64,000 bases of DNA from Bacteroidales bacterium. GTDB taxonomy: Bacteria; Bacteroidota; Bacteroidia; Bacteroidales; UBA932. The notes below the pieces were generated by a model, which searched no databases, was not told where the DNA came from, and worked only from the letters and a program-made list of their open reading frames with translations. The DNA is taken from the NCBI GenBank assembly GCA_017395045.1, contig JAFPWG010000004.1:1-64000 (forward strand), in the 5' to 3' direction. This document shows, in pieces, positions 1 to 64,000 of the stretch (position 1 is its first letter; each line of letters starts with the position of its first letter). Position numbers and translations under genes: made by a program.

Positions 1-317
1 CACAGGCAGCCGCTGTCCAGATAGTCGTACAGGCCGATGTCGTAGGCCTCCTCGAGCCGTTCGATCCGGTAGAAATCAAAGTGATACATGGGCTCGCCCG
101 AGCCGGTGCGGTATTCGTTGACAATGGCGAAAGTGGGGGAGCTGACCGCATCTTCGCGAACGCCCAGCCGCTTGCACACGGCCGTCGTGAAGGTCGTTTT
201 CCCCGCGCCCATGGACCCGTACAGCGCAATCAGTTTCCGCTCCCCGATGCCCTCGAGGAACGCCCCGGCCGCCCGGTCCAGGTCCTGCAGCCCCTGGATA
301 TGGATTTCGTGTGTCAT
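1..317 (-). CDS. tsaE: TsaE, tRNA t6A synthesis ATPase (3' end outside window)
   Basis: This is the ATPase subunit of the machinery that places threonylcarbamoyl on A37 of ANN-decoding tRNAs; it works in the cytoplasm with TsaB, TsaD and TsaC. About 105 N-terminal residues are visible, beginning MTHEIHIQ, of a family usually 135-155 residues long. A Walker A loop GSMGAGKTT lies at residues 34-42, followed by the family signatures SSPTF and FDFYR. The reading frame stays open to base 1, so the C-terminus is missing only because of the window edge. The ATG at 315-317 sits 7 nt after a TATCTTTG promoter box, which overlaps nothing but the last bases before the yifB stop. The t6A partner gene tsaC is also in this window, at 35351. 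Confidence 0.93.
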   Translation of the reverse strand, partial: MTHEIHIQGLQDLDRAAGAFLEGIGERKLIALYGSMGAGKTTFTTAVCKRLGVREDAVSSPTFAIVNEYRTGSGEPMYHFDFYRIERLEEAYDIGLYDYLDSGCL

Positions 318-324
318 GGCGATG

Positions 325-332
325 CAAAGATA
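325..332 (-). promoter_or_regulatory. -7 promoter box of tsaE
   Basis: On the minus strand this reads TATCTTTG, a perfect match to the Bacteroidetes -7 consensus TAnnTTTG. Seven bases separate it from the tsaE ATG, so the expected transcription start falls at or next to the start codon. Confidence 0.7.
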
Positions 333-333
333 G

Positions 334-1899
334 TCATAATTCCAATATGTTCCGCCGGTCCAGGAAGCGGTAGCCGGCGGCTTCCAGGAGATGGGCCGGA
401 AGGATGTACGGCTCGCCCGCGAGGTCAGCGATGGTGCGGGCGATCTTGATGATGCGGGTATAGGCGCGGGCCGACAGGCCCAGGCGGTCGATGATCCGTT
501 CCAGCGTCTCCTTGCAGGCCCGGTCCAGGGGGCAGTAGCGCTCCAGCTGTTTGGAGGACATCTCGGCGTTGGTGAAGATGCCGGCGTCCCGGAACCGCTC
601 CCGCTGGATGTCCCGGGCCCTGCGTACCCGCTCCGCAATGGCCGCCGACGATTCTCCCTTGCGCCCCTGGATCAGGTCGGCCGTCGCGACGGGATGGATC
701 CAGAGCTGGATGTCGATCCGGTCCATGATGGGCCCGCTGAGCTTGGAGAGATAGGCGGCCCGCTGGCCGGGGGAGCAGGTGCAGCGGTCTCCTTCGCCAT
801 AGTATCCGCAGGGACAGGGGTTGGAGGCGGCCACGAGCATGAAAGAGGCGGGATAGACGATTTTGGCCTTCAGGCGCGAGATGGTCACTTTCCGGTCCTC
901 CAACGGCCCCCGGAGGGCCTCCAGGGTCGTTTTCGGCGCCTCGCAGAATTCATCGGCAAAAAGGATTCCCCCGGACGCCAGGCTTACCTCCCCCGGGAGG
1001 ATATTCTCACCGCTGCCCCCGCCCAGGATGGCCGCCTTGGAGGCCGAAATGTGCGGGGCGCGGAACGGCCGGCGCCGCATCAGGCCCAGCTGCCCCGTCG
1101 CCTTGCCCGCGACCGACCAGACCTTGGAAGTTACGGCCGATTCTTCCCGCGTCATCGGGGGCAGGATGCCGGCCATCGCTTTGGCCATCGAACTCTTCCC
1201 CGAGCCCGGAGCACCCAGGAAAATCAGGTTGTGTGAACCCGCCGCCGCGATTTCCACGCCCCGTTTGGCGCTTTCCTGACCGAGGATGTCGGCGAAGTCC
1301 ATGTAGTCTTCCCGTCGTGGACGCTCCTTCTCCAGGCGGAGGGCTTCCCCATAACATGCTGTGTTCCAGATGAGGAGGTCCGAGGGGTCGTCTTTCTCTT
1401 CCAGGATGCGGAGGACGTCGTCCAGGGTCTGTACCCCATAGATGAGCGTTTCGTCGAAATCGACCGCCTCCAGGGCCGACCGCTCCGGAAGGATGCAGCC
1501 CTTGCAGCCGCTCCGGACGGCCAGTTCCACCATCGGCAGGGTGCCGGGGACGTACCGGATGCTGCCGTCCAGTCCCAGCTCTCCCATGACCAGGTATTTG
1601 TCCAGCCCGGGCAGGACCCGCTGGTCCGAGGCGGCGATGATGCCCAGGGCGATGGGCAGGTCGTACCCGCTGCCCTGCTTGTGCAGGTCTGCGGGTGCCA
1701 GGTTGATGACGATCTTCTTGCCTGGGATGCGGAAACCCTTGGCGTGCAGGGCCGTGACCGTCCTGAGGAGGCTCTCCTTCACCGCGGCGTCGGCCAGGCC
1801 GACGAGGTGGATCCCGATGCCCAGGGTGATGTCCACCTCCACCGTCACCGGGACCGCCTCGATCCCGATGCATTTCGCTCCGTGTACGTAAACCAACAT
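334..1899 (-). CDS. yifB: YifB/ComM family Mg-chelatase-like AAA+ ATPase
   Basis: The 521-residue length is typical of the YifB/ComM family, which in other bacteria acts as a hexameric helicase promoting branch migration during uptake or integration of DNA. The N-terminal ChlI-like domain (about residues 20-140) contains the signature PADLHKQGSGYDLPIA. The AAA+ domain follows, with Walker A GAPGSGKS at 229-236 and Walker B ILFADE at 312-317. A cluster of cysteines (NPCPCGYYGEGDRCTC, around 360-376) and the C-terminal Mg_chelatase_C region complete the family plan. It lies between ispE and tsaE on the same strand with no functional link apparent. A role in DNA recombination is inferred from the family only. 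Confidence 0.9.
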   Translation of the reverse strand: MLVYVHGAKCIGIEAVPVTVEVDITLGIGIHLVGLADAAVKESLLRTVTALHAKGFRIPGKKIVINLAPADLHKQGSGYDLPIALGIIAASDQRVLPGLDKYLVMGELGLDGSIRYVPGTLPMVELAVRSGCKGCILPERSALEAVDFDETLIYGVQTLDDVLRILEEKDDPSDLLIWNTACYGEALRLEKERPRREDYMDFADILGQESAKRGVEIAAAGSHNLIFLGAPGSGKSSMAKAMAGILPPMTREESAVTSKVWSVAGKATGQLGLMRRRPFRAPHISASKAAILGGGSGENILPGEVSLASGGILFADEFCEAPKTTLEALRGPLEDRKVTISRLKAKIVYPASFMLVAASNPCPCGYYGEGDRCTCSPGQRAAYLSKLSGPIMDRIDIQLWIHPVATADLIQGRKGESSAAIAERVRRARDIQRERFRDAGIFTNAEMSSKQLERYCPLDRACKETLERIIDRLGLSARAYTRIIKIARTIADLAGEPYILPAHLLEAAGYRFLDRRNILEL

Positions 1900-2000
1900 G
1901 CCGTTTTTTGCCCCGAACGTACGGAATTATCCGTCCGGACAGGATCGGAAACGGAAAAATGTGGCGAAATCTTTTTGGTTGTTTTACAGAAAAACAAAAC

Positions 2001-2840
2001 TTACCGGCGCCAGAGGGCGAACAGGGCCGAACCGCTGCCGGACATGGCCGCATACGAGGCCCCGCGGTCGTAGAACGACTGCTTGATTTCCGCGAGGGCG
2101 GGGAATTTTGCGAACACGGTGGTCTCGAAGTCGTTCACGAGGAGATCCTTCCATTCGGAAACCGGCCTGGCAAGCACTTCCCGCAGCGGCAGGGCGGGCT
2201 CTTTCGGAACGATGCCCCGGTAGGCGTCGGCCGTGGACACGGCGATGCCTTCGGGAACCGTCACTTCCAGCCGGTACTCCGACAGGTCGATATCAAAAGG
2301 CTCCAGGATCTCTCCCCGGCCGGTGCCCAGCATCGGGCGGTTGTAGACGAATACGGCGCAGTCGCTTCCGAGGCGGGCGGCGAGGGCAGCCAGCTCTCCG
2401 TCGGACAGGGCCAACCCTCCCAGTTCGGCCATGGTCCGCAGGGCGAAAGCCGCGTCGGCGCTGCCGCCGCCGAGGCCCGCCCCCACGGGAGAAGTCTTTT
2501 CGAGATAGATCTTCATCGGCGGCAGGTCATACCGCTCCGCCAGCAGGAAATAGGCCCGGGTCGTGAGGCCTTTCATCGGGTCCCAGTCCACACCTTCCTT
2601 CCGGGCGAGGGTGACCATCAGCTTTCCGTCCGGTGAGATGCCCTGGGCCATCTGCGCTGCGGAATAGGTCTCCTGCAGATGGGCGGAAGTGCGGCTGTAG
2701 TCGTCTCCGGTAATGATTTCCAGAGTGTCGGAGAATCCGGTGAAGGGCACGAACAGGGTCTCCAGGTCGTGGTAGCCGTCTTCGCGGCGCCGCAGGACGT
2801 GGAGGCCAAGGTTGAGTTTGACGTTCGGGCGGGTGATCAT
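2001..2840 (-). CDS. ispE: 4-diphosphocytidyl-2-C-methyl-D-erythritol kinase
   Basis: IspE phosphorylates CDP-methylerythritol in the MEP (non-mevalonate) isoprenoid pathway in the cytosol. The 279-residue protein has the family N-terminus with the conserved Asn, Lys and Asn (MITRPNVKLNLGLHV), the DGYHDLET motif at 21-28, and the GHMP-kinase ATP loop PVGAGLGGGSADA at 118-130. Because the conserved N-terminal strand begins right after the first Met, the ATG at 2840 cannot be moved. That ATG lies only 5 nt after a perfect TATCTTTG box, implying a leaderless message. The next enzyme but one of the pathway, ispF, is at 30991. Confidence 0.96.
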   Translation of the reverse strand: MITRPNVKLNLGLHVLRRREDGYHDLETLFVPFTGFSDTLEIITGDDYSRTSAHLQETYSAAQMAQGISPDGKLMVTLARKEGVDWDPMKGLTTRAYFLLAERYDLPPMKIYLEKTSPVGAGLGGGSADAAFALRTMAELGGLALSDGELAALAARLGSDCAVFVYNRPMLGTGRGEILEPFDIDLSEYRLEVTVPEGIAVSTADAYRGIVPKEPALPLREVLARPVSEWKDLLVNDFETTVFAKFPALAEIKQSFYDRGASYAAMSGSGSALFALWRR

Positions 2841-2845
2841 ACCCG

Positions 2846-2853
2846 CAAAGATA
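2846..2853 (-). promoter_or_regulatory. -7 promoter box of ispE
   Basis: TATCTTTG on the minus strand, ending 5 nt before an ATG whose position is fixed by the IspE N-terminal motif. It is the best anchor in the window for leaderless transcription. Confidence 0.75.
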
Positions 2854-2857
2854 AGAA

Positions 2858-4042
2858 TTATTCCACCGTTACGGAAGTGAAATAACCGTTGAAGACGATT
2901 TCAGTCACCTCGCCGTCCACGATGAGGCGCCCCGGCTCGCCGCAATGGCCGGAAAGGGCCAGGTACAGGTGCCCGTTGCGGAGCAGAGCGCAGTCCCGGG
3001 CGGCGAGGAACCCGCCCGCGGGCAGGGCGAGGGCGCTGCCGTCGCTGCGGACGAACCGCGCCGGCGTACCGTCAGGCCCTGCGACCAGCCAGCCGGTCCC
3101 GCCGCCGTCGCAGAGGATGTCGACCAGGGAACAGCCGGTATCCACCGCGAACACCTCCCCGCCGGAAGTCTGGATGAAGGAGTGCCCGACACCGCTGCGG
3201 ACGGCATTTACGCCCACCAGGACCCCTTCCGGGCCGGAAACGATCCGGCAGGAACGCGGGTTGTCTCCCGTATCCAGATGGAGCGGGGCCGCGAGTCCTT
3301 CGGCCATCAGGACCAGGGATACCCGTTGCCGCTGGACCCAGTACGCCTTTCCGCCGGCGATCCGGACGTCGTACACGATACCGGCCGTATTCAGGACCTG
3401 GTACCGTTCTGCTTCCCGCATGATGTGGAACGACTTGTTGCCGACCGGGCCCTGGCTGAAACAGTAATACAGCCTGTCCCCATCCTCCATCAGCGCTCCG
3501 CTGCGCCGGGACGGGTCGCCGACGACCACTCCCGTGGGACTCCGGTACGCTTCCCGTCCGTCGATCCGGTAGGTGAATCCGTCTCCGTCCCGGTCCTGCC
3601 CGAGGGTGTGGATGCCGTCTTCCCGGAGGACGAACCCCCGGAGGGTTTCGCGTCCGGAAAAGCGGAAACACTCCGTACCGTCGCAGAAGACGACCGTTTC
3701 CGTCCCGGTCGAATAGTCCGTGTACAGGTGGCCTCCCGCATACCGGTGCATGTCCGGGTGGATGCTGGCTCCGGCCGGATAGCTCTTGTACAGGGTCCCG
3801 TCGCAGTACAGGTCGATCCAGACCGTTCCGTCGACGGCGCAGGTGTCCAGTTCCCAGTCATAGCCGTCCGGAAAGCGGACGGCCGTGGCCCAGGCGTGCT
3901 CGCCCGGCGGGATGGTCAGCGTGGAATCGGCTGCGGTCCTTCCGGTGCCGCGTTCGTGCAGGAACCGGGGCGTCCCGGGGAACAGCCTGTCCGGGGCGCA
4001 GGCGGCCAGGAGGAGGGCCGAGAGGAAGACGAGTTTCCGCAT
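2858..4042 (-). CDS. lipoprotein of unknown function
   Basis: A 394-residue protein with a clear lipoprotein signal peptide: MRK, a hydrophobic stretch and the lipobox LLAAC with Cys15. The rest is rich in Gly, Asp and aromatic residues with short repeated strand-like blocks (for example RLYYCF, KAYWVQ, HLYLALSG). This suggests a beta-propeller or other all-beta exported fold, but I recognise no family. No catalytic motif is evident. It is followed 17 nt later by ispE, which has its own promoter box, so co-transcription is possible but not required. Location at the cell surface or periplasmic face of the outer membrane is inferred from the lipobox. Confidence 0.8.
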   Translation of the reverse strand: MRKLVFLSALLLAACAPDRLFPGTPRFLHERGTGRTAADSTLTIPPGEHAWATAVRFPDGYDWELDTCAVDGTVWIDLYCDGTLYKSYPAGASIHPDMHRYAGGHLYTDYSTGTETVVFCDGTECFRFSGRETLRGFVLREDGIHTLGQDRDGDGFTYRIDGREAYRSPTGVVVGDPSRRSGALMEDGDRLYYCFSQGPVGNKSFHIMREAERYQVLNTAGIVYDVRIAGGKAYWVQRQRVSLVLMAEGLAAPLHLDTGDNPRSCRIVSGPEGVLVGVNAVRSGVGHSFIQTSGGEVFAVDTGCSLVDILCDGGGTGWLVAGPDGTPARFVRSDGSALALPAGGFLAARDCALLRNGHLYLALSGHCGEPGRLIVDGEVTEIVFNGYFTSVTVE

Positions 4043-4070
4043 ATCTTTTTTTCGGCAAGATACGGCGGGG

Positions 4071-4111
4071 AAACAAAAAACAACACAGGTTGTTGATAAC
4101 TTGTGTTGTTT
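4071..4111 (-). terminator. intrinsic terminator of the sigma/anti-sigma operon
   Basis: Inverted repeat with 14-bp arms (4078-4091 and 4098-4111, one G-U pair) around a 6-nt loop. On the minus strand the stem runs into a T-rich tract (complement of the A-run 4071-4080). It lies 22 bp downstream of the anti-sigma gene stop. Confidence 0.8.
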
Positions 4112-4132
4112 CAGGGTGCAAATAAATGTTTC

Positions 4133-5335
4133 TTATCGTCCGAGGGAGAATCTCAGGCCCGCTTCGAAGTCCATGCGCAGCGGCTGGATGGTCCGGATGG
4201 ACCGCGGCTGGCCGCAGTCGAAGTAGTAGCGGAGGGTCGGATCCAGGTAGATGCCCAGGTACGGGGTGAACTTGAATTCCACGCCCACACCGATGCCCGC
4301 GGAGTACTGGAACTTGTCCACCGGCTGGTTGAAGCGGATGTCGCCGGCGCTGTCGTGGACGAGGAAATCGTTGCTGATGAGCTTTTCGGCCATTCCGTCC
4401 ATCCGGAGATGGAAGTTCCAGAAACCGGTGTTCACGATATTGAAGTACAGGTTCAGGGGAATGCCCAGGTAGTGCTGCTGGTTGGTAACGTCGGTTTCCG
4501 GGGTGAAGAAGGGCTCTTTTCCGTCCACGTTGGCATACCGGGCCATGAAGGAACGGGTGAGGTTCGTATAGACGATGCCGGTGCCGATGCCCCAGCGCGG
4601 ACCGAAGTCATAGCGGAGGCTGATGCCGGCGGAAACCGGAAGGCCGAAACTGAATTCCGGACGTTCGTCGAACAGGCCCGTCTTCGTGGGGTCCGGAGCC
4701 ATGAACATGCCGGAAGAACGGCGGATGGTGCTGGCGGGACTCTGGGGACGGGTGTTGGACTGGATGTTGCCCATGATGCCGGTCGAGAAGGTTCCGCGCT
4801 GGCGGGTCTTGTATTCCTCGAAGGCGAGCCGGTTGTAGGCCTCCTCGTCGGAGGTGATGCCATCCTGCTGCGCGGCGGGGGCGATGACCGTTTCCGGCTT
4901 GCGCTCCGGCTCCGCGGGAACCGTTTCTTCCTCAACCGCTTCGACCGCAACCGTATCTTCTTCGACGACGGGGGTTTCCGGCACATAGGCGGTAACGCTC
5001 CGGAGGCGGGTCACCTGCTGCTCGATGGGGGTGATGGCCTCCCCTTCCGGTTCATTCAGGACCGGAAGGGGGTCATCGGTCGCTTGCGCGACGGGGATTG
5101 GTATGGTTGGTTGGTTAGAAAGGTTCTTGTCAGGGGTGAACAGGACGACACCTGCGACGACGGCTGCCGCGGCGGCAATGCCCGTGACACTTCTCCACAC
5201 CCACACCGGGACCGTGCGCCGGCGCGCCGCCTTGTCCAGGCCGGCCGCCACGCCCTTCCACACTTCCGGGGAGACAGATTCCTCCGCCCCGGCCATCAGG
5301 TCCCTTACATATATGTCGAATTCGTTCTCTTTCAT
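4133..5335 (-). CDS. dual-membrane anti-sigma factor with C-terminal beta-barrel
   Basis: The 400-residue protein has a three-part plan. Residues 1-44 form a soluble, charged N-terminus containing SPEVWKGVAAGLDKAA, the kind of short helix pair used by anti-sigma domains. Residues 45-67 are a single transmembrane helix. Residues 68 to about 195 form a low-complexity Glu/Val/Thr/Pro linker. From about 215 to the end there are amphipathic strands of an outer-membrane beta-barrel (OMP_b-brl/PorT type) ending in GLRFSLGR. Its ATG overlaps the stop of the ECF sigma gene by 4 bases (ATGA), indicating translational coupling. Anti-sigma factors spanning both membranes (Dma type) have been described in Bacteroides thetaiotaomicron; this gene fits that plan. 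The inferred job is to hold the sigma factor at the inner membrane and release it when the outer membrane or periplasmic spacing is disturbed. Confidence 0.8.
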   Translation of the reverse strand: MKENEFDIYVRDLMAGAEESVSPEVWKGVAAGLDKAARRRTVPVWVWRSVTGIAAAAAVVAGVVLFTPDKNLSNQPTIPIPVAQATDDPLPVLNEPEGEAITPIEQQVTRLRSVTAYVPETPVVEEDTVAVEAVEEETVPAEPERKPETVIAPAAQQDGITSDEEAYNRLAFEEYKTRQRGTFSTGIMGNIQSNTRPQSPASTIRRSSGMFMAPDPTKTGLFDERPEFSFGLPVSAGISLRYDFGPRWGIGTGIVYTNLTRSFMARYANVDGKEPFFTPETDVTNQQHYLGIPLNLYFNIVNTGFWNFHLRMDGMAEKLISNDFLVHDSAGDIRFNQPVDKFQYSAGIGVGVEFKFTPYLGIYLDPTLRYYFDCGQPRSIRTIQPLRMDFEAGLRFSLGR

Positions 5336-5934
5336 TTGTTTTCCTGTTCCTTTATCATTTCCTGCAACCTGATTCTCGCCCGCTGGAGCTTGGACCGCGA
5401 CGTGGCCTCGTTCAGGCCCAGCGCTTCTGCGATCTCCTTGTGGGAATAACCTTCGATCGCATACAGGTTGAAAACCGTCCGGGCGTCGGGGGGAAGCTTG
5501 CCGATGAGGTTCATCAGCTCCCGGTAGCCCATTTTCTGGACCGGCGTCGCCTCCTCGGTGAAAAGGGTTCTGGCCTGTTCGATGTCGTCACTGAGTTTGA
5601 GGGCGTCGGTTTTCCGGAGATGCATCAGGGCAGTATTGACAAAGATCCGTCGGGCCCAGCCTTCGAAGGAGCCTGCCCCCGAATAACTGTCGAGCCTGGA
5701 AAACAACGTGACGAAACCGTCCTGAAGGACATCCTCCGCGGTGGGCCGGTCTCCGATATAGCGGAGGCACAGGGCCATCATCTTGGGGGCCAGGGCGTCA
5801 AAAAGGCGCTTCTGCGCCTTCCTGTCGCCGTTTCGGCAGGGTGGAACGAGCCGTTCCAGCGCACCGCCGCCCACAGGGGGATCATCCGTTGTCGTCCAGG
5901 TAATAAGATGCAATCTGCCGACGAAATGTTTCAT
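5332..5934 (-). CDS. ECF-type RNA polymerase sigma-70 factor
   Basis: A 200-residue extracytoplasmic-function sigma factor. Region 2 contains AEDVLQDGFVTLF and the WARRIFVNTAL segment that contacts the -10 element. Region 4 has the helix-turn-helix YSHKEIAEALGLNEATSRSKLQRAR near the C-terminus. The N-terminus is about 25 residues longer than usual before the conserved start of region 2 (around ALERLVPPCRNGDRKAQ), so a start downstream of the ATG at 5934 is possible. The gene overlaps its cognate anti-sigma gene by 4 bp, and the pair ends at a strong terminator at 4071-4111. Neither gene shows a match to the housekeeping -7 box upstream, consistent with autoregulation, which is inference. Confidence 0.92.
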   Translation of the reverse strand: MKHFVGRLHLITWTTTDDPPVGGGALERLVPPCRNGDRKAQKRLFDALAPKMMALCLRYIGDRPTAEDVLQDGFVTLFSRLDSYSGAGSFEGWARRIFVNTALMHLRKTDALKLSDDIEQARTLFTEEATPVQKMGYRELMNLIGKLPPDARTVFNLYAIEGYSHKEIAEALGLNEATSRSKLQRARIRLQEMIKEQENK

Positions 5935-5989
5935 CTGCCCTGGAAAATTAACGTGGAAACAAATTTCGTAAAATTTTCCGGAATTGTAT

Positions 5990-5997
5990 TATTTTTG
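5990..5997 (+). promoter_or_regulatory. -7 promoter box upstream of TPR gene
   Basis: TATTTTTG, matching TAnnTTTG, 30 nt before the ATG at 6028. It lies in the AT-rich gap between the divergent sigma-factor and TPR genes. Confidence 0.55.
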
Positions 5998-6027
5998 TAA
6001 ACAGACTGTTCCGACAACGGAAAGAAG

Positions 6028-7716
6028 ATGCAAATGAAAAGGATGATCCTGACCGGCCTCCTGCTGGTAATCTCCGCTTGTGCTTTTGCACAAGGGGTTG
6101 AAAATCAGCTCGTTGATGCCGTGTCCCTCTATAATAACCGGTCCTATTCAAAGTCCCTTGCGCTGTTACAGACCCTGTCCAAGGCTGCACCGGACAACGA
6201 TGCCATCCACTACTACATGGGCCTGGACGAGGCCATGCTGGGCCACGCCGAGGCGGCCATCGGCCATCTTCGCAAGGCGATGGAACTGGATCCGCACAAT
6301 TACTGGTACAAGCGTCGTCTCGCGAACCTGTACGAAGCTTCCGGCGAGGACGAGATGGTTGTGGAGATGTATGAGAGCATCCTGTCGGAATTCCCCGACA
6401 AGACGGAGGTTTCCTACGACCTCCTGGGCCTGTACCTGAAGCAGCAGAAGTTCGAAAAGGCCCTGCAGGCCCTGTCCGACATCGAAAAGGTCACCGGTCC
6501 CGGAGAGCAGATCACCCGCACCCGTTACGACATCTACCGGCAGCTGGGCCGCGGGGAAGAAGCCATCCGTACGCTGGAGGACTTCAACGACGACTTTACC
6601 TCGCCGTCCATCCTGTCCATGATGGGCGACTACTACCTGGGAGAGGACCGGGACTCCCTGGCCCTGTCCTGCTACGAGGAGGCTCTCCGGACCCAGAGCG
6701 ATTATGTGCCCGCGTTGCTGGGCAAGTCGGAAGTGTACCGCATCACCCGGCGCTATCCGGAGTATTTCGCCACGATGGACGCGTTCATCGACAACGACAA
6801 CGTCCCGGTGGAAGCGAAGGGAATGTATGTCGGGAACATGGTCCGCAGCCTGGACCCGACCATCATCAACCTGCACCGGAACGGCTTCGACGGGATGGTG
6901 GAGCGGCTCCGGCAGCGGCATCCCGCCGACAGTACCATCCTGGGCACGGCAGGTGGCTATTATTACGCGACCGGCCGGGTCGACCAGGCCGTGGACTGCT
7001 TCCGGAAGTCGGCGGACCTGTACCCGGAGAGCCTGGCCCAGACGGTGAGCCTCATCCAGCTGCTGGGCATGGCGGAGCGCTGGGAGGAGGTCCGGGACCG
7101 CAGCATCGCGGCCTTCGACCGTTTCCAGGAGCTGGGCTTCATGGACTACCTGAACATGGCCGACTACAACCTGAAGGACTACGACGCCATCATCAACAAC
7201 TGCCGCTATCTCATCGTGAGGAGCAAGGACAATCCCGAGGTCCAGAAGAGCTCCTGGTCCCAGATCGGCGACATGTACCACCTGAAGGGGAATACGAAGG
7301 AGGCCTACAAGGCCTATGAGAAGGCGCTCAAGATCGACCCGGACTATGCCCCGGTGCTGAATAATTACGCCTATTACCTGAGCCTGGAAGGGAAGAACCT
7401 GAAGAAGGCCTACAAGATGTCCAAGAAGACGGTGGAGGCCGAGCCGGACAACGCAACCTACCTGGATACCTTCGCCTGGATCCTGCATCTGCAGGGTAAG
7501 GACCTGGAAGCCAAGCCCTTCTTCAAGCATGCAATGCTGTATGGCGGCAAGGACAGCGCCGTAATGCTGGACCATTATGCCGAGGTACTTTACGCCCTCG
7601 GGGACTACGACCTGGCAAAAGTCTATTGGAACCAGGCCAAGGCGAAGAATACCGACGGGGAGATTCCCGACCTGGACGAACGGGTCGCCGCCCGCCTGAA
7701 AGCTGTGGGCAAATGA
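6028..7716 (+). CDS. secreted tetratricopeptide-repeat protein
   Basis: A 562-residue protein with a signal peptide (MKRMILTGLLLVISACAFAQ) and TPR repeats through most of its length, including HYYMGLDEAMLGHAEAAIGH, AYKAYEKALKIDPDYAPVL and AYKMSKKTVEAEPDNATYL. A second ATG at 6034 is an equally good start. TPR solenoids mount protein-protein contacts; this one is presumably periplasmic or attached to the outer membrane. Its stop codon overlaps the ATG of the EnvC-like gene (ATGA at 7713-7716), so the two are co-translated and may work together in cell-wall or envelope assembly. No enzyme motif is present. Confidence 0.88.
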   Translation: MQMKRMILTGLLLVISACAFAQGVENQLVDAVSLYNNRSYSKSLALLQTLSKAAPDNDAIHYYMGLDEAMLGHAEAAIGHLRKAMELDPHNYWYKRRLANLYEASGEDEMVVEMYESILSEFPDKTEVSYDLLGLYLKQQKFEKALQALSDIEKVTGPGEQITRTRYDIYRQLGRGEEAIRTLEDFNDDFTSPSILSMMGDYYLGEDRDSLALSCYEEALRTQSDYVPALLGKSEVYRITRRYPEYFATMDAFIDNDNVPVEAKGMYVGNMVRSLDPTIINLHRNGFDGMVERLRQRHPADSTILGTAGGYYYATGRVDQAVDCFRKSADLYPESLAQTVSLIQLLGMAERWEEVRDRSIAAFDRFQELGFMDYLNMADYNLKDYDAIINNCRYLIVRSKDNPEVQKSSWSQIGDMYHLKGNTKEAYKAYEKALKIDPDYAPVLNNYAYYLSLEGKNLKKAYKMSKKTVEAEPDNATYLDTFAWILHLQGKDLEAKPFFKHAMLYGGKDSAVMLDHYAEVLYALGDYDLAKVYWNQAKAKNTDGEIPDLDERVAARLKAVGK

Positions 7717-8924
7717 GGCGTTTCCTCCATATCGCCGTGCTACTGCTCCTCTGCGGGGGCGTCCTCCATGCGCAGGACACCCGCAAGCAGGAGAGCCGCA
7801 AGGCACGCCTGGAGAAGGAAATCGCCGAGATCAACCGCCAGCTGAAGGAGAATTCCCGGTCCAGCAGCCGGGCCCTGACGGACCTTTCCCTGGTCCGCCG
7901 GAAGATCTCCGCACGGCAGGAACTCATCTCCGAAAGCGACCGGGAAATCCATGCCCTGAACGACTCCATGCGGGTGCGGCAGAAGGAGATCGACCGCCTG
8001 CAGGCCCGCCACGACACCCTCACGCTGTATTATAACCGTCTGGTGCGCAGCGCCTACAAGAACCGCGACAGCCGGATCTGGTACATGTACATCCTGGGCA
8101 GCGAAAACATCGGCCAGGCCGCCCGCCGTTTCAGCTACCTGAAAGGCTTTTCCCGGGAGATGTCCACGCAGGCCCGCCGCATCCAGGAAACCACGGCCAC
8201 CCTGGAGGTGGAGAAGCAACGCCTCGCACAGATGAAGGACGAGGCGGAATCCATCCGCCGGCAGCGCCAGGCCGACGTGGAATCCCTCCGCTCCGAGGAG
8301 AACGAGTCCTCGAACCTCGTCGCCCAGTTGCAGAAGGACCGCAGGAAATACCAGCGGGACCTGGAGAAAAAGAACCGCGAGGTGGAGGCCCTGAACCGCG
8401 AAATCGCCGCGATCATCCGCAAAGCCACGGCCGCGAAGAAGAAGGGCGCGACCACTTCCTCCTCCAAGTCCACGGCCAAAGGCGGCAAGAGCACTTCCAC
8501 GGAGGTCGATGAAAAGCTGTCCGCCGATTTCGCCGCCAACAAGGGCCGTCTTCCCTGGCCGGCCTCCGGCACGGTCATCGACTCGTACGGCCAGCACTAT
8601 CATCCGGTGTACAAGAACGTGAAACTGCCGTTCAACAACGGTGTCACGCTCGCGGTCGCCAAGGGCTCCCAGGCCCGTGCGGTCTTCGACGGGACCGTCG
8701 CCCAGATTGTCGTCATCGCCGGCTACGGCCAGTGCGTCCTGGTCCAGCACGGCTCCTATTTCACGTTCTACTGCAAGCTTAAATCCGTCTCGGTGAAGGC
8801 CGGCGAGAAGGTCAGGACCGGCCAGGTGCTCGGCACCGTGGACACCATTTCCGGCGAGGACCAGCTCCACTTCCAGCTCTGGAAGGACCGCGAGCCCCAG
8901 GACCCGGAAAGGTGGCTGAAATAG
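7713..8924 (+). CDS. EnvC-like murein hydrolase activator (degenerate M23/LytM)
   Basis: 403 residues. The ATG at 7713 overlaps the stop of the TPR gene; an open frame continues upstream but the signal peptide MRRFLHIAVLLLLCGGVLHAQ shows this is the start. Residues 22 to about 270 are long coiled coils rich in Arg, Glu, Lys and Gln. The C-terminal 120 residues form a LytM/peptidase M23 fold. The metal-binding positions of active M23 enzymes are not kept: the HxxxD region reads FNNGVTL, and the expected YxHL reads FYCKL. It therefore looks like an EnvC-type regulator that activates N-acetylmuramoyl-L-alanine amidases at the division septum rather than an endopeptidase. That role is inferred from architecture. 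Confidence 0.87.
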   Translation: MRRFLHIAVLLLLCGGVLHAQDTRKQESRKARLEKEIAEINRQLKENSRSSSRALTDLSLVRRKISARQELISESDREIHALNDSMRVRQKEIDRLQARHDTLTLYYNRLVRSAYKNRDSRIWYMYILGSENIGQAARRFSYLKGFSREMSTQARRIQETTATLEVEKQRLAQMKDEAESIRRQRQADVESLRSEENESSNLVAQLQKDRRKYQRDLEKKNREVEALNREIAAIIRKATAAKKKGATTSSSKSTAKGGKSTSTEVDEKLSADFAANKGRLPWPASGTVIDSYGQHYHPVYKNVKLPFNNGVTLAVAKGSQARAVFDGTVAQIVVIAGYGQCVLVQHGSYFTFYCKLKSVSVKAGEKVRTGQVLGTVDTISGEDQLHFQLWKDREPQDPERWLK

Positions 8925-9102
8925 GGCCGTTCCGCCCCTTGTTGAAAACTCTTCCAGTGAAGTAACAAGAAAGTTCTAGTTTTGAACGATTCTAAATTAT
9001 ATAGAATCGTAAATACTTGTAAATCACAGAATTAACAGCCTTATAAAGCTTTTGTTAATAACTTTTTCCCGAAGAACAGGAAGATTTTTCGGGGGAAAGG
9101 AT
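8925..9102. other. AT-rich intergenic region upstream of nrdD promoter
   Basis: The gap between the EnvC-like gene and nrdD is 307 bp in total. This upstream part is strongly AT-rich, contains the 23-bp palindrome at 8988-9010 and no credible ORF. No Rho-independent terminator for the preceding gene is evident. Confidence 0.6.
8988..9010. promoter_or_regulatory. palindromic operator candidate upstream of nrdD
   Basis: A perfect 9-bp inverted repeat (ACGATTCTA and TAGAATCGT) separated by AATTA, 93 bp upstream of the nrdD promoter box. It stands alone in AT-rich intergenic DNA with no T-tract, so it looks more like a dimeric regulator site than a terminator. The regulator is unknown. Confidence 0.45.
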
Positions 9103-9110
9103 TATCTTTG
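9103..9110 (+). promoter_or_regulatory. -7 promoter box of nrdDG
   Basis: TATCTTTG, a perfect TAnnTTTG match, 121 nt upstream of the nrdD ATG. This gives nrdDG the longest 5' leader among the promoters recognised in this window. Confidence 0.7.
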
Positions 9111-9231
9111 TCCTTGCAGTCCGGAGCACCCACACTCCGGGCCCTGACCGAAACGTAATAAAAAAACATAAACCTACGGCATCCGGCCCGAAGATGGAGG
9201 GCCGGCGCTGCCGGCAACTGACACTATTACT
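9111..9231 (+). promoter_or_regulatory. structured 5' leader of nrdDG with alternative hairpins
   Basis: Three inverted repeats are visible: CCGGAG/CTCCGG (9121-9126 and 9135-9140), CCGGCCC/GGGCCGG (9183-9189 and 9199-9205), and GCCGGC/GCCGGC (9201-9206 and 9210-9215). The last two share bases 9201-9205, so they cannot form together. The final hairpin ends 16 nt before the start codon. This is the layout of a regulatory leader; I do not recognise it as a known riboswitch class. Confidence 0.4.
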
Positions 9232-11442
9232 ATGGTAAAGCGTGTACTGAAACGCGACGGTAGACACGTCGAATTCAACAACCAGAAGATCGTTGCCGCC
9301 ATCCTCAAGGCGATGGACGTGACTGAGAACGGAGAGGACATCGTCCTTGCAGCCCAGATCGCCCATGCGATCTCCTCCATGGACAAGGAGGAGATGAGCG
9401 TGGAGGAAATCCAGGACTGCGTGGAGAACGAGCTGATGAACAGCCCCCGCCAGGAAGTGGCGAAGGAGTACATCCGCTACCGCAACAAGCGGAACATCGC
9501 CCGCCGGGCGAAGACCAACGAGATCTTCGAGACCATCATCGACGCCCAGGCCAACGACATCACCCGCGAGAACGCCAACATGAACGCCGACACGCCGGCG
9601 GGCATGATGATGAAGTTCGCCTCCGAGGCCACGAAGAGCTACGTGGACGAGTGCCTGCTCTCCGACCCGGTCCGTGAGGCGGTCGCCAAGAACTATATCC
9701 ACATCCACGACAAGGACTACTATCCCACGAAGTCCCTGACCTGCATCCAGCACCCGCTGGACCTCATCTTGGAGCACGGACTCAAGGCCGGTCACGGCGA
9801 GTCCCGTCCGGCGAAGCGCATCGAGACCGCTTCCGTCCTCGCCTGCATCTCCATGGAGACGGTGCAGAACGAGATGCATGGCGGCCAGGCCATCCCGGCC
9901 TTCGACTTCTATCTGGCTCCGTTCGTCCGCAAGACCTTCGAGGAAGAGGTGGACCAGGTGAGCGACCTGTTCAATACGGATTTCTCCGACCTCAAGAAGG
10001 TGGAGCTGGACGACTACATCAAGCGTGACCTCATCGGCCTGCAGGGCCGCGACCGTGCCCTCCAGCACGCCGTGAACCAGACGGTGAGCCGCGTCCACCA
10101 GGCCATGGAGGCGTTCGTGCACAACATGAACACCATCCACAGCCGCGGCGGCAACCAGGTCGTGTTCTCGTCCATCAACTACGGCACCGACACCTCCGCC
10201 GAGGGCCGCTGCATCATCCGCGAGATCCTGAACACCACCTATGAAGGCGTGGGCAACGGCTCCACCGCCATCTTCCCGATCCAGATCTGGAAGAAGAAGC
10301 GGGGCGTCTCCTATCTCCCGGGCGACCGCAACTACGACCTGTACAAATTCGCCTGCAAGGTGACCGCCCGCCGGTTCTTCCCGAACTTCCTGAACCTGGA
10401 CGCCACCTACAACCAGGACGACGCCTGGAAGGAGGACGATCCCAAGCGCTACATCCACGAGGTCGCCACGATGGGCTGCCGCACCCGGGTGTACGGCAAC
10501 CGCTTCGGGCCGAAGACCTCCATCGGCCGCGGCAACCTGTCCTTCACCACCATCAACATCGTGAAGCTCGCCATCGAGGCGATGAACGAGGAGCCGGAGA
10601 AGGACCGCCGCATCAAGAAGTTCTTCGAGAAGCTGGACTGGGCCCTGGACATCGCCGCCCGTCAGCTCAACGAGCGCTTCGAGTTCCAGAAGACCGCCCT
10701 CAAGAAGCAGTTCCCGCTGCTGATGAACGGCCTGTGGCTGGGCAGCGAGAAGCTGGAGGAGAACGACTCCATCGAGTCCGTCATCAACCAGGGCACCCTG
10801 TCCATCGGCTTCATCGGCCTGGCCGAATGCCTGATCGCCCTGATCGGCAAGCACCACGGCGAGAGCGACGAGGCCCAGGAGCTGGGCCTGCGGATCATCT
10901 CCCACATGGCGCAGAAGATCGACGGCTTCGCCGAGACCTTCCAGCACAACTTCACCTTCCTCGCCACTCCGGCGGAGGGCCTGGCCGGCAAGTTCACCAA
11001 GCGTGACAAGAAGACCTTCGGCGTCCTCCCGGGCATCACCGACAAGGACTACTACACGAACTCCAGCCACATCCCGGTGTACTATCACTGCTCGCCGGAG
11101 CACAAGGCCAAGATCGAGGGTCCGTACCACAAGTACGAGAACGCCGGCCACATCTTCTACGTGGAGATCGACGGCGACGCCACCCACAACCCGGAGGCCA
11201 TCATGCAGATCGTGGACCTGATGGACAAGTACGACATCGGTTACGGTTCCGTGAACCACAACCGCAACCGCTGCCTGGACTGCGGCTACGAGAACTCCGA
11301 GAAGGACCTCCACGAATGCCCGCACTGCCACGGCCATCACATTGACACCCTGCAGCGCATCACCGGCTACCTCGTGGGTACCACCAACCGCTGGAATTCC
11401 GGCAAGCTCGCCGAGCTGAAGGACAGGGTCGTTCACGAGTAG
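9232..11442 (+). CDS. nrdD: anaerobic (class III) ribonucleoside-triphosphate reductase
   Basis: NrdD reduces ribonucleotides to deoxyribonucleotides with a glycyl radical under anaerobic conditions. The 736-residue protein opens with an ATP-cone regulatory domain (about 3-95, starting VKRVLKRDGRHVEF). The large catalytic barrel follows. It ends with a zinc site of four cysteines (Cys681, Cys684, Cys696, Cys699) and the glycyl-radical loop RITGY, with the radical Gly at about 712. The stop TAG shares its last base with the GTG start of nrdG, the activating enzyme. Dependence on this oxygen-sensitive enzyme fits an anaerobe. No class I or II reductase is in the window. Confidence 0.97.
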   Translation: MVKRVLKRDGRHVEFNNQKIVAAILKAMDVTENGEDIVLAAQIAHAISSMDKEEMSVEEIQDCVENELMNSPRQEVAKEYIRYRNKRNIARRAKTNEIFETIIDAQANDITRENANMNADTPAGMMMKFASEATKSYVDECLLSDPVREAVAKNYIHIHDKDYYPTKSLTCIQHPLDLILEHGLKAGHGESRPAKRIETASVLACISMETVQNEMHGGQAIPAFDFYLAPFVRKTFEEEVDQVSDLFNTDFSDLKKVELDDYIKRDLIGLQGRDRALQHAVNQTVSRVHQAMEAFVHNMNTIHSRGGNQVVFSSINYGTDTSAEGRCIIREILNTTYEGVGNGSTAIFPIQIWKKKRGVSYLPGDRNYDLYKFACKVTARRFFPNFLNLDATYNQDDAWKEDDPKRYIHEVATMGCRTRVYGNRFGPKTSIGRGNLSFTTINIVKLAIEAMNEEPEKDRRIKKFFEKLDWALDIAARQLNERFEFQKTALKKQFPLLMNGLWLGSEKLEENDSIESVINQGTLSIGFIGLAECLIALIGKHHGESDEAQELGLRIISHMAQKIDGFAETFQHNFTFLATPAEGLAGKFTKRDKKTFGVLPGITDKDYYTNSSHIPVYYHCSPEHKAKIEGPYHKYENAGHIFYVEIDGDATHNPEAIMQIVDLMDKYDIGYGSVNHNRNRCLDCGYENSEKDLHECPHCHGHHIDTLQRITGYLVGTTNRWNSGKLAELKDRVVHE

Positions 11443-11948
11443 TGAGAATCAGAGTCCTCAGAATTCTGGAGCAGACGATGGCGGACGGACCGGGGTTCCG
11501 GACCGCCATCTATTGTGCTGGCTGCAGGCACGCGTGCAAGGGGTGCCATAACCCGCAGTCGTGGGATTTCAACGCGGGAGAGTGGATGGAGGTGGACGAA
11601 ATCCTGGACCTCATCAAGGCCGACTCGATGTCCAACGTGAGCTTCTCCGGCGGCGACCCCCTCTATCAGGTCGATGCCTTCACGGAACTCGCCCGCCGCA
11701 TTAAGGAAGAGACCGACAAGACCATCTGGTGCTGGACCGGTTTCACCCTGGAGGAAGTCCAGGCCGATCCGCACATGGCCCGGATCCTCCCGTATCTGGA
11801 CGTGCTCGTGGACGGTCCCTTCATCCTGGAGCAGCGCGATACGGACCTCCTTTTCCGCGGAAGCCCCAACCAGCGCATCATCTATCTGCACGGAGAGCCG
11901 GTGGAGGACATCATCCCCGGCACGGTCCCGCTGGAAAAGCTGCGGTAA
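11442..11948 (+). CDS. nrdG: NrdD-activating radical SAM enzyme
   Basis: NrdG uses S-adenosylmethionine and a 4Fe-4S cluster to generate the glycyl radical on NrdD. The 168-residue protein has the radical-SAM motif CX3CX2C at Cys28, Cys32 and Cys35, preceded by ADGPGFRTAIYCAGC, and the SAM-binding FSGGDPL further on. The start is GTG at 11442, overlapping the nrdD stop by one base, so translation is coupled. A strong bidirectional terminator follows directly. Confidence 0.96.
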   Translation: MRIRVLRILEQTMADGPGFRTAIYCAGCRHACKGCHNPQSWDFNAGEWMEVDEILDLIKADSMSNVSFSGGDPLYQVDAFTELARRIKEETDKTIWCWTGFTLEEVQADPHMARILPYLDVLVDGPFILEQRDTDLLFRGSPNQRIIYLHGEPVEDIIPGTVPLEKLR

Positions 11949-11985
11949 AAAGAATTGTCCCTGATGTTTCGGCATCAGGGACAAT
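11947..11985. terminator. bidirectional terminator between nrdG and mdh
   Basis: Perfect 13-bp inverted repeat (11954-11966 and 11973-11985) with a 6-nt TTTCGG loop. An A-run at 11947-11951 gives a T-tract for minus-strand transcription, and CATTT follows on the plus strand. It serves both convergent genes. Confidence 0.85.
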
Positions 11986-12002
11986 CATTTATGGGACTAC
12001 CG

Positions 12003-13028
12003 TTACTTGATACGGGGGAGTCTCCGGTTCCAGAGGTACGGGTTCATCTTGTGCCATTCATCCACGGGCGGGATGATGCCCAGTTCGATGATCTGGTCGC
12101 GGAGGTCCACAAGGTGGTCGTAAGAGGCCTTGAGGTCCGCCATCTCTTCCTTGTTGCCTTCAGGCATGGTGTAGTGGATGCCGGTCTCGTCCATGAAGGT
12201 AGGCATGGCCATGAAGACGTGGCTGTACTCGTGGGTGTCCACATAGGTTCCGGAAGGCCAGGGGAACTGTTCGCCGCCCCGGATGGCCGCTTCGATGGCC
12301 TTGATGGAGAGGTAGGCCGGGCTCTGGATGGAGCTGCGTCCGCGAAGCTTGATGATCTGGGCGCCGCCCTGGATGGTCTCCTGCTTGATGGCCTCGATGC
12401 GTTCCTTGGTCAGGCCCATTCTCGCGATCGGGGTGCCGCAGATGGTGGCTTTTGACATGAACACCGCCATGGACTCGCCGTGACCGCCGTAGGTAAAGGC
12501 GTTCTCCACGTCGGACTGCCTGACACCGAACTCCTTCGCCAGGTTGGTCTGCAGACGGGTACTGTCGAGGGCGGCCAGGGAGGACACCCGGCAGGGACGC
12601 AGACCGGAATGGATGAGGACGGTCAGGGCGGTGACATCGGCGGGGTTGAAGATGATCACGACATGCTTCACCTCCGGGCAATACTTGCGGATGTTGTCTC
12701 CGAGACCCGCAGCGATTTCGCAGTTTCCTTTCAGAAGGTCTTCACGGGTCATACCCTCCTTACGGGGAGCACCACCGGAGGAAATGATGTACTTGGCACC
12801 GGTGAAGGCTTCCTTCGGGTCCGTGGTGGCGATGAAACGCATGCGCGGGAAAGCGCTGTGCTGCATCTCCAGGAGGACACCGTTGTTGCCGGGTTCATAA
12901 ACATCGTACAGGCAGATATTCGGGGTCAGGCGCAACAGGGCCGCGATCATGGCCATGTTGGAACCGATCATACCGCCGGCGCCGACTATGAGGAGTTTCT
13001 CGTCCGTAAGAAAATTAGCTGTTGCCAT
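12003..13028 (-). CDS. mdh: malate dehydrogenase (lactate/malate dehydrogenase family)
   Basis: The enzyme interconverts malate and oxaloacetate with NAD; in anaerobic Bacteroidales it serves the reductive arm leading to fumarate and succinate. The 341-residue protein has the N-terminal dinucleotide-binding loop VGAGGMIGSN, the DVYEPG strand end that binds the NAD ribose, and the substrate-loop and catalytic region around GGAPRKEG and YGGHGES. The frame extends 21 residues upstream, but the ATG at 13028 gives the family-like N-terminus MATANFLTDEKLLIVG. It also lies 27 nt after a clear TAACTTTG box, whereas the longer form would begin at or upstream of that box. Confidence 0.9.
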   Translation of the reverse strand: MATANFLTDEKLLIVGAGGMIGSNMAMIAALLRLTPNICLYDVYEPGNNGVLLEMQHSAFPRMRFIATTDPKEAFTGAKYIISSGGAPRKEGMTREDLLKGNCEIAAGLGDNIRKYCPEVKHVVIIFNPADVTALTVLIHSGLRPCRVSSLAALDSTRLQTNLAKEFGVRQSDVENAFTYGGHGESMAVFMSKATICGTPIARMGLTKERIEAIKQETIQGGAQIIKLRGRSSIQSPAYLSIKAIEAAIRGGEQFPWPSGTYVDTHEYSHVFMAMPTFMDETGIHYTMPEGNKEEMADLKASYDHLVDLRDQIIELGIIPPVDEWHKMNPYLWNRRLPRIK

Positions 13029-13055
13029 AAATAGATACGCATTAGATTTCGGCCG

Positions 13056-13063
13056 CAAAGTTA
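13056..13063 (-). promoter_or_regulatory. -7 promoter box of mdh
   Basis: TAACTTTG on the minus strand, 27 nt upstream of the chosen mdh start. It stands back to back with the plus-strand promoter at 13100-13107. Confidence 0.65.
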
Positions 13064-13099
13064 CAAAACTTTTTTTATTTGTTATTGACAAAAAACGAT

Positions 13100-13107
13100 T
13101 ATCTTTG
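13100..13107 (+). promoter_or_regulatory. promoter of candidate small RNA
   Basis: TATCTTTG with a TTTG -33 element at 13078-13081, spacing 18 bp: a full match to the Bacteroidetes housekeeping promoter. No coding sequence starts for another 168 bp. Confidence 0.7.
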
Positions 13108-13111
13108 TGGA

Positions 13112-13243
13112 GTTAATTGGTAACAAGCCCTATGGAGCCTCCCAGTTGTGTCACGATTATGATCGGGGTCGTCAGTTCTGACGAACCTCCGTTGCGACGC
13201 ACTACATACTTGGAACACCCGGATCTTTTTTAAGATACCGGGC
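13112..13243 (+). ncRNA. candidate structured small RNA, possibly 6S RNA
   Basis: About 130 nt following a strong promoter, without an ORF. It can fold as a rod. CCCAGU (about 13141-13146) pairs with ACUUGG near 13208-13213 with one mismatch. GUGUC pairs with GACGC. Inside a large asymmetric bubble, a long apical hairpin is built on CGTCAG/CTGACG (13170-13175 and 13178-13183), extended by GGGGT/AACC. A second hairpin, CCCGGATCTT/AAGATaCCGGG (13218-13242), could end the transcript, although no long T-run follows. A rod with a central bubble is the hallmark of 6S RNA, which in Bacteroidales corresponds to the Bacteroidales-1 motif. I cannot confirm the assignment without a covariance search. 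Confidence 0.45.
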
Positions 13244-13275
13244 GCGGCTTTCGTATCTTGTTCAAAACCAAGTGT

Positions 13276-13911
13276 ATGGGACTATATCTGAAGAAGAAAC
13301 TGGACAATGAAGCGGAGATCGGCGTGTGGCAGATCACCGAAACCGAAGAGGAGCTCGTAGAACTCAGCTCCACCCCCAGCGACGAGATGGAGGAGATCTC
13401 GTTCATCCGCAGCGAATCCCTGCGGAAGCAGCGCCTGGCCGTGCGCGCGCTCCTCAATACCATGTTCGATGACAAGGTGTATCTGAGCCACCACGACAAC
13501 GGCAAGCCTTACATCGAGAACAATCCTGTGAACATCTCCATCACCCATACGGCCAAGTATGTCGCCGTGATCCTCCACGAGGAGGAGAACGTGGGCATCG
13601 ACATCGAGTCCCTGGACCGCGACTTCTCCGCGGTGGAGAAGAAGGCCCTTTCGGAGGATGAAATCGAGGACCTCGAAGACGAAAAGCGCAACGAGCAGCT
13701 CGCCATCTACTGGTGCGCGAAGGAGGCTATTTTCAAGCTCCTGAGCCGTTACAACGTGGATTTTGCCGAGCAGATCGAGATCGAGCGCTTCCGCCTCCGC
13801 GGCGAGGGCGAGCTGGAAGCCACCTTCAGCGCCAAGAACGAAGAAGAGGAATTTGACCTGGAATACATCACGTTCGACCGCCACGTCCTCGTGTGGGTCG
13901 TGGGCGAGTAG
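13276..13911 (+). CDS. 4'-phosphopantetheinyl transferase (Sfp type)
   Basis: The enzyme transfers the phosphopantetheine arm of CoA onto a conserved Ser of acyl or peptidyl carrier proteins. The 211-residue protein shows the three superfamily motifs: SITHTAKYVA, VGIDIE (the magnesium-binding Asp and Glu) and WCAKEAIFKL. A start six codons upstream is possible, but MGLYLKKKL at 13276 is preferred. The preceding 160 bp carry the candidate small RNA, and the hairpin at 13939-13965 follows the gene. No carrier-protein or polyketide cluster is adjacent, so it probably serves the fatty-acid ACP. Confidence 0.9.
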   Translation: MGLYLKKKLDNEAEIGVWQITETEEELVELSSTPSDEMEEISFIRSESLRKQRLAVRALLNTMFDDKVYLSHHDNGKPYIENNPVNISITHTAKYVAVILHEEENVGIDIESLDRDFSAVEKKALSEDEIEDLEDEKRNEQLAIYWCAKEAIFKLLSRYNVDFAEQIEIERFRLRGEGELEATFSAKNEEEEFDLEYITFDRHVLVWVVGE

Positions 13912-13938
13912 TCCTTTTCCGGCAGAATACCAACTTAT

Positions 13939-13965
13939 GGGGATTGAATCATTGGTTCAATCCCC
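13939..13965 (+). terminator. perfect hairpin overlapping the feoAB promoter
   Basis: Inverted repeat GGGGATTGAA and TTCAATCCCC with a 7-nt loop. It ends 1 base before the feoAB -7 box, and its left arm contains the TTGA -33 candidate. It may be the terminator of the transferase gene, an operator for an iron-responsive repressor of feoAB, or both. Confidence 0.55.
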
Positions 13966-13966
13966 T

Positions 13967-13974
13967 TATCTTTG
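13967..13974 (+). promoter_or_regulatory. -7 promoter box of feoAB
   Basis: TATCTTTG, with TTGA at 13944-13947 spaced 19 bp upstream, inside the left arm of the hairpin. The feoAB ATG follows 20 nt later. Confidence 0.65.
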
Positions 13975-13994
13975 CGCCCGAAAGCGCAAACCTA

Positions 13995-16373
13995 ATGAAA
14001 CTGTCAGAACTGAAGACCGGTGAAAAAGCGGTCATCGTGCGGGTCCACGGCCACGGATCCTTCCGGAAACGGCTCATCGAGATGGGCTTCATCCAGGGGA
14101 AGGAAGTGACGGTCGTGCTGAATGCGCCCCTCAAGGACCCGATCGAATACGAGATCATCGGTTACAAGATATCCCTCCGCCGGGAAGAGGCGGAACAGAT
14201 CGAGGTGGTGAACGAAGCCGAGGCCCGCGAGGCCCTCGTGAGCGACGAGCACCTGCAAGGCCTCCCGGACGACATGGAGGAAAGCGAGCGCCTGGACAAG
14301 GCCCTTGCGCACCTGGCCGAAGAGAGGCACCACGTAATCCGCGTCGCCCTGGTGGGCAATCCGAACTGCGGGAAGACATCCCTTTTCAACATCGCGTCGG
14401 GCGCGCACGAGCACGTGGGCAACTACTCCGGCGTGACCGTGGATGCCAAGGAAGGCCATTTCAAGCATAAGGGATACGACATCACCTTGGTTGATCTTCC
14501 CGGAACCTACTCACTTTCAGCATATTCCCCAGAAGAGCTGTATGTGCGGAAGAATCTGGTCGATGCGATGCCGGACGTGGTCGTGAACGTGGTGGACGCC
14601 TCCAACATCGAGCGCAACCTGTACCTCACGACGCAGATCATCGACATGAACCTCCGGACCGTGATGGCCCTGAACATGTACGACGAACTGCAGCACAAGG
14701 GGGACAAGCTGGACACGGACCAGCTGGGACGCCTGCTGGGCGTACCGGTGTGTCCGACGGTAAGCCGCGACGGCCAGGGCATCCCGGAGCTGTTCGACAC
14801 GGTCATCAAGGTCTACGAACAGTCGGATCCGCAGCTCGCCCGCCACATCCACATCAACCACGGGACGGAGATCGAGAAGAGCATCCGGCGGATCCGGGAC
14901 CTGGTGGCGGAGAATGAATCCGTCCGCTCGAAATACTCCACCCGCTACCTGGCCATCAAATACCTGGAGAAGGACCGCGACATCGAGTCGATGATGGCGA
15001 AATTGCCGAACCGGGAGGCCCTGGAGGCGGCCCGGGAGGAGGAGACGGAGCGGATCGAAGCCTTCCTGGGGACCAACCCTGAAGCGGCCATCGTCGATGC
15101 CAAGTACGCCTTCATCCAGGGTGCCCTGTCGGAAACCTACGAAAAATACCGCGAGGAGCGTCCCCGCCGTACCTTCACCGACCGGATCGACGCCGTTGTC
15201 ACCAACAAATGGCTGGCTTTCCCGATTTTCATCGCCCTGCTTTGGCTCATCTTCTGGGCCACCTTCACCATCGGCCAGTATCCGATGGACTGGCTGGACT
15301 GGCTCGTCGGCAAGTTCGGCGAGTTTGTGGGCAACTTCATGAAGGAAGGCTGGCTGAAGGATCTGCTCGTGAACGGAATCATCGCCGGTGTGGGCAGCGT
15401 GCTGGTGTTCCTCCCGAACATCATGATCCTGTACCTGTTCATCTCCCTGATGGAAGACAGCGGCTACATGGCCCGTGCGGCCTTCATCGTGGACAAGCTC
15501 ATGCACCGGATCGGACTGCACGGCAAGTCGTTCATTCCCATGGTGATGGGCTTCGGCTGCAACGTGCCGGCCATCATGGCCACCCGCAGCATCGAGAGCC
15601 GGAAATCCCGCCTGATCACCATCGCCATCATCCCGTTCATGTCCTGCGCGGGACGGCTGCCCATCTTCGTGCTCTTTGCCGGGGCGTTCTTCCCGCATAA
15701 TGCGGCGACCGCCCTGCTGGGAATCTATTTGCTGGGCGTCATCCTCGCCATCCTGAGCGCCCGCGTCCTGCGGCACTTCGTCAAGGACGACGACCTCCCG
15801 TTCGTGATGGAACTGCCGCCCTACCGCGTCCCGACCGGAAAGGCCATCTGGCGACACACCTGGGAAAAGGGCAAGCAATACCTGGAGAAGATGGCGACCA
15901 CCATTTTCATGTTCTCCGTGGTCATCTGGTTCCTGGGCTACTTCCCGAGGAACGAGGAAAAAGGCCTGGCGTACCAGCAGGAGCATTCTTATATCGGCAT
16001 GCTGGGTAAGGCCGTGGAACCGGCCCTGGAGCCCCTTGGCTTCAACTGGAAGATGGACGTGGGCCTGCTGGCCGGCGTCGGAGCGAAGGAGTTGGTCGTG
16101 AGTACCCTGGGCGTGATGTATGCCGGGGATGAGGGTGCGGATGCCGATGAAAACGACACCGCCCTCCAGGCGGCGCTGAAGGGCGACATATCGCTGGCGG
16201 CTGCGGTAGCCTTTATGGTGTTCGTGCTGCTCTATTTCCCCTGCATAGCCACCTTCGTGGCCATCAAGAACGAGACGGGCAAGTGGCGCTGGGCCATCCT
16301 GTGCTGCCTGTACACGATGCTTGTCGCCTGGGTATTCGGCTTCGTGGCGTACAGGCTGGTACTGCTGCTCTAG
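13995..16373 (+). CDS. feoB: FeoA-FeoB fused ferrous iron transporter
   Basis: This 792-residue inner-membrane protein imports Fe(II) in a GTP-dependent way. Residues 1-75 are a complete FeoA (SH3-like) domain, MKLSELKTGEKA through the IGYKISLRREEA segment. The FeoB G-domain follows, with G1 loop GNPNCGKTS at 121-129 and the DLPGTYSLSAYSPEE switch. The C-terminal half holds the two Gate domains with about eight transmembrane helices, including SCAGRLPIFV with its conserved Cys. FeoA-FeoB fusion is known in Bacteroidetes. The ATG at 13995 is chosen because the FeoA domain begins there; the frame is open further upstream, across the promoter. The TAG stop interlocks with the apt stop on the other strand. 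Confidence 0.95.
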   Translation: MKLSELKTGEKAVIVRVHGHGSFRKRLIEMGFIQGKEVTVVLNAPLKDPIEYEIIGYKISLRREEAEQIEVVNEAEAREALVSDEHLQGLPDDMEESERLDKALAHLAEERHHVIRVALVGNPNCGKTSLFNIASGAHEHVGNYSGVTVDAKEGHFKHKGYDITLVDLPGTYSLSAYSPEELYVRKNLVDAMPDVVVNVVDASNIERNLYLTTQIIDMNLRTVMALNMYDELQHKGDKLDTDQLGRLLGVPVCPTVSRDGQGIPELFDTVIKVYEQSDPQLARHIHINHGTEIEKSIRRIRDLVAENESVRSKYSTRYLAIKYLEKDRDIESMMAKLPNREALEAAREEETERIEAFLGTNPEAAIVDAKYAFIQGALSETYEKYREERPRRTFTDRIDAVVTNKWLAFPIFIALLWLIFWATFTIGQYPMDWLDWLVGKFGEFVGNFMKEGWLKDLLVNGIIAGVGSVLVFLPNIMILYLFISLMEDSGYMARAAFIVDKLMHRIGLHGKSFIPMVMGFGCNVPAIMATRSIESRKSRLITIAIIPFMSCAGRLPIFVLFAGAFFPHNAATALLGIYLLGVILAILSARVLRHFVKDDDLPFVMELPPYRVPTGKAIWRHTWEKGKQYLEKMATTIFMFSVVIWFLGYFPRNEEKGLAYQQEHSYIGMLGKAVEPALEPLGFNWKMDVGLLAGVGAKELVVSTLGVMYAGDEGADADENDTALQAALKGDISLAAAVAFMVFVLLYFPCIATFVAIKNETGKWRWAILCCLYTMLVAWVFGFVAYRLVLLL

Positions 16374-16942
16374 TTCTCCGTCACGTGGATGAGGGACTTC
16401 ACCGGCGCGAGGTCTTCGATGACCGAGCGGCCGGGGAGGTCGTCGATCTCCACCAGGAAGACGAAGTCGGTGACTTTGATCCGGTACTCCTTCCCGTCCT
16501 TGACGACTCTCTGCGCGTTGAGGCTCTCCACGATGCCGCGGGCCGTGCCTCCGGTGGCGAGGATGTCGTCGAAGAATGTGATGGGGATCGTGTCCCCTTC
16601 AGGCTTTCCGGCGGCGAGGTCGCTCAAGCGGTAGAACACCTGGTCCTTCCCGTACTCTTTGACGATGTCCACGGTAACGAGGTCTCCCTCCGAGAAAGGC
16701 AGCTTGCCCTTCTTGCGGATGGGGATGACGTTCTCCGCCATCCCGTTGTACAGGAGCGGAGCCGTGAACAGGAAGCCGCGGGCCTCGGGGGCGACGATGT
16801 TCGGCGAGATGCAGGCTGAGCCGATGTCGTCGATCAGGCGCTTGAAAACCTCCTTGTCCTGGAGGAAGGGGATGATATCCACGAAATTGACCCCGTGGAT
16901 GGGGAAGTTCGGATAGAACTTCAGTACTTCCTTGTAGTCCAT
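16370..16942 (-). CDS. apt: adenine phosphoribosyltransferase
   Basis: Apt salvages adenine to AMP using PRPP. The 190-residue protein has the PRPP-binding signature FFDDILATGGTARG, the adenine-pocket segment VAPEARGFLF, and IPIRKKGKLP, where family members have the RK(P/K)GKLP loop. Its ATG lies within one base of the stop of the hemerythrin-LuxR gene upstream (shared base 16942), so the two are almost certainly one transcript. Its stop shares the tetranucleotide CTAG with the convergent feoAB stop. Why a purine-salvage enzyme is coupled to a redox or gas-sensing regulator is unclear. Confidence 0.93.
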   Translation of the reverse strand: MDYKEVLKFYPNFPIHGVNFVDIIPFLQDKEVFKRLIDDIGSACISPNIVAPEARGFLFTAPLLYNGMAENVIPIRKKGKLPFSEGDLVTVDIVKEYGKDQVFYRLSDLAAGKPEGDTIPITFFDDILATGGTARGIVESLNAQRVVKDGKEYRIKVTDFVFLVEIDDLPGRSVIEDLAPVKSLIHVTEN

Positions 16943-17877
16943 TATTCTACGGTGTTGATGTCGATGAGGTTGTTCAGGAGCGCATAGACCGTAAGTCCGG
17001 CGACCGTCTTGATGCCCGTCTTGCGGGTGATGTTCTTGCGGTGGGTGATGACCGTGTGGATGGAGATGTTCTCCACATCGGCGATTTCCTTGTTCAGCAT
17101 GCCCTTGGCCACGCAAACGAGGATTTCCTTCTCGCGGGCGGAGAGTTCCTCTTTCTCCTCGCGTTCCGGCTCCCAGCGGGTTTCCAGGGCCGTGTGCATC
17201 TTGCGGTTGACGATGGGGACCAGGATGCCGTCTTCGACCAGGATATGCTTGGCCAGGTCCTCCTGCAGGGTGAAGATGCGGGAAAGGGCCCGATACACGT
17301 CCTGCTGCCCGCATTCGGGCGGCATGTATTTCATGACCAGGTTCTTGAGGTCCTCCAGCTTCTCCTCCACGTGGGAGTGGTTCTCGCCGTATTCGTCGGG
17401 GGCGAAACGGTCGTGGTGAAGCGCGGCCTCCGCCTGCGGGAACACGGTTTCCTCTTCATATTCCAGGTGCTTGAACAGCTCGTCCTTGTATTCCGAGAAG
17501 AATCTCCGGATGATGCTCCGGTGCTTTTCGCCGCAGGGCTCCGTCAGGCTCACCAGGGCGGCCGACAGGTCCTTCATCGCCACGTCCATATAGTATGCGT
17601 GGGACAGCCGGAGGTACTTCAGGACGTCCTTGAGGCTCGCCTTCCGGATCCGGTCCTTAGGGGGAAGGTAACCGTCGAAGGCATGGACGCTGCAGATCAG
17701 GAGGAAGGTTTCCGGGTCGATGTCGTGGCGCGAGCAGACGTCTTCCACGGTCGCATCGCCGAAACCGAAGGGGATGCCCATCCGCGTCAGGACGCCGGTG
17801 AGGCTGAACCGCAGGTTCACGAGGTCCGCCATCTTCATGGACGGGGACAGGTGGGGAAGTTCGGTGATGGTACCCAT
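16942..17877 (-). CDS. hemerythrin-domain LuxR-type transcriptional regulator
   Basis: A 311-residue fusion. The middle (about 85-225) is a four-helix hemerythrin-like domain with candidate di-iron ligands His93, His137, Glu141, His167 or His169, His211 and Glu215; the spacing HxxxExxxxFP and HxxxExxxLVP is the HHE pattern. The C-terminus (245-308) is a LuxR/NarL helix-turn-helix, LSAREKEILVCVAKGMLNKEIA, with HTVITHRKNI as recognition helix. Residues 1-80 resemble the N-terminal region of ScdA/YtfE repair proteins only loosely. The family logic suggests direct sensing of oxygen, nitric oxide or iron by a DNA-binding protein. The start at ATG 17877 is 9 nt after the promoter box. A longer version would begin at a TTG inside the box and is rejected; Met14 or Met16 are alternatives. 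Confidence 0.85.
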   Translation of the reverse strand: MGTITELPHLSPSMKMADLVNLRFSLTGVLTRMGIPFGFGDATVEDVCSRHDIDPETFLLICSVHAFDGYLPPKDRIRKASLKDVLKYLRLSHAYYMDVAMKDLSAALVSLTEPCGEKHRSIIRRFFSEYKDELFKHLEYEEETVFPQAEAALHHDRFAPDEYGENHSHVEEKLEDLKNLVMKYMPPECGQQDVYRALSRIFTLQEDLAKHILVEDGILVPIVNRKMHTALETRWEPEREEKEELSAREKEILVCVAKGMLNKEIADVENISIHTVITHRKNITRKTGIKTVAGLTVYALLNNLIDINTVE

Positions 17878-17886
17878 AATGCATGG

Positions 17887-17894
17887 CAAAGTTA
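17887..17894 (-). promoter_or_regulatory. promoter of hemerythrin-LuxR/apt operon
   Basis: TAACTTTG on the minus strand with TTGG (complement of 17914-17917) 19 bp upstream. The box ends 9 nt before ATG 17877. Confidence 0.7.
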
Positions 17895-18005
17895 CAAAAT
17901 CCCGCCGTTTTCCCCAACAACTGACAGGTAAGATACTGTAATTGAACTGGCGCGATTTTTGATAGAAAAAATACTCTTGGAAAACTTTTTTTAGTTTTTA
18001 TAAGT

Positions 18006-18626
18006 ATGAAAAAAATTCTTTCTACCCTCCTTGCAGCATCCCTGATGCTCATCGGAACCCAGGCCTTCGCGCAGATTTCCGTGAATGCCGGTTATCTCAA
18101 TTCCTCCATCAAAGTCGGAAACAACGATCCCTCCAACGCCAACGGTGCGTTTGCCGGAGTGTCCTTCAACGTTCCTCTCTTCGGCGGTCTCGCCATCGCC
18201 CCGGGAGTCTATTATTCGATGATCACCAGCAAGGACACCGCCAACCTCGGCTCGATTGCCTCCGTTTCCGGCACCTTCATGGAGCATGCCATCAACGTTC
18301 CCGCCTATCTGAACTACAACATCGCCCTCAACCGCGACACGAACTTCTTTATCTTCGGCGGTCCCACCTTCCAGTACGGTCTTGCCTCCACGGTGAAGTA
18401 TGATGGCAATGTCGCCGGCATCAGCGGCAGCACCACTTCCGACAATTACAAGAACGACAACTACAACCGTATGAACCTCTATCTGGGCGGTGGTATCGGC
18501 ATCAACGCCGGTGGCTACATGATTACCCTGGGTTACGATTACGGCATGATGAATCAGTACAAGGGCGAAAACGCGACGAGCGCGCACCGTTCCAACCTGA
18601 AGATCGGCGTCGGCTACAATTTCTAG
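18006..18626 (+). CDS. small outer-membrane beta-barrel protein
   Basis: 206 residues with a signal peptide (MKKILSTLLAASLMLIGTQAFA) followed by alternating amphipathic strands rich in Tyr, Asn and Gly. It ends in KIGVGYNF, the C-terminal Phe typical of barrels inserted by BAM. It resembles the OMP_b-brl (PF13505-like) group of Bacteroidetes, eight-stranded barrels of unknown function. No ligand or enzyme motif is visible. Its stop shares CTAG with the convergent queH stop. Confidence 0.85.
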   Translation: MKKILSTLLAASLMLIGTQAFAQISVNAGYLNSSIKVGNNDPSNANGAFAGVSFNVPLFGGLAIAPGVYYSMITSKDTANLGSIASVSGTFMEHAINVPAYLNYNIALNRDTNFFIFGGPTFQYGLASTVKYDGNVAGISGSTTSDNYKNDNYNRMNLYLGGGIGINAGGYMITLGYDYGMMNQYKGENATSAHRSNLKIGVGYNF

Positions 18627-19246
18627 GATTCTTTCCTGAAGGAATATTCGCATCCGCAGTAGAGCTGGTTGTAAAACCGCTCGCTGCGGATGATTTCGTT
18701 CCGGCGCTCCTGCAGGCCGCCCTTGCGCCAGTTCTGGGGCCACCAGACGACCCCTTCCACCTGGCTGCAGGCCCATTCACCGGCTTCGTTGACCTGTTCC
18801 AGGCTCTTCCAGCGGGAGGAGGCGAGGGTGGTTGTGAGCACCGGGAAGCCGTTCTCCGCCGCATAGCGGGCGGCACGTAACAGCCTGTATTTGAAGCATT
18901 GCAGGCAGCGGCCGCCGCGCTCGGGCTCGTCTTCGAGCCCTGCCGCGCAGCCGCTCCAACCATCGTGGTCATACACGTCGTCCACGATGGGAATCCCCCA
19001 TTTCTTCGCATACCGGATGCACTCGTTCAGCCGGTGGTCATACTCTTCGCGCGGGAAGATGTTCGAATTGGAGTAAAAGATGACGGGCTCGATTCCGTTG
19101 TCCACGAGGCACTCCACCACTGCGCTCGAGCATGGGGCGCAGCACGCGTGCAGGAGCACGCGCTTCGCCCCGAGGGGGACATCCAGATGAACATGGGGTT
19201 TCATGCGTAGAAAGGAACTATCTGATTGATTTATAGTCATTTCCAT
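18623..19246 (-). CDS. queH: epoxyqueuosine reductase QueH
   Basis: QueH (DUF208) carries out the last step of queuosine synthesis, reducing epoxyqueuosine in tRNA, and is the non-cobalamin alternative to QueG. The 207-residue protein has the defining LLHACCAPCS motif (Cys35, Cys36, Cys39) and the second pair in GGRCLQCF (Cys114, Cys117), which together bind the iron-sulfur and metal centres. It starts 8 nt after the nhaC stop, so it is probably transcribed with nhaC. A later Met15 start is possible. Confidence 0.94.
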   Translation of the reverse strand: MEMTINQSDSSFLRMKPHVHLDVPLGAKRVLLHACCAPCSSAVVECLVDNGIEPVIFYSNSNIFPREEYDHRLNECIRYAKKWGIPIVDDVYDHDGWSGCAAGLEDEPERGGRCLQCFKYRLLRAARYAAENGFPVLTTTLASSRWKSLEQVNEAGEWACSQVEGVVWWPQNWRKGGLQERRNEIIRSERFYNQLYCGCEYSFRKES

Positions 19247-19254
19247 TCGGCGGC

Positions 19255-20580
19255 CTAACTATACTTCCTTGGAAAACGGAACATAATGGAAAGCGCGGCG
19301 AGAAGGCCCAGCGCGAAGGGGTAATAGAGGTAGCCCGTGATGGCGACGGCCGACACGCCGGCGAGACCGGAGGCCATCAGCATCTGCGCACCATAGGGGA
19401 TGATGCCCTGTACCAGGCAGGAAAAGGTGTCCAGGATGGAGGCCGTCTTGCGCGGGTCCAGGCCGAACCGCTCCGAAATGTTCTTTGCCAGCGGACCCAC
19501 GGTAATGATGGCGATGGTATTGTTGGCCGTGCAGAAGTTAACGAGCGAGACGAGGCCGGCGATGGAGAAATAGGCACCCCGCTTGCCGCGGATCCGCCGG
19601 GTGAGTCCGTCGATGATGAAGTCCAGGCCGCCGTTGTACCGGATGAGTTCCAGCATGCCGCCGGCCAGGAGGGACACGATGATGAGTTCGCCCATGGACC
19701 CGATGCCGTCGCCGATGGAAGCCATCCAGCCGATCCAGTCGTAAGCGCCTGTGCTCCAGCCGATGACGCCGTTCACAATGATGCCGATGGTCAGGACTGT
19801 GACCACGTTGACCCCGGCAAGGGCCAGGCCGATGACCAGCAGGTAGGGTACCAGGCCCAGCCACTGCACGGCTCCTGCGGCGGGCACGGCCTCCACTTTC
19901 AGTCCCAGGACCACATACAGCACCGTCACCAGAAGGGCGGCCGGTGCGGCGATCCACAGGTTCGCCCGGAACTTGTCCCGCATGGAGCAGCCCTGGCTCT
20001 TGGTGGCCGCCACCGTCGTGTCGGAGATGAACGAGAGGTTGTCCCCGAAGAAGGCTCCGCCGATGACCACGGCCGTGATGAAAGGAATGCCGATCCCGGT
20101 CTCCTGCGCGATGCCGGCCGCGATGGGGACCAGCGCCACGATCGTACCCACGCTGGTGCCGATGGCCATTGAGATGAAGCACGCGGCCAGGAAAAGGCCC
20201 GCGTAGATGAGCTTTCCGGGCAGGATCCGCAGTGTCGCGTTGACCGTGGCGTCGATGGCTCCGATATCCTTCGCGGTCGCCGCGAACGCGCCCGCCAGCA
20301 CGAAGATCCAGATCATCAGGAGCACGTTCTTGTTCCCCGCCCCCTCCGAAAAGATGGAAATCTTGCTGTCGGTCTTGTCCACGCTCCGGGTGATGAGCAT
20401 CGCATAGGCCGACGCGATGATGAACGCCGCCGCGACCGGTACCTTGTAGAAGTCCCGCGCCACGAGGGAAGAGACCAGATACACGAGCAGGAACACCAGC
20501 AGCGGACTCAGGGCGAGCCAGCCGTTCATCTTGCGTCCCGCCGGAATCCGGTGCCTCGGTTTCTCGGTATTGATGGCCAT
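19255..20580 (-). CDS. nhaC: NhaC-family Na+/H+ antiporter
   Basis: A 441-residue inner-membrane protein with about eleven hydrophobic segments. The family signature is present in ISMAIGTSVGTIVALVPIA and the GGAFFGDNLSFISDTTVAAT region, typical of NhaC/ArsB-superfamily antiporters. It would exchange Na+ for protons, or possibly act on an organic substrate, since NhaC-like proteins vary. The ATG at 20580 lies only 4 nt after its -7 box. Either the mRNA is leaderless or translation begins at Met18, just before the first membrane helix. Confidence 0.9.
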   Translation of the reverse strand: MAINTEKPRHRIPAGRKMNGWLALSPLLVFLLVYLVSSLVARDFYKVPVAAAFIIASAYAMLITRSVDKTDSKISIFSEGAGNKNVLLMIWIFVLAGAFAATAKDIGAIDATVNATLRILPGKLIYAGLFLAACFISMAIGTSVGTIVALVPIAAGIAQETGIGIPFITAVVIGGAFFGDNLSFISDTTVAATKSQGCSMRDKFRANLWIAAPAALLVTVLYVVLGLKVEAVPAAGAVQWLGLVPYLLVIGLALAGVNVVTVLTIGIIVNGVIGWSTGAYDWIGWMASIGDGIGSMGELIIVSLLAGGMLELIRYNGGLDFIIDGLTRRIRGKRGAYFSIAGLVSLVNFCTANNTIAIITVGPLAKNISERFGLDPRKTASILDTFSCLVQGIIPYGAQMLMASGLAGVSAVAITGYLYYPFALGLLAALSIMFRFPRKYS

Positions 20581-20584
20581 GGCA

Positions 20585-20592
20585 CAAAGGTA
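20585..20592 (-). promoter_or_regulatory. -7 promoter box of nhaC-queH
   Basis: TACCTTTG on the minus strand, 4 nt before the nhaC ATG. It is divergent from the guaB promoter 43 bp away. Confidence 0.65.
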
Positions 20593-20635
20593 AGAAAAAA
20601 CTTCCAGCAGCCTTTTATCGGCAGGTAAAAATCAC

Positions 20636-20643
20636 TACCTTTG
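20636..20643 (+). promoter_or_regulatory. -7 promoter box of guaB-guaA
   Basis: TACCTTTG, 19 nt upstream of the guaB ATG and divergent from the nhaC promoter. Confidence 0.65.
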
Positions 20644-20659
20644 CAAAAATTCCGCGTGA

Positions 20660-23714
<3,055 letters not shown>

Positions 23715-23732
23715 TCATTAAAGCAAACCGAT

Positions 23733-24716
23733 ATGTCTACAAGTAACGTTCGTCCCGCGGATATGGAGCGGATCACAACTCCTGAACTGGCCCGGAAATT
23801 CATCGAAGAACAGGTTAAGGAACTGCGCGAGCAGATCGGCGACAAGAAAGTGCTGCTCGCCTTGTCCGGCGGGGTGGACTCTTCGGTAGTCGCGGCGCTG
23901 CTCATCAAGGCTGTCGGAAAGCAGCTGGTCTCCGTCCATGTCAACCACGGACTCCTCCGCAAGGGCGAGCCGGAACAGGTCGTGCGCGTGTTCCGCGATG
24001 AGCTCGACGCCAACCTGGTGTACGTGGATGCGGTGGACCGTTTCCTGGACAAGCTGGCCGGCGTAGCGGATCCCGAGCAGAAGCGGAAGATCATCGGCGC
24101 TGAATTCATCCGCGTGTTCGAGGAAGAGGCCCGCAAGCTGGACGGCATCAGTTTCCTGGCCCAGGGAACCATCTACCCGGACATCATCGAGTCGGGCCCC
24201 GTCAAGTCCCACCACAACGTGGGCGGCCTGCCGGAGGACCTCCAGTTCGAGCTGGTGGAGCCCATCAAGCTGCTGTTCAAGGACGAAGTCCGCGTCGTCG
24301 GCAAGGAGCTCGGACTCCCCGACAACATGGTTTTCCGTCAGCCGTTCCCCGGCCCTGGCCTGGGTGTCCGTTGCACCGGCGCCATCACGCGCGACCGGCT
24401 GGAAGCCCTGCGGGAGAGCGACGCCATCCTGCGCGAGGAGTTCGCGAAGAATGGCCTGGAAGGTAAAGTGTGGCAGTACTTTACGGTGGTCCCCGATTAT
24501 AAGTCCACCGGCGTCAGGGACAACAAACGCAGCTGGGACTGGCCGGTGATCATCCGTGCCGTCAACACCCGCGATGCCATGACCGCCACCATCGAGGAGA
24601 TTCCCTATGCGTTGCTGCACCACATCACGAAGCGCATCGTGACGGAAGTCCCGGGCGTGAACCGCGTGTTGTATGACCTCACCCCGAAGCCCACGGGCAC
24701 CATTGAGTGGGAATAG
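23733..24716 (+). CDS. second GMP synthetase, ATP-pyrophosphatase subunit only
   Basis: 327 residues matching only the synthetase half of GuaA: P-loop SGGVDSS at 45-51, [25 protein letters not shown], the [10 protein letters not shown] loop and the C-terminal TIEWE. No glutaminase domain is present. Stand-alone subunits of this kind (GuaAb) are normal in archaea, where a separate glutaminase GuaAa supplies ammonia. Here the gene follows a complete guaA. It is clearly diverged from its neighbour rather than a recent duplicate; for example, [20 protein letters not shown] replaces the corresponding guaA segment. It may use free ammonia, pair with the neighbour's glutaminase, or act on another substrate. 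Confidence 0.9.
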
Positions 24717-24718
24717 CT

Positions 24719-24835
24719 ATGCAGCCTTATGAAACTCCCCTGTGCCGGGTCCGTGACCTGGAGCTGGAGGCGAATCTGTTGACCGGGTCCAACGAAACGT
24801 ATCCGGTGGATCCGTATGATCCTGAATTTGATTGA
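24719..24835 (+). CDS. small conserved-type protein, 38 aa
   Basis: A short ORF beginning MQPYETPLCRVRDLELEANL and ending DPYDPEFD. It starts 2 nt after the GMP synthetase stop and ends 7 nt before the M64 lipoprotein ATG. The pattern, a 35-45 residue acidic peptide with an ETPxC-type start and a Pro-Val-Asp-Pro-rich tail, resembles small ORFs common beside surface-lipoprotein genes in Bacteroidales. That is my recollection, not a database result. No signal peptide is present and the function is unknown. Confidence 0.5.
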   Translation: MQPYETPLCRVRDLELEANLLTGSNETYPVDPYDPEFD

Positions 24836-24842
24836 CGGCGCC

Positions 24843-26876
24843 ATGAGGAAAGGATTTCTTTTCGGGGCGCTGGCCCTGACCCTGCTTGCCTGTGCGAAGG
24901 TGGAGGAGACTCCGGCCCCTGCCGAGAGTCCGACCGTCGTATTCGCCGGTTTTGCCAACGATTCAGGAACCCGTTCCCGGATCGAGATGGAGGAGGACGG
25001 CTCCGAGGCGCTGGTGCTGTGGACAAAGGGGGACTCTTTCAAGAGCCTGTTCTCCATTTCCGGAGGTACCGGCAAGATAGCCTTGTTCACCACGCAGGAC
25101 GACGGTGTCGCCAGCGCGGCGTTCTCGACCGTGTATTCCGTGGACGGGACCGGATTCCACTGTGTCTATCCCGACATCCCCGTCTGGTCGACGCTGAACG
25201 GCGGGGTGATCTTTGGATTCAACCTCCCTGCCTTCCAGACTGCGGTCGCCGGCGGTATCGAGGAGGGCCTGAACCGTGCGTATGCCTATGCCGACAAGCT
25301 GACCAGGACCCTGGAGGATCCGCTCCAGTTCCGGAACATCCCGGCCCTGCTGAAATTCAGGCTGGCCGGTGCGGTCGTCCCGCAGGTGTCGGAAGTCACC
25401 CTCAGTGCGTCCACGGGCATTGCCGGCGATGCTGTCGTGAGCGTCGCCGACGGAATCCCTGCCTTGGTGGAGGGGATCTCATTCGATGACGGAGCGGCCT
25501 CTCCGAAGGTGGTCCTGAAGGGTAAGTTCGAGGCCGGGAAGGATTATTTCATCGCTCTCTGGCCCCGGACGCTTTCCGGGTTCCAGCTGGAATTCTCCGA
25601 CGGAAAAGGCAGTTATACGGTCAAGCGGTCCCGGAAAACGGTCGCCTTCGAGCGCTCCCGCATCAAGGATATCGGAACCATCGACCTGGGAGATGCTTTC
25701 GCGGAGATCGATGACGGAAGCATGGATCCCATCCGGTACATGACGGCCACCGAAGGGACGAAGCCGGTTACGATCGCCGTCGTCCCGGAGGGTTTCACCA
25801 AGGATGAACTTCCTTTGTATGAGCGGCTTGCGAAGTCCGGACTGGATGCCCTCTTTGAAGTCGAGCCGTACAGAACCTACCGGAACCGGTTCAATGCCTA
25901 TATCCTGAAGGCGGTTTCCCTGGAGTCGGGAGCCACCGTCACGGACGGGAACGGAAACATCGTCACCGCCCGGGACAGCTATTTCGGCGCCCAGTGGGGA
26001 AGCGATTCCTATGAGGATATGCGCGCGCAGGACGAAATCGTTTTCAATTTCGTCCAGGAGAAATGCCCGGATATCGCGGACGGGACCCATACCCTTGCGG
26101 AGGTTCCTGTCCTGATGATCATCAATGATGCCCGCTATGGCGGAAAGTGCTGGTCCTACAGTGACGGGAAGTCTTACGGCATGGTCCCTTATACCTATCG
26201 TGGAGACGGAATGAGCTGGTCGTACCCCGGCATCGTCCCGACGACGGACGATCCGCTGCCTACCCCGGTGACCGATGCGACCCTCCAGGCGTATTATCGC
26301 CGGACCACGCAGGCGGACATGGACGAAGTGGGAGGGACCAACGTCGGCGACTGGCGCAACACCCTGGTCCACGAGTTCGGAGGACACGGTTTCGGCCGGC
26401 TGGGGGACGAATACTGGTCTTCCAACCAGTTGCATTACGTATCCGGCCGCATCGGCGAGCAATCGTGGCCGGTACCGTTCGCCATGAACCTGGCGTATGA
26501 CCCCGCAGCGGCTCCCTGGAAGGGAGACCTGCTGGACCGCCTGGATGAACTTACGGCGCAGGATACGCATTATGGACGCATCGGCGTGTTCCAGGGGGGC
26601 GGCACCACGCTGTACGGCCGCTGGCGCAGCGAAAAGATCAGCTGCATGATTGACAACAGGTTCTATTTCTCGGCCTGGCAGCGGTACCTGATCGCGCGCC
26701 GCATCTTCTCCCTGTCGGGCGACCTGGACCGTTTCAGTTTCGAGGCCTGGCTGGCGAAGGATGTCACGACCGACCCGGTCCGCGACCTCGACGGCAGCGG
26801 CCTGATGGGCGCGTCCCGCTATCGGACCGTGACGCCCGTGGGTCCGCTACCGCCGCCCGGTCTGGTGGAGGAATAA
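24843..26876 (+). CDS. M64-family (IgA peptidase-like) metallopeptidase lipoprotein
   Basis: 677 residues. It starts at ATG 24843, which gives the lipoprotein signal MRKGFLFGALALTLLAC; the upstream in-frame ATG at 24816 lies inside the small ORF. Residues 20 to about 290 are an all-beta region with a fimbrillin-like look. From about 320 the Peptidase_M64 domain begins (TIAVVPEGFTKDELP), with zinc motif HEFGGHGF at 510-517 and the following GDEY. The motif has one residue more than HExxH, as does the second M64 protein in this window. Family members cleave IgA or other glycoproteins at the cell surface; the true substrate here is unknown. Confidence 0.85.
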   Translation: MRKGFLFGALALTLLACAKVEETPAPAESPTVVFAGFANDSGTRSRIEMEEDGSEALVLWTKGDSFKSLFSISGGTGKIALFTTQDDGVASAAFSTVYSVDGTGFHCVYPDIPVWSTLNGGVIFGFNLPAFQTAVAGGIEEGLNRAYAYADKLTRTLEDPLQFRNIPALLKFRLAGAVVPQVSEVTLSASTGIAGDAVVSVADGIPALVEGISFDDGAASPKVVLKGKFEAGKDYFIALWPRTLSGFQLEFSDGKGSYTVKRSRKTVAFERSRIKDIGTIDLGDAFAEIDDGSMDPIRYMTATEGTKPVTIAVVPEGFTKDELPLYERLAKSGLDALFEVEPYRTYRNRFNAYILKAVSLESGATVTDGNGNIVTARDSYFGAQWGSDSYEDMRAQDEIVFNFVQEKCPDIADGTHTLAEVPVLMIINDARYGGKCWSYSDGKSYGMVPYTYRGDGMSWSYPGIVPTTDDPLPTPVTDATLQAYYRRTTQADMDEVGGTNVGDWRNTLVHEFGGHGFGRLGDEYWSSNQLHYVSGRIGEQSWPVPFAMNLAYDPAAAPWKGDLLDRLDELTAQDTHYGRIGVFQGGGTTLYGRWRSEKISCMIDNRFYFSAWQRYLIARRIFSLSGDLDRFSFEAWLAKDVTTDPVRDLDGSGLMGASRYRTVTPVGPLPPPGLVEE

Positions 26877-26918
26877 GGAATTACTGCACTTTTTTCTTGC
26901 ACATTCGGAAAAAAGTAG

Positions 26919-26926
26919 TACCTTTG
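26919..26926 (+). promoter_or_regulatory. promoter of the tRNA-Gln/tRNA-Met unit
   Basis: TACCTTTG with TTGC at 26897-26900, spacing 18 bp, 19 nt upstream of the mature 5' end of tRNA-Gln. Confidence 0.65.
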
Positions 26927-26945
26927 CAGTCCCGTTTTGGGATAT

Positions 26946-27016
26946 TGAGATATGGTGTAATGGTAGCACTACAGATTCTGGCTCTGTCAGTGAGGGTTCG
27001 AGTCCTTCTATCTCAA
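26946..27016 (+). tRNA. tRNA-Gln (anticodon CTG)
   Basis: Cloverleaf of 71 nt with a 7-bp acceptor stem TGAGATA/TATCTCA and D-arm TGGTGTAATGGTAGCAC. The anticodon stem ACAGA/TCTGT encloses TTCTGGC, so the anticodon is CTG. The T-arm is GAGGG/CCTTC, with loop TTCGAGT. CCA is not encoded. Confidence 0.93.
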
Positions 27017-27063
27017 CTGGAAATCAGCCTTCGTCAAGCTGATTTTCTTTTTGAAAAAACGAC

Positions 27064-27137
27064 GGCGGGGTAGCTCAGCTGGTTAGAGCGTCGGATTCAT
27101 AATCCGGAGGTCGTGGGATCGTGACCCACTCCCGCTA
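27064..27137 (+). tRNA. tRNA-Met (anticodon CAT), atypical T-loop
   Basis: 74 nt. The acceptor stem is GGCGGGG/TCCCGCT with two G-U pairs. The D-arm is normal (GCTCAGCTGGTTAGAGC) and the anticodon stem TCGGA/TCCGG encloses TTCATAA. The T-stem GTGGG/CCCAC is perfect, but its loop reads ATCGTGA where TTCGANT is expected: the T54-A58 pair is swapped to A-T. The body matches elongator tRNA-Met rather than the initiator, which has three G-C pairs in the anticodon stem. A lysidine-modified tRNA-Ile2 cannot be excluded from the anticodon alone. CCA is not encoded. Confidence 0.85.
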
Positions 27138-27143
27138 CTTTTG

Positions 27144-27160
27144 AGGGGGCGCTGCCCCCT
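27144..27160 (+). terminator. GC-rich hairpin after the tRNA pair
   Basis: AGGGGGC and GCCCCCT arms (7 bp) with a 3-nt GCT loop, 6 nt after tRNA-Met, followed by ATTAT. It is probably the 3' end of the tRNA transcript, although the T-tract is poor. Confidence 0.45.
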
Positions 27161-27388
27161 ATTATCCCCCGGCGCTCCCGGCCTATAAGTCCTGACGGAC
27201 ACGGCCTCCGCTAGGCGCTCTGATGAGCGCCGACAACCAGGGAAACAACGACATACGCAAGCGGACAAGTACGACGTCCCTTGCTCCTGAAACAACCTCA
27301 CTATATCCTCCGGCGCCTTGCAAGCGGCGGTTTTTTTTGTTTGTTGCAAAATGTTTCCTAAATTGCAAAGACATTTAAAACCAAAGCC
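27161..27388. other. unexplained structured intergenic region
   Basis: Nearly 230 bp without a credible gene, yet full of inverted repeats. These include GTCC/GGAC around TGAC near 27189, GGCGCTC/GAGCGCC around TGAT (27214-27231), a GGAC/GTCC pair near 27263-27279, and a final hairpin plus T8 (27310-27338). This is the appearance of a plus-strand non-coding transcript ending in an intrinsic terminator, or of a dispersed repeat. It does not match tRNA, tmRNA, RNase P or SRP RNA landmarks that I know. A minus-strand open frame (27183-27374) has no signal or family features and is not called as a gene. Confidence 0.4.
27310..27338 (+). terminator. intrinsic terminator in the structured region
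   Basis: Arms CCGGCG and CGGCGG (one mismatch) around a CCTTGCAAG loop, followed directly by eight T. It faces the plus strand and ends 51 bp before the YeaQ-like gene. Confidence 0.65.
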
Positions 27389-27649
27389 ATGAATATCATT
27401 CTCACCCTGCTCTTCGGAGCCATCGCCGGCTGGCTGGCCGGGTTCTTCGTGATCAAGGACAAAGGCGGTCTCATCTGGAACATCATCATCGGTCTCCTCG
27501 GCGGTCTCGTGGGCGGCTGGCTGCTGGGCAAGCTTGGAGCCAGCGGATCCTTCTGGGCCCAGTGGTACGGCCAGATCGTCTGCGCCCTCATTGGCGCCGT
27601 GGTCCTGCTGTGGGTCTGGAACCTGATCAAGAAACTGTTCAAGAAGTAA
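27389..27649 (+). CDS. GlsB/YeaQ/YmgE-family small membrane protein
   Basis: An 86-residue inner-membrane protein with three hydrophobic segments separated by short loops. The glycine-zipper pattern GAIAGWLAGFF, GLLGGLVGGWLLGKLG is typical of the transglycosylase-associated (YeaQ/YmgE) family. The C-terminus is basic (KKLFKK). Members are linked to general stress responses, but the molecular role is not established. A strong hairpin follows at 27690-27717. Confidence 0.9.
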   Translation: MNIILTLLFGAIAGWLAGFFVIKDKGGLIWNIIIGLLGGLVGGWLLGKLGASGSFWAQWYGQIVCALIGAVVLLWVWNLIKKLFKK

Positions 27650-27689
27650 GGCTTTTCCGCCTCTCCTTCCGGAACGGAGGTTGACTTTT

Positions 27690-27717
27690 CTTCGTCCCTG
27701 TGCGTGCAGGGACGAAG
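27690..27717 (+). terminator. terminator hairpin after YeaQ-like gene
   Basis: Perfect 11-bp arms (CTTCGTCCCTG and CAGGGACGAAG) around a 6-nt loop, followed by GTTTCC. The T-tract is weak, so a leader hairpin of the next gene is an alternative. Confidence 0.55.
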
Positions 27718-27746
27718 GTTTCCAGCGGTTATTCTGTCTGATTCCC

Positions 27747-28610
27747 ATGAATACGATTTGGATTGTACTTCCCATCCTGACGCTCCTGATGTTCGATCTG
27801 GGGCTGTCGCTCCGTTTTGAAGATTTCGGGAAGGTTTTCCGTCAACCGTGGCCTGTGGCCGTGGCCCTTTTCGGCCAGCTCGTCCTCCTGCCGGCCATCG
27901 CGCTGGGACTGGCCTGGCTGTTCCGGTTGCCGCCGGTATTCTTCATCGGCCTGGTGCTCATCGCCTGCTGCCCGGGAGGGAGTTCGTCCAACGTGTTTTC
28001 CAAGCTGGCGGGCGGCGACGTGGCGCTGTCGGTGACCCTGACGGCGCTCAGCAGCATCATTACGCTCTTTACGATCCCGTTCATCATGAGCTGGGCGACG
28101 CGCCTGGTGGGAGAGAGCGTGGGAATCACCCTTCCCGTGGGGAACCTTATCAAGCAGAACCTGGTGCTGATGCTGCTGCCGGTCCTGCTGGGCATCGGCA
28201 TCCATTATGCCTGGCCGAAGGCGGCGGAGAAAATGGACAAGATCCTGACGAAGTTGGCCTTCCCCCTGCTGCTTTTGCTCATCACCATCTTCTATGTCCA
28301 GCACCGCCGGACCATCCTGGACAACATCGGCATCCTGGGGCTCTGCGTAACGGTGCTGATCCTGGTTGCCATCGGAATTTCCTCCCTCCTGTCGCGTCTG
28401 GTGAAAAACAGCCCGCAGCAGCGCAGGACCGTGGTTATCGAAGTGGGGATGCAGAATGCGGCGCAGGCCATCGCCATCGCCTCCAGCCCGCTGATCTTCT
28501 CCAGCGAGGAGATGGCCATACCGGCAATCCTCTACTCCCTGATGATGAACATCGTACTGCTCACCTATGTGGGCATCGTGCGGCGAGTCAAAGGGAAAGG
28601 AACCATTTGA
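27747..28610 (+). CDS. bile acid:sodium symporter (BASS) family transporter
   Basis: 287 residues forming about nine to ten transmembrane helices. The family hallmark CCPGGSSSNVFSKLAGGDVA, with ALSVTLTALSS directly after it, corresponds to the Na+-binding crossover region of BASS proteins. The ATG at 27747 is chosen because the first membrane helix (MNTIWIVLPILTLLMF) starts there; the frame extends 22 codons upstream over the terminator hairpin. Substrates of bacterial members range from bile salts to pantoate and keto-acids, so the substrate is not predictable. Confidence 0.9.
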   Translation: MNTIWIVLPILTLLMFDLGLSLRFEDFGKVFRQPWPVAVALFGQLVLLPAIALGLAWLFRLPPVFFIGLVLIACCPGGSSSNVFSKLAGGDVALSVTLTALSSIITLFTIPFIMSWATRLVGESVGITLPVGNLIKQNLVLMLLPVLLGIGIHYAWPKAAEKMDKILTKLAFPLLLLLITIFYVQHRRTILDNIGILGLCVTVLILVAIGISSLLSRLVKNSPQQRRTVVIEVGMQNAAQAIAIASSPLIFSSEEMAIPAILYSLMMNIVLLTYVGIVRRVKGKGTI

Positions 28611-28621
28611 ATACAAAATAT

Positions 28622-29236
28622 ATGAGACATTTTTTCTGCGTGGCGACCGGCCTCGCCCTAATGCTTCTTGCGGCCTGTAACCAGGCCGGAACCCCCACGG
28701 CCGGACCTTCCTTCGACGAGGTCTTGATTTCCCGCCGGAGTGTCCGCAGTTATGACCCTGCCAAGGCCATCTCGGAAGCCGAGGTGCGCGCGCTGCTCAC
28801 GGCGGCGCAGGAGGCACCATCCTGGGCCAACCAGGAACCGACCAAGTATTATGTCGCCATCGGGGTGGAGAAACGTCTGGCCCTGCTGGATATGGTTGGC
28901 GGCAACAAGGACCGTGTGGCCGGGGCTCCGGTCCTGATCGTTTCCACCTTCGAGAAAGGCAAGTCCGGATTCTTCCGTGGTCAGCCCGCCAACGAGGTCG
29001 GTGACGGTTGGGGAGCCTACGACAACGGACTCAGCAACGCGTACCTGGTCCTGAAGGCGCGTGCGATGGGCTTCGATACCCTGATCATGGGAATGCGGGA
29101 CAGCGAGGCCATCCGTGCGGAATTCGACATTCCTGAAACGGAGGCCGTGATGGCCGTCATTGCTCTGGGTTACCGTGCCGAGGAGCCATCCCGTCCGGCG
29201 CGTCGGGAACTGGATGAAATCGTAAGATTCCTATAG
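28622..29236 (+). CDS. nitroreductase-family lipoprotein
   Basis: 204 residues with a lipoprotein signal peptide (MRHFFCVATGLALMLLAAC, Cys19) fused to a full nitroreductase fold. The FMN-phosphate motif SRRSVRSYDPAKAISEAEV, the PSWANQEPTKYYVA segment and the C-terminal AVIALGY are present. Nitroreductases are normally cytoplasmic FMN enzymes using NAD(P)H, so an exported copy must obtain flavin and electrons differently. It starts 11 nt after the BASS transporter stop, suggesting co-transcription. Its last 67 bp are antisense to the 3' end of the NUDIX gene. Confidence 0.88.
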   Translation: MRHFFCVATGLALMLLAACNQAGTPTAGPSFDEVLISRRSVRSYDPAKAISEAEVRALLTAAQEAPSWANQEPTKYYVAIGVEKRLALLDMVGGNKDRVAGAPVLIVSTFEKGKSGFFRGQPANEVGDGWGAYDNGLSNAYLVLKARAMGFDTLIMGMRDSEAIRAEFDIPETEAVMAVIALGYRAEEPSRPARRELDEIVRFL

Positions 29237-29778
29237 AAATACATCCACAGCGGCGCAGCCATCAGCGCCTGGAGGATTTGGTTGTTCTGAAGGAGTTCCA
29301 GGACGTATTCCTGCGGATGGAGGGACACCTCGATGTCTTCGGTCGCATCCAGGTGCTGCCCGGACACCTTTTTGACGCCCTTGACCAGGAAACTGTGCGT
29401 CAGGTTCGTACTGGTACTCGGGTTGGGGGACAGCGTCATCCATTCCTGCCAGTCGCCGCCGGCATATCCCGTCTCTTCGAGCAGTTCCCGCTTCGCGGCC
29501 TCCAGGGGAGTCTCCCCCTCTTCGATGACGCCGCAGGGGATTTCGTAGCAGGTTTTGGCCAGGCCGGGGCGGTACTGCCGTTCCAGGATCATCCGGCCGT
29601 CATCCGTCAGGGCGATGACGTTCACCCAGTCGGGATACTCGAGGATATAGTATTCCGGATTCACCCGCCCGTCCGGGAGCTGGACGACGTCCTTGCGCGC
29701 CGTGAGCCAGGGCCTGCGGAAGAGGTATTCCGAGGAGAGCACCTTCCATTTCTTGGTTTCGTCGATCGTATTGTCCAT
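29170..29778 (-). CDS. NUDIX hydrolase (ADP-ribose pyrophosphatase type)
   Basis: 202 residues with the NUDIX box GX5EX7REXXEEXG in GVIEEGETPLEAAKRELLEETGY, preceded by the typical RQYRPGLAKTCYEIPCG. The layout is that of ADP-ribose or nucleoside-diphosphate-sugar pyrophosphatases. About 22 C-terminal residues, from YRNLTISSSSRR on, are encoded opposite the 3' end of the nitroreductase gene and look non-conserved. The natural end may once have been shorter. Confidence 0.9.
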   Translation of the reverse strand: MDNTIDETKKWKVLSSEYLFRRPWLTARKDVVQLPDGRVNPEYYILEYPDWVNVIALTDDGRMILERQYRPGLAKTCYEIPCGVIEEGETPLEAAKRELLEETGYAGGDWQEWMTLSPNPSTSTNLTHSFLVKGVKKVSGQHLDATEDIEVSLHPQEYVLELLQNNQILQALMAAPLWMYFYRNLTISSSSRRAGRDGSSAR

Positions 29779-29850
29779 ATCACAAATTTGGGAAAGATTT
29801 CTGAAAAATAATTATATTTACAGCGGAAACAACACTAAACGACCAACGAT

Positions 29851-30327
29851 ATGAGAACATTCAGACGCCTTGTCGCGGCCTGCACCGCCGCCCTGATGGT
29901 TTCTTCCTGCTCCATTCTCCAGAATGTAGCGTCCAGTGCCACCTCCGTGGGAACGAACACCGGTTCAGCCATTGCCGGCCTGTACCAGATCCTCAAGGCG
30001 ACAGGCACCATCGACCTGTCGAACCTGACGAACCTCATCAACCTGGGGAAGATCCTCACCGGAGCGAACGCCCTCGCCGGGGCCACTACCGCATATGCCG
30101 ACGATTTCGCCACCGCGCTCGTCAAGGGATCCTCCAACCTGGTGAACAGCAACAACATCGCAAAGGTCCTGACCGGGCTCGAGTCGCTGGCGAACATGGA
30201 CACGTCGGCGCTTGCCACGGCCTCCTCCTTCGCAGCTACCGGCTCCGATCCGCAGGTGTCCATGTCATCAAAGGGCATCTCCGATTCGATGAACGCCATC
30301 ACCAAACTGCTCGCCGGACTTGAATAG
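29851..30327 (+). CDS. lipoprotein of unknown function
   Basis: 158 residues with a lipobox (MVSSC, Cys20) and then a helical, Ala/Ser/Leu/Asn-rich sequence without aromatic clusters. Fragments such as GLYQILKATGTIDLSNLTNLI and VLTGLESLANMD suggest bundled amphipathic helices. I do not recognise a family. It has an imperfect promoter (TATATTTA near 29813) and ends at a strong terminator. Confidence 0.75.
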   Translation: MRTFRRLVAACTAALMVSSCSILQNVASSATSVGTNTGSAIAGLYQILKATGTIDLSNLTNLINLGKILTGANALAGATTAYADDFATALVKGSSNLVNSNNIAKVLTGLESLANMDTSALATASSFAATGSDPQVSMSSKGISDSMNAITKLLAGLE

Positions 30328-30345
30328 ACCGGGCAGGGGAAAAAG

Positions 30346-30375
30346 AAGGAGGGCCGCTGATCAGCGGCCCTCCTT
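30346..30375. terminator. bidirectional terminator, 30-bp perfect palindrome
   Basis: The sequence AAGGAGGGCCGCTGA is followed at once by its exact reverse complement. A-rich and T-containing flanks (AAAAAG before, TTGTTC after) let it serve both the lipoprotein gene and the convergent DUF4890 gene. Confidence 0.75.
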
Positions 30376-30417
30376 GTTCATTCATTCACCAGCTTGTAGG
30401 CACTGGTGTCGCTGTGA

Positions 30418-30966
30418 CTAAAAATCGTCGGGACCGAATCCGCCGGGACCGCCGAATCCGCCGGGGCCCATCCCGCCGGGACGGCCGCCCATGCGGTGCT
30501 GCATGCGTCTCTGCATCTCGCCTTCCTGACGGCGGCGGTCTTTCCGGTAGGCCTTGAACTGGTCCTTGTCCAGGATTCCCTCGAGGGCTTCCTCATAGAC
30601 CTTGCGGGCCTCCCGCATCTGCTGCATCTTTTCCTGCATTTCTCCCATGCGTTCCTGCATCTGCTGGAAGAAGGCCATGCGCTCCTCCTCGGACATGGAC
30701 CTGATATCCTTGCCCTCGCCCCTTTCGTGGCGCATGCCCTTGAAGTTCAGCTTGTCGGCATATTGGAGGTTGAGTTCGCGCACCTGCGATTCCTGCTCGG
30801 GGGTAAGGTTGTATTTCTCGACCATTTCCTGGGTGTGGTTCACGACCCAGACACTGTCGGAGACCGGTTCCGGGAAACCACGGTGTTCCGGCCTGCCCTC
30901 CTGCGCCTGGAGGGAAACAGCGCACAGCACTCCGGCTGCCGCTGCGAGGAAGTTTATCATTTTCAT
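30418..30966 (-). CDS. DUF4890-like periplasmic protein (Spy/CpxP type)
   Basis: 182 residues with a signal peptide (MKMINFLAAAAGVLCAVSLQAQ). A helical core contains the LTPEQ motif (YNLTPEQESQVRELN) shared with Spy/CpxP chaperone-like proteins, then a long Met/Gln/Glu/Arg helix (MQERMGEMQEKMQQMREARK). The tail is low-complexity Gly-Pro-Met-Phe (MGGRPGGMGPGGFGG). Methionine-rich segments and the LTPEQ fold suggest envelope-stress or metal buffering, but this is inference. Confidence 0.8.
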   Translation of the reverse strand: MKMINFLAAAAGVLCAVSLQAQEGRPEHRGFPEPVSDSVWVVNHTQEMVEKYNLTPEQESQVRELNLQYADKLNFKGMRHERGEGKDIRSMSEEERMAFFQQMQERMGEMQEKMQQMREARKVYEEALEGILDKDQFKAYRKDRRRQEGEMQRRMQHRMGGRPGGMGPGGFGGPGGFGPDDF

Positions 30967-30990
30967 ATCTGGTTAGACACCCGGACGGGG

Positions 30991-31470
30991 TCAGGGTTTA
31001 ATCAGAAGCACGCTGGCCCACACCTCGCAGCCTTCGCACCGGCCCACGAACCCCAGGCGCTCGGTAGTCGTGGCCTTCACGGACACGGCATCGACGCCGG
31101 TGCCCATGACGCCGGCGAGCGTCTCCCGCATCGACGGGATATGGGGGGCCAGCTTCGGCCGCTGGAGGGCGATGGTGATGTCGGCGTTACCCACCTGCCA
31201 GCCTTTCCCGCGGACCAGGTCCACGACCTTCCCGAGAAGGACCTTGCTGTCGATTCCCTTCCACTCGTCGGAAGTGTCGGGGAAAAGATGGCCGATGTCC
31301 CCGAGGGCCAGGGCCCCGAGGAGGGCGTCGCAGAGCGCGTGGATGGCCACGTCGCCGTCCGAATGGGCCACGAAACCCGTTTCCGAAGGGATGCGCACGC
31401 CGCCCAGCCACATGGGCAGTCCGTCCGCGAGGGCGTGCACGTCATATCCGTTTCCGATTCTGATTTCCAT
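30991..31470 (-). CDS. ispF: 2-C-methyl-D-erythritol 2,4-cyclodiphosphate synthase
   Basis: IspF closes the cyclodiphosphate ring in the MEP isoprenoid pathway. The 159-residue protein has zinc ligands Asp10 and His12 in GYDVHAL and His44 in HSDGDVAIHALCDALLGA, and the GDIGHLFPDTSDEWKG loop. The start is fixed by the conserved DVH motif at residues 10-12. The ATG is 5 nt after the promoter box TATATTTG, implying a leaderless message like that of ispE. Confidence 0.97.
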   Translation of the reverse strand: MEIRIGNGYDVHALADGLPMWLGGVRIPSETGFVAHSDGDVAIHALCDALLGALALGDIGHLFPDTSDEWKGIDSKVLLGKVVDLVRGKGWQVGNADITIALQRPKLAPHIPSMRETLAGVMGTGVDAVSVKATTTERLGFVGRCEGCEVWASVLLIKP

Positions 31471-31475
31471 AGCCG

Positions 31476-31483
31476 CAAATATA
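31476..31483 (-). promoter_or_regulatory. -7 promoter box of ispF
   Basis: TATATTTG on the minus strand, 5 nt before the ispF ATG. It faces away from the plus-strand box at 31496-31503. Confidence 0.7.
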
Positions 31484-31495
31484 ACGAAAAATGAT

Positions 31496-31503
31496 TAAAT
31501 TTG
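31496..31503 (+). promoter_or_regulatory. -7 promoter box of the mutL-rsmE run
   Basis: TAAATTTG, 26 nt upstream of the first gene of the plus-strand run that includes mutL. Confidence 0.6.
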
Positions 31504-31529
31504 TCTTTTGACTGTAACAACAAGGCGAT

Positions 31530-31838
31530 ATGGCAGGATTCAATTTCGGTTTCTTCGGAAACCAGGAGCACCGGGTTTTCAACTACAAACCCCGCTACTA
31601 TGATCCCGAAGAAGAGGAGCGCCGCCGGATGTTCGGCGACGTGGACGGGACCAACGAGAAAGCGAAGCAGGAAGGCAAGTACGTGCCCGGCAGCAGCATC
31701 CGCGGCGCCTGGCGCGACGGCAACTACAAGCGCACCCGTTCCACCCAGAACCGGACGCAGGCCATCATTGGCATCATCACCCTGCTGCTCATCGCCGTGG
31801 TGCTCGTCTATATCACGAAAATTTATTCCCTCCTGTAG
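31530..31838 (+). CDS. small tail-anchored-like membrane protein of unknown function
   Basis: 102 residues. The polar, Arg/Glu/Tyr-rich N-terminal 75 residues contain the motif FNYKPRYYDPEEEERRRMFG. One C-terminal transmembrane helix follows (AIIGIITLLLIAVVLVYI). The family is not recognised by name, although short proteins of this shape are common in Bacteroidetes. Its stop is immediately followed by the mutL ATG with no gap, so the two are co-translated. Confidence 0.75.
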   Translation: MAGFNFGFFGNQEHRVFNYKPRYYDPEEEERRRMFGDVDGTNEKAKQEGKYVPGSSIRGAWRDGNYKRTRSTQNRTQAIIGIITLLLIAVVLVYITKIYSLL

Positions 31839-33635
31839 ATGGAACTGAAGATTCTCCCCAGGAACATCGCGGACATGATCGCCGCGGGAGAGGTCGTCCA
31901 GCGGCCCGCTTCCGTGGTGAAGGAACTGCTGGAGAACGCCGTGGACGCCGGCGCGACGCAGGTGGCGGTTGCCGTCACCGACGCCGGCCGCACGCTCATC
32001 CAGGTGGTGGACGACGGGACGGGCATGTCGCCCGACGACGCTGTCCTGTGTTTCGAACGCCACGCCACGTCCAAGATCGCGACCGCGGAGGACCTGCACG
32101 AGATCACCACCTTCGGTTTCCGGGGAGAAGCACTGGCCTCCATCGCGGCCGTCGCCGACGTCGTCCTCCGGACGCGCCGGGAGGAGGATGAAGTGGGCGT
32201 GGAGGTGGAGTTCTCCGGTTCGGAGCACCTGTCCACCCGGATGGTCGCCGCCCCCAAAGGGTCCAACTTCGCCGTCCGGAACCTGTTCTACAACATCCCC
32301 GCCCGCCGCAAGTTCCTGAAGTCCGACACCGTGGAGTTCCGCCACATCCTGGAAGAGTTCCAGCGGGTGGCCCTCACTCGTCCGGAAATCGGGTTCTCCC
32401 TGAGTCACAACGGCCGGGACATCCACGTCTTGAAGCCCGCCAAATCCCTGAAATTCAGGATTATGGACCTTCTCGGGCCCGGCGTGGTGGGAGAGTTGAC
32501 GGACATCCAGGCCGACACGACCCTTGTCCGCATCCACGGTTTCGTGGGCCGTCCCGAATCCGCGAAAAAGACCCTGGGCAACCAGTTCCTTTTCGTTAAC
32601 GGGCGCTATTTCCGCAGCCCTTACCTGCACAAGGCGGTGATGAAGGCCTATGAGGCCCTGGTCCCGGAAGGCACTACGCCGTCCTACTTCATCTACCTGG
32701 AGGTGGATCCCGCCACCATCGACGTGAACATCCACCCGACCAAGACCGAAATCAAGTTCGAGGAGGACAGCGTCGTGTTCCAGACCCTTTATGCCTGCGT
32801 CCGCGAGGCGACGGCCCGCGGCGGCGCCGGCGGAGACATCGAATTCGACAATCCCGAGGCCCGGGAACTTCCCGTCATGGGCCCGCGCTTCGGCGAATAC
32901 CGTCCCGTCAGCGTTCCCACGGCCGGCGTGGACCTCAGCTACAACCCCTTTGAAACCGGCGACAAATATCTGGACGACAGGGACTTTGCTCCCAGGGAGA
33001 CGGTACGTCCGTCCTACACGGTGGATAAGCACGAAGACTATGGGAAACTGTTCGAGGACCGGACGATGCCAACGGCGCAGGTCCTGCTGGTCCAGGGGAA
33101 ATACATCCTTACCCAGTCCGCTTCCGGCGTGATGGCGGTCAGCGTCCGCCGCGCCCGCGAGCGCATCCTTTACGACCGGTTCCTGAAAGTCCTGGGCCGG
33201 GAAGCCCACGTGAGCCAGAACGCCCTGTTCCCCGTACAGGTGGAAGTCGGCGTGGACGGCCGCCTGCTGCTGGAGGAGCACTCCGACCTGCTGCACCGTC
33301 TGGGCTTCGACATCGACCCCTTCGGGAACGATTCGGTCGTCGTGAACGGTGTTCCGGAAGGCTACGGTACCGAAGAAGGAAAGGTCCGGACCATGGTGGG
33401 AGACCTCCTTCTCATCCTCTCCGACGACCACGGCGCCCTGCCGGAAATGATGGAGCAGGCCCTGGCGCAGAAGTTCGCCGTCCTGGGCGCTTCCGGCGGG
33501 GAGAAACTGACCTCGCCCGTGGAAGCACAGCGCCTGGTGGACGCCTTCCTCGCCACCGACAATCCCGAATTCACCCCCTCCGGCCGCCGGATCATCAGCA
33601 TCCTGTCGCTGGACGAACTGGAAAAACGATTCTGA
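31839..33635 (+). CDS. mutL: DNA mismatch repair protein MutL
   Basis: MutL couples MutS mismatch recognition to strand incision. The 598-residue protein has the GHL ATPase motifs in order: VVKELLENAVDAGA, DDGTGM, the RHATSKI region and FRGEALASIAAV within the first 110 residues, followed by the transducer domain and a C-terminal dimerisation domain. I saw no clear endonuclease DQHA(x)2E(x)4E motif in the C-terminal third. The gene overlaps the rhomboid gene by 1 base. Confidence 0.95.
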   Translation: MELKILPRNIADMIAAGEVVQRPASVVKELLENAVDAGATQVAVAVTDAGRTLIQVVDDGTGMSPDDAVLCFERHATSKIATAEDLHEITTFGFRGEALASIAAVADVVLRTRREEDEVGVEVEFSGSEHLSTRMVAAPKGSNFAVRNLFYNIPARRKFLKSDTVEFRHILEEFQRVALTRPEIGFSLSHNGRDIHVLKPAKSLKFRIMDLLGPGVVGELTDIQADTTLVRIHGFVGRPESAKKTLGNQFLFVNGRYFRSPYLHKAVMKAYEALVPEGTTPSYFIYLEVDPATIDVNIHPTKTEIKFEEDSVVFQTLYACVREATARGGAGGDIEFDNPEARELPVMGPRFGEYRPVSVPTAGVDLSYNPFETGDKYLDDRDFAPRETVRPSYTVDKHEDYGKLFEDRTMPTAQVLLVQGKYILTQSASGVMAVSVRRARERILYDRFLKVLGREAHVSQNALFPVQVEVGVDGRLLLEEHSDLLHRLGFDIDPFGNDSVVVNGVPEGYGTEEGKVRTMVGDLLLILSDDHGALPEMMEQALAQKFAVLGASGGEKLTSPVEAQRLVDAFLATDNPEFTPSGRRIISILSLDELEKRF

Positions 33636-34300
33636 TGGAGCAGCGAAACTTTCTTCAAAATATCCCGCCGGTCACGCGGAACCTTCTGATCATCAACATC
33701 ATCATGTTCATCGCCACGCTCGTGAACGAGAACTTTATGATCGGGACGTTCGCGATGTTCTATCCGGCGTCGCCCCTTTTCCGCTGGTGGCAGCCGATTA
33801 CGCATATGTTCATGCACGGAGGCTTCTGGCACATCTTCTTCAACATGTACACTCTGCTGATGTTCGGCATGGTGGTGGAGCGGGCGCTCGGCACGAAGAA
33901 ATTCCTGATTCTGTATTTCGTGACCGGTCTCGGTGCCGTGGCCCTGCATACGGGGGTCGAATGGCTGCAGGCGCGGTCGCTGCTCGCATCCGCGGATCCG
34001 GCCGACGCCATGGCCTATACGAACCTTCTGCGTACGCCCATGGTGGGCGCCTCGGGGGCCATCTACGGCGTGCTGGTCGCTTTCGCGATGCTCTATCCTT
34101 CGGCCCGGATGACGCTCATCTTCCCGCCGGTCACCCTGGACGCGAAGTGGATGGTCATCATCTTCATCGGCATCGAACTGGTCACCGGTATTACGGGAAC
34201 GCAGATGGGCATCGCCCATTTCGCGCATCTGGGCGGTGCGCTGTTCGGCTTCCTGCTGGTCTGGTACTGGCGTAAACGCGGAGGATTATGGCGGAGGTAA
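33635..34300 (+). CDS. rhomboid-family intramembrane serine protease
   Basis: 221 residues with six predicted membrane helices. The catalytic dyad is present: Ser140 in GASGAIYG and His198 in AHLGGALFG. The HGGFWHIFFNMYTL motif of the second helix (residues 61-74) lines the active site. Rhomboids cleave substrates within the membrane; the target is unknown. It overlaps mutL by 1 bp and the next gene by 13 bp. Confidence 0.93.
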   Translation: MEQRNFLQNIPPVTRNLLIINIIMFIATLVNENFMIGTFAMFYPASPLFRWWQPITHMFMHGGFWHIFFNMYTLLMFGMVVERALGTKKFLILYFVTGLGAVALHTGVEWLQARSLLASADPADAMAYTNLLRTPMVGASGAIYGVLVAFAMLYPSARMTLIFPPVTLDAKWMVIIFIGIELVTGITGTQMGIAHFAHLGGALFGFLLVWYWRKRGGLWRR

Positions 34301-35364
34301 GGAAGAAACACGGCTGGTTTTCCAGGCTTACCTTCGGGACGGCGGCCCTCATCGTTTCCGGTCTGCTTGCCCTGAGCTACCTGTCGGTCCTGGTCAATCC
34401 GGCCAAGGCCTGGTTCTTCACCCTGTTCGGCCTGCTGTTCATCCCGCTGGTGCTGATCACGCTGCTGTTCTTCCTCTGGGCGGCGGTCCGTCGCTCCCGG
34501 ATGACGGGCCTCCTGCTGGTGATGCTGCTGCCGGCCGTCTTCCTCATCGGCAAGTACTATCAGCGCAAGGGAGTGGAGACGGAACGGAAACCCACCCTGA
34601 AGATCGTGTCCTACAACGTCGGGCTTTTCGCCCACGGGAACATGGGGGACAAGCGCCTGGTCCTGGCCGATTCGGTCGCGGCCTTCCTCCGGAGAATGGA
34701 TGCCGACATCATCTGCCTGCAGGAGTTCTATCTGCCCAACACACTGAACATGGATGCGTGGTTCCGGGACCATTTTCCAGGCTATCGTGCTGAATACTAT
34801 GTGCTTACGGGCGAGAAAGGCCATGCGGGCAACGTGACGCTGAGCCGTCGGCCCGTCCTGTACAGGGGGAAGCTGGATTTCGAGAAGTCCACGAACCTGG
34901 CCCTTCATACCGACATCCAGCTGGACAGCACGGTCCTGCGTTTCTACAACTGCCATTTCGAAAGCTACAACATCTCCCTGTCCGGCCTGATCAAGTCTCT
35001 CGGGAAGGACGAGGAAGTGATGGAGGATACCGGCCGCAAGATGCGCCGGTCCATCACGCAGCGGCCGAAGCAGGTGGACGCGGTGATGCGGGACGTGGAC
35101 GAGTGCCCGGTCCGTTCGGTCGTCCTGGGCGATTTCAACGACAACCCGCTCTCCTATACGGTCCACCGCCTTTCCCGCGGCAGGTCCGATTCCTTCGTGA
35201 AGGCCGGCAAGGGTTTCGGGGCCACGTTCCGCTCCCTGTGGCCGCTGCTCCGGATCGACTATATCCTGTACCCCCGCGACCTGGAGGCCGTGACCTGCGA
35301 AATGCCCAGGGTCAAGTATTCCGACCATTATCCCGTCATCGCCACATACTATGAAAAGAGATGA
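34288..35364 (+). CDS. membrane-anchored endonuclease/exonuclease/phosphatase-family protein
   Basis: 358 residues. The first 95 carry three hydrophobic segments (about 17-37, 43-65, 72-88). The rest is an EEP domain: IVSYNVGLF, the catalytic QEFY, GDFNDNPLSYT, and SDHYPVIATY at the end. Soluble members cut DNA, RNA or phosphoinositides; this membrane-anchored type, common in Bacteroidetes, has no settled substrate and probably faces the periplasm. It overlaps its neighbours on both sides (13 and 14 bp). Confidence 0.88.
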   Translation: MAEVRKKHGWFSRLTFGTAALIVSGLLALSYLSVLVNPAKAWFFTLFGLLFIPLVLITLLFFLWAAVRRSRMTGLLLVMLLPAVFLIGKYYQRKGVETERKPTLKIVSYNVGLFAHGNMGDKRLVLADSVAAFLRRMDADIICLQEFYLPNTLNMDAWFRDHFPGYRAEYYVLTGEKGHAGNVTLSRRPVLYRGKLDFEKSTNLALHTDIQLDSTVLRFYNCHFESYNISLSGLIKSLGKDEEVMEDTGRKMRRSITQRPKQVDAVMRDVDECPVRSVVLGDFNDNPLSYTVHRLSRGRSDSFVKAGKGFGATFRSLWPLLRIDYILYPRDLEAVTCEMPRVKYSDHYPVIATYYEKR

Positions 35365-35953
35365 AATCCTTGCCGAGGCGCTGAAAACCCTCCGCGCGGG
35401 CGGCACCATCCTCTATCCCACCGACACGGTATGGGGACTGGGCTGCGACGCCACGAACCCCGCTGCCGTAGCGAAAATCTTCGACATCAAGCGGCGGAGC
35501 GAAGCCAAGTCGCTGGTCCTTCTGGCCTGCGACCTGGACATGGTGGCGAAGTATGTGCGGGAGATTCCTTCCATCGCCGTGGACCTGGTCGAAGTGAACG
35601 ACCGGCCGATGACCCTCATCTATCCCGAGGCTATAGCCGGTGCGGCGGACGCCCCGGGCGACCGCTGGCACCTGGCCTGGAACGCGGTTGCGGAAGACGG
35701 CTCCGTGGGCATCCGTATCCCCCTCTTCGATTTCTGCAAGGACTTGGCTTTCAAGCTGGGACGCCCGATTGTTTCCACATCGGCCAACATTTCCGGCGAG
35801 CCCACGCCCAAGCGTTTCAGCGAGATTCCGCAGGAGATCAAGGATGCCGTGGACTTCGTCGTCCCGCCGTCCGTGGACACCTCTTCCACCGGCCAGGCCT
35901 CCCAGATCATCAAGGTCGCCCTGGACGGACAGGTGGAGATCATCCGGATGTGA
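35351..35953 (+). CDS. tsaC: L-threonylcarbamoyladenylate synthase (TsaC/YrdC)
   Basis: The enzyme makes threonylcarbamoyl-AMP from threonine, bicarbonate and ATP for tRNA t6A37. The 200-residue YrdC-domain protein has the signature YPTDTVWGLGCDA, the IFDIKRRSEAKSLVLLA helix and the SVGIRIP and IVSTSANISGEPTP segments that bind ATP. It is the single-domain TsaC form without the Sua5 extension. It overlaps the upstream EEP gene by 14 bp. TsaE, another component of the pathway, lies at the start of the window. Confidence 0.94.
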   Translation: MKRDEILAEALKTLRAGGTILYPTDTVWGLGCDATNPAAVAKIFDIKRRSEAKSLVLLACDLDMVAKYVREIPSIAVDLVEVNDRPMTLIYPEAIAGAADAPGDRWHLAWNAVAEDGSVGIRIPLFDFCKDLAFKLGRPIVSTSANISGEPTPKRFSEIPQEIKDAVDFVVPPSVDTSSTGQASQIIKVALDGQVEIIRM

Positions 35954-35958
35954 CCGGC

Positions 35959-36678
35959 ATGGAACTGTTCTACGCATACGAGGCCGACGGCAGGGTGTGC
36001 CGTCTGGATGCCGAGGAATCCGGCCATTGCGTGCGTGTCCTGCGGCATCGCGCCGGGGACGAGATCCACTTGATCGACGGGGTCGGGACCCTGTTCCGCT
36101 GCCGCCTGGTCGATGACAGTCCGAAGGGGGCCGAAGCCGAGGTACTGGAGGCTTTCCCCGGCTGGAACGCCCATCCGTACCGGCTCACGGTCGCCTGCTG
36201 CCCCACCAAAAACAACGAACGCTTCGAGTGGTTCGTAGAGAAGGCCACCGAAGTAGGCGTGGACCGCATCGTTCCCGTGATCGGCGAGCGCTCCGAAAGG
36301 AAGGTTTACAAGACCGACCGCGCCGCGCGCATCGCCCTTTCCGCGACCAAACAGTCCCTCAAGGCCCGCATCCCGGAAATCGTCGAGCCCCTGAGCGTCA
36401 AGGACTTCATCGGCCAAACCGATCCCGCCGACGGATCGCTCAAGCTCATCGCTTATTGTTTCGAAGGCGAAACGAAGCGCATCTCCATCCAGGAGGCTTT
36501 GCAGGTTTTTGGCGGCCGCGATATCACCATCCTCATCGGCCCGGAAGGGGACTTCTCCCCGGAAGAGGCGCGCCTCGCCGTAGAACACGGCTACGTTCCC
36601 GTCCATCTCGGCGCTTCGCGCCTCCGGACGGAAACCGCCGCGGTCCTGGCGGCCGCGGCGGTATATCTGGCGTACTAG
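35959..36678 (+). CDS. rsmE: 16S rRNA (uracil1498-N3)-methyltransferase RsmE
   Basis: RsmE methylates U1498 of 16S rRNA with SAM. The 239-residue protein starts MELFYAYEADGR at 35959, 5 nt after the tsaC stop; an open frame further upstream is a shadow of tsaC. An N-terminal PUA-like domain containing HCVRVLRHRAGDEI is followed by a SPOUT trefoil-knot domain with EKATEVGVDRIVPV, LIGPEGDFSPEE and GASRLRTETA. It ends the plus-strand run begun at 31530. Confidence 0.95.
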   Translation: MELFYAYEADGRVCRLDAEESGHCVRVLRHRAGDEIHLIDGVGTLFRCRLVDDSPKGAEAEVLEAFPGWNAHPYRLTVACCPTKNNERFEWFVEKATEVGVDRIVPVIGERSERKVYKTDRAARIALSATKQSLKARIPEIVEPLSVKDFIGQTDPADGSLKLIAYCFEGETKRISIQEALQVFGGRDITILIGPEGDFSPEEARLAVEHGYVPVHLGASRLRTETAAVLAAAAVYLAY

Positions 36679-36699
36679 CAAAGCAGTCCTTTTACGGCC

Positions 36700-39396
36700 T
36701 TACAATCGGCTGGGCGTCTGGTACCCACTCGACGTAGTTATTGGGCGTGGGGCCGACTGTGTTTGGCTCCGGTTCACGGCGTCGTACTCCAGGAACTTGG
36801 CGAAAGTGGGCGTTTCGCCGCTGAGCTTCATGATGCGCTGGTAGATCGCCCAGCGGGAAGGGGCGTTGTAGTACTCCCAGTTGTCATTCATCATACTGCT
36901 TGGCGAAGGCCTGTAAACGCCTTTGGCGTAGTTGGCACCCCCCTCGAATACGCCCACCTTGTCTTTATAGCGGGAGTCGGAGAGGAAGTCGGCCCACCTG
37001 ACCTTCTTCGTATCGTTGGTGAAGTCGATATTGGCATACCAGCCATAAGCCTTGTACAACCGGTTGTATTCGTTGATCGAGGCCTGCGGGATGGAACCGT
37101 TGTTGGTGGCGTACTCGTCCGCAAGGAAGGCGAAAGCGTGGCCTCCCACCTCGTGACGGATCGTATTCCCGAACGCGGAAGGGTCGTTGCCGTTAGAAGC
37201 ATAATAACCGATTCCGGACTGGAGGGACTCGCTCATGGACGCGATGCCGCCAAAATAGATTGTATTCACCAAGACCCCAATCGTTAGATTCTTCTTGTCC
37301 GAGATGCCGGGAACCTTCAGGGCGTACTCGTAGATCTTGTCTTCGTTGCCGGTACCGGCCGAGCCATTGACGAATTGGGTCCCAAGGGCGGTCGTGTAGC
37401 CCGTTCCGGTCTTGCCGTTCTTGGAGACAACCGTTACGGCATACACGTTGAACCGGTTCTGGAAGGACTTGTACGGTTCAATGCTGAAGAACTGATCGGC
37501 GGCATTCCGCATCATCCGCTCATACTGGCCCGATTTGATATCCTTGTCGGTATAGGCGTCGCCCATGAACACGAGGTTGATACCCTTGCCAACCGAGGCT
37601 TTCTGGATCGTGAAAACCTTCCCGTCTTGGGAGTAATCAGTGGAGGAGTAGCCGTCGTCTCCCTCTACCGGGCCGAAAAGGTTCTCCAGCGCGGGAATCA
37701 GTTTGTTCGAAGCCGTGTAGCCGAACCTGTTCCGGGCGGGATCGGAGACATTGGTTTCGCTGGAGGCGATGATGTTTCCGTCCTGATCCACGAGGGTGGC
37801 CGAAGGGGTGCCGGCACACCAGATCGACCATTCCATTACTGAGAGGTCCCAGAGGTTGAAATTATACCACTGGTCATAACCCCGTTCCTGGAGGACATCT
37901 TTGAGGGGACGGCCGTCATCGGAGGTGTCGGAGGTAGCGTTAAAGGCGGCGATGATCTCCAAACCGTCTTTGTGGTATTTCTCATACATCCGTTTCAGAA
38001 TGGGCATTATTTCTTTGGAGAAAGGACACCAGGTAGCCCAATTCAGCAGGACCGTAACCTTGTTCCTGGCATAAATCTCCTGATAGGGAATCAACTTTCC
38101 GGTGACGATGTCTTTCAACCCTTTCTCCGGCCAGTACGCGGGGATATCATAATCTCCAACCACGATGGGGGTCTCTCGGGAGTCGGCTAACTGGATATAC
38201 ATATTGACCAGATAGGAAACATCGTCCGACGCGACGAAAGAGTCCGGGACCTGGGCGTTCAGGGACGGCTCCAGACGAATGACCAGCCGTGTGCCCAGCC
38301 TGGCCCAGGAATCCGGGACCGCTCCGGTAAACCGGTTGCCTCCCACATACAGACGCTGAATCGACGGACTGCTGCCCAGGGATTCGGGAAGCGGGCCGGT
38401 CATCTTGTCGTTGCCGCTGAGGCTGACATCTTCGAGCGGCATACCTTCGAATATATCCGGCAAGCTTGTCATACCGGTCATGTTCAAGGTGAGTCTCTTC
38501 AGATTCTTGAGCTTGGCAAAACTGGGAGGCAGGGTTCCCGTGAGTCCTGTTTCATTCTGGATCGTGAATTCCGTAAGCGGGGTCAACTCGTCGAAGCAGT
38601 CGGGCAGTTCGCCCTTCAGGCCATACTCCCCGTATAATGCCACGCTGTAATCGCCGAATGTTTTATCCCATGTGATACCTTCCCATTTATCGAGCGGTTG
38701 GGACAGGTCCCATTTCTTTTCCATCGTCCAATGGGAACCGTCCAGGGCATCATATAACTTCATCAAGGCTCTCTTGACCAGCATCTCCTGGCTGAGTATG
38801 ACGGAGACCTTACAGGTCGCCGACTTGTCCCCGGCCGTTGCCGTAATCGTAGTTTCGCCCTCAGCGACAGCCGTTACGGTTCCGTTTTCCACGGTGGCTA
38901 CCGATGCGTTCGAACTGGACCAACTGACTGTCGAGTTCGTTGCATTTGCCGGGGTAACCGTCGCGGTCAACGTGGCGGTAGAGCCGGCTTCGATGGACAG
39001 CGAAGTGGGTTCGAGGGAAATGCCGGTAACCGGGATTTCCTGTAGCACGACCGTCACCTCACAAGTTGCCGACTTGCCCCCTGCCTTGGCCGTAATCGTG
39101 GCCGTGCCCACGGCGACGGCCGTCACCGTTCCGTTTTCCACGGTGGCTACCGAGTAATTCGAACTGGACCACGTCACCGTCTTGTCCGTTGCATCCGAAG
39201 GCTGGATTGTCGCGGCCAGCGTGGCGGTAGTGCCGACGATGAGGGATACCGATGTCGGATTGAGGGTCACATCGGTAACCGCGACTACCTTGTTTTCAGG
39301 TTTGGGGTCGAGCGGTTCCTCCTTTGGAGTGCAACCCGCTAGCAAGAGAGCGGCGAGTGAAAAGGCGCAAAGAGCGGTATCGAGTCTGGAATGCAT
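36700..39396 (-). CDS. multidomain surface lipoprotein: Big2-Big2-LRR-thioredoxin-like-M64 peptidase
   Basis: 898 residues from ATG 39396; an upstream TTG is less likely. The order is as follows. A lipoprotein signal carries the lipobox LLLAGC (Cys22). Two near-identical Big2 immunoglobulin-like domains span about 38-117 and 121-200, each ending in the TVTAVAxGxxTITAxAGxKSATC pattern. A short leucine-rich-repeat-like section lies at about 210-370. A TlpA/thioredoxin-like domain covers about 395-560, where the usual WCxxC reads WCPFS (Cys457, Ser460), so it cannot do two-Cys redox chemistry. The Peptidase_M64 domain (about 585-880) has zinc motif HEVGGHAF at 748-755 followed by ADEY. This combination points to a cell-surface protease with adhesion modules. 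It is a distant paralogue of the M64 protein at 24843. Confidence 0.87.
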   Translation of the reverse strand: MHSRLDTALCAFSLAALLLAGCTPKEEPLDPKPENKVVAVTDVTLNPTSVSLIVGTTATLAATIQPSDATDKTVTWSSSNYSVATVENGTVTAVAVGTATITAKAGGKSATCEVTVVLQEIPVTGISLEPTSLSIEAGSTATLTATVTPANATNSTVSWSSSNASVATVENGTVTAVAEGETTITATAGDKSATCKVSVILSQEMLVKRALMKLYDALDGSHWTMEKKWDLSQPLDKWEGITWDKTFGDYSVALYGEYGLKGELPDCFDELTPLTEFTIQNETGLTGTLPPSFAKLKNLKRLTLNMTGMTSLPDIFEGMPLEDVSLSGNDKMTGPLPESLGSSPSIQRLYVGGNRFTGAVPDSWARLGTRLVIRLEPSLNAQVPDSFVASDDVSYLVNMYIQLADSRETPIVVGDYDIPAYWPEKGLKDIVTGKLIPYQEIYARNKVTVLLNWATWCPFSKEIMPILKRMYEKYHKDGLEIIAAFNATSDTSDDGRPLKDVLQERGYDQWYNFNLWDLSVMEWSIWCAGTPSATLVDQDGNIIASSETNVSDPARNRFGYTASNKLIPALENLFGPVEGDDGYSSTDYSQDGKVFTIQKASVGKGINLVFMGDAYTDKDIKSGQYERMMRNAADQFFSIEPYKSFQNRFNVYAVTVVSKNGKTGTGYTTALGTQFVNGSAGTGNEDKIYEYALKVPGISDKKNLTIGVLVNTIYFGGIASMSESLQSGIGYYASNGNDPSAFGNTIRHEVGGHAFAFLADEYATNNGSIPQASINEYNRLYKAYGWYANIDFTNDTKKVRWADFLSDSRYKDKVGVFEGGANYAKGVYRPSPSSMMNDNWEYYNAPSRWAIYQRIMKLSGETPTFAKFLEYDAVNRSQTQSAPRPITTSSGYQTPSRL

Positions 39397-39430
39397 GGCA
39401 GATAATCTCAAAGTCAACTTGATTATTGTC

Positions 39431-39438
39431 CAAAGATA
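39431..39438 (-). promoter_or_regulatory. -7 promoter box of the multidomain M64 gene
   Basis: TATCTTTG on the minus strand, 34 nt upstream of the ATG. Together with the plus-strand box at 39469-39476 it forms a 9-bp inverted repeat, CAAAGATAG and CTATCTTTG. Confidence 0.65.
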
Positions 39439-39468
39439 GTGTTTTTATAAGTATTGTTCAACATTTGC

Positions 39469-39476
39469 TATCTTTG
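39469..39476 (+). promoter_or_regulatory. -7 promoter box of the phosphoesterase gene
   Basis: TATCTTTG, 7 nt before an ATG that is fixed by the metal-binding DSHG motif at residues 8-11. The transcript should be leaderless or nearly so. Confidence 0.7.
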
Positions 39477-39483
39477 CAGTATC

Positions 39484-39975
39484 ATGTACATCGGTCTCAT
39501 ATCGGATTCGCACGGCGTATTTTCGCCGGAATTCAAGGAGTTTCTGGAGCCTGTCGACGAGATCTGGCACGCCGGGGATTTCGGCGGGGGATTCACCACG
39601 GCGGCGGAAATCGCTGCGTTCAAGCCGCTCAAGGGCGTGATCGGCAACTGTGACGACCGCCGGCTCATCTTCGACCATCCGGCCTACCGCTACTGGAAAT
39701 GCGAAGGACTGTGGATCCTGATGACGCATATCGGCGGATCGCCGGGTCATTATTATCCCGAAGCGCGGAACCTGATCAAGCAGTATCGTCCCGACATTTT
39801 CGTCTGCGGGCATTCCCACATCCTGAAGGTGATGAATGATAACGCGGAAAAATTGTTGTATATCAATCCCGGAGCCTGCGGAAACCAGGGATGGCATGTG
39901 GTCAGGACGGCGCTCCGCTTTCACATTGATAGCGGGAAGCTGCACGATATGGAGGTATTCGAACTGAATCGTTAA
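39484..39975 (+). CDS. YfcE/MJ0936-family metallophosphodiesterase
   Basis: 163 residues with all five calcineurin-type metal motifs in order: SDSHG (residues 7-11), HAGDFG, GNCDD, THIGG and CGHSH. This small family hydrolyses phosphodiesters with two metal ions, and its physiological substrate is usually unknown. The ATG at 39484 is right because the first motif follows at once. It is divergent from the large M64 lipoprotein gene, sharing a symmetric promoter region. Confidence 0.92.
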   Translation: MYIGLISDSHGVFSPEFKEFLEPVDEIWHAGDFGGGFTTAAEIAAFKPLKGVIGNCDDRRLIFDHPAYRYWKCEGLWILMTHIGGSPGHYYPEARNLIKQYRPDIFVCGHSHILKVMNDNAEKLLYINPGACGNQGWHVVRTALRFHIDSGKLHDMEVFELNR

Positions 39976-40041
39976 ACGACGCGCTTTCCAGACAGATTAT
40001 AAATTTTTTGATAAAATGTTGGAAGAGTCAAAAAAACACCT

Positions 40042-40049
40042 TACCTTTG
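40042..40049 (+). promoter_or_regulatory. -7 promoter box of small acidic lipoprotein
   Basis: TACCTTTG, 43 nt upstream of the ATG at 40093. Confidence 0.6.
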
Positions 40050-40092
40050 CGGCCGGAAAGTGTTTTGTTTAACTAGTTATAATCAATTGACC

Positions 40093-40290
40093 ATGAAAAA
40101 GGTATTTATGTCCGTCGCCGTCATCGCCATGATGGTTGCCGTTGCTGCCTGTGGCAACAACAACTCCAAGAAGGCCGCCGAAGAAGCCGTTGAAGAGGCT
40201 GTCGAGGCTGTCGACTCCACCTGCGAAGCTGCTTGCGATTCCCTCGCTGTCGCCGCTGAGGAAGTTGTCGAAGAGGTCGTTGCCGAGTAA
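40093..40290 (+). CDS. small acidic lipoprotein, Glu/Ala/Val-rich
   Basis: 65 residues. The signal MKKVFMSVAVIAMMVAVAAC puts the lipid-bearing Cys at 20, leaving a 45-residue mature part made almost wholly of Ala, Glu and Val with two further cysteines (TCEAAC). The heptad-like EEAVEEAVEAVDS pattern suggests a single amphipathic helix. It is a free-standing gene with its own promoter and a strong terminator, so it may be highly expressed. The function is unknown; an abundant outer-membrane spacer of the Lpp kind is one possibility. Confidence 0.75.
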   Translation: MKKVFMSVAVIAMMVAVAACGNNNSKKAAEEAVEEAVEAVDSTCEAACDSLAVAAEEVVEEVVAE

Positions 40291-40314
40291 GAGCAACTCC
40301 AAATCATTGCGATG

Positions 40315-40350
40315 AGATATTGTCCCAGGTTGGAACAATATCTTTTTTTT
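40315..40350 (+). terminator. intrinsic terminator of the small lipoprotein gene
   Basis: Arms AGATATTGT and ACAATATCT (9 bp), with a loop that can add two or three pairs, followed by a run of eight T. The radA promoter starts directly after. Confidence 0.88.
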
Positions 40351-40351
40351 G

Positions 40352-40359
40352 TATCTTCG
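40352..40359 (+). promoter_or_regulatory. -7 promoter box of radA (one mismatch)
   Basis: TATCTTCG, one change from TAnnTTTG, 22 nt upstream of the radA ATG and abutting the previous terminator. Confidence 0.45.
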
Positions 40360-40381
40360 CGTCAGGTAAACGGTTATTGAA

Positions 40382-41752
40382 ATGGCGGTAAAAGGAACGG
40401 CGAAGGCGAAGACGGTGTGGTTCTGCACGAACTGCGGCAACGAATACTCCAAGTGGATGGGGCAGTGCCCCGCCTGCCGGGAGTGGAACACGATGGTGGA
40501 AAAGGAAGTCGTTACCGGAAAGCGCCCGCTGGCGGTGTCCGTCCCGGGTGCCGGCCATAAGCCGATGCCGCTGAAGGACGTGTCCACGGCGGCGGAAGAC
40601 CGCGTGTCGCTGGGCAGCGCCGAGGTGGACCGCCTCCTGGGCGGGGGCATCGTCAAGGGTTCCCTGGTGCTGATGGGCGGTGAGCCCGGCATCGGCAAGT
40701 CCACCCTCTCCCTCCAGATTCCCCTCAGCTGTCCTTCCCTCAAAGTCCTGTACGTGACGGGCGAAGAGAGCGTCAAGCAGGTGAAAATGCGGGCAGACCG
40801 CCTGGGCGGAGACCCTTCCAACTGCTTGATATACAGTGAGACGCTGATGGACAACGTCCTCGCCGAGGCCGAATCCGTCGCGCCGGACCTCATCATCGTG
40901 GATTCCGTGCAGACGATGTTCTGCCAGAACGTGGAATCCACCGCCGGCTCCGTGGCCCAGGTCAAGGAAGTGGCCGCCAGCCTGCTGCGTTTCGCCAAGG
41001 GCAGCGGCATCCCGGTCATCCTTATCGGCCATATCACCAAGGAGGGCGCCATTGCCGGACCGAAGGTTCTGGAGCACATTGTCGATGTGGTCCTGCAGTT
41101 CGAGGGCGAAAACCGCGGCCCCTACCGTGTCCTGAGAAGCATCAAGAACCGTTTCGGCTCCACGTCTGAACTGGCCGTGTTCGAAATGACGGGGACCGGC
41201 CTTCGGCAGGTGGACAATCCCTCAGAACTCCTGATTCCCCAGCACGAGGCGGGCTTGAGCGGCACCGCCGTGTGCGCCATGCTGGACGGTAACCGGCCGT
41301 TCATGTTCGAGGTGCAGGCGCTGGTTTCGTCGGCCGCCTACGGCACGGCCCAGCGCAGCGCGACGGGCTTTGACGTGCGCCGGCTGAACATGCTCCTGGC
41401 CGTGCTGGAGCGCCGGGCGGGCTTCAAGCTCAGCCAGAAGGACGTGTTCCTGAACATGGCCGGCGGCCTCCGCATCACGGACCCGGCCTGCGACCTGGCG
41501 GTCATCTGCGCCGTTCTTTCGTCGAATTTCGACTATGCCATCCCCGGCGACGTGTGCTTTGCCGGCGAGGTGGGCCTCAGCGGCGAGATCCGTCCGGTTT
41601 CCCAGGCTGAACGCCGGGCCGTCGAAGCCGCCCGCCTGGGTTTCCGCCGCATCTTCGTATCGTCCTACACCCGTTTCGACCGCAAGCCCGAAGGCATCGA
41701 AGTGGTGAAAGTCGCTGACATTCCCGCCCTTGTCAAATCATTATTCCGATGA
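40382..41752 (+). CDS. radA: DNA repair protein RadA
   Basis: RadA (Sms) is a hexameric helicase that extends recombination intermediates. The 456-residue protein has the N-terminal zinc finger (Cys15, Cys18, Cys29, Cys32), the RecA-like Walker A GEPGIGKS at 100-107, the RadA-specific KNRFG motif in SIKNRFGSTSE, and a C-terminal Lon-protease-like domain ending in GEVGLSGEIRPVSQ. Its stop overlaps the ATG of the deformylase gene (ATGA). Confidence 0.96.
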   Translation: MAVKGTAKAKTVWFCTNCGNEYSKWMGQCPACREWNTMVEKEVVTGKRPLAVSVPGAGHKPMPLKDVSTAAEDRVSLGSAEVDRLLGGGIVKGSLVLMGGEPGIGKSTLSLQIPLSCPSLKVLYVTGEESVKQVKMRADRLGGDPSNCLIYSETLMDNVLAEAESVAPDLIIVDSVQTMFCQNVESTAGSVAQVKEVAASLLRFAKGSGIPVILIGHITKEGAIAGPKVLEHIVDVVLQFEGENRGPYRVLRSIKNRFGSTSELAVFEMTGTGLRQVDNPSELLIPQHEAGLSGTAVCAMLDGNRPFMFEVQALVSSAAYGTAQRSATGFDVRRLNMLLAVLERRAGFKLSQKDVFLNMAGGLRITDPACDLAVICAVLSSNFDYAIPGDVCFAGEVGLSGEIRPVSQAERRAVEAARLGFRRIFVSSYTRFDRKPEGIEVVKVADIPALVKSLFR

Positions 41753-42429
41753 GCATAACCATGAAACAGGTGAACCGGGTCCTGTTCCCGATCCTGATCC
41801 TGATTGCGGGCATCCTGGTCCTGACCCGCCCGAAGGCCTTTTCGAAGGAGGAGCGGATGATTATCCGCCAGTCCGACTCCGTGATGTATGTGACCGTGTG
41901 GCCGGCAGACAGCGCCGTCTTGCGGACTCCCTGCATGGACCTCACGAAGACGGAGCTTAAATCCAAGGACTTAAAGACTTTGACGGCCAAGATGCTGGTC
42001 ACCTTGCGTGCTCCGCAGCACGACGGTGTGGGCATCGCCGCCCCGCAGGTGGGCGTAAGCAAGCGCATCATCTGGGTCCAGCGGCTGGATAAGGAAGGCG
42101 GCCCCTTCGAGTGCTACCTGAACCCGCACATCGACAGTCTCTTCGGAGCGGTGGGCAAGGGGCCCGAAGGCTGCCTTTCCGTGCCGCCGATGCGGGGCCT
42201 CGTGCAGCGCCGCGCTTCTGTCATTCTTTCTTATATCCATCCGGAAACGCTTGAGGCCAAGTGCGATACGGTCCATGGCTACACGGCCGTCATCTTCCAG
42301 CACGAGTGCGATCATCTGGACGGCGTCCTGTACATCGACAAGGCCGACACCGTGTATGTCTCCCCTTCCTGGGAGGCGGAGCGCAAATCGTACGATTATT
42401 CCCGTCCGGACTGGTGGCCGCTTCCTTAG
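41749..42429 (+). CDS. def: peptide deformylase with N-terminal membrane anchor
   Basis: 226 residues. The deformylase domain has all three motifs: GVGIAAPQVG (93-102), EGCLSVP (140-146, Cys142) and HECDH (185-189), so metal binding and catalysis look intact. Before it, residues 8-25 form a hydrophobic segment after a short basic start (MKQVNRVLFPILILIAGILVL), a membrane anchor or uncleaved signal. That is unusual for an enzyme that removes formyl groups from nascent chains at the ribosome. If the anchor has its C-terminus outside, the domain would be periplasmic. It is translationally coupled to radA. A start at the second Met, 41761, is equally likely. Confidence 0.88.
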   Translation: MSITMKQVNRVLFPILILIAGILVLTRPKAFSKEERMIIRQSDSVMYVTVWPADSAVLRTPCMDLTKTELKSKDLKTLTAKMLVTLRAPQHDGVGIAAPQVGVSKRIIWVQRLDKEGGPFECYLNPHIDSLFGAVGKGPEGCLSVPPMRGLVQRRASVILSYIHPETLEAKCDTVHGYTAVIFQHECDHLDGVLYIDKADTVYVSPSWEAERKSYDYSRPDWWPLP

Positions 42430-43295
42430 AGGGCCTTTCCCTGCCAGGTGCCGCGCTCGGCGAGACGGCGGTCGAGCAGGCGTGAAAACTCCGAAGCCTT
42501 GACGCCCCAGCCGGGAACGGCGAGATAGCGGGGCGGAACGCTGGCGGCGAGACGTCCGACGGCGATGCCGGGGCGCAGCCGTTCCAGGATGTCGCAGAGC
42601 AGGTCGATGTATCCGTCCAGCGTCCAGCGGACGAAATCGCCCGGCCGGGCGGCGAATTCCGCCGCCATCGGTGTCCCTTTCAGAAGTTGCAGTTGGTGGA
42701 ATTTGACGCTCTCCAAGGGGAGGGCGTTGATCTTTTCCACATCTTCGAGCAGGGTTTCCCGCGTTTCGCCCGGAAGCCCCAGGATGAAGTGTCCGCACAC
42801 GGGAATGCCCCGTGCCGCGGTTTCCCGGACGGCCCGTTCCGCGCAGGCGGAATCGTGCCCGCGACGGACCCGCAGCAGCGTTTCATCCCGGAACGACTCG
42901 ATTCCGTATTCCATCCGGGCGCATCCCAGGGAAGCGATGTAGTCCAGTTTTTCCGCATCCACGCAGTCCGGCCTCGTGCCGATGACGAGGCCCTCCACCG
43001 CCGGATGGGCCAGCGCCTCCCCATAGGCTTCCTTCAGGCGCGCGAGAGACGCGTACGTGTTCGAATAGGATTGGAAATAAGCCAGGTACGGACCGCCGGT
43101 CCGCCCCCGCGCCGCGTGGAACGCGATCCCTTCGTCGATCTGTTGCCGGATGCTTTTGTCGGAGGTACTGTAGGCGGGATGGAAGGCGGCGTTGTCACAG
43201 AAAGTACACCGGCCCGGGCACGAGAACCCCGCGTCCAGCACGAGCTTCAGTCCCGGCTCCCGGGCTGCTTGATACCGTTTCCCGTTCCACTCCAT
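42426..43295 (-). CDS. TIGR01212/YhcC-family radical SAM protein
   Basis: 289 residues. The cluster motif CX3CX2C appears as CPGRCTFC within DAGFSCPGRCTFCDN. SAM-contact motifs GTRPDC, YGIESF and GHFILGLPGET follow. This is the pattern of the YhcC group (TIGR01212), whose reaction is unknown. The ATG at 43295 is taken because it precedes the radical-SAM domain by about 20 residues and follows a promoter-like TTACTTTG by 4 nt. The frame is open far upstream but overlaps the divergent transporter gene. Its stop interlocks with that of the deformylase gene. Confidence 0.88.
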   Translation of the reverse strand: MEWNGKRYQAAREPGLKLVLDAGFSCPGRCTFCDNAAFHPAYSTSDKSIRQQIDEGIAFHAARGRTGGPYLAYFQSYSNTYASLARLKEAYGEALAHPAVEGLVIGTRPDCVDAEKLDYIASLGCARMEYGIESFRDETLLRVRRGHDSACAERAVRETAARGIPVCGHFILGLPGETRETLLEDVEKINALPLESVKFHQLQLLKGTPMAAEFAARPGDFVRWTLDGYIDLLCDILERLRPGIAVGRLAASVPPRYLAVPGWGVKASEFSRLLDRRLAERGTWQGKAL

Positions 43296-43299
43296 ACGG

Positions 43300-43307
43300 C
43301 AAAGTAA
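43300..43307 (-). promoter_or_regulatory. -7-like box of radical SAM gene (one mismatch)
   Basis: TTACTTTG on the minus strand (A at position 2 replaced), 4 nt before the ATG. The spacing matches the other near-leaderless promoters. Confidence 0.4.
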
Positions 43308-43370
43308 AATAATATTTTTATATTTGTAAAGAGAAGCCGTCGTGGAAGCATAACGGACCGTCTTTTTTTG

Positions 43371-43378
43371 TATCTTTG
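43371..43378 (+). promoter_or_regulatory. -7 promoter box of the AspT-like transporter
   Basis: TATCTTTG, ending 8 nt before the ATG at 43387. Confidence 0.65.
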
Positions 43379-43386
43379 CGGCCGAT

Positions 43387-45072
43387 ATGCTGAACCTGCT
43401 TACCCAAAGAGATACCGCCGGGGCCATTTTCATCCTGGCTATCGCCATAGCTTCCGGCCTATACCTGGCCAAATTCAAAGTAAAGGGGATTTCCCTCGGA
43501 ACTACCTGGATCCTGTTCATGGGCATCCTTCTGGGCCATCTGGGCCTGCGGATCAATCCGATGGTCCTGTCGTTCATCAAGGACTTCGGCCTGATCCTGT
43601 TCGTGTTCGCCATCGGCCTGCAGGTGGGCCCGGGATTCTTCCATTCCTTCCGCAAGGACGGCCTGCCCATGAACCTGCTTTCGATGGGACTGGTGCTTCT
43701 GGCCGTGATCACCGCGTATGTGATCCATCTGGTCAGCGGAGAGAACCTGGGCATCATGACCGGCATCATGTCCGGCGCCGTCACGAACACGCCCGGCCTG
43801 GGCGCTGCGCAGCAGACGCTTTCGGACGCCGTGTCCGTGTCCGGCGAAAACGCCGCCCAGATTGCGGACGCGACCTACGGGATCGCTTCGGGCTATGCCG
43901 TCGCCTATCCCTTGGGCGTTCTGGGCGCCATCGCAGTCCTGCTGTTCTGCAAGGCTCTTTTCAAGGTGAACATCGACAAGGAGAAAGAAAAGGCGTCGCA
44001 GGACGACGACGAGGAAGGCAGCGCCTACCGGCTGGTGTGCAAGGTGGAGAATCCTGCCCTCTTCGGCAAGACCGTGCATGACATCGTGGGCGAAGAAAAC
44101 CCGGACCATCTGGTCATCGCCCGGATGAAACGTGCCGGCAAGGTTTTCTTCCCGGACTTGGACCTGCCGCTTCAGGAAGGGGATAAACTGCTGATCGTCA
44201 CCGATGTACAGCATAAGGAGAAAGCACGCATCATCTTCGGCGAAGAACTGCCGGTGAACATGGAAGAGTGGCGGCCGAAGGGTACGAAGCTCGTGGCCAG
44301 CCGCCTGTCCATCACCAAATCCTCCATTACCGGAAAAAGCCTTCGCAAACTGGACGTCCGCCGCAAGTACGGCGTCACGGTTACGCGCATCCTGCGCTCG
44401 GGCGTGGAGCTGCAGGCCGACGCCGACCTGATCCTCCAGGTGGGCGACAGCATGAAAGTCGTCGGCTCCGAGGAAAGCATCGAGCGTCTCGCCCACCTCG
44501 TGGGCAATGAGCCTGAAACCCTGCACAAGCCCAACCTGCTGCCGATTTTCTTCGGCATCGCGCTGGGCGTGCTGGTGGGCACGCTTCCCATCCGCTTCCC
44601 GTCCATGCCCCAGCCGCTCAAGCTCGGCCTCGCCGGAGGCCCCCTGATCGTGGCCATCCTGCTCGGGCACTTCGGTCCGAAGCTCCGGATTACCACTTAC
44701 ACGGCCCTCAGTGCGAACCTGATGATCCGGGAGATCGGGATCTCGCTCTTCATGGCCGCCGTCGGACTCGGCGCAGGAAAGACCTTCGTGTCGTCCCTGG
44801 TGAGCGGAGGATACATGTGGGTGCTCTACGGAGCGATCATCACCCTGATTCCGATGACCGTCATCGCCCTGCTTGCCCGCTATGCCTTCAAGATGGACTT
44901 CTTCAAGATCTGCGGCCTTCTCGCCGGCGGGACCACCGACCCGGCGCTCCTTTCCTTCACCGAGCAGATGTACGGCAGCGGACGCATCGCGGTCAACTAT
45001 GCAACGGTGTATCCCCTTACGATGTTCCTCCGGGTTGTTGCCGCCCAAGTCATGATTATGATAATGTTATAA
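43387..45072 (+). CDS. AspT/YidE-type putative transporter with two RCK_C domains
   Basis: 561 residues. Two membrane halves of about five helices each (about 1-190 and 385-561) carry the duplicated AspT-like fold, including GIMSGAVTNTPGLGAAQ in the first and GLLAGGTTDPALLSF in the second. Between them lie two TrkA-C (RCK_C) regulatory domains (about 215-365). The family includes the aspartate:alanine exchanger AspT, but YidE/YbjL relatives have no proven substrate. The following lipoprotein gene starts 4 nt after its stop, suggesting one transcript. Confidence 0.9.
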   Translation: MLNLLTQRDTAGAIFILAIAIASGLYLAKFKVKGISLGTTWILFMGILLGHLGLRINPMVLSFIKDFGLILFVFAIGLQVGPGFFHSFRKDGLPMNLLSMGLVLLAVITAYVIHLVSGENLGIMTGIMSGAVTNTPGLGAAQQTLSDAVSVSGENAAQIADATYGIASGYAVAYPLGVLGAIAVLLFCKALFKVNIDKEKEKASQDDDEEGSAYRLVCKVENPALFGKTVHDIVGEENPDHLVIARMKRAGKVFFPDLDLPLQEGDKLLIVTDVQHKEKARIIFGEELPVNMEEWRPKGTKLVASRLSITKSSITGKSLRKLDVRRKYGVTVTRILRSGVELQADADLILQVGDSMKVVGSEESIERLAHLVGNEPETLHKPNLLPIFFGIALGVLVGTLPIRFPSMPQPLKLGLAGGPLIVAILLGHFGPKLRITTYTALSANLMIREIGISLFMAAVGLGAGKTFVSSLVSGGYMWVLYGAIITLIPMTVIALLARYAFKMDFFKICGLLAGGTTDPALLSFTEQMYGSGRIAVNYATVYPLTMFLRVVAAQVMIMIML

Positions 45073-45076
45073 CGAC

Positions 45077-46681
45077 ATGAAAAAGTATATGCTTATGGCA
45101 GCGATCGGCCTTGTGGCCGTCGTCTCCTGCAATCGTTCTTCCAAATCCCCTTTCACCCGCAGTGTGGCCGACTATGCCGTCGTGACCATCGAGACGCCCG
45201 ACCTCAGCGGCATCACGGACAACGGGAAAGAGGTACTTAACCTTTACCGTTTTGCCGCCGACGAGGTGGACGCCATCTATTGGGAACAGTATTTCGGGAA
45301 TAAGCAGGCTCTGATGGACAGCCTTTCGGACCCGGCCCAGAAAACCTATGCGGAGATCAACTACGGCCCCTGGGACCGTTTCACGGGCAAGTCCTTCGTC
45401 GAAGGGTATGCCGACCGTCTCCCCGGCGCCGGATTCTACCCGGCGGACATGACCCGAGAGGAGTTTGACGCCTGGGACAACCCCGACAAGAACAGCCCTT
45501 ATACCCTGATTCGCCGCGGAGAGAACGACTCGCTCGAGACCGTCTGGTACCATGACGCTTACAAGGAGCATCTGGACAAGATCGCCAAGTATCTGGACGC
45601 AGCCGCCGACATCACCATCAAGCCCAGCGTGAAAAAGTACCTCGAGGCCAAGGCCAAGGCCCTGCTCACCGACAATTATTACGAAAGCGGGCTTGCGTGG
45701 CTGGATATGGACGACAGCAAGATGGACCTGGTGATCGGCCCGAACGAGGCCGCCGACGACCAGCTCATGGGAACCAAGCGTTCCTATGAGGCCTTCGTCC
45801 TGCTCAAGAACGAAGCCCGGACCCGGGAACTGATGCAGTATGTGTCCCGCATCGCGGATTTCCAGAACGAACTTCCCGGCGATCCGGCCTACAAGACCTT
45901 CCAGCCCGGTTCCGGCTCCAATATCTTCTCCTGCGACGCCCTGTATTATGCCGGAAAGGCCAATGCCGGGGTCAAGGTCATCGCCCTGAACCTGCCTTTC
46001 GATACCGATGTCCAGCGTGACCGGGGTACCCGCACCATCCTGCTGGAGAACGTCATCAACGCCAAATACCATCACATCGTCTGGCCTGTCGGTGAAATCC
46101 TGCTTGCCCCCGAATCCACCGAACATATGTCAGCCGACGCCTTCTTCTGGAATACCGTGTTCCGCGAGGTCGCCCACGGACTGGGCGTCAAGGAGACGGT
46201 CAACGGAAAGGGCAGCGTGGACGACGCGCTCGAGAATGTCGCCCCTACCTTCGAGGAGATCAAGGCGAATGCCGCCGGCGTCCTGATGGTGTGCGGGCTC
46301 CAGAAGCACTACGACATCCACCATCTCTTCACCAAGGAGGATGCGCTCACCACATTCTTCGCCTCGCTGCTGCGTTCCGGACGCTTTGGCGAAGGCTCCG
46401 CCCTGGGACGTGCCAACATCATCATCTACAACTATCTCCGCGAAGCCGGAGCCTTCCAGCGCAAGGCCTCCAACAAGTATTCCCTGGACCTGGCCAAGAT
46501 GGAGGAAGCCCTTTCGGACCTGACCGCCCTGGTCCTGAAGACCCAGGCCACGGGCGACCTGGCCTTCGCGACCGACTTTGAGGCCCGCTATTCCAAGCGC
46601 AGCAAGGACTTCGACCTGGACAGGCAGAACCTTCGCCTGGAGAAGGTCCCCGCCGATATCCGGTTCCAGTTCAAGAGATAA
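45077..46681 (+). CDS. M49/DPP III-like lipoprotein with disrupted zinc motif
   Basis: 534 residues with a lipobox (VVSC, Cys18). The body aligns by eye with the dipeptidyl-peptidase III-like proteins annotated as zinc-dependent hydrolases in Bacteroidetes, including NGKGSVDDALENVAPTFEEIKA. In that group the catalytic motif reads HExxHG; here it is REVAHGLG, with Arg363 in place of the first zinc-binding His (Glu364 and His367 are kept). The second motif EE(A)KAD reads EEIKAN. The protein may have lost peptidase activity and kept a binding role. It is very likely co-transcribed with the AspT-like transporter upstream. The MBOAT gene follows 11 nt later. Confidence 0.8.
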   Translation: MKKYMLMAAIGLVAVVSCNRSSKSPFTRSVADYAVVTIETPDLSGITDNGKEVLNLYRFAADEVDAIYWEQYFGNKQALMDSLSDPAQKTYAEINYGPWDRFTGKSFVEGYADRLPGAGFYPADMTREEFDAWDNPDKNSPYTLIRRGENDSLETVWYHDAYKEHLDKIAKYLDAAADITIKPSVKKYLEAKAKALLTDNYYESGLAWLDMDDSKMDLVIGPNEAADDQLMGTKRSYEAFVLLKNEARTRELMQYVSRIADFQNELPGDPAYKTFQPGSGSNIFSCDALYYAGKANAGVKVIALNLPFDTDVQRDRGTRTILLENVINAKYHHIVWPVGEILLAPESTEHMSADAFFWNTVFREVAHGLGVKETVNGKGSVDDALENVAPTFEEIKANAAGVLMVCGLQKHYDIHHLFTKEDALTTFFASLLRSGRFGEGSALGRANIIIYNYLREAGAFQRKASNKYSLDLAKMEEALSDLTALVLKTQATGDLAFATDFEARYSKRSKDFDLDRQNLRLEKVPADIRFQFKR

Positions 46682-46692
46682 CTGCTTCCGGG

Positions 46693-48117
46693 ATGCTGTT
46701 CAACTCTTTCTCATACGCGCTTTTTCTTCCTGCCGTATTCCTGCTATACTGGCTGCCGCTTGGGAAGTTCAAACTTTCCTGGCAGAATCTTCTGCTGCTT
46801 GTGGCCAGTTATGTGTTCTATTGCAGTTGGGACTGGCGTTTTGCCTTCCTGATTGCGTTCACCTCGGCGAGCAGTTTTTTTACTGCCATCCTGATTGAAA
46901 ACGGCAAAGAGAAATCCCGAAAGTTCTGGGCGGCGCTGAACATCATCATCAATCTGTGCATACTGGGTTTCTTCAAGTATGCCGGGTTCTTCGTGGACAG
47001 TTTCATGGCTCTTGCCGGGCTCCTCGGCTGGAGCCTGAAATGGCCTGCCATCCATATCATCCTGCCTGTGGGGATCAGTTTCTATACTTTCCAGGCACTT
47101 GGATATACGATAGACGTGTATCGCGGCAAGGTGACCGCGAGCCGGAACATCCTGCGTTTCTTCACATTCGTGGCCTTTTTCCCGCAGCTGGTTGCCGGTC
47201 CTATCGAGCGGGCTTCCAGGCTTCTGCCGCAGTTCGACCGTGAGCGTCGGTTCGACTATCGCCAGGCGGTGGACGGCTTTTCCCTGATCCTGAAGGGCCT
47301 GTTCCTCAAGATCGTGCTCGCCGACCGCCTCGGTGTCTTCGTCGACGGGGTCTATCATGACCCGGCGGGCGCATCCGGACTGGCGGCTTTGGTGGCTGCG
47401 GTTTTCTTCGCATTCCAGTTGTACACGGATTTCTACTCCTACTCCGAAATCGCCCGCGGCTCCGCGAAACTCCTGGGAATGGAGTTGATGCTCAATTTCC
47501 GCAGGCCTTACCAGTCGGGGTCCTTCAAGGAATTCTGGAAGAGGTGGCACATCTCCCTCTCCTCCTGGTTCATGGATTATGTTTACATACCCCTGGGAGG
47601 CAATAGAAAGGGAGCCGTACGCAGGGTTTTCAACGTGTTCATGGTGTTCCTGCTCAGCGGCCTTTGGCACGGAGCCTCCTGGACCTTTGTTGCCTGGGGT
47701 TTCTGCTGTGCTTTCTTCATGGTGGCACTGGACAGGCCCCTGTCCTGGACCGCACGTATACCGGGTTTCAACCAGGTCCTGGTGTTCGTCTTGTGGGCCC
47801 TTTCCCTCATCCTTTTCCGTGCATCCACGTTCGGAAATGCCGCGCAGGTCTTCTCCGCTTTGGGATTTGGGAACGCCGGTGCCGTTTTCTCCTTCGGACT
47901 TGGCCGGATGGAATTCATCTTCGCCTGTGCCCTGATCGCCTTGCTGGTGCTTCAGGAATGCATTTGTGAACGTCGGGGGGAGGCCCTGAGGGAGAAGTTC
48001 CTTTCTTCTCCGGCATGGGTACGTGTCCTGTGCGCCGCGGCAGTCCTTCTGATTATCGTTTTCCTGGGTCGATACGGCATCGGGAATGAGTCCAAGTTCA
48101 TCTATTTCCAGTTCTGA
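46693..48117 (+). CDS. MBOAT-family O-acyltransferase (AlgI-like)
   Basis: A 474-residue integral membrane protein with around eleven hydrophobic segments. The family signatures PVGISFYTFQALGYTIDVYRG, FFPQLVAGPIERA and the catalytic His region FLLSGLWHGASWTFVAWG are in place. AlgI-type enzymes pass acetyl groups across the membrane to an SGNH partner that O-acetylates a surface polysaccharide. The next gene encodes just such a protein. The acceptor glycan is unknown. Confidence 0.92.
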   Translation: MLFNSFSYALFLPAVFLLYWLPLGKFKLSWQNLLLLVASYVFYCSWDWRFAFLIAFTSASSFFTAILIENGKEKSRKFWAALNIIINLCILGFFKYAGFFVDSFMALAGLLGWSLKWPAIHIILPVGISFYTFQALGYTIDVYRGKVTASRNILRFFTFVAFFPQLVAGPIERASRLLPQFDRERRFDYRQAVDGFSLILKGLFLKIVLADRLGVFVDGVYHDPAGASGLAALVAAVFFAFQLYTDFYSYSEIARGSAKLLGMELMLNFRRPYQSGSFKEFWKRWHISLSSWFMDYVYIPLGGNRKGAVRRVFNVFMVFLLSGLWHGASWTFVAWGFCCAFFMVALDRPLSWTARIPGFNQVLVFVLWALSLILFRASTFGNAAQVFSALGFGNAGAVFSFGLGRMEFIFACALIALLVLQECICERRGEALREKFLSSPAWVRVLCAAAVLLIIVFLGRYGIGNESKFIYFQF

Positions 48118-48118
48118 T

Positions 48119-49138
48119 ATGAAAACGAAGGGTTTCCTCAGATTCGTACTGGAGGCGCTTGTTGCCTTTGCCTTGGTTCTGGCAGCCTTGTATCTGTGTG
48201 ACAGCAAGCGAGTCTTCGCTTCCGATGAACTGAACAACCACATCCGAAAGAAGTGGCATTTCCTGTATCAGTATGCCAAGGACAAAAAGCCGATAGACAT
48301 GCTGATCGTCGGTAACTCCCACGCCTATACGGGAATCCTACCGGAGATTGTCAAAAAACAGCTGGGCATGCGCTGTTTCATTCTGGCTGCTCCGGGCGTC
48401 ACCATGGACGAGTGCAGCTATATGCTGGAGGAAGCCTTGCAGATCACGTCTCCGAAGGTGGTGGTCCTGGAGACATACCCCATCAACGGATATGTCCAGA
48501 AGGAGCTTGACGGTCAGATGCTGAGCGACCAGTATGCCAGTTTCGAGAACCGCCGGGACCCGGGCATCAAATGGAAATCGTCTTGGAAGCTTTTCAGTCT
48601 GGACAATATGCCGATGGCGTGGTCTCCCACCCTGCGCAATCACGATATCCTGTTCGACAACGTCAACTTGTTGAAACACAACCTCAAGAATCCCGAACCA
48701 CCCGGATTCAATCCCAAAGAAGAGTATCTGGGACGCTATGCCCGTTTTAAGAAGGGCCTGACCCTACAGACCCTCAAGCAGTACGGATACGAGGGAGCGC
48801 CCGTTGACGGTAGTTCCATAAAGCCGGGTCCGGATGCGGTGAAAGCTACCCAGCGCATGGTCGAAATGTGCCGGGAGAAAGGCGTCCCAGTGATGTTCCT
48901 CACCATTCCGATGTATCATGAACATGTAAGCGGGGCGGAGGACTGGCATGAAAACCTCCGGCCTCTCATCGGGAAAACCCCCTGGCTGGACCTCCAGCTT
49001 CCCGGTTTCGACAGCGGTTTCGGACCGGAATGCTTTGAGGATACATACAATGACAATCAACACCTGACCATCGAAGGCGCCAAGCGTACGACTCTGCTCC
49101 TGTCATCCTACATCCAACGCTTTACCAGGCGTCAGTAA
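48119..49138 (+). CDS. SGNH-hydrolase-like partner of the MBOAT acyltransferase
   Basis: 339 residues with one N-terminal membrane anchor (about 6-26). An SGNH-like fold has the block I nucleophile in VGNSHAYTG and the C-terminal Asp and His in DNQHLTIEGA. It starts 1 nt after the MBOAT stop. In alginate, cellulose and other systems the MBOAT protein and a periplasmic SGNH protein act together, so this is the probable final O-acetyltransferase. The frame is open for 11 codons upstream, but MKTKGF at 48119 gives a proper membrane-anchor start. Confidence 0.85.
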   Translation: MKTKGFLRFVLEALVAFALVLAALYLCDSKRVFASDELNNHIRKKWHFLYQYAKDKKPIDMLIVGNSHAYTGILPEIVKKQLGMRCFILAAPGVTMDECSYMLEEALQITSPKVVVLETYPINGYVQKELDGQMLSDQYASFENRRDPGIKWKSSWKLFSLDNMPMAWSPTLRNHDILFDNVNLLKHNLKNPEPPGFNPKEEYLGRYARFKKGLTLQTLKQYGYEGAPVDGSSIKPGPDAVKATQRMVEMCREKGVPVMFLTIPMYHEHVSGAEDWHENLRPLIGKTPWLDLQLPGFDSGFGPECFEDTYNDNQHLTIEGAKRTTLLLSSYIQRFTRRQ

Positions 49139-49213
49139 ACGCCGGGTTTTCGTTCCTGCGGTCCCTCCGGTCATTGTCCGCCAGACGGTGCAGGAGTTTT
49201 ACAAAAAATCACT

Positions 49214-49221
49214 ATCTTTGC
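49214..49221 (+). promoter_or_regulatory. -7 promoter box of the 93-aa protein
   Basis: TATCTTTG, 25 nt upstream of the ATG at 49247. Confidence 0.65.
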
Positions 49222-49246
49222 ATCGAATTAAAACAGAAAGAAAGTT

Positions 49247-49528
49247 ATGAATCTTCGTGACATCAAGAAAGACATCGAGTATGTGATCGGTGCGTTCGTG
49301 GACGACTGCGCACTGTTCCTTTCCACCCACCCCGGGAAAAATGCCGACCAGATCGCCGATCTGATCGACGGCGCCGTGGACCTCTACAACGAGCTCCGTG
49401 ACAAGCTGGGTAAGCCGGAAGGAAGCAAGAAGGCCTATTATGACGGTATCCGCAAGCAGCTCCTCGAGAAAACAGACGCCCTCTACGACAAGCTGAGCGA
49501 AGCGGTCAAGGCGGGTCTCGCCGAATAA
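49247..49528 (+). CDS. conserved-type 93-aa helical protein of unknown function
   Basis: A 93-residue soluble protein, mainly charged amphipathic helices: MNLRDIKKDIEYVIGAF, NADQIADLIDGAVDLYNELRD and KQLLEKTDALYDKLSEA. It has no signal peptide, membrane segment or catalytic motif. Small single-gene units of this look are widespread in Bacteroidales, but I know of no assigned function. It has its own promoter box and a bidirectional terminator. Confidence 0.75.
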   Translation: MNLRDIKKDIEYVIGAFVDDCALFLSTHPGKNADQIADLIDGAVDLYNELRDKLGKPEGSKKAYYDGIRKQLLEKTDALYDKLSEAVKAGLAE

Positions 49529-49545
49529 GCGTACCCCATATGAAA

Positions 49546-49576
49546 AAAGGTGTCCGGATGACGTCCGGGCACCTTT
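49546..49576. terminator. bidirectional terminator
   Basis: Arms AAAGGTGTCCGGA and TCCGGGCACCTTT (13 bp with one G-U) around TGACG, extended by further A residues on the left. It separates the convergent 93-aa and DUF2490 genes. Confidence 0.82.
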
Positions 49577-49597
49577 CGTGCGTCTGATGGGGGTGTC

Positions 49598-50485
49598 TCA
49601 GAAGGACCACTTGTAGCCGATTCCGGCGGTAATCATGTTGCCCGTGAACCAGTTGATGGATTTGAGTACCAGTCCATTCTCCTTCCAGCTGTCGGATCCC
49701 TCCCGGTTGGTGTCCACTTCCTTGTTCTTGTAATGGTCCCCGAGCAGGTAGAAGTCCATTTCGTGGTGCTTGTTGAACTTGACCGTAACCCCTGCCTGCG
49801 CACGATACCGGTTGATGTATGCGTGCTTGTACCCGAGGAAGGTCTCATTCAGGTATTTGTCCTTGTTCGCGGTGGCCGACGGATTGTACGTGGCCGAATA
49901 GGATACGTCATTGAAGGTGTTCCGCACCTCGAAAGCGGCGAAGGGGATGACCTTCCCCCAGCCCCGGTACTTGACCGAAACCTTGGACTTGAGCGCCAGG
50001 GCGGTACGAGGAGCCTGGTACAGGTTCACATCGTCCGCGCGGTAGGTCATCCGGAAGGTTTCCTTCAGGCCGAACTGCCAGTCGCCGGCCTGGAACGTGC
50101 CCGTGGCGAAGAAGTTGCCGCGGTGCCGGGCGCTCCACTCGTCATCTTCCTCCACGGTGCCGTCCTTCTTCATGTCCCAGATATTCTTGAGCCGGTAGAT
50201 GTATTCGTATTCCGCCCCTATTTTCAGGAAGGAAAACAGCTTGTACTCGATTCCCACGCCGGTATAGAAGCGCAGGACGTCCTGGGAGCCGGCGTTGTGC
50301 AGCGCCTCCTCGGATCCGGAATAGTAGCGGGTTTCTTCGTGGGCCAGCAGGTGCAGGCCCGAGGCCAGTTTCCAATCGGCTTCTACCGTGGCGCGGGCGC
50401 CGAAGGAAAGGCCCTGGTCGTAGGTGGTCTGGGCGAAAGCGGCGGCCGGGAAGGCCAGGAGCAGGATTATCAGGCTCTTTTTCAT
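49598..50485 (-). CDS. DUF2490-family outer-membrane beta-barrel protein
   Basis: 295 residues with a signal peptide (MKKSLIILLLAFPAAAFAQ) and alternating beta strands rich in Tyr and Lys. It ends in ITAGIGYKWSF, a typical barrel terminus. The central pattern AHEETRYYSGSEEALHNAGSQ matches DUF2490 proteins as I know them. The start at ATG 50485 overlaps the DUF4956 stop by 4 bases. It is the last gene of the VTC-DUF4956-DUF2490 operon and may provide its outer-membrane component. Confidence 0.85.
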   Translation of the reverse strand: MKKSLIILLLAFPAAAFAQTTYDQGLSFGARATVEADWKLASGLHLLAHEETRYYSGSEEALHNAGSQDVLRFYTGVGIEYKLFSFLKIGAEYEYIYRLKNIWDMKKDGTVEEDDEWSARHRGNFFATGTFQAGDWQFGLKETFRMTYRADDVNLYQAPRTALALKSKVSVKYRGWGKVIPFAAFEVRNTFNDVSYSATYNPSATANKDKYLNETFLGYKHAYINRYRAQAGVTVKFNKHHEMDFYLLGDHYKNKEVDTNREGSDSWKENGLVLKSINWFTGNMITAGIGYKWSF

Positions 50486-51249
50486 TGCTCGAGAAAGTCT
50501 TTGGCGCGGGTGATCTGGTCGATGGAACCGGTCTCTTCCTTGCCGAGGGTGTAGTAAATCTTGATGAAGGCGGCGTCCTTGAGGAAGTCCACATGGCCCA
50601 CCTCCAGGTTGTCCACCTTGACGCCGATGCGTTTTTCCAGGTCGGCGATGAGTTCGGCCCGGCGCTCCGGGACGATGAGGTCGATCCGGTCGTACAGGAC
50701 CAGCTTGGTGGAAGTATGGTGCAGGAGTTTCTCGCTCTCCAGCACCCAGATCAAGGCCACGACCAGGAAATTCGACAGGACGGTAACCAGCAGGGCGCTC
50801 CCGTTCAAGGCATAATGCGGGGTGTCGGAAGTGGCTCCGACCACCCGGTACAGCGGCGCCAGGCCGTTCATGGCGGCGATGGCGATGATGACGAACAGGT
50901 AAGTCATCTCCCGGATGGGGACGGTTTCCGTCCGGTAGCGGATGACGCCGAAAATGGCGAACAGGCCGAGGGTCAGCCCCACGCCCACCTCCACGTTGCC
51001 CATGATGTACAGGAGCATGAGCATCGCGGTGGAGAACACCATGAATGTGAAGTAGTAGTCGCGGCGCCGGCTCTTCCGGTAGTAGAACAATCCGACGATG
51101 ACCCAGCACACCAGCAGGTTCAGGAAAAACCGGATCGCCAGTTCCGTGAGGCTTTGGGAGGTGGTCATCATCGCGTCCGTAATGGATTGGACGTCAAGGA
51201 AATTCTCATCGGCGAGATTGTATTCGTCAAGGTCTTGCATGGAGATCAT
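50482..51249 (-). CDS. DUF4956 inner-membrane protein
   Basis: 255 residues. There are four to five transmembrane helices between about residues 35 and 165, including the conserved GLTLGLFAIFGVIRYRTETVPIREMTY stretch, then a cytoplasmic alpha/beta domain resembling a ferredoxin-like or ACT fold (LIADLEKRIGVKVDNLEVGHVD). DUF4956 proteins are regularly found next to bacterial VTC polyphosphate-polymerase-like proteins. The ATG is fixed by its 4-bp overlap with the VTC stop. Confidence 0.88.
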   Translation of the reverse strand: MISMQDLDEYNLADENFLDVQSITDAMMTTSQSLTELAIRFFLNLLVCWVIVGLFYYRKSRRRDYYFTFMVFSTAMLMLLYIMGNVEVGVGLTLGLFAIFGVIRYRTETVPIREMTYLFVIIAIAAMNGLAPLYRVVGATSDTPHYALNGSALLVTVLSNFLVVALIWVLESEKLLHHTSTKLVLYDRIDLIVPERRAELIADLEKRIGVKVDNLEVGHVDFLKDAAFIKIYYTLGKEETGSIDQITRAKDFLEQ

Positions 51250-52043
51250 ACGACGGTGATTTTATGGTTGATCGTCTTTTCAATCTGGCGCACCTTCACC
51301 TTGAACCGGTTCGACCGGGCCGAAGGGTCGGTCAGGGTGACGGCGATGCAGTACTTGCTGATCCGGGCGGGCTTGACCCGGTGGTCCAGCAGGATGCGCT
51401 TCATCTCGCTGGCGGCATGTCCGTCCTGCTTGAGCTCGATGATCACGGCATCCCGCAAGGAGGTTTCCAGTCCGGTACGGAAGTTCCTGAATGTCAGGCC
51501 CGTGTCAATGGTGATCCGCTCCGTCAGGGCCGGGTTCACCAGGGTAATCCGCTGGAAGATGGTTTCCAGGGTTGGCAGGAGTTCCTGGGCCCGGAAGTCG
51601 GAATACTCCGCCAAATACCGGCAGGCGGCCGCGTCGCTTCGGAAGTCAGGCAGCTCCTGCAGGGGAATCCCGGTGCGCTTTTTCTTCGTTCGCCCCCGGT
51701 TGTTCTTCCGCTTGATTTCCAGGAAGGCGTCGCCGGAATTGACATAGGCCCGGGTCCGGACCTTTTGCCGACGGAGCCGCTTGTTGTGATGGTCGGAGAA
51801 CATCCGGAGACCTTCCGTGTCGTAATAGACCGAATCGTAGGGGCTGATGCGGGCCCCGTCGGCGACGAGGACCCGGTATCCGGCCTTCGCCACGTCCCGG
51901 AGGACTTCCAGCAACGTCGCCTCGTCCGTCAGGTATTTCGTGTCGATCCGGTTCATCAGCCGCACCGAATCCATTTCCGCGAGGGAGATGGGTGCGAGTG
52001 CGCCGAGCGGTCCGTCCAAGGGAATATGGGATTCCTCAGGCAT
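51246..52043 (-). CDS. VTC-domain protein (polyphosphate polymerase-like)
   Basis: 265 residues, almost entirely a VTC domain of the triphosphate-tunnel superfamily. Conserved features include MNRIDTKYL near the start, the basic run KRLRRQKVRTRAY, the EIKRKNNRGRTKKKRT tunnel strand and IIELKQDG. In yeast Vtc4 this domain makes polyphosphate from ATP; bacterial VTC proteins are thought to act similarly but few have been tested. ATG 52043 is preferred over an upstream TTG. It overlaps the gene before by 8 bp and DUF4956 by 4 bp. Confidence 0.88.
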   Translation of the reverse strand: MPEESHIPLDGPLGALAPISLAEMDSVRLMNRIDTKYLTDEATLLEVLRDVAKAGYRVLVADGARISPYDSVYYDTEGLRMFSDHHNKRLRRQKVRTRAYVNSGDAFLEIKRKNNRGRTKKKRTGIPLQELPDFRSDAAACRYLAEYSDFRAQELLPTLETIFQRITLVNPALTERITIDTGLTFRNFRTGLETSLRDAVIIELKQDGHAASEMKRILLDHRVKPARISKYCIAVTLTDPSARSNRFKVKVRQIEKTINHKITVV

Positions 52044-52455
52044 CTTCCGTAATGTATTCAAATACCTTGATTGTCAGGAGCTTCCCCTTGGCGTTGTAGT
52101 TGTATTGGGTTTTCTTGCGGCCGAACTCGTTGTACTCGAACTTCTTGACGGTGTTCAGCCGGTTCCGCTCGTCGTACACCGACTCCTTCACGCACTTGCT
52201 CTCGGCTCCGGGACCGTACTCGAAGCGCTTGCGCCATTTCTGGCCGTCGGAACCGTATTCGATTTCTTCGATCTTCTTGCCTTCGGGACTGTAAGTGGTG
52301 ATGTGGTCCAGGACCTTTTTCCCGGATTTGGGATCGGTGTTCCACTCCTTGATGACCAGGTTCTTCTTGTTGATCTTCTGGGTGGCCGTATTCTGGGCGC
52401 CCGCCGACAGGACGAAGGCGAGAGCAAAGGCGATCAGTGTCAGTAACTTTTTCAT
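52036..52455 (-). CDS. secreted protein with YD/Rhs-like repeats, unknown function
   Basis: 139 residues with a signal peptide (MKKLLTLIAFALAFVLSAGAQ). Repeated strand pairs follow, of the form YSPEGKKIEEIEYGSDG, YDERNRLNTVKKFEYNEFGRKKTQYNYNAKGKL. This is the YD-repeat rhythm seen in Rhs-type and YwqK-like proteins. There is no enzyme motif. It is the first gene of the operon containing VTC, DUF4956 and DUF2490, with a perfect promoter box 6 nt before its ATG. Confidence 0.78.
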   Translation of the reverse strand: MKKLLTLIAFALAFVLSAGAQNTATQKINKKNLVIKEWNTDPKSGKKVLDHITTYSPEGKKIEEIEYGSDGQKWRKRFEYGPGAESKCVKESVYDERNRLNTVKKFEYNEFGRKKTQYNYNAKGKLLTIKVFEYITEDA

Positions 52456-52461
52456 AACCTA

Positions 52462-52469
52462 CAAATATA
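52462..52469 (-). promoter_or_regulatory. -7 promoter box of the VTC operon
   Basis: TATATTTG on the minus strand, ending 6 nt before the ATG at 52455 and lying in the 23-bp gap after the upstream lipoprotein gene. Confidence 0.68.
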
Positions 52470-52478
52470 GTCATTTTT

Positions 52479-54242
52479 TTACCAACGGCCGCCTCCGCCG
52501 CCGTTTCCTCCGCTGTATGAGGAGAGATTGCCGGCACTTCCACCGCTCACGTCAGGCTTTTCCCAGAACATGCCGTTGAGGAGTTCCGTTCCACCCTCGA
52601 TTTCCACCCCATACTGGACCTTCGAAAGGGACGGTGCCGAAAGAACCAGGGTGAGATTGCTCACAGACGGGGTTTTGAAAGCGCAAAGGACATTGCCGTC
52701 GCCGTCCAGCAGGGCATATTTCGTATTGGACTTGACGGTCCCGGCCGACCAGCAGGTCTGGCTGAGGGAGGCGCCGCTTTCCAAGCCGCCCACGGAGATG
52801 ACCGTGCCGCCGGTAAGGTAAAGCTTCTTCTGCGCTTCGGAGTTCGCGTCGATGCCGAGTTCCGCGCCGCCGGAGCCCAGGGAATAGACGATGCCGCCCT
52901 TGATGTACAGGTTTCCGTTGGCATCCAGGCCGTCGTTGCCGGTGGACTGGGCATAGACCGCCCCGCCTTCGATGGTCAAATCGCCGCCGGCGTTGATGGC
53001 GTCGTCGCTGGACCAGGCATATACTTCGCCGCCCGTGACCTGGAGGGCGCCCTTGGCTTCGATTGCCTCGTGTTTGCTGCTCTTGGCGGTCAACTTGCCA
53101 CCGGAGACGTACATATTGCCGTCGAACTTGATGGCCTTGGAGGCGACGGAATTGTCGCTGGAGGAGCTTTGGCCGCCGGGCCAACCGCCACCACCGGGGC
53201 GGCCGCCACCGCCGGGCCCGAACCCTCCGCCGGAGGAACTGGTGCCGTAATTGTCGCCGGTGACGTTGATCGTGACGGTACCGCCCTTGAAATAGGCGAC
53301 GTTGTCACCGCTGATTCCCTTGGCGCCCGTCCCCGTACTGGTGATGTCCAGCACACCGTCCTCCATTTCAAAACGGAGGTCCGCTTTGATACCCGCGACA
53401 CCGGTGAGTTCACCATCCACTTCGCCCGCGGAACCCGTTGTCTTGATGGTGGTTACGCCGCCTCCGAAATAAACCAGCGTATCGGAGGAGAAGCCTTTCT
53501 TTCCGGTTCCGGACACCGTCACGTCGATGGTTCCGTCACTGACGATAATGGCTTCCTTGCCACGTACACCGTGACCGGCTGTGGACGTAACCTTGATGAC
53601 CGGTGCGTCCATGAAGCGGACATAATCGTCGGAGGTGATGCCCGCCTTTCCGGTGGCGTTGACCGTCAGGGCTCCGTCGCCGCTGAACACGAGCTGCCCT
53701 TCGGAGAAGAAGGCGGCTTTCTCGTCTTCATCGTCGGGTGTCTGTGTATAAGAGGAACCGTCGGCGAGGGTGTTCGTCCCTTTCACGACCACGTAAGTGC
53801 GCTTGTGGCTCTGGTTGTTGATGGCCGCACCGTTCTTGTTCGTGAGGCTCAGCCCGTTCAGGAGGATTTCCTGCTTCCGGGTGCTGTACAGTTTGAAATA
53901 GCCGTCGGGGGAAGAGCCCGAGAGTTCGTAGATGACGGCTTCGCTGCCGTTGTTGGTAATGGTCACGCCGGCGCCGTCGACGGACACGGCGAAGTCCTCC
54001 GACGTACCGGTAACGCTCGCGGCGCCGCCGTCGAAGGTTATCGTTACCGTTCGGTCAAAGGTGGAGTTGGCGACATGGTCATCGTCTTTGTCGGTATCGA
54101 TGCCCGCGCCGGCGGAATCGTCGGTTTGGATGGTGGCGGAGTCGGTGCCGGTGTTCGGGACGATGATATCGATCGGGTCCTTCGAGCAGGAGAGCAAAAT
54201 GACGGCTGCCAGGACCGGGAATGGTGATACGGTCTGTCTCAT
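52479..54242 (-). CDS. carbohydrate-binding/DUF4353-like repeat lipoprotein
   Basis: 587 residues from ATG 54242, giving the lipoprotein signal MRQTVSPFPVLAAVILLSC. The mature part is a right-handed parallel-beta repeat protein. It holds many copies of motifs such as SDDYVRFMDAPVIKVTSTAGHG, GDNVAYFKGGTVTINVTGD and SSDDAINAGGDLTIEGGAVYAQS. A flexible Gly-Pro-rich insert (GGGRPGGGGWPGG) sits in the middle, and a Gly-rich tail ends GGGGGRW. This is the carbohydrate-binding-domain (DUF4353) type. Such proteins are often found with VTC, DUF4956 and CotH genes, which fits its place directly upstream of the VTC operon. Confidence 0.82.
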   Translation of the reverse strand: MRQTVSPFPVLAAVILLSCSKDPIDIIVPNTGTDSATIQTDDSAGAGIDTDKDDDHVANSTFDRTVTITFDGGAASVTGTSEDFAVSVDGAGVTITNNGSEAVIYELSGSSPDGYFKLYSTRKQEILLNGLSLTNKNGAAINNQSHKRTYVVVKGTNTLADGSSYTQTPDDEDEKAAFFSEGQLVFSGDGALTVNATGKAGITSDDYVRFMDAPVIKVTSTAGHGVRGKEAIIVSDGTIDVTVSGTGKKGFSSDTLVYFGGGVTTIKTTGSAGEVDGELTGVAGIKADLRFEMEDGVLDITSTGTGAKGISGDNVAYFKGGTVTINVTGDNYGTSSSGGGFGPGGGGRPGGGGWPGGQSSSSDNSVASKAIKFDGNMYVSGGKLTAKSSKHEAIEAKGALQVTGGEVYAWSSDDAINAGGDLTIEGGAVYAQSTGNDGLDANGNLYIKGGIVYSLGSGGAELGIDANSEAQKKLYLTGGTVISVGGLESGASLSQTCWSAGTVKSNTKYALLDGDGNVLCAFKTPSVSNLTLVLSAPSLSKVQYGVEIEGGTELLNGMFWEKPDVSGGSAGNLSSYSGGNGGGGGRW

Positions 54243-54379
54243 GGCTTCTTCGGTTTTAGTTACACTGCAAAAAAAGCATTCAGGATACCAGACTGGCAAG
54301 AACCCGGCCTTTCGGGAAGATTTTCAGCGAACGGGCCGATTCTTTCAGCAAACGGCCCCGTCCATTGGAATTTGTTTTG

Positions 54380-54387
54380 TATTTTTG
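54380..54387 (+). promoter_or_regulatory. -7 promoter box of the LytS/LytTR operon
   Basis: TATTTTTG, matching TAnnTTTG, ending 7 nt before the kinase ATG at 54395. It is divergent from the carbohydrate-binding lipoprotein gene. Confidence 0.6.
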
Positions 54388-54394
54388 TCACAGT

Positions 54395-55489
54395 ATGAAA
54401 CGAATGGATCCGGAAAAGAAACAGGAGAGAGTCATCTATACCATCCTATGGGGCGTGGTTTTCATCCTTGTGCCGGTAGCGGCGACGTTCCAGTCTTTAT
54501 CCGGAGGGATGCCTTTCCGGCTGACGGAAGTCATCAACCTCTGGCTGGGCATCCTGCCGTTCTTCGTGTTGTTCCTCCTGCACGACCTGCTGGCTGCACC
54601 GTCACTGGTGGAGAAAGGGAAGCCCGCGGTCTATGCCGGGATTACCGTCGGGCTGGTCGTCCTGTTCGGAGTCTATGTCTGGATGTCCCGGCGGGGGCCT
54701 GGCCCGATGGGGCCGGACGGGCCGCCGATGGGGATGGGCATGCCGCCCTTTGACCGCAACAGGCCGGTTCCGATGGCACCGGAAGTGATGCGTTTTGCCC
54801 TGGGGCTGCTTGTGCTGGGGGTGAACCTGGGGGTAAAGTATTATCTGAAATCGGCCCGCAGCGAGCGCCGGATGAAGGAACTGCAGGCAGAGAACCAGGG
54901 CCGGCAGTTGGAAACCCTCCGCTACCAGATCAATCCGCATTTCTTCATGAACACCCTCAACAATATCCACGCGCTCGTGGACATCGATCCGGAACAGGCG
55001 AAGGCGAGCATCGAGGAGTTCTCGAAACTGATGCGGCACGTGCTGTATGAAGGAGACCGGCCGACCATCCCCCTCTCCAAGGAAGTGGAGTTTCTCCGCC
55101 ATTATGTTTCCCTGATGAAGCTGCGGTATGCCGATTCGGTCCGCATTGACCTGTCCTTGCCGGAGACGTGTGAAGGGGCGGAAATCCCGCCGCTTGTGCT
55201 GGCGTCGTTCGTGGAAAACGCCTTCAAGCACGGAATCAGCTATGAAAAGCCTTCGTTCGTGCGCGTATCCGTGTCCGTGGAGGAAGGGAAGGTCATTTTC
55301 CGGTGCGCCAACAGCCGGCAGGACTCCGCCCAGGTGCGGAGCCACGGCGTGGGCCTGGCGAATGTCCGGGGCAGGCTGGACCTGCTGTACGGCAACCGGT
55401 ATACGCTGCATATCGACCAGGGTGGAGACGTTTACGACATCCTCCTGCTGCTGCCGGCGACGGTGAACCTGGAAAAGGAGGGCCTATGA
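54395..55489 (+). CDS. LytS-type sensor histidine kinase
   Basis: 364 residues counting from a possible earlier ATG, 354-364 in practice; the start at 54395 follows the promoter box. Four transmembrane helices (about 15-30, 47-66, 79-97, 132-150) are followed by the His_kinase domain. Its phospho-acceptor is His182 in QINPHFFMNTLNNIHAL, and the ATPase motifs are VENAFKHGI and GVGLANVRGRL. The loop between helices 3 and 4 (about 99-129) is remarkably rich in Met, Pro and Gly (GPMGPDGPPMGMGMPPFD). It could bind soft metals such as copper or simply be flexible. The stop overlaps the response-regulator ATG. Confidence 0.92.
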   Translation: MKRMDPEKKQERVIYTILWGVVFILVPVAATFQSLSGGMPFRLTEVINLWLGILPFFVLFLLHDLLAAPSLVEKGKPAVYAGITVGLVVLFGVYVWMSRRGPGPMGPDGPPMGMGMPPFDRNRPVPMAPEVMRFALGLLVLGVNLGVKYYLKSARSERRMKELQAENQGRQLETLRYQINPHFFMNTLNNIHALVDIDPEQAKASIEEFSKLMRHVLYEGDRPTIPLSKEVEFLRHYVSLMKLRYADSVRIDLSLPETCEGAEIPPLVLASFVENAFKHGISYEKPSFVRVSVSVEEGKVIFRCANSRQDSAQVRSHGVGLANVRGRLDLLYGNRYTLHIDQGGDVYDILLLLPATVNLEKEGL

Positions 55490-56172
55490 TCCGGGTTGTG
55501 GCCATTGACGATGAGCCGCTGGCGCTCAGGCAGCTTGAAATGTACATCCGGAAGATTCCGTTCCTGGAACTGGTCGCCGCCTGCCCGTCGGCCGCGACGG
55601 CGCGGCCTTTCGTGGAACAGGCGGACATCCTGTACGTGGATATCAACATGCCGGACCTGTCCGGGATGGATTTCGTACGTTCTCTGGAATGTCCGCCACT
55701 GGTCGTCTTCACGACGGCCTATTCCGAATACGCGGTGGAAGGATACCGGGTGCACGCGGCCGACTACCTGCTGAAACCCTTCAGTTTCCAGGAGTTCGAA
55801 GCGTCGGCCCTCCATCTGCGGGGCCGGATCGAGGCGGAGCGCTCCCGACCGGAAGTCTTGACTTTCAAGATGGACTACAAGACCGTCCGGGTGGAACCTT
55901 CCCGGATCCGGTACGTGGAAAGCATGAGCGAATACCTGAAAATCTGGCTCCGGGACGAGCCGGTACCCCTGGTGGTCCTGTACAGCCTGAAACGGTTGGC
56001 GGAGCAGTTGCCGGAGGACCGCTTCCTCCGCATCCACCGCTCCTATCTCGTGAACCTGTCGGAAATCCGCGAATACTCACGCGCTTCCGTTACCCTTGCG
56101 AACGGTCCCGTCCTTCCCGTCGGTGACCTTTACCGGCCGGCGCTTCTTGTTGCCCTGTCAGGCGGGGATTGA
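55486..56172 (+). CDS. LytTR-family response regulator
   Basis: 228 residues. The receiver domain has acidic residues Asp8, Asp9 and Glu10, phospho-acceptor Asp52 in LYVDINMPDLSGMDF, and the Lys in YLLKPFS. The C-terminal LytTR DNA-binding domain (about 125-225) contains YVESMSEYLKIW and RIHRSYLVNLSEI. It is coupled to the kinase by a 4-bp overlap. Targets are not known; the nearest candidates are the carbohydrate-binding lipoprotein and VTC operon transcribed away from it. Confidence 0.94.
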   Translation: MIRVVAIDDEPLALRQLEMYIRKIPFLELVAACPSAATARPFVEQADILYVDINMPDLSGMDFVRSLECPPLVVFTTAYSEYAVEGYRVHAADYLLKPFSFQEFEASALHLRGRIEAERSRPEVLTFKMDYKTVRVEPSRIRYVESMSEYLKIWLRDEPVPLVVLYSLKRLAEQLPEDRFLRIHRSYLVNLSEIREYSRASVTLANGPVLPVGDLYRPALLVALSGGD

Positions 56173-57645
56173 TCAGAACATCGCTTCGATCAGGCTGCCC
56201 AGCGTATCGCGCAGGACGGCGGTTTTGGCGGTGGCCCCGTTGACCATCAGGGAGAAGATGCGGGCGGGTTTTCCCTCCTCGTCCAGGAGGTAGCCGCTGT
56301 AGCACAGGACGCCGTCCATGGAGCCGCTCTTGAGGCGGAGACGCTCCCGCTGCTCTTTCGGAAGCTTCGGGAGAAGGCCCGAAAGGGTGCCTTCCCCGGG
56401 TTTCGGCAGGCTTTCCAGGAAAGCGTCGAATCCGCGGGAGCGGGTCATCGCCCGCAGGAAAGCGGCCATGAACTGGGGGGAGAGGGTGTTCATGCGGGAG
56501 AGGCCGCTGCCGTCCTCCAGCCGGAGGCCGTCCAGGGACGCAGTCCCCATCAATCCCTGCAGAACGTCATAAACCGCCACCCGGCAACTGTCGTAGACGG
56601 CGATGCCGGAGGCCCTTTCGCCCATCTGCCGGACGAGGGCCTCCGCGTAGAAATTGTCGCTGCGGACATTGGTCTCGCGGACGATCTTCGACAGGACGGG
56701 GGAGTAGGACGTACCTATTACCCTGGGTGTGCCCGCCTTGTACGCCGGCACGAAATCGGAGCCGCGGACATAGCCGCCGCGGTCGATGTCGGCATAGCCG
56801 CCGGAGATTTCCCAGCCGGTGGCGCGGAGGTTCTGCCAGAAGTAGTAGGCACAGGTCAAGGCGCCGTACTTGTTGGCGAAATGCTCCATCTTGGGCTTGC
56901 GGTCCACGGCAAAGGTGCCGCGCATCTCCGCGAAGGGTGCAAGGTCGGTCGTATAGAGGTATAGGCTGTTCCCGGAGCCCTTGGGTCCCGTCACGGTCAG
57001 GTTTCCGAAATGCATCCAGGGTGTTTCCGGATAACGCTGCGTCACCTTCACCGGGCCGCCTTCGACCCCTGCCGCCACGTTATAGTCCACTGCGTTGCCA
57101 TAGAAACTCAAGGCGTTGCAGCCGGCTCCGTAATAGGTGCCGGTGTCGTCATAAGACCAGGATTGGTTCTCCAGATGGCCTTCGAAAGCCCGTCCGTCCC
57201 CGATGATGCGGCCGTCGATGCGGGAGATGCCGGCGTCCTTCAGCATGGTTTTCCAGCGCCAGAACAGGGCGTCGGCCTTCACGGCGATGGAGTCGGCGAC
57301 GCCGATGGTGGGGTCGCCCCCGCCGACGATGTACACGTCGCCGTGCAGGGTCCCGTCCCCGTCGACCGTGCCGGTGTAGCCGATCCCCGTCTCGAACCGG
57401 AACGCCGGTCCGAGGGCGTGCAGGGCGGTTCCCGTGGTGATGAGCTTCAGGTTCGAAGCCGGCACCATCCTCCGCCCGGATTCCCGTTCGGCGAGAACCC
57501 TGCCGTCCATGTCCTGGACCATGACGCCCACGACTGCCCCCGCCAGGGGCTCCCTGGCCGCGGCCCGGTCCACTTTCTGCTGCAGGGTCTGCGCCTGCAT
57601 TCCAAGGCACGCAAGGAGCGCGCCCGCAAACAAGATCTTCCGCAT
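56173..57645 (-). CDS. dacB: D-alanyl-D-alanine carboxypeptidase/endopeptidase (PBP4, DacB)
   Basis: This periplasmic class C penicillin-binding protein trims peptidoglycan. The 490-residue protein starts MRKILFAGALLACLG with a signal peptide. The active-site motifs are SNLK (Ser64 to Lys67), SDN in VRSDNFYAEAL and the C-terminal KSG in LKSGSMDGV. The large insertion between the first two motifs is typical of PBP4. The frame extends 40 codons upstream, but the promoter box TATCTTTG lies 4 nt before ATG 57645. Its stop abuts the response-regulator stop (TGATCA). Confidence 0.94.
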   Translation of the reverse strand: MRKILFAGALLACLGMQAQTLQQKVDRAAAREPLAGAVVGVMVQDMDGRVLAERESGRRMVPASNLKLITTGTALHALGPAFRFETGIGYTGTVDGDGTLHGDVYIVGGGDPTIGVADSIAVKADALFWRWKTMLKDAGISRIDGRIIGDGRAFEGHLENQSWSYDDTGTYYGAGCNALSFYGNAVDYNVAAGVEGGPVKVTQRYPETPWMHFGNLTVTGPKGSGNSLYLYTTDLAPFAEMRGTFAVDRKPKMEHFANKYGALTCAYYFWQNLRATGWEISGGYADIDRGGYVRGSDFVPAYKAGTPRVIGTSYSPVLSKIVRETNVRSDNFYAEALVRQMGERASGIAVYDSCRVAVYDVLQGLMGTASLDGLRLEDGSGLSRMNTLSPQFMAAFLRAMTRSRGFDAFLESLPKPGEGTLSGLLPKLPKEQRERLRLKSGSMDGVLCYSGYLLDEEGKPARIFSLMVNGATAKTAVLRDTLGSLIEAMF

Positions 57646-57649
57646 GCCA

Positions 57650-57657
57650 CAAAGATA
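57650..57657 (-). promoter_or_regulatory. -7 promoter box of dacB
   Basis: TATCTTTG on the minus strand, 4 nt before ATG 57645. It is divergent from the galE box 11 bp away. Confidence 0.7.
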
Positions 57658-57668
57658 GGTTTTTTTCG

Positions 57669-57676
57669 TATCTTTG
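57669..57676 (+). promoter_or_regulatory. -7 promoter box of galE
   Basis: TATCTTTG, 21 nt upstream of the galE ATG. Confidence 0.68.
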
Positions 57677-57697
57677 TAAATCACAATACTGATTGAT

Positions 57698-58723
57698 ATG
57701 AAAAAGACTGTGCTTGTATCGGGCGGAGCGGGCTTTATCGGAAGCCACGTGACCGTGGAACTCATCGAGGCGGGCTACGACGTGGTGGTCGCCGACAATT
57801 TCTCCAACTGCGACCTTACCGGTTTCGAGGGGGTGCAGAAAATCATCGGCCGGGAGCTCCCCCTGGTCAGGATGGACTTCTGCGATGCGGAGGCCGTGAA
57901 GAAGATTTTCGCCGATTATCCCATCGATGCGGTCATCCATTTCGCCGCCTTCAAGGCCGTGGGAGAGTCCGTGGACAAGCCGCTGATGTACTACAAGAAC
58001 AACCTCCTGAGTTTCATCAACGTCCTGGAGGCCGCCCAGGAGAAGGGTGGTTGCAACGTGCTGTTCTCCTCTTCCGCCACCGTGTACGGTGAGCCGGACA
58101 AGGTTCCCGTCACCGAGCAGACCCCCCGCAAGCCGGCCATGTCGCCTTACGGCAACACCAAGACGATGTGCGAGGACATCCTCCGCGACACCGTGAAGGC
58201 CAGCGGAGGCGCCATCAAGGGCATCCTCCTCCGATACTTCAACCCCATCGGCGCACACCCGAGCGCCCTCATCGGCGAACTCCCCCGCGGCGTCCCCAAC
58301 AACCTCGTCCCGTACATCACCCAGACCGCCATCGGCAAGCGCGAGTGCCTGAGCATCTTCGGCGATGACTATCCCACCAAGGACGGTACCGGCCTGCGCG
58401 ACTTCATCGATGTCGTGGATCTCGCCAAGGCCCATGTCTTTGCCGTTACCCGGATGCTCGAAGGCAAGATGAAGCAGGACTGCGAGATCTTCAATATCGG
58501 CACCGGCACGCCCCTTTCCGTCATGGAACTGGTCAAGGCGTTCGAGAAAGTGAACGGCGTCAAGGTCAACTACCGCATCGCGCCCCGGCGTCCCGGAGAC
58601 ATCACCGCTATCTGGGCAGACCCGACCCTCGCGAACGAGGAAATGGGCTGGAAGGCCACCCGCACCATTGAGGAGACCCTCGCGGCCGCGTGGGCCTGGG
58701 AAAAGCATCTGGCGGGTAAGTAA
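57698..58723 (+). CDS. galE: UDP-glucose 4-epimerase
   Basis: GalE interconverts UDP-glucose and UDP-galactose using bound NAD, supplying galactose for surface glycans and allowing galactose use. The 341-residue extended short-chain dehydrogenase has the GGAGFIGSH nucleotide loop (9-17), the SSSATVYG segment and catalytic Tyr151 and Lys155 in YGNTK. The RYFNPIGAHPS substrate segment is characteristic of GalE. It stands alone, upstream of the ATP synthase operon, which has its own promoter. Confidence 0.96.
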   Translation: MKKTVLVSGGAGFIGSHVTVELIEAGYDVVVADNFSNCDLTGFEGVQKIIGRELPLVRMDFCDAEAVKKIFADYPIDAVIHFAAFKAVGESVDKPLMYYKNNLLSFINVLEAAQEKGGCNVLFSSSATVYGEPDKVPVTEQTPRKPAMSPYGNTKTMCEDILRDTVKASGGAIKGILLRYFNPIGAHPSALIGELPRGVPNNLVPYITQTAIGKRECLSIFGDDYPTKDGTGLRDFIDVVDLAKAHVFAVTRMLEGKMKQDCEIFNIGTGTPLSVMELVKAFEKVNGVKVNYRIAPRRPGDITAIWADPTLANEEMGWKATRTIEETLAAAWAWEKHLAGK

Positions 58724-58727
58724 ATAA

Positions 58728-60275
<1,548 letters not shown>

Positions 60276-60276
60276 C

Positions 60277-60522
60277 ATGGATGTGATCGCCCTGCATATC
60301 ATCTCGCCGGAAGGGACGCTCGTGGACGCGGCCGTGTCGGCCGTGACCCTGCCGGGCACGGTGGGGCCGTTCGAGGTCCTGAAGGACCACGCGGCTCTCA
60401 TCTCTTCTTTGGAAAAGGGGGAGATCGTGTATGTGTCCGGGGGGGCGGAGCACCGGGTCCCCATTGCCTCTGGATTTGTGGAAGTACATGATAATCAGGT
60501 CGATGCCTGCGTTGAAGCATGA
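60277..60522 (+). CDS. atpC: ATP synthase F1 subunit epsilon
   Basis: 81 residues, corresponding to the N-terminal beta-sandwich domain of epsilon (LHIISPEGTLVDAAVSAVTLPG, GPFEVLKDHAALIS). The C-terminal two-helix inhibitory domain found in most bacterial epsilons (about 50 more residues) is absent, as is usual in this phylum. It overlaps atpB by 4 bp. Confidence 0.93.
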   Translation: MDVIALHIISPEGTLVDAAVSAVTLPGTVGPFEVLKDHAALISSLEKGEIVYVSGGAEHRVPIASGFVEVHDNQVDACVEA

Positions 60523-61532
60523 TGCTTGCCTGGCTCATATCGTTGCTGCTCCTGGCGGCTCCTTCCCCGGCCCAACAAGGCCAGGAGGAAACCGTCGATG
60601 TCGCGGAGATCATCTTCGAGCACATCGGCGACGACTATGAGTGGCATCTCTGGACCTGGGGGGACCGGCACGTAAAGCTGCATCTCCCGGTCATCGTGCA
60701 CAGTTCCACGGGCTGGCATGTTTTCTCGTCCAGGCACCTGGCGCACGGGGAATCCTACGAAGGCCTGAGGATCGATCCGGAAAAGGGGAAGATCGTGGAA
60801 GTGGACAGCGGGAAGCGTCCCTTCGACATCTCCATCACCAAGAACGTCCTGTCGCTGATGATGTCCAGCCTGCTGCTGCTCGTCGTCATCCTCCTGACGG
60901 CTCGGTGGTACAGGAAGCACGATGTGCTGGACGAAGCCCCGACGGGCATCGCCGCCCTCATGGAACCGCTTGTGATGATGGTCCACGACATGGCCCGAGA
61001 AAACATCGGCGAGGCGGATTACCGCAAGTACTCCCCTTTCCTGTGCATGGCCTTCCTGTTCATCCTGCTGAACAACTTCCTGGGCATCATGCCGTTTTTC
61101 CCGGGCGGGGCGAACCTCACGGGCAACATCGCCATTACGCTGGTACTGGCGTTGTGCACCTTCTTTACGGTGAACCTTACCGGTACCAAGCACTACTACA
61201 AGGAGATTTTCAACCCGGACGTCCCGGTGTTCCTGAAGCCCATCATGCCCATTATCGAGGTCTTCAGCGCCCTGATGAAGCCGGTCTCCCTGACCATCCG
61301 TCTCTTTGCGAACATGCTCGCCGGCCACATCATGATCCTGTGCATGGTGTGCATCATCTTCATCATGGCCAAGTACGGGGCGGTCCTGACTGGGTCCATG
61401 ACGGTGGTATCGGTACTGTTCGGCATCTTCCTGGACGCGCTCGAATGCCTGGTGGCTTTCATCCAGGCCTATGTATTCACGATGCTTTCATCAATTTATA
61501 TCGGGCTCGCAAGGGCCCATGGAGAAGAATAA
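60519..61532 (+). CDS. atpB: ATP synthase F0 subunit a
   Basis: 337 residues, about 70 longer than the E. coli protein because of an N-terminal signal-like helix (MMLAWLISLLLLAAPSPAQ) and a roughly 80-residue periplasmic domain. The membrane core begins near residue 105. The essential half-channel Arg lies in SLTIRLFANMLAGH, and LECLVAFIQAYVFTML forms the last helix. Extended a-subunits of this kind occur in Bacteroidetes. It translocates the coupling ion together with the c-ring. Confidence 0.95.
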   Translation: MMLAWLISLLLLAAPSPAQQGQEETVDVAEIIFEHIGDDYEWHLWTWGDRHVKLHLPVIVHSSTGWHVFSSRHLAHGESYEGLRIDPEKGKIVEVDSGKRPFDISITKNVLSLMMSSLLLLVVILLTARWYRKHDVLDEAPTGIAALMEPLVMMVHDMARENIGEADYRKYSPFLCMAFLFILLNNFLGIMPFFPGGANLTGNIAITLVLALCTFFTVNLTGTKHYYKEIFNPDVPVFLKPIMPIIEVFSALMKPVSLTIRLFANMLAGHIMILCMVCIIFIMAKYGAVLTGSMTVVSVLFGIFLDALECLVAFIQAYVFTMLSSIYIGLARAHGEE

Positions 61533-61553
61533 ACCGTTAAAAACCATAAGATT

Positions 61554-61811
61554 ATGTTACTTGTTACCATGATTCTCCAGGCTGCGGCCGGTGCCGCCCT
61601 CGGAAAGGCCGGTGTCGCCATCGGCGCGGCCGTCGCTGCCATCGCCGCCGCGTTCGGTATCGGCAAGATCGGCAAGTCCACGATGGAGTCCATCGCCCGC
61701 CAGCCGGAAAGCGCGGGCAACCTCCGTACCGCGATGATCATCGCCGCCGGTATGATCGAGGGTGCCGCCCTGTTCGCCATCATCGTCTGCCTCCTGGCCC
61801 TGGTCCTGTAG
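61554..61811 (+). CDS. atpE: ATP synthase F0 subunit c
   Basis: 85 residues forming a two-helix hairpin with the polar-loop signature ARQPE and the ion-binding Glu in AAGMIEGAALF. The residues that bind Na+ in sodium-type c-subunits (Gln in helix 1, Ser or Thr after the Glu) are replaced by Ile and Gly. The ring is therefore predicted to carry protons. Glycine and alanine repeats in helix 1 pack the ring. Confidence 0.95.
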   Translation: MLLVTMILQAAAGAALGKAGVAIGAAVAAIAAAFGIGKIGKSTMESIARQPESAGNLRTAMIIAAGMIEGAALFAIIVCLLALVL

Positions 61812-61815
61812 TCTT

Positions 61816-62322
61816 ATGAATCTCGTTACGCCCGATACCGGCCTCCTGTTCTGGATGGTCGTCATCTTCGGCCTGGTCTTCTTCCTGCTGTGGAAGTTCG
61901 GCTTCCCGATCATCACGGAGATGGTCGACAAGCGCAACGCCACCATCAAGAAGTCGCTGGAGGACGCCCATGAGATCGAGGCCCGGATGGCCGGGATGGT
62001 CGAGGAGCACGCCCGGATGCTGGATGAGACCCGCCGGGAGCAGGCCGCCATCCTCCGGGAGGCGTCCGAGACCAAGAACCGGATCCTTGCCGACGCGAAA
62101 GCCCAGGCCCGGGACGAGGCCGGCAAGATTCTCGCGGAGGCCCGTACGCAGATCGCCGCCGAGAAGGAGGCTGCCCTGAGCGACATCCGCAAGGAGGTCG
62201 CCCTGCTGTCGGTATCTATCGCCGAGAAGATCCTCCGGAAGGACCTTTCCACGGATGAAGCGCAGCGGGAGTATCTTGAGAAAATGGTCGACGAAACCAC
62301 CCAAACCGGAGTCCACTCGTGA
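61816..62322 (+). CDS. atpF: ATP synthase F0 subunit b
   Basis: 168 residues. One N-terminal membrane helix (about 10-30, FWMVVIFGLVFFLLWKFGFP) is followed by a long charged coiled coil (VDKRNATIKKSLEDAHEIEARM and onward) that forms the peripheral stalk. ATG 61816 lies 4 nt after the atpE stop. The stop overlaps the GTG start of atpH by 3-4 bases. Confidence 0.95.
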   Translation: MNLVTPDTGLLFWMVVIFGLVFFLLWKFGFPIITEMVDKRNATIKKSLEDAHEIEARMAGMVEEHARMLDETRREQAAILREASETKNRILADAKAQARDEAGKILAEARTQIAAEKEAALSDIRKEVALLSVSIAEKILRKDLSTDEAQREYLEKMVDETTQTGVHS

Positions 62323-62876
62323 ATGTAGGCATCATCAGGACAAGGTACGCGGAAGCCCTGGTCAAGTACGTCCGGGAGACCGGCCGCGGAGACGCCGTCT
62401 GCGCCCAGGCGGAAAGCCTGGCGCATGTCCTCGCGGAAGTGCCCGACCTGTCCAGGATGATCGGCGCAAAGGACGTCGTGTCCGATGCGAAGAAGCTCTC
62501 GCTTCTGAAAACCGCCCTTGGAGAGCCCTTGGAGCCGGATCTGGAACGTTTCCTGCACCTGCTCATGCAGAACGGGCGGATTGAGTTCCTGCACCAGACG
62601 CTGCTGGACTTCGCCGACCGTTACCGCCGTTGCATCGGCATCAGGAAGGCGTACCTGAAGGTCGCCGTCCCTCCGCCGGACAGCCTGCTGGTGCGGTTGG
62701 GCGCCCTGGTACGCGAACACACGGGCGGGCAGGCCCTGATCGACGTGGAAGTGGACCCTTCCCTCATCGGAGGGTTCGTCTTCGACATTGACGATGCGAT
62801 GATCGACACAAGCGTCGCCAGCCAGCTGGAGGCAATCCGTTTCCAGTACATTGAAAAGAACCGAAGAATTGTCTAA
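62319..62876 (+). CDS. atpH: ATP synthase F1 subunit delta
   Basis: 185 residues of the OSCP/delta family, joining the peripheral stalk to the top of F1. Typical features are the N-terminal [12 protein letters not shown] helix and the C-terminal segment [29 protein letters not shown]. The start is GTG at 62319, coupled to atpF. The atpA ATG follows 2 nt after the stop. Confidence 0.95.
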
Positions 62877-62878
62877 GT

Positions 62879-64000
<1,122 letters not shown>

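Follow-up and report, generated by a model that had tools for sequence, protein, structure and literature searches.

Bacteroidota ribosomes have to locate start codons with no Shine-Dalgarno pairing to guide them, and a 64,000-nt stretch of Bacteroidales DNA bears on how they may do so (the window, i.e. the whole stretch analysed, comprising the first 64,000 nt of one contig of a 2.67 Mb (2671 kb) genome in 42 contigs, 96% complete). In the window, TAnnTTTG boxes end only a few nt before the ATG of eleven genes, a position from which transcription would begin on or close to the start codon. The observation, made originally in a sequence-only reading, is confirmed, and the interpretation that such messages are leaderless is supported by the spacing evidence described below.

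Close and distant boxes in the window

The window contains 27 exact TAnnTTTG boxes, compared with a mean of 9.2 and a largest value of 18 in 100 shuffles. All eleven boxes that had been claimed lie where the sequence-only reading placed them, ten being exact matches to the -7 box of the Bacteroidota primary-sigma promoter and one, that of a radical SAM gene, carrying a single mismatch; remeasured box-to-ATG distances are 4-9 nt, as it had reported. The box TATCTTTG ends 7 nt before the ATG of tsaE (box at 325-332, minus strand, start at 317; Pfam TsaE), 5 nt before that of ispE (2001-2840; box at 2846-2853, minus strand), for whose product Pfam shows only a GHMP kinase, 7 nt before that of a phosphoesterase gene (39484-39975; box at 39469-39476, plus strand; Pfam metallophosphoesterase), 8 nt before that of an AspT-like carrier gene (43387-45072; box at 43371-43378, plus strand; Pfam AspT-type carrier) and 4 nt before that of dacB (56173-57645; box at 57650-57657, minus strand; Pfam Peptidase_S13). 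The variant TATATTTG is found 5 nt before ispF (30991-31470; box at 31476-31483, minus strand; assigned by Pfam) and 6 nt before the first gene of a VTC operon (52036-52455; box at 52462-52469, minus strand), which encodes a 139-residue protein without a Pfam match, the VTC domain, which has a link to polyphosphate, lying in the next gene (the two genes together span 51246-52455). Other variants are TAACTTTG, 9 nt before a hemerythrin-LuxR gene (16942-17877; box at 17887-17894, minus strand; Pfam), TACCTTTG, 4 nt before an nhaC-like gene (19255-20580; box at 20585-20592, minus strand; Pfam Na/H antiporter), TATTTTTG, 7 nt before a LytS-like kinase gene (54395-55489; box at 54380-54387, plus strand; Pfam histidine kinase), and the one-mismatch box TTACTTTG, 4 nt before the ATG at 43295 of the radical SAM gene (42426-43295; box at 43300-43307, minus strand; Pfam). 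The AspT-like gene has a second box (TATATTTG, 43319-43326, plus strand) 60 nt before the same ATG, a possible leadered start.

Other genes, which serve as leadered comparisons, have plus-strand boxes at larger distances: guaB (20663-22141; box at 20636-20643, 19 nt), feoAB (13995-16373; box at 13967-13974, 20 nt), a galE-like gene (57698-58723; box at 57669-57676, 21 nt), a gene that had been called atpD but which Pfam identifies as encoding a V/A-type ATPase subunit (58764-60275; box at 58733-58740, 23 nt) and a gene starting at 31530 (box at 31496-31503, 26 nt). The values of 19-27 nt previously given as leader lengths for genes such as guaB, feoAB, galE and atpD are box-to-ATG distances, and the predicted leaders are some 4-5 nt shorter. 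Three divergent promoter pairs (20585-20643, 31476-31503 and 57650-57676) each consist of one close and one leadered box, serving nhaC and guaB, ispF and the gene at 31530, and dacB and galE, respectively. Two of the products are fusions: the hemerythrin-LuxR protein combines a hemerythrin oxygen-binding domain with a LuxR-type DNA-binding domain and is possibly an oxygen-sensing regulator, and FeoA and FeoB are fused in the single gene at 13995-16373.

Box-to-start spacing across the genome

We measured how far before the called start each TAnnTTTG ends (d) in 864 of the 2671 kb, about a third of the genome, including 40 further stretches of 20 kb. Our gene caller uses a coding score only, with no upstream signal; it called 678 genes, and the 641 that combined a closed start with 120 nt of upstream sequence were usable. 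With the main start rule, i.e. the leftmost ATG whose score is no more than 6 units below that of the best start, there are 44 boxes at d=4-10, none at 11-14 and 92 at 15-30; one further box lies at d=3, just 1 at d=15, and 126 genes have theirs at 16-60. Score cut-offs from 2 to 10 units give 38-44 boxes at 4-10 nt and 0-1 at 11-14 nt; the strictest rule, which takes the best-scoring start, lowers the close count to 30 and puts 2 boxes at 11-14 nt. Against the 44 observed at 4-10 nt, dinucleotide shuffling of the last 40 nt (200 rounds) gives a mean of 2.1 and a largest value of 7, and the reversed box occurs once at 4-10 nt before called starts. From the flanking densities, about 24 boxes would be expected in the empty 11-14 nt zone. 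The same shape is obtained with no gene model, when TAHHTTTG is followed by an ATG whose frame is open for at least 80 codons or runs off the stretch (54, 4 and 109 cases at 4-10, 11-14 and 16-26 nt, against 5, 2 and 8 for the reversed box), and, for the commonest box, in the whole genome, where N(4-10)ATG follows 77 times, N(11-15)ATG 18 times and N(18-24)ATG 78 times. The sequence-only reading had proposed counting box-to-ATG distances genome-wide against shuffled upstream regions, and had named the lack of a peak at 4-9 nt as one ground for rejection; in the third of the genome covered, the count reveals a separate peak at 4-10 nt with an empty zone behind it. Close boxes (d=3-10) make up 45 of 172 boxed genes (26%), which suggests that about a quarter of recognisable promoters give messages with no or almost no leader.

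Where these transcripts are predicted to begin follows from work on Flavobacterium, for which the accessible text of two reports places the box at -12 to -5, i.e. 4-5 nt before the transcription start (PMC6847099, PMC9723704). With that spacing, the first transcribed base would be the A of the ATG when a box ends 4 nt upstream of it, and the close class has a near edge at 4 nt, 1 of the 45 boxes being nearer. The base before the ATG is a pyrimidine in all 21 genes with d<=6 (the one at d=3 included) compared with 87 of 127 leadered genes (Fisher p 0.001); when a genome of the same genus (G126) and one of another order of the same class (G033) are added, the figures are 42/46 and 135/208. A pyrimidine-purine transcription initiator located at the AUG would produce such a preference. 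At d=7-10 the preceding base is unremarkable (pyrimidine in 24 of 33 cases from the three genomes), and since a pyrimidine is special only at d<=6, genes with d=7-10 probably keep a leader of 2-6 nt. For d<=6 the earlier prediction that transcripts start at or beside the ATG agrees with the pyrimidine preference and with the Flavobacterium spacing, whereas at 7-10 nt a very short leader is probable. All 45 close-box genes start with ATG, although the start rule favours ATG, which is used by 622 of the 641 genes.

The two spacing groups had been described as two coexisting promoter classes. The groups are real, but they are better described as one promoter in two placements, the box and the upstream AT content being much alike: the AT content 6-10 nt upstream of the box is 0.83 and 0.78 in the two classes. 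None of the eight commonest box variants has a G at either free position. A point against an ordinary primary-sigma promoter is that TTTG near -33 (spacer 15-25) is rare in both classes (6/45 close, 23/121 leadered). TATCTTTG is about twice as common in the close class (23/45 vs 31/121 leadered, p 0.003), and close boxes may be the stronger promoters. The best reading of these comparisons is that the boxes are ordinary -7 elements of the Bacteroidota primary-sigma promoter, which would drive both leader classes.

A spacing peak of this kind might arise artificially if the box-proximal ATG were a false start, the true start lying downstream and the leaders being of normal length. Another start codon is present within 6 codons in 11 of 45 close-box genes (19 of 127 leadered genes), and the strict rule of the caller picks a later start for the LytS-like kinase (54404 instead of 54395) and for dacB (57600). 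Nevertheless, G+C by codon position at codons 2-6 and 7-11 in close-box genes resembles that in leadered genes, and a wrongly chosen leftmost ATG should fall 11-14 nt from a box about as often as 4-10 nt, yet none does. In the relatives read, moreover, IspF, IspE and the phosphoesterase have conserved motifs that begin no later than about residue 12, in line with the earlier statement that these starts cannot be moved downstream. We consider false starts a very improbable explanation.

The box could also be something other than a working promoter, such as a translation signal or a chance occurrence, with transcription beginning further upstream. Read-through is conceivable for tsaE, ispE and the VTC operon, which lie 16-23 nt after a codirectional gene, and the second box of the AspT-like gene, 60 nt upstream, could serve it. 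Against this, chance accounts for about 2 of 44 close boxes, box variants and the AT-rich profile upstream of the box are similar in both classes, and 32 of the 45 close-box genes have a divergent neighbour, so that they probably need a promoter of their own. A TACCTTTG box is also present (26919-26926, plus strand) 19 nt before a tRNA gene (26946-27016), the product of which is untranslated; this supports the box as a promoter independently of translation, and we regard a non-promoter role as improbable. The AspT-like gene, with its close and distant boxes, illustrates a further reading, by which a minor leaderless transcript would come from the close boxes as alternative promoters, most protein being made from a leadered one; genes with both leadered and leaderless starts do occur in Haloferax, according to the available portion of the report (PMC4983044). 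At the other ten genes of the window, however, there is no second exact TAnnTTTG box within 120 nt of the ATG, and minor alternative promoters seem to us a highly improbable account of the class. The reading preferred here remains that of a single type of primary-sigma promoter used in two placements.

Recurrence in relatives and spread in the phylum

Orthologous loci show the same two spacings. Among the best 80 IspF matches in named records (Bacteroidales or Bacteroidia MAGs, many of them from rumen or other gut, three of the more distant matches being Candidatus Cryptobacteroides records), the nearest box lies at 4-7 nt in 22, at 8-15 nt in none and at 16-31 nt in 22, with no box within 60 nt in 36. 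The close group comprises distances of 4 (2 loci), 5 (14) and 7 nt (6). Ten loci have extrapolated starts, the match having begun after residue 1, and may be off by a codon or two; four of these are boxed, all in the 16-31 nt group. For ispE, all 9 boxed loci have the box at 4-5 nt and 21 of 30 have none (best 30 of 61 genomes, our own included), and for the phosphoesterase 5 of 30 loci are boxed, all at 5-7 nt, and 25 are without (again including our own). These loci are related by descent and hence not independent; they imply that, where a box is kept nearby, the same spacing recurs, and that both modes are in use among IspF orthologues. Pooled IspF loci contain 51, 0 and 58 boxes at 4-10, 11-14 and 15-30 nt, with a close share of 53/123 in what is one gene neighbourhood repeated.

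In other genomes the pattern is variable. The counts at 4-10, 11-14 and 15-30 nt are 22, 1 and 33 in G126 (62.5% GC; close share 22/70) and 12, 0 and 21 in G033 (close share 12/46). A second genome of the genus (G101, 42.5% GC) has only 3 close boxes (close share 3/34) and 0 at 11-14 nt, and an AT-rich genome of the same order (G145, 36% GC) gives 5, 3 and 27, with no clear gap (close share 5/77). For a single-box pattern, the density at 4-10 nt is above that at 11-15 nt in 31 of 37 genus genomes; in 98 other genomes of the phylum it is above in 57 and below in 40, with a ratio of 1.09. A large leaderless class as a phylum-wide property is not supported by these patterns, which point rather to a feature of some lineages, although we suspect that AT-rich backgrounds blur the pattern across the phylum.

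Use of the close class varies several-fold within the genus (G099-G134). Genomes of higher GC content tend to have a larger excess of the 4-10 nt pattern per Mb (Spearman 0.74 across the 37 genus genomes, ours among them) and, in the genus genomes, a larger share of it relative to the 18-24 nt pattern (Spearman 0.56). GC content was considered as a cause but is not claimed as one, the relationship being weak on the IspE tree (r 0.22 with p 0.15, or r 0.24 with p 0.12 after background subtraction; 30 genomes, 29 contrasts), with GC in this tree-corrected test taken from only 3.4-7.4 kb per genome. An explanation based on the ribosome was likewise set aside; bS21 is present in the genome, as is a multi-domain S1 protein. 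A pattern for the 16S tail was matched in 2 of 41 genomes, not including our own; one of the two belongs to the genus and has a normal anti-Shine-Dalgarno sequence, a result that says little.

A proposed two-class model and its relation to known systems

We propose that RNA polymerase would start about 5 nt past the box, such that a box ending 4-6 nt before the ATG would give a transcript beginning on or beside the A of the AUG, and one ending 7-10 nt before it a leader of roughly 2-6 nt. Leaderless and near-leaderless messages would be translated from an AUG recognised at or near the 5' end. For leadered messages, by contrast, a minimum of about 11-12 nt may be required ahead of the AUG, so that an A-rich stretch at -11 to -14, the proposed bS1 site, is transcribed. 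Leadered genes in our genome are indeed A-rich at -11 to -15 (A 0.44-0.62), and the second peak starts at d=15-16, corresponding to a predicted leader of about 11-12 nt, roughly the length at which that stretch would be included. In F. johnsoniae, the part of the report available to us describes A-richness at -14 to -11, with A at -12 and -13 going with high translation, and proposes bS1 binding there (PMC6847099). Leaders of about 7-10 nt would not extend far enough for the A-rich mode, yet would exceed the length compatible with recognition of a 5' AUG, and may be selected against, leaving the empty zone. Two leader classes, of 0-6 nt and of about 11 nt or more, would thus arise from an ordinary promoter.

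We put the probability of this explanation as a whole, i.e. a primary-sigma promoter, two leader classes and an empty zone between them, at roughly five in six, judged on the genomic patterns described. It is somewhat more probable than its opposite that, without Shine-Dalgarno pairing in the phylum, there are two discrete modes of start recognition, that leader lengths of about 7-10 nt between them are forbidden, that genes switch mode by movement of the box, and that some lineages of the genus have expanded the leaderless mode to at least a quarter of recognisable promoters. Such a natural two-class design would translate into a sharp rule stating how short a working leader can be and how long a leader still permits 5'-AUG initiation. 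The spacing rule may also be useful in annotating start codons and in building expression parts in gut Bacteroidales.

Among the open-licence literature matches listed, there is no report of two-peak box spacing with an empty zone in the Bacteroidota, nor of orthologues switching between spacing modes. The box is that of the sigma-ABfr primary-sigma promoter of the phylum (-7 TAnnTTTG); the accessible sections on F. johnsoniae likewise describe boxes without G at the two free positions, located at -12 to -5 (PMC6847099, PMC9723704), and a TTTG near -33 that is also weak. Leaderless mRNA itself is already known in the phylum, at low frequency in mapped data: by the figures in the available excerpts, 13% have leaders of <=10 nt in F. 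johnsoniae, 5.5% are leaderless in F. psychrophilum, and 3.7% are under 10 nt in B. thetaiotaomicron (PMC7366714). The share here, about a quarter of boxed genes at 3-10 nt (26%), exceeds these mapped figures of 3.7-13%, but the denominators differ, those of the published maps being genes with mapped starts.

One survey states that leaderless genes were reported as frequent in the phylum, the basis being, as far as its accessible text indicates, missing ribosome-binding motifs (PMC5397173), and another study counts genes without an RBS (PMC4535381). Judging from the portions available, such comparative surveys of Bacteroidetes use missing Shine-Dalgarno motifs or average base bias, whereas the present analysis uses box-to-ATG spacing, and mapped transcription starts give values much lower than the leaderless or no-RBS predictions. 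A further comparison is with the TA-led genes of Actinobacteria and Deinococcus-Thermus, in which a box about 10-12 bp before the start codon was read as a sign of leaderless transcription, in >20% of genes (PMC3160421, from its accessible part). These use a different sigma box (Pribnow-like TANNNT, about 12 bp before the start); the position here is similar but the box is TAnnTTTG, which places our genes outside the TA-led definition. The same source, in the part available, records many 'atypical' genes in Bacteroidetes and concedes that it can overlook leaderless genes whose signals are not Pribnow-like (PMC3160421). A similar cut-off comes from mapped starts in Haloferax, where, in the available text, the leaderless class spans 0-5 nt and few transcripts have 6 or more extra nt (PMC4983044), although haloarchaea use archaeal promoters and, unlike the genome studied here, have a leaderless majority (72%; PMC4983044).
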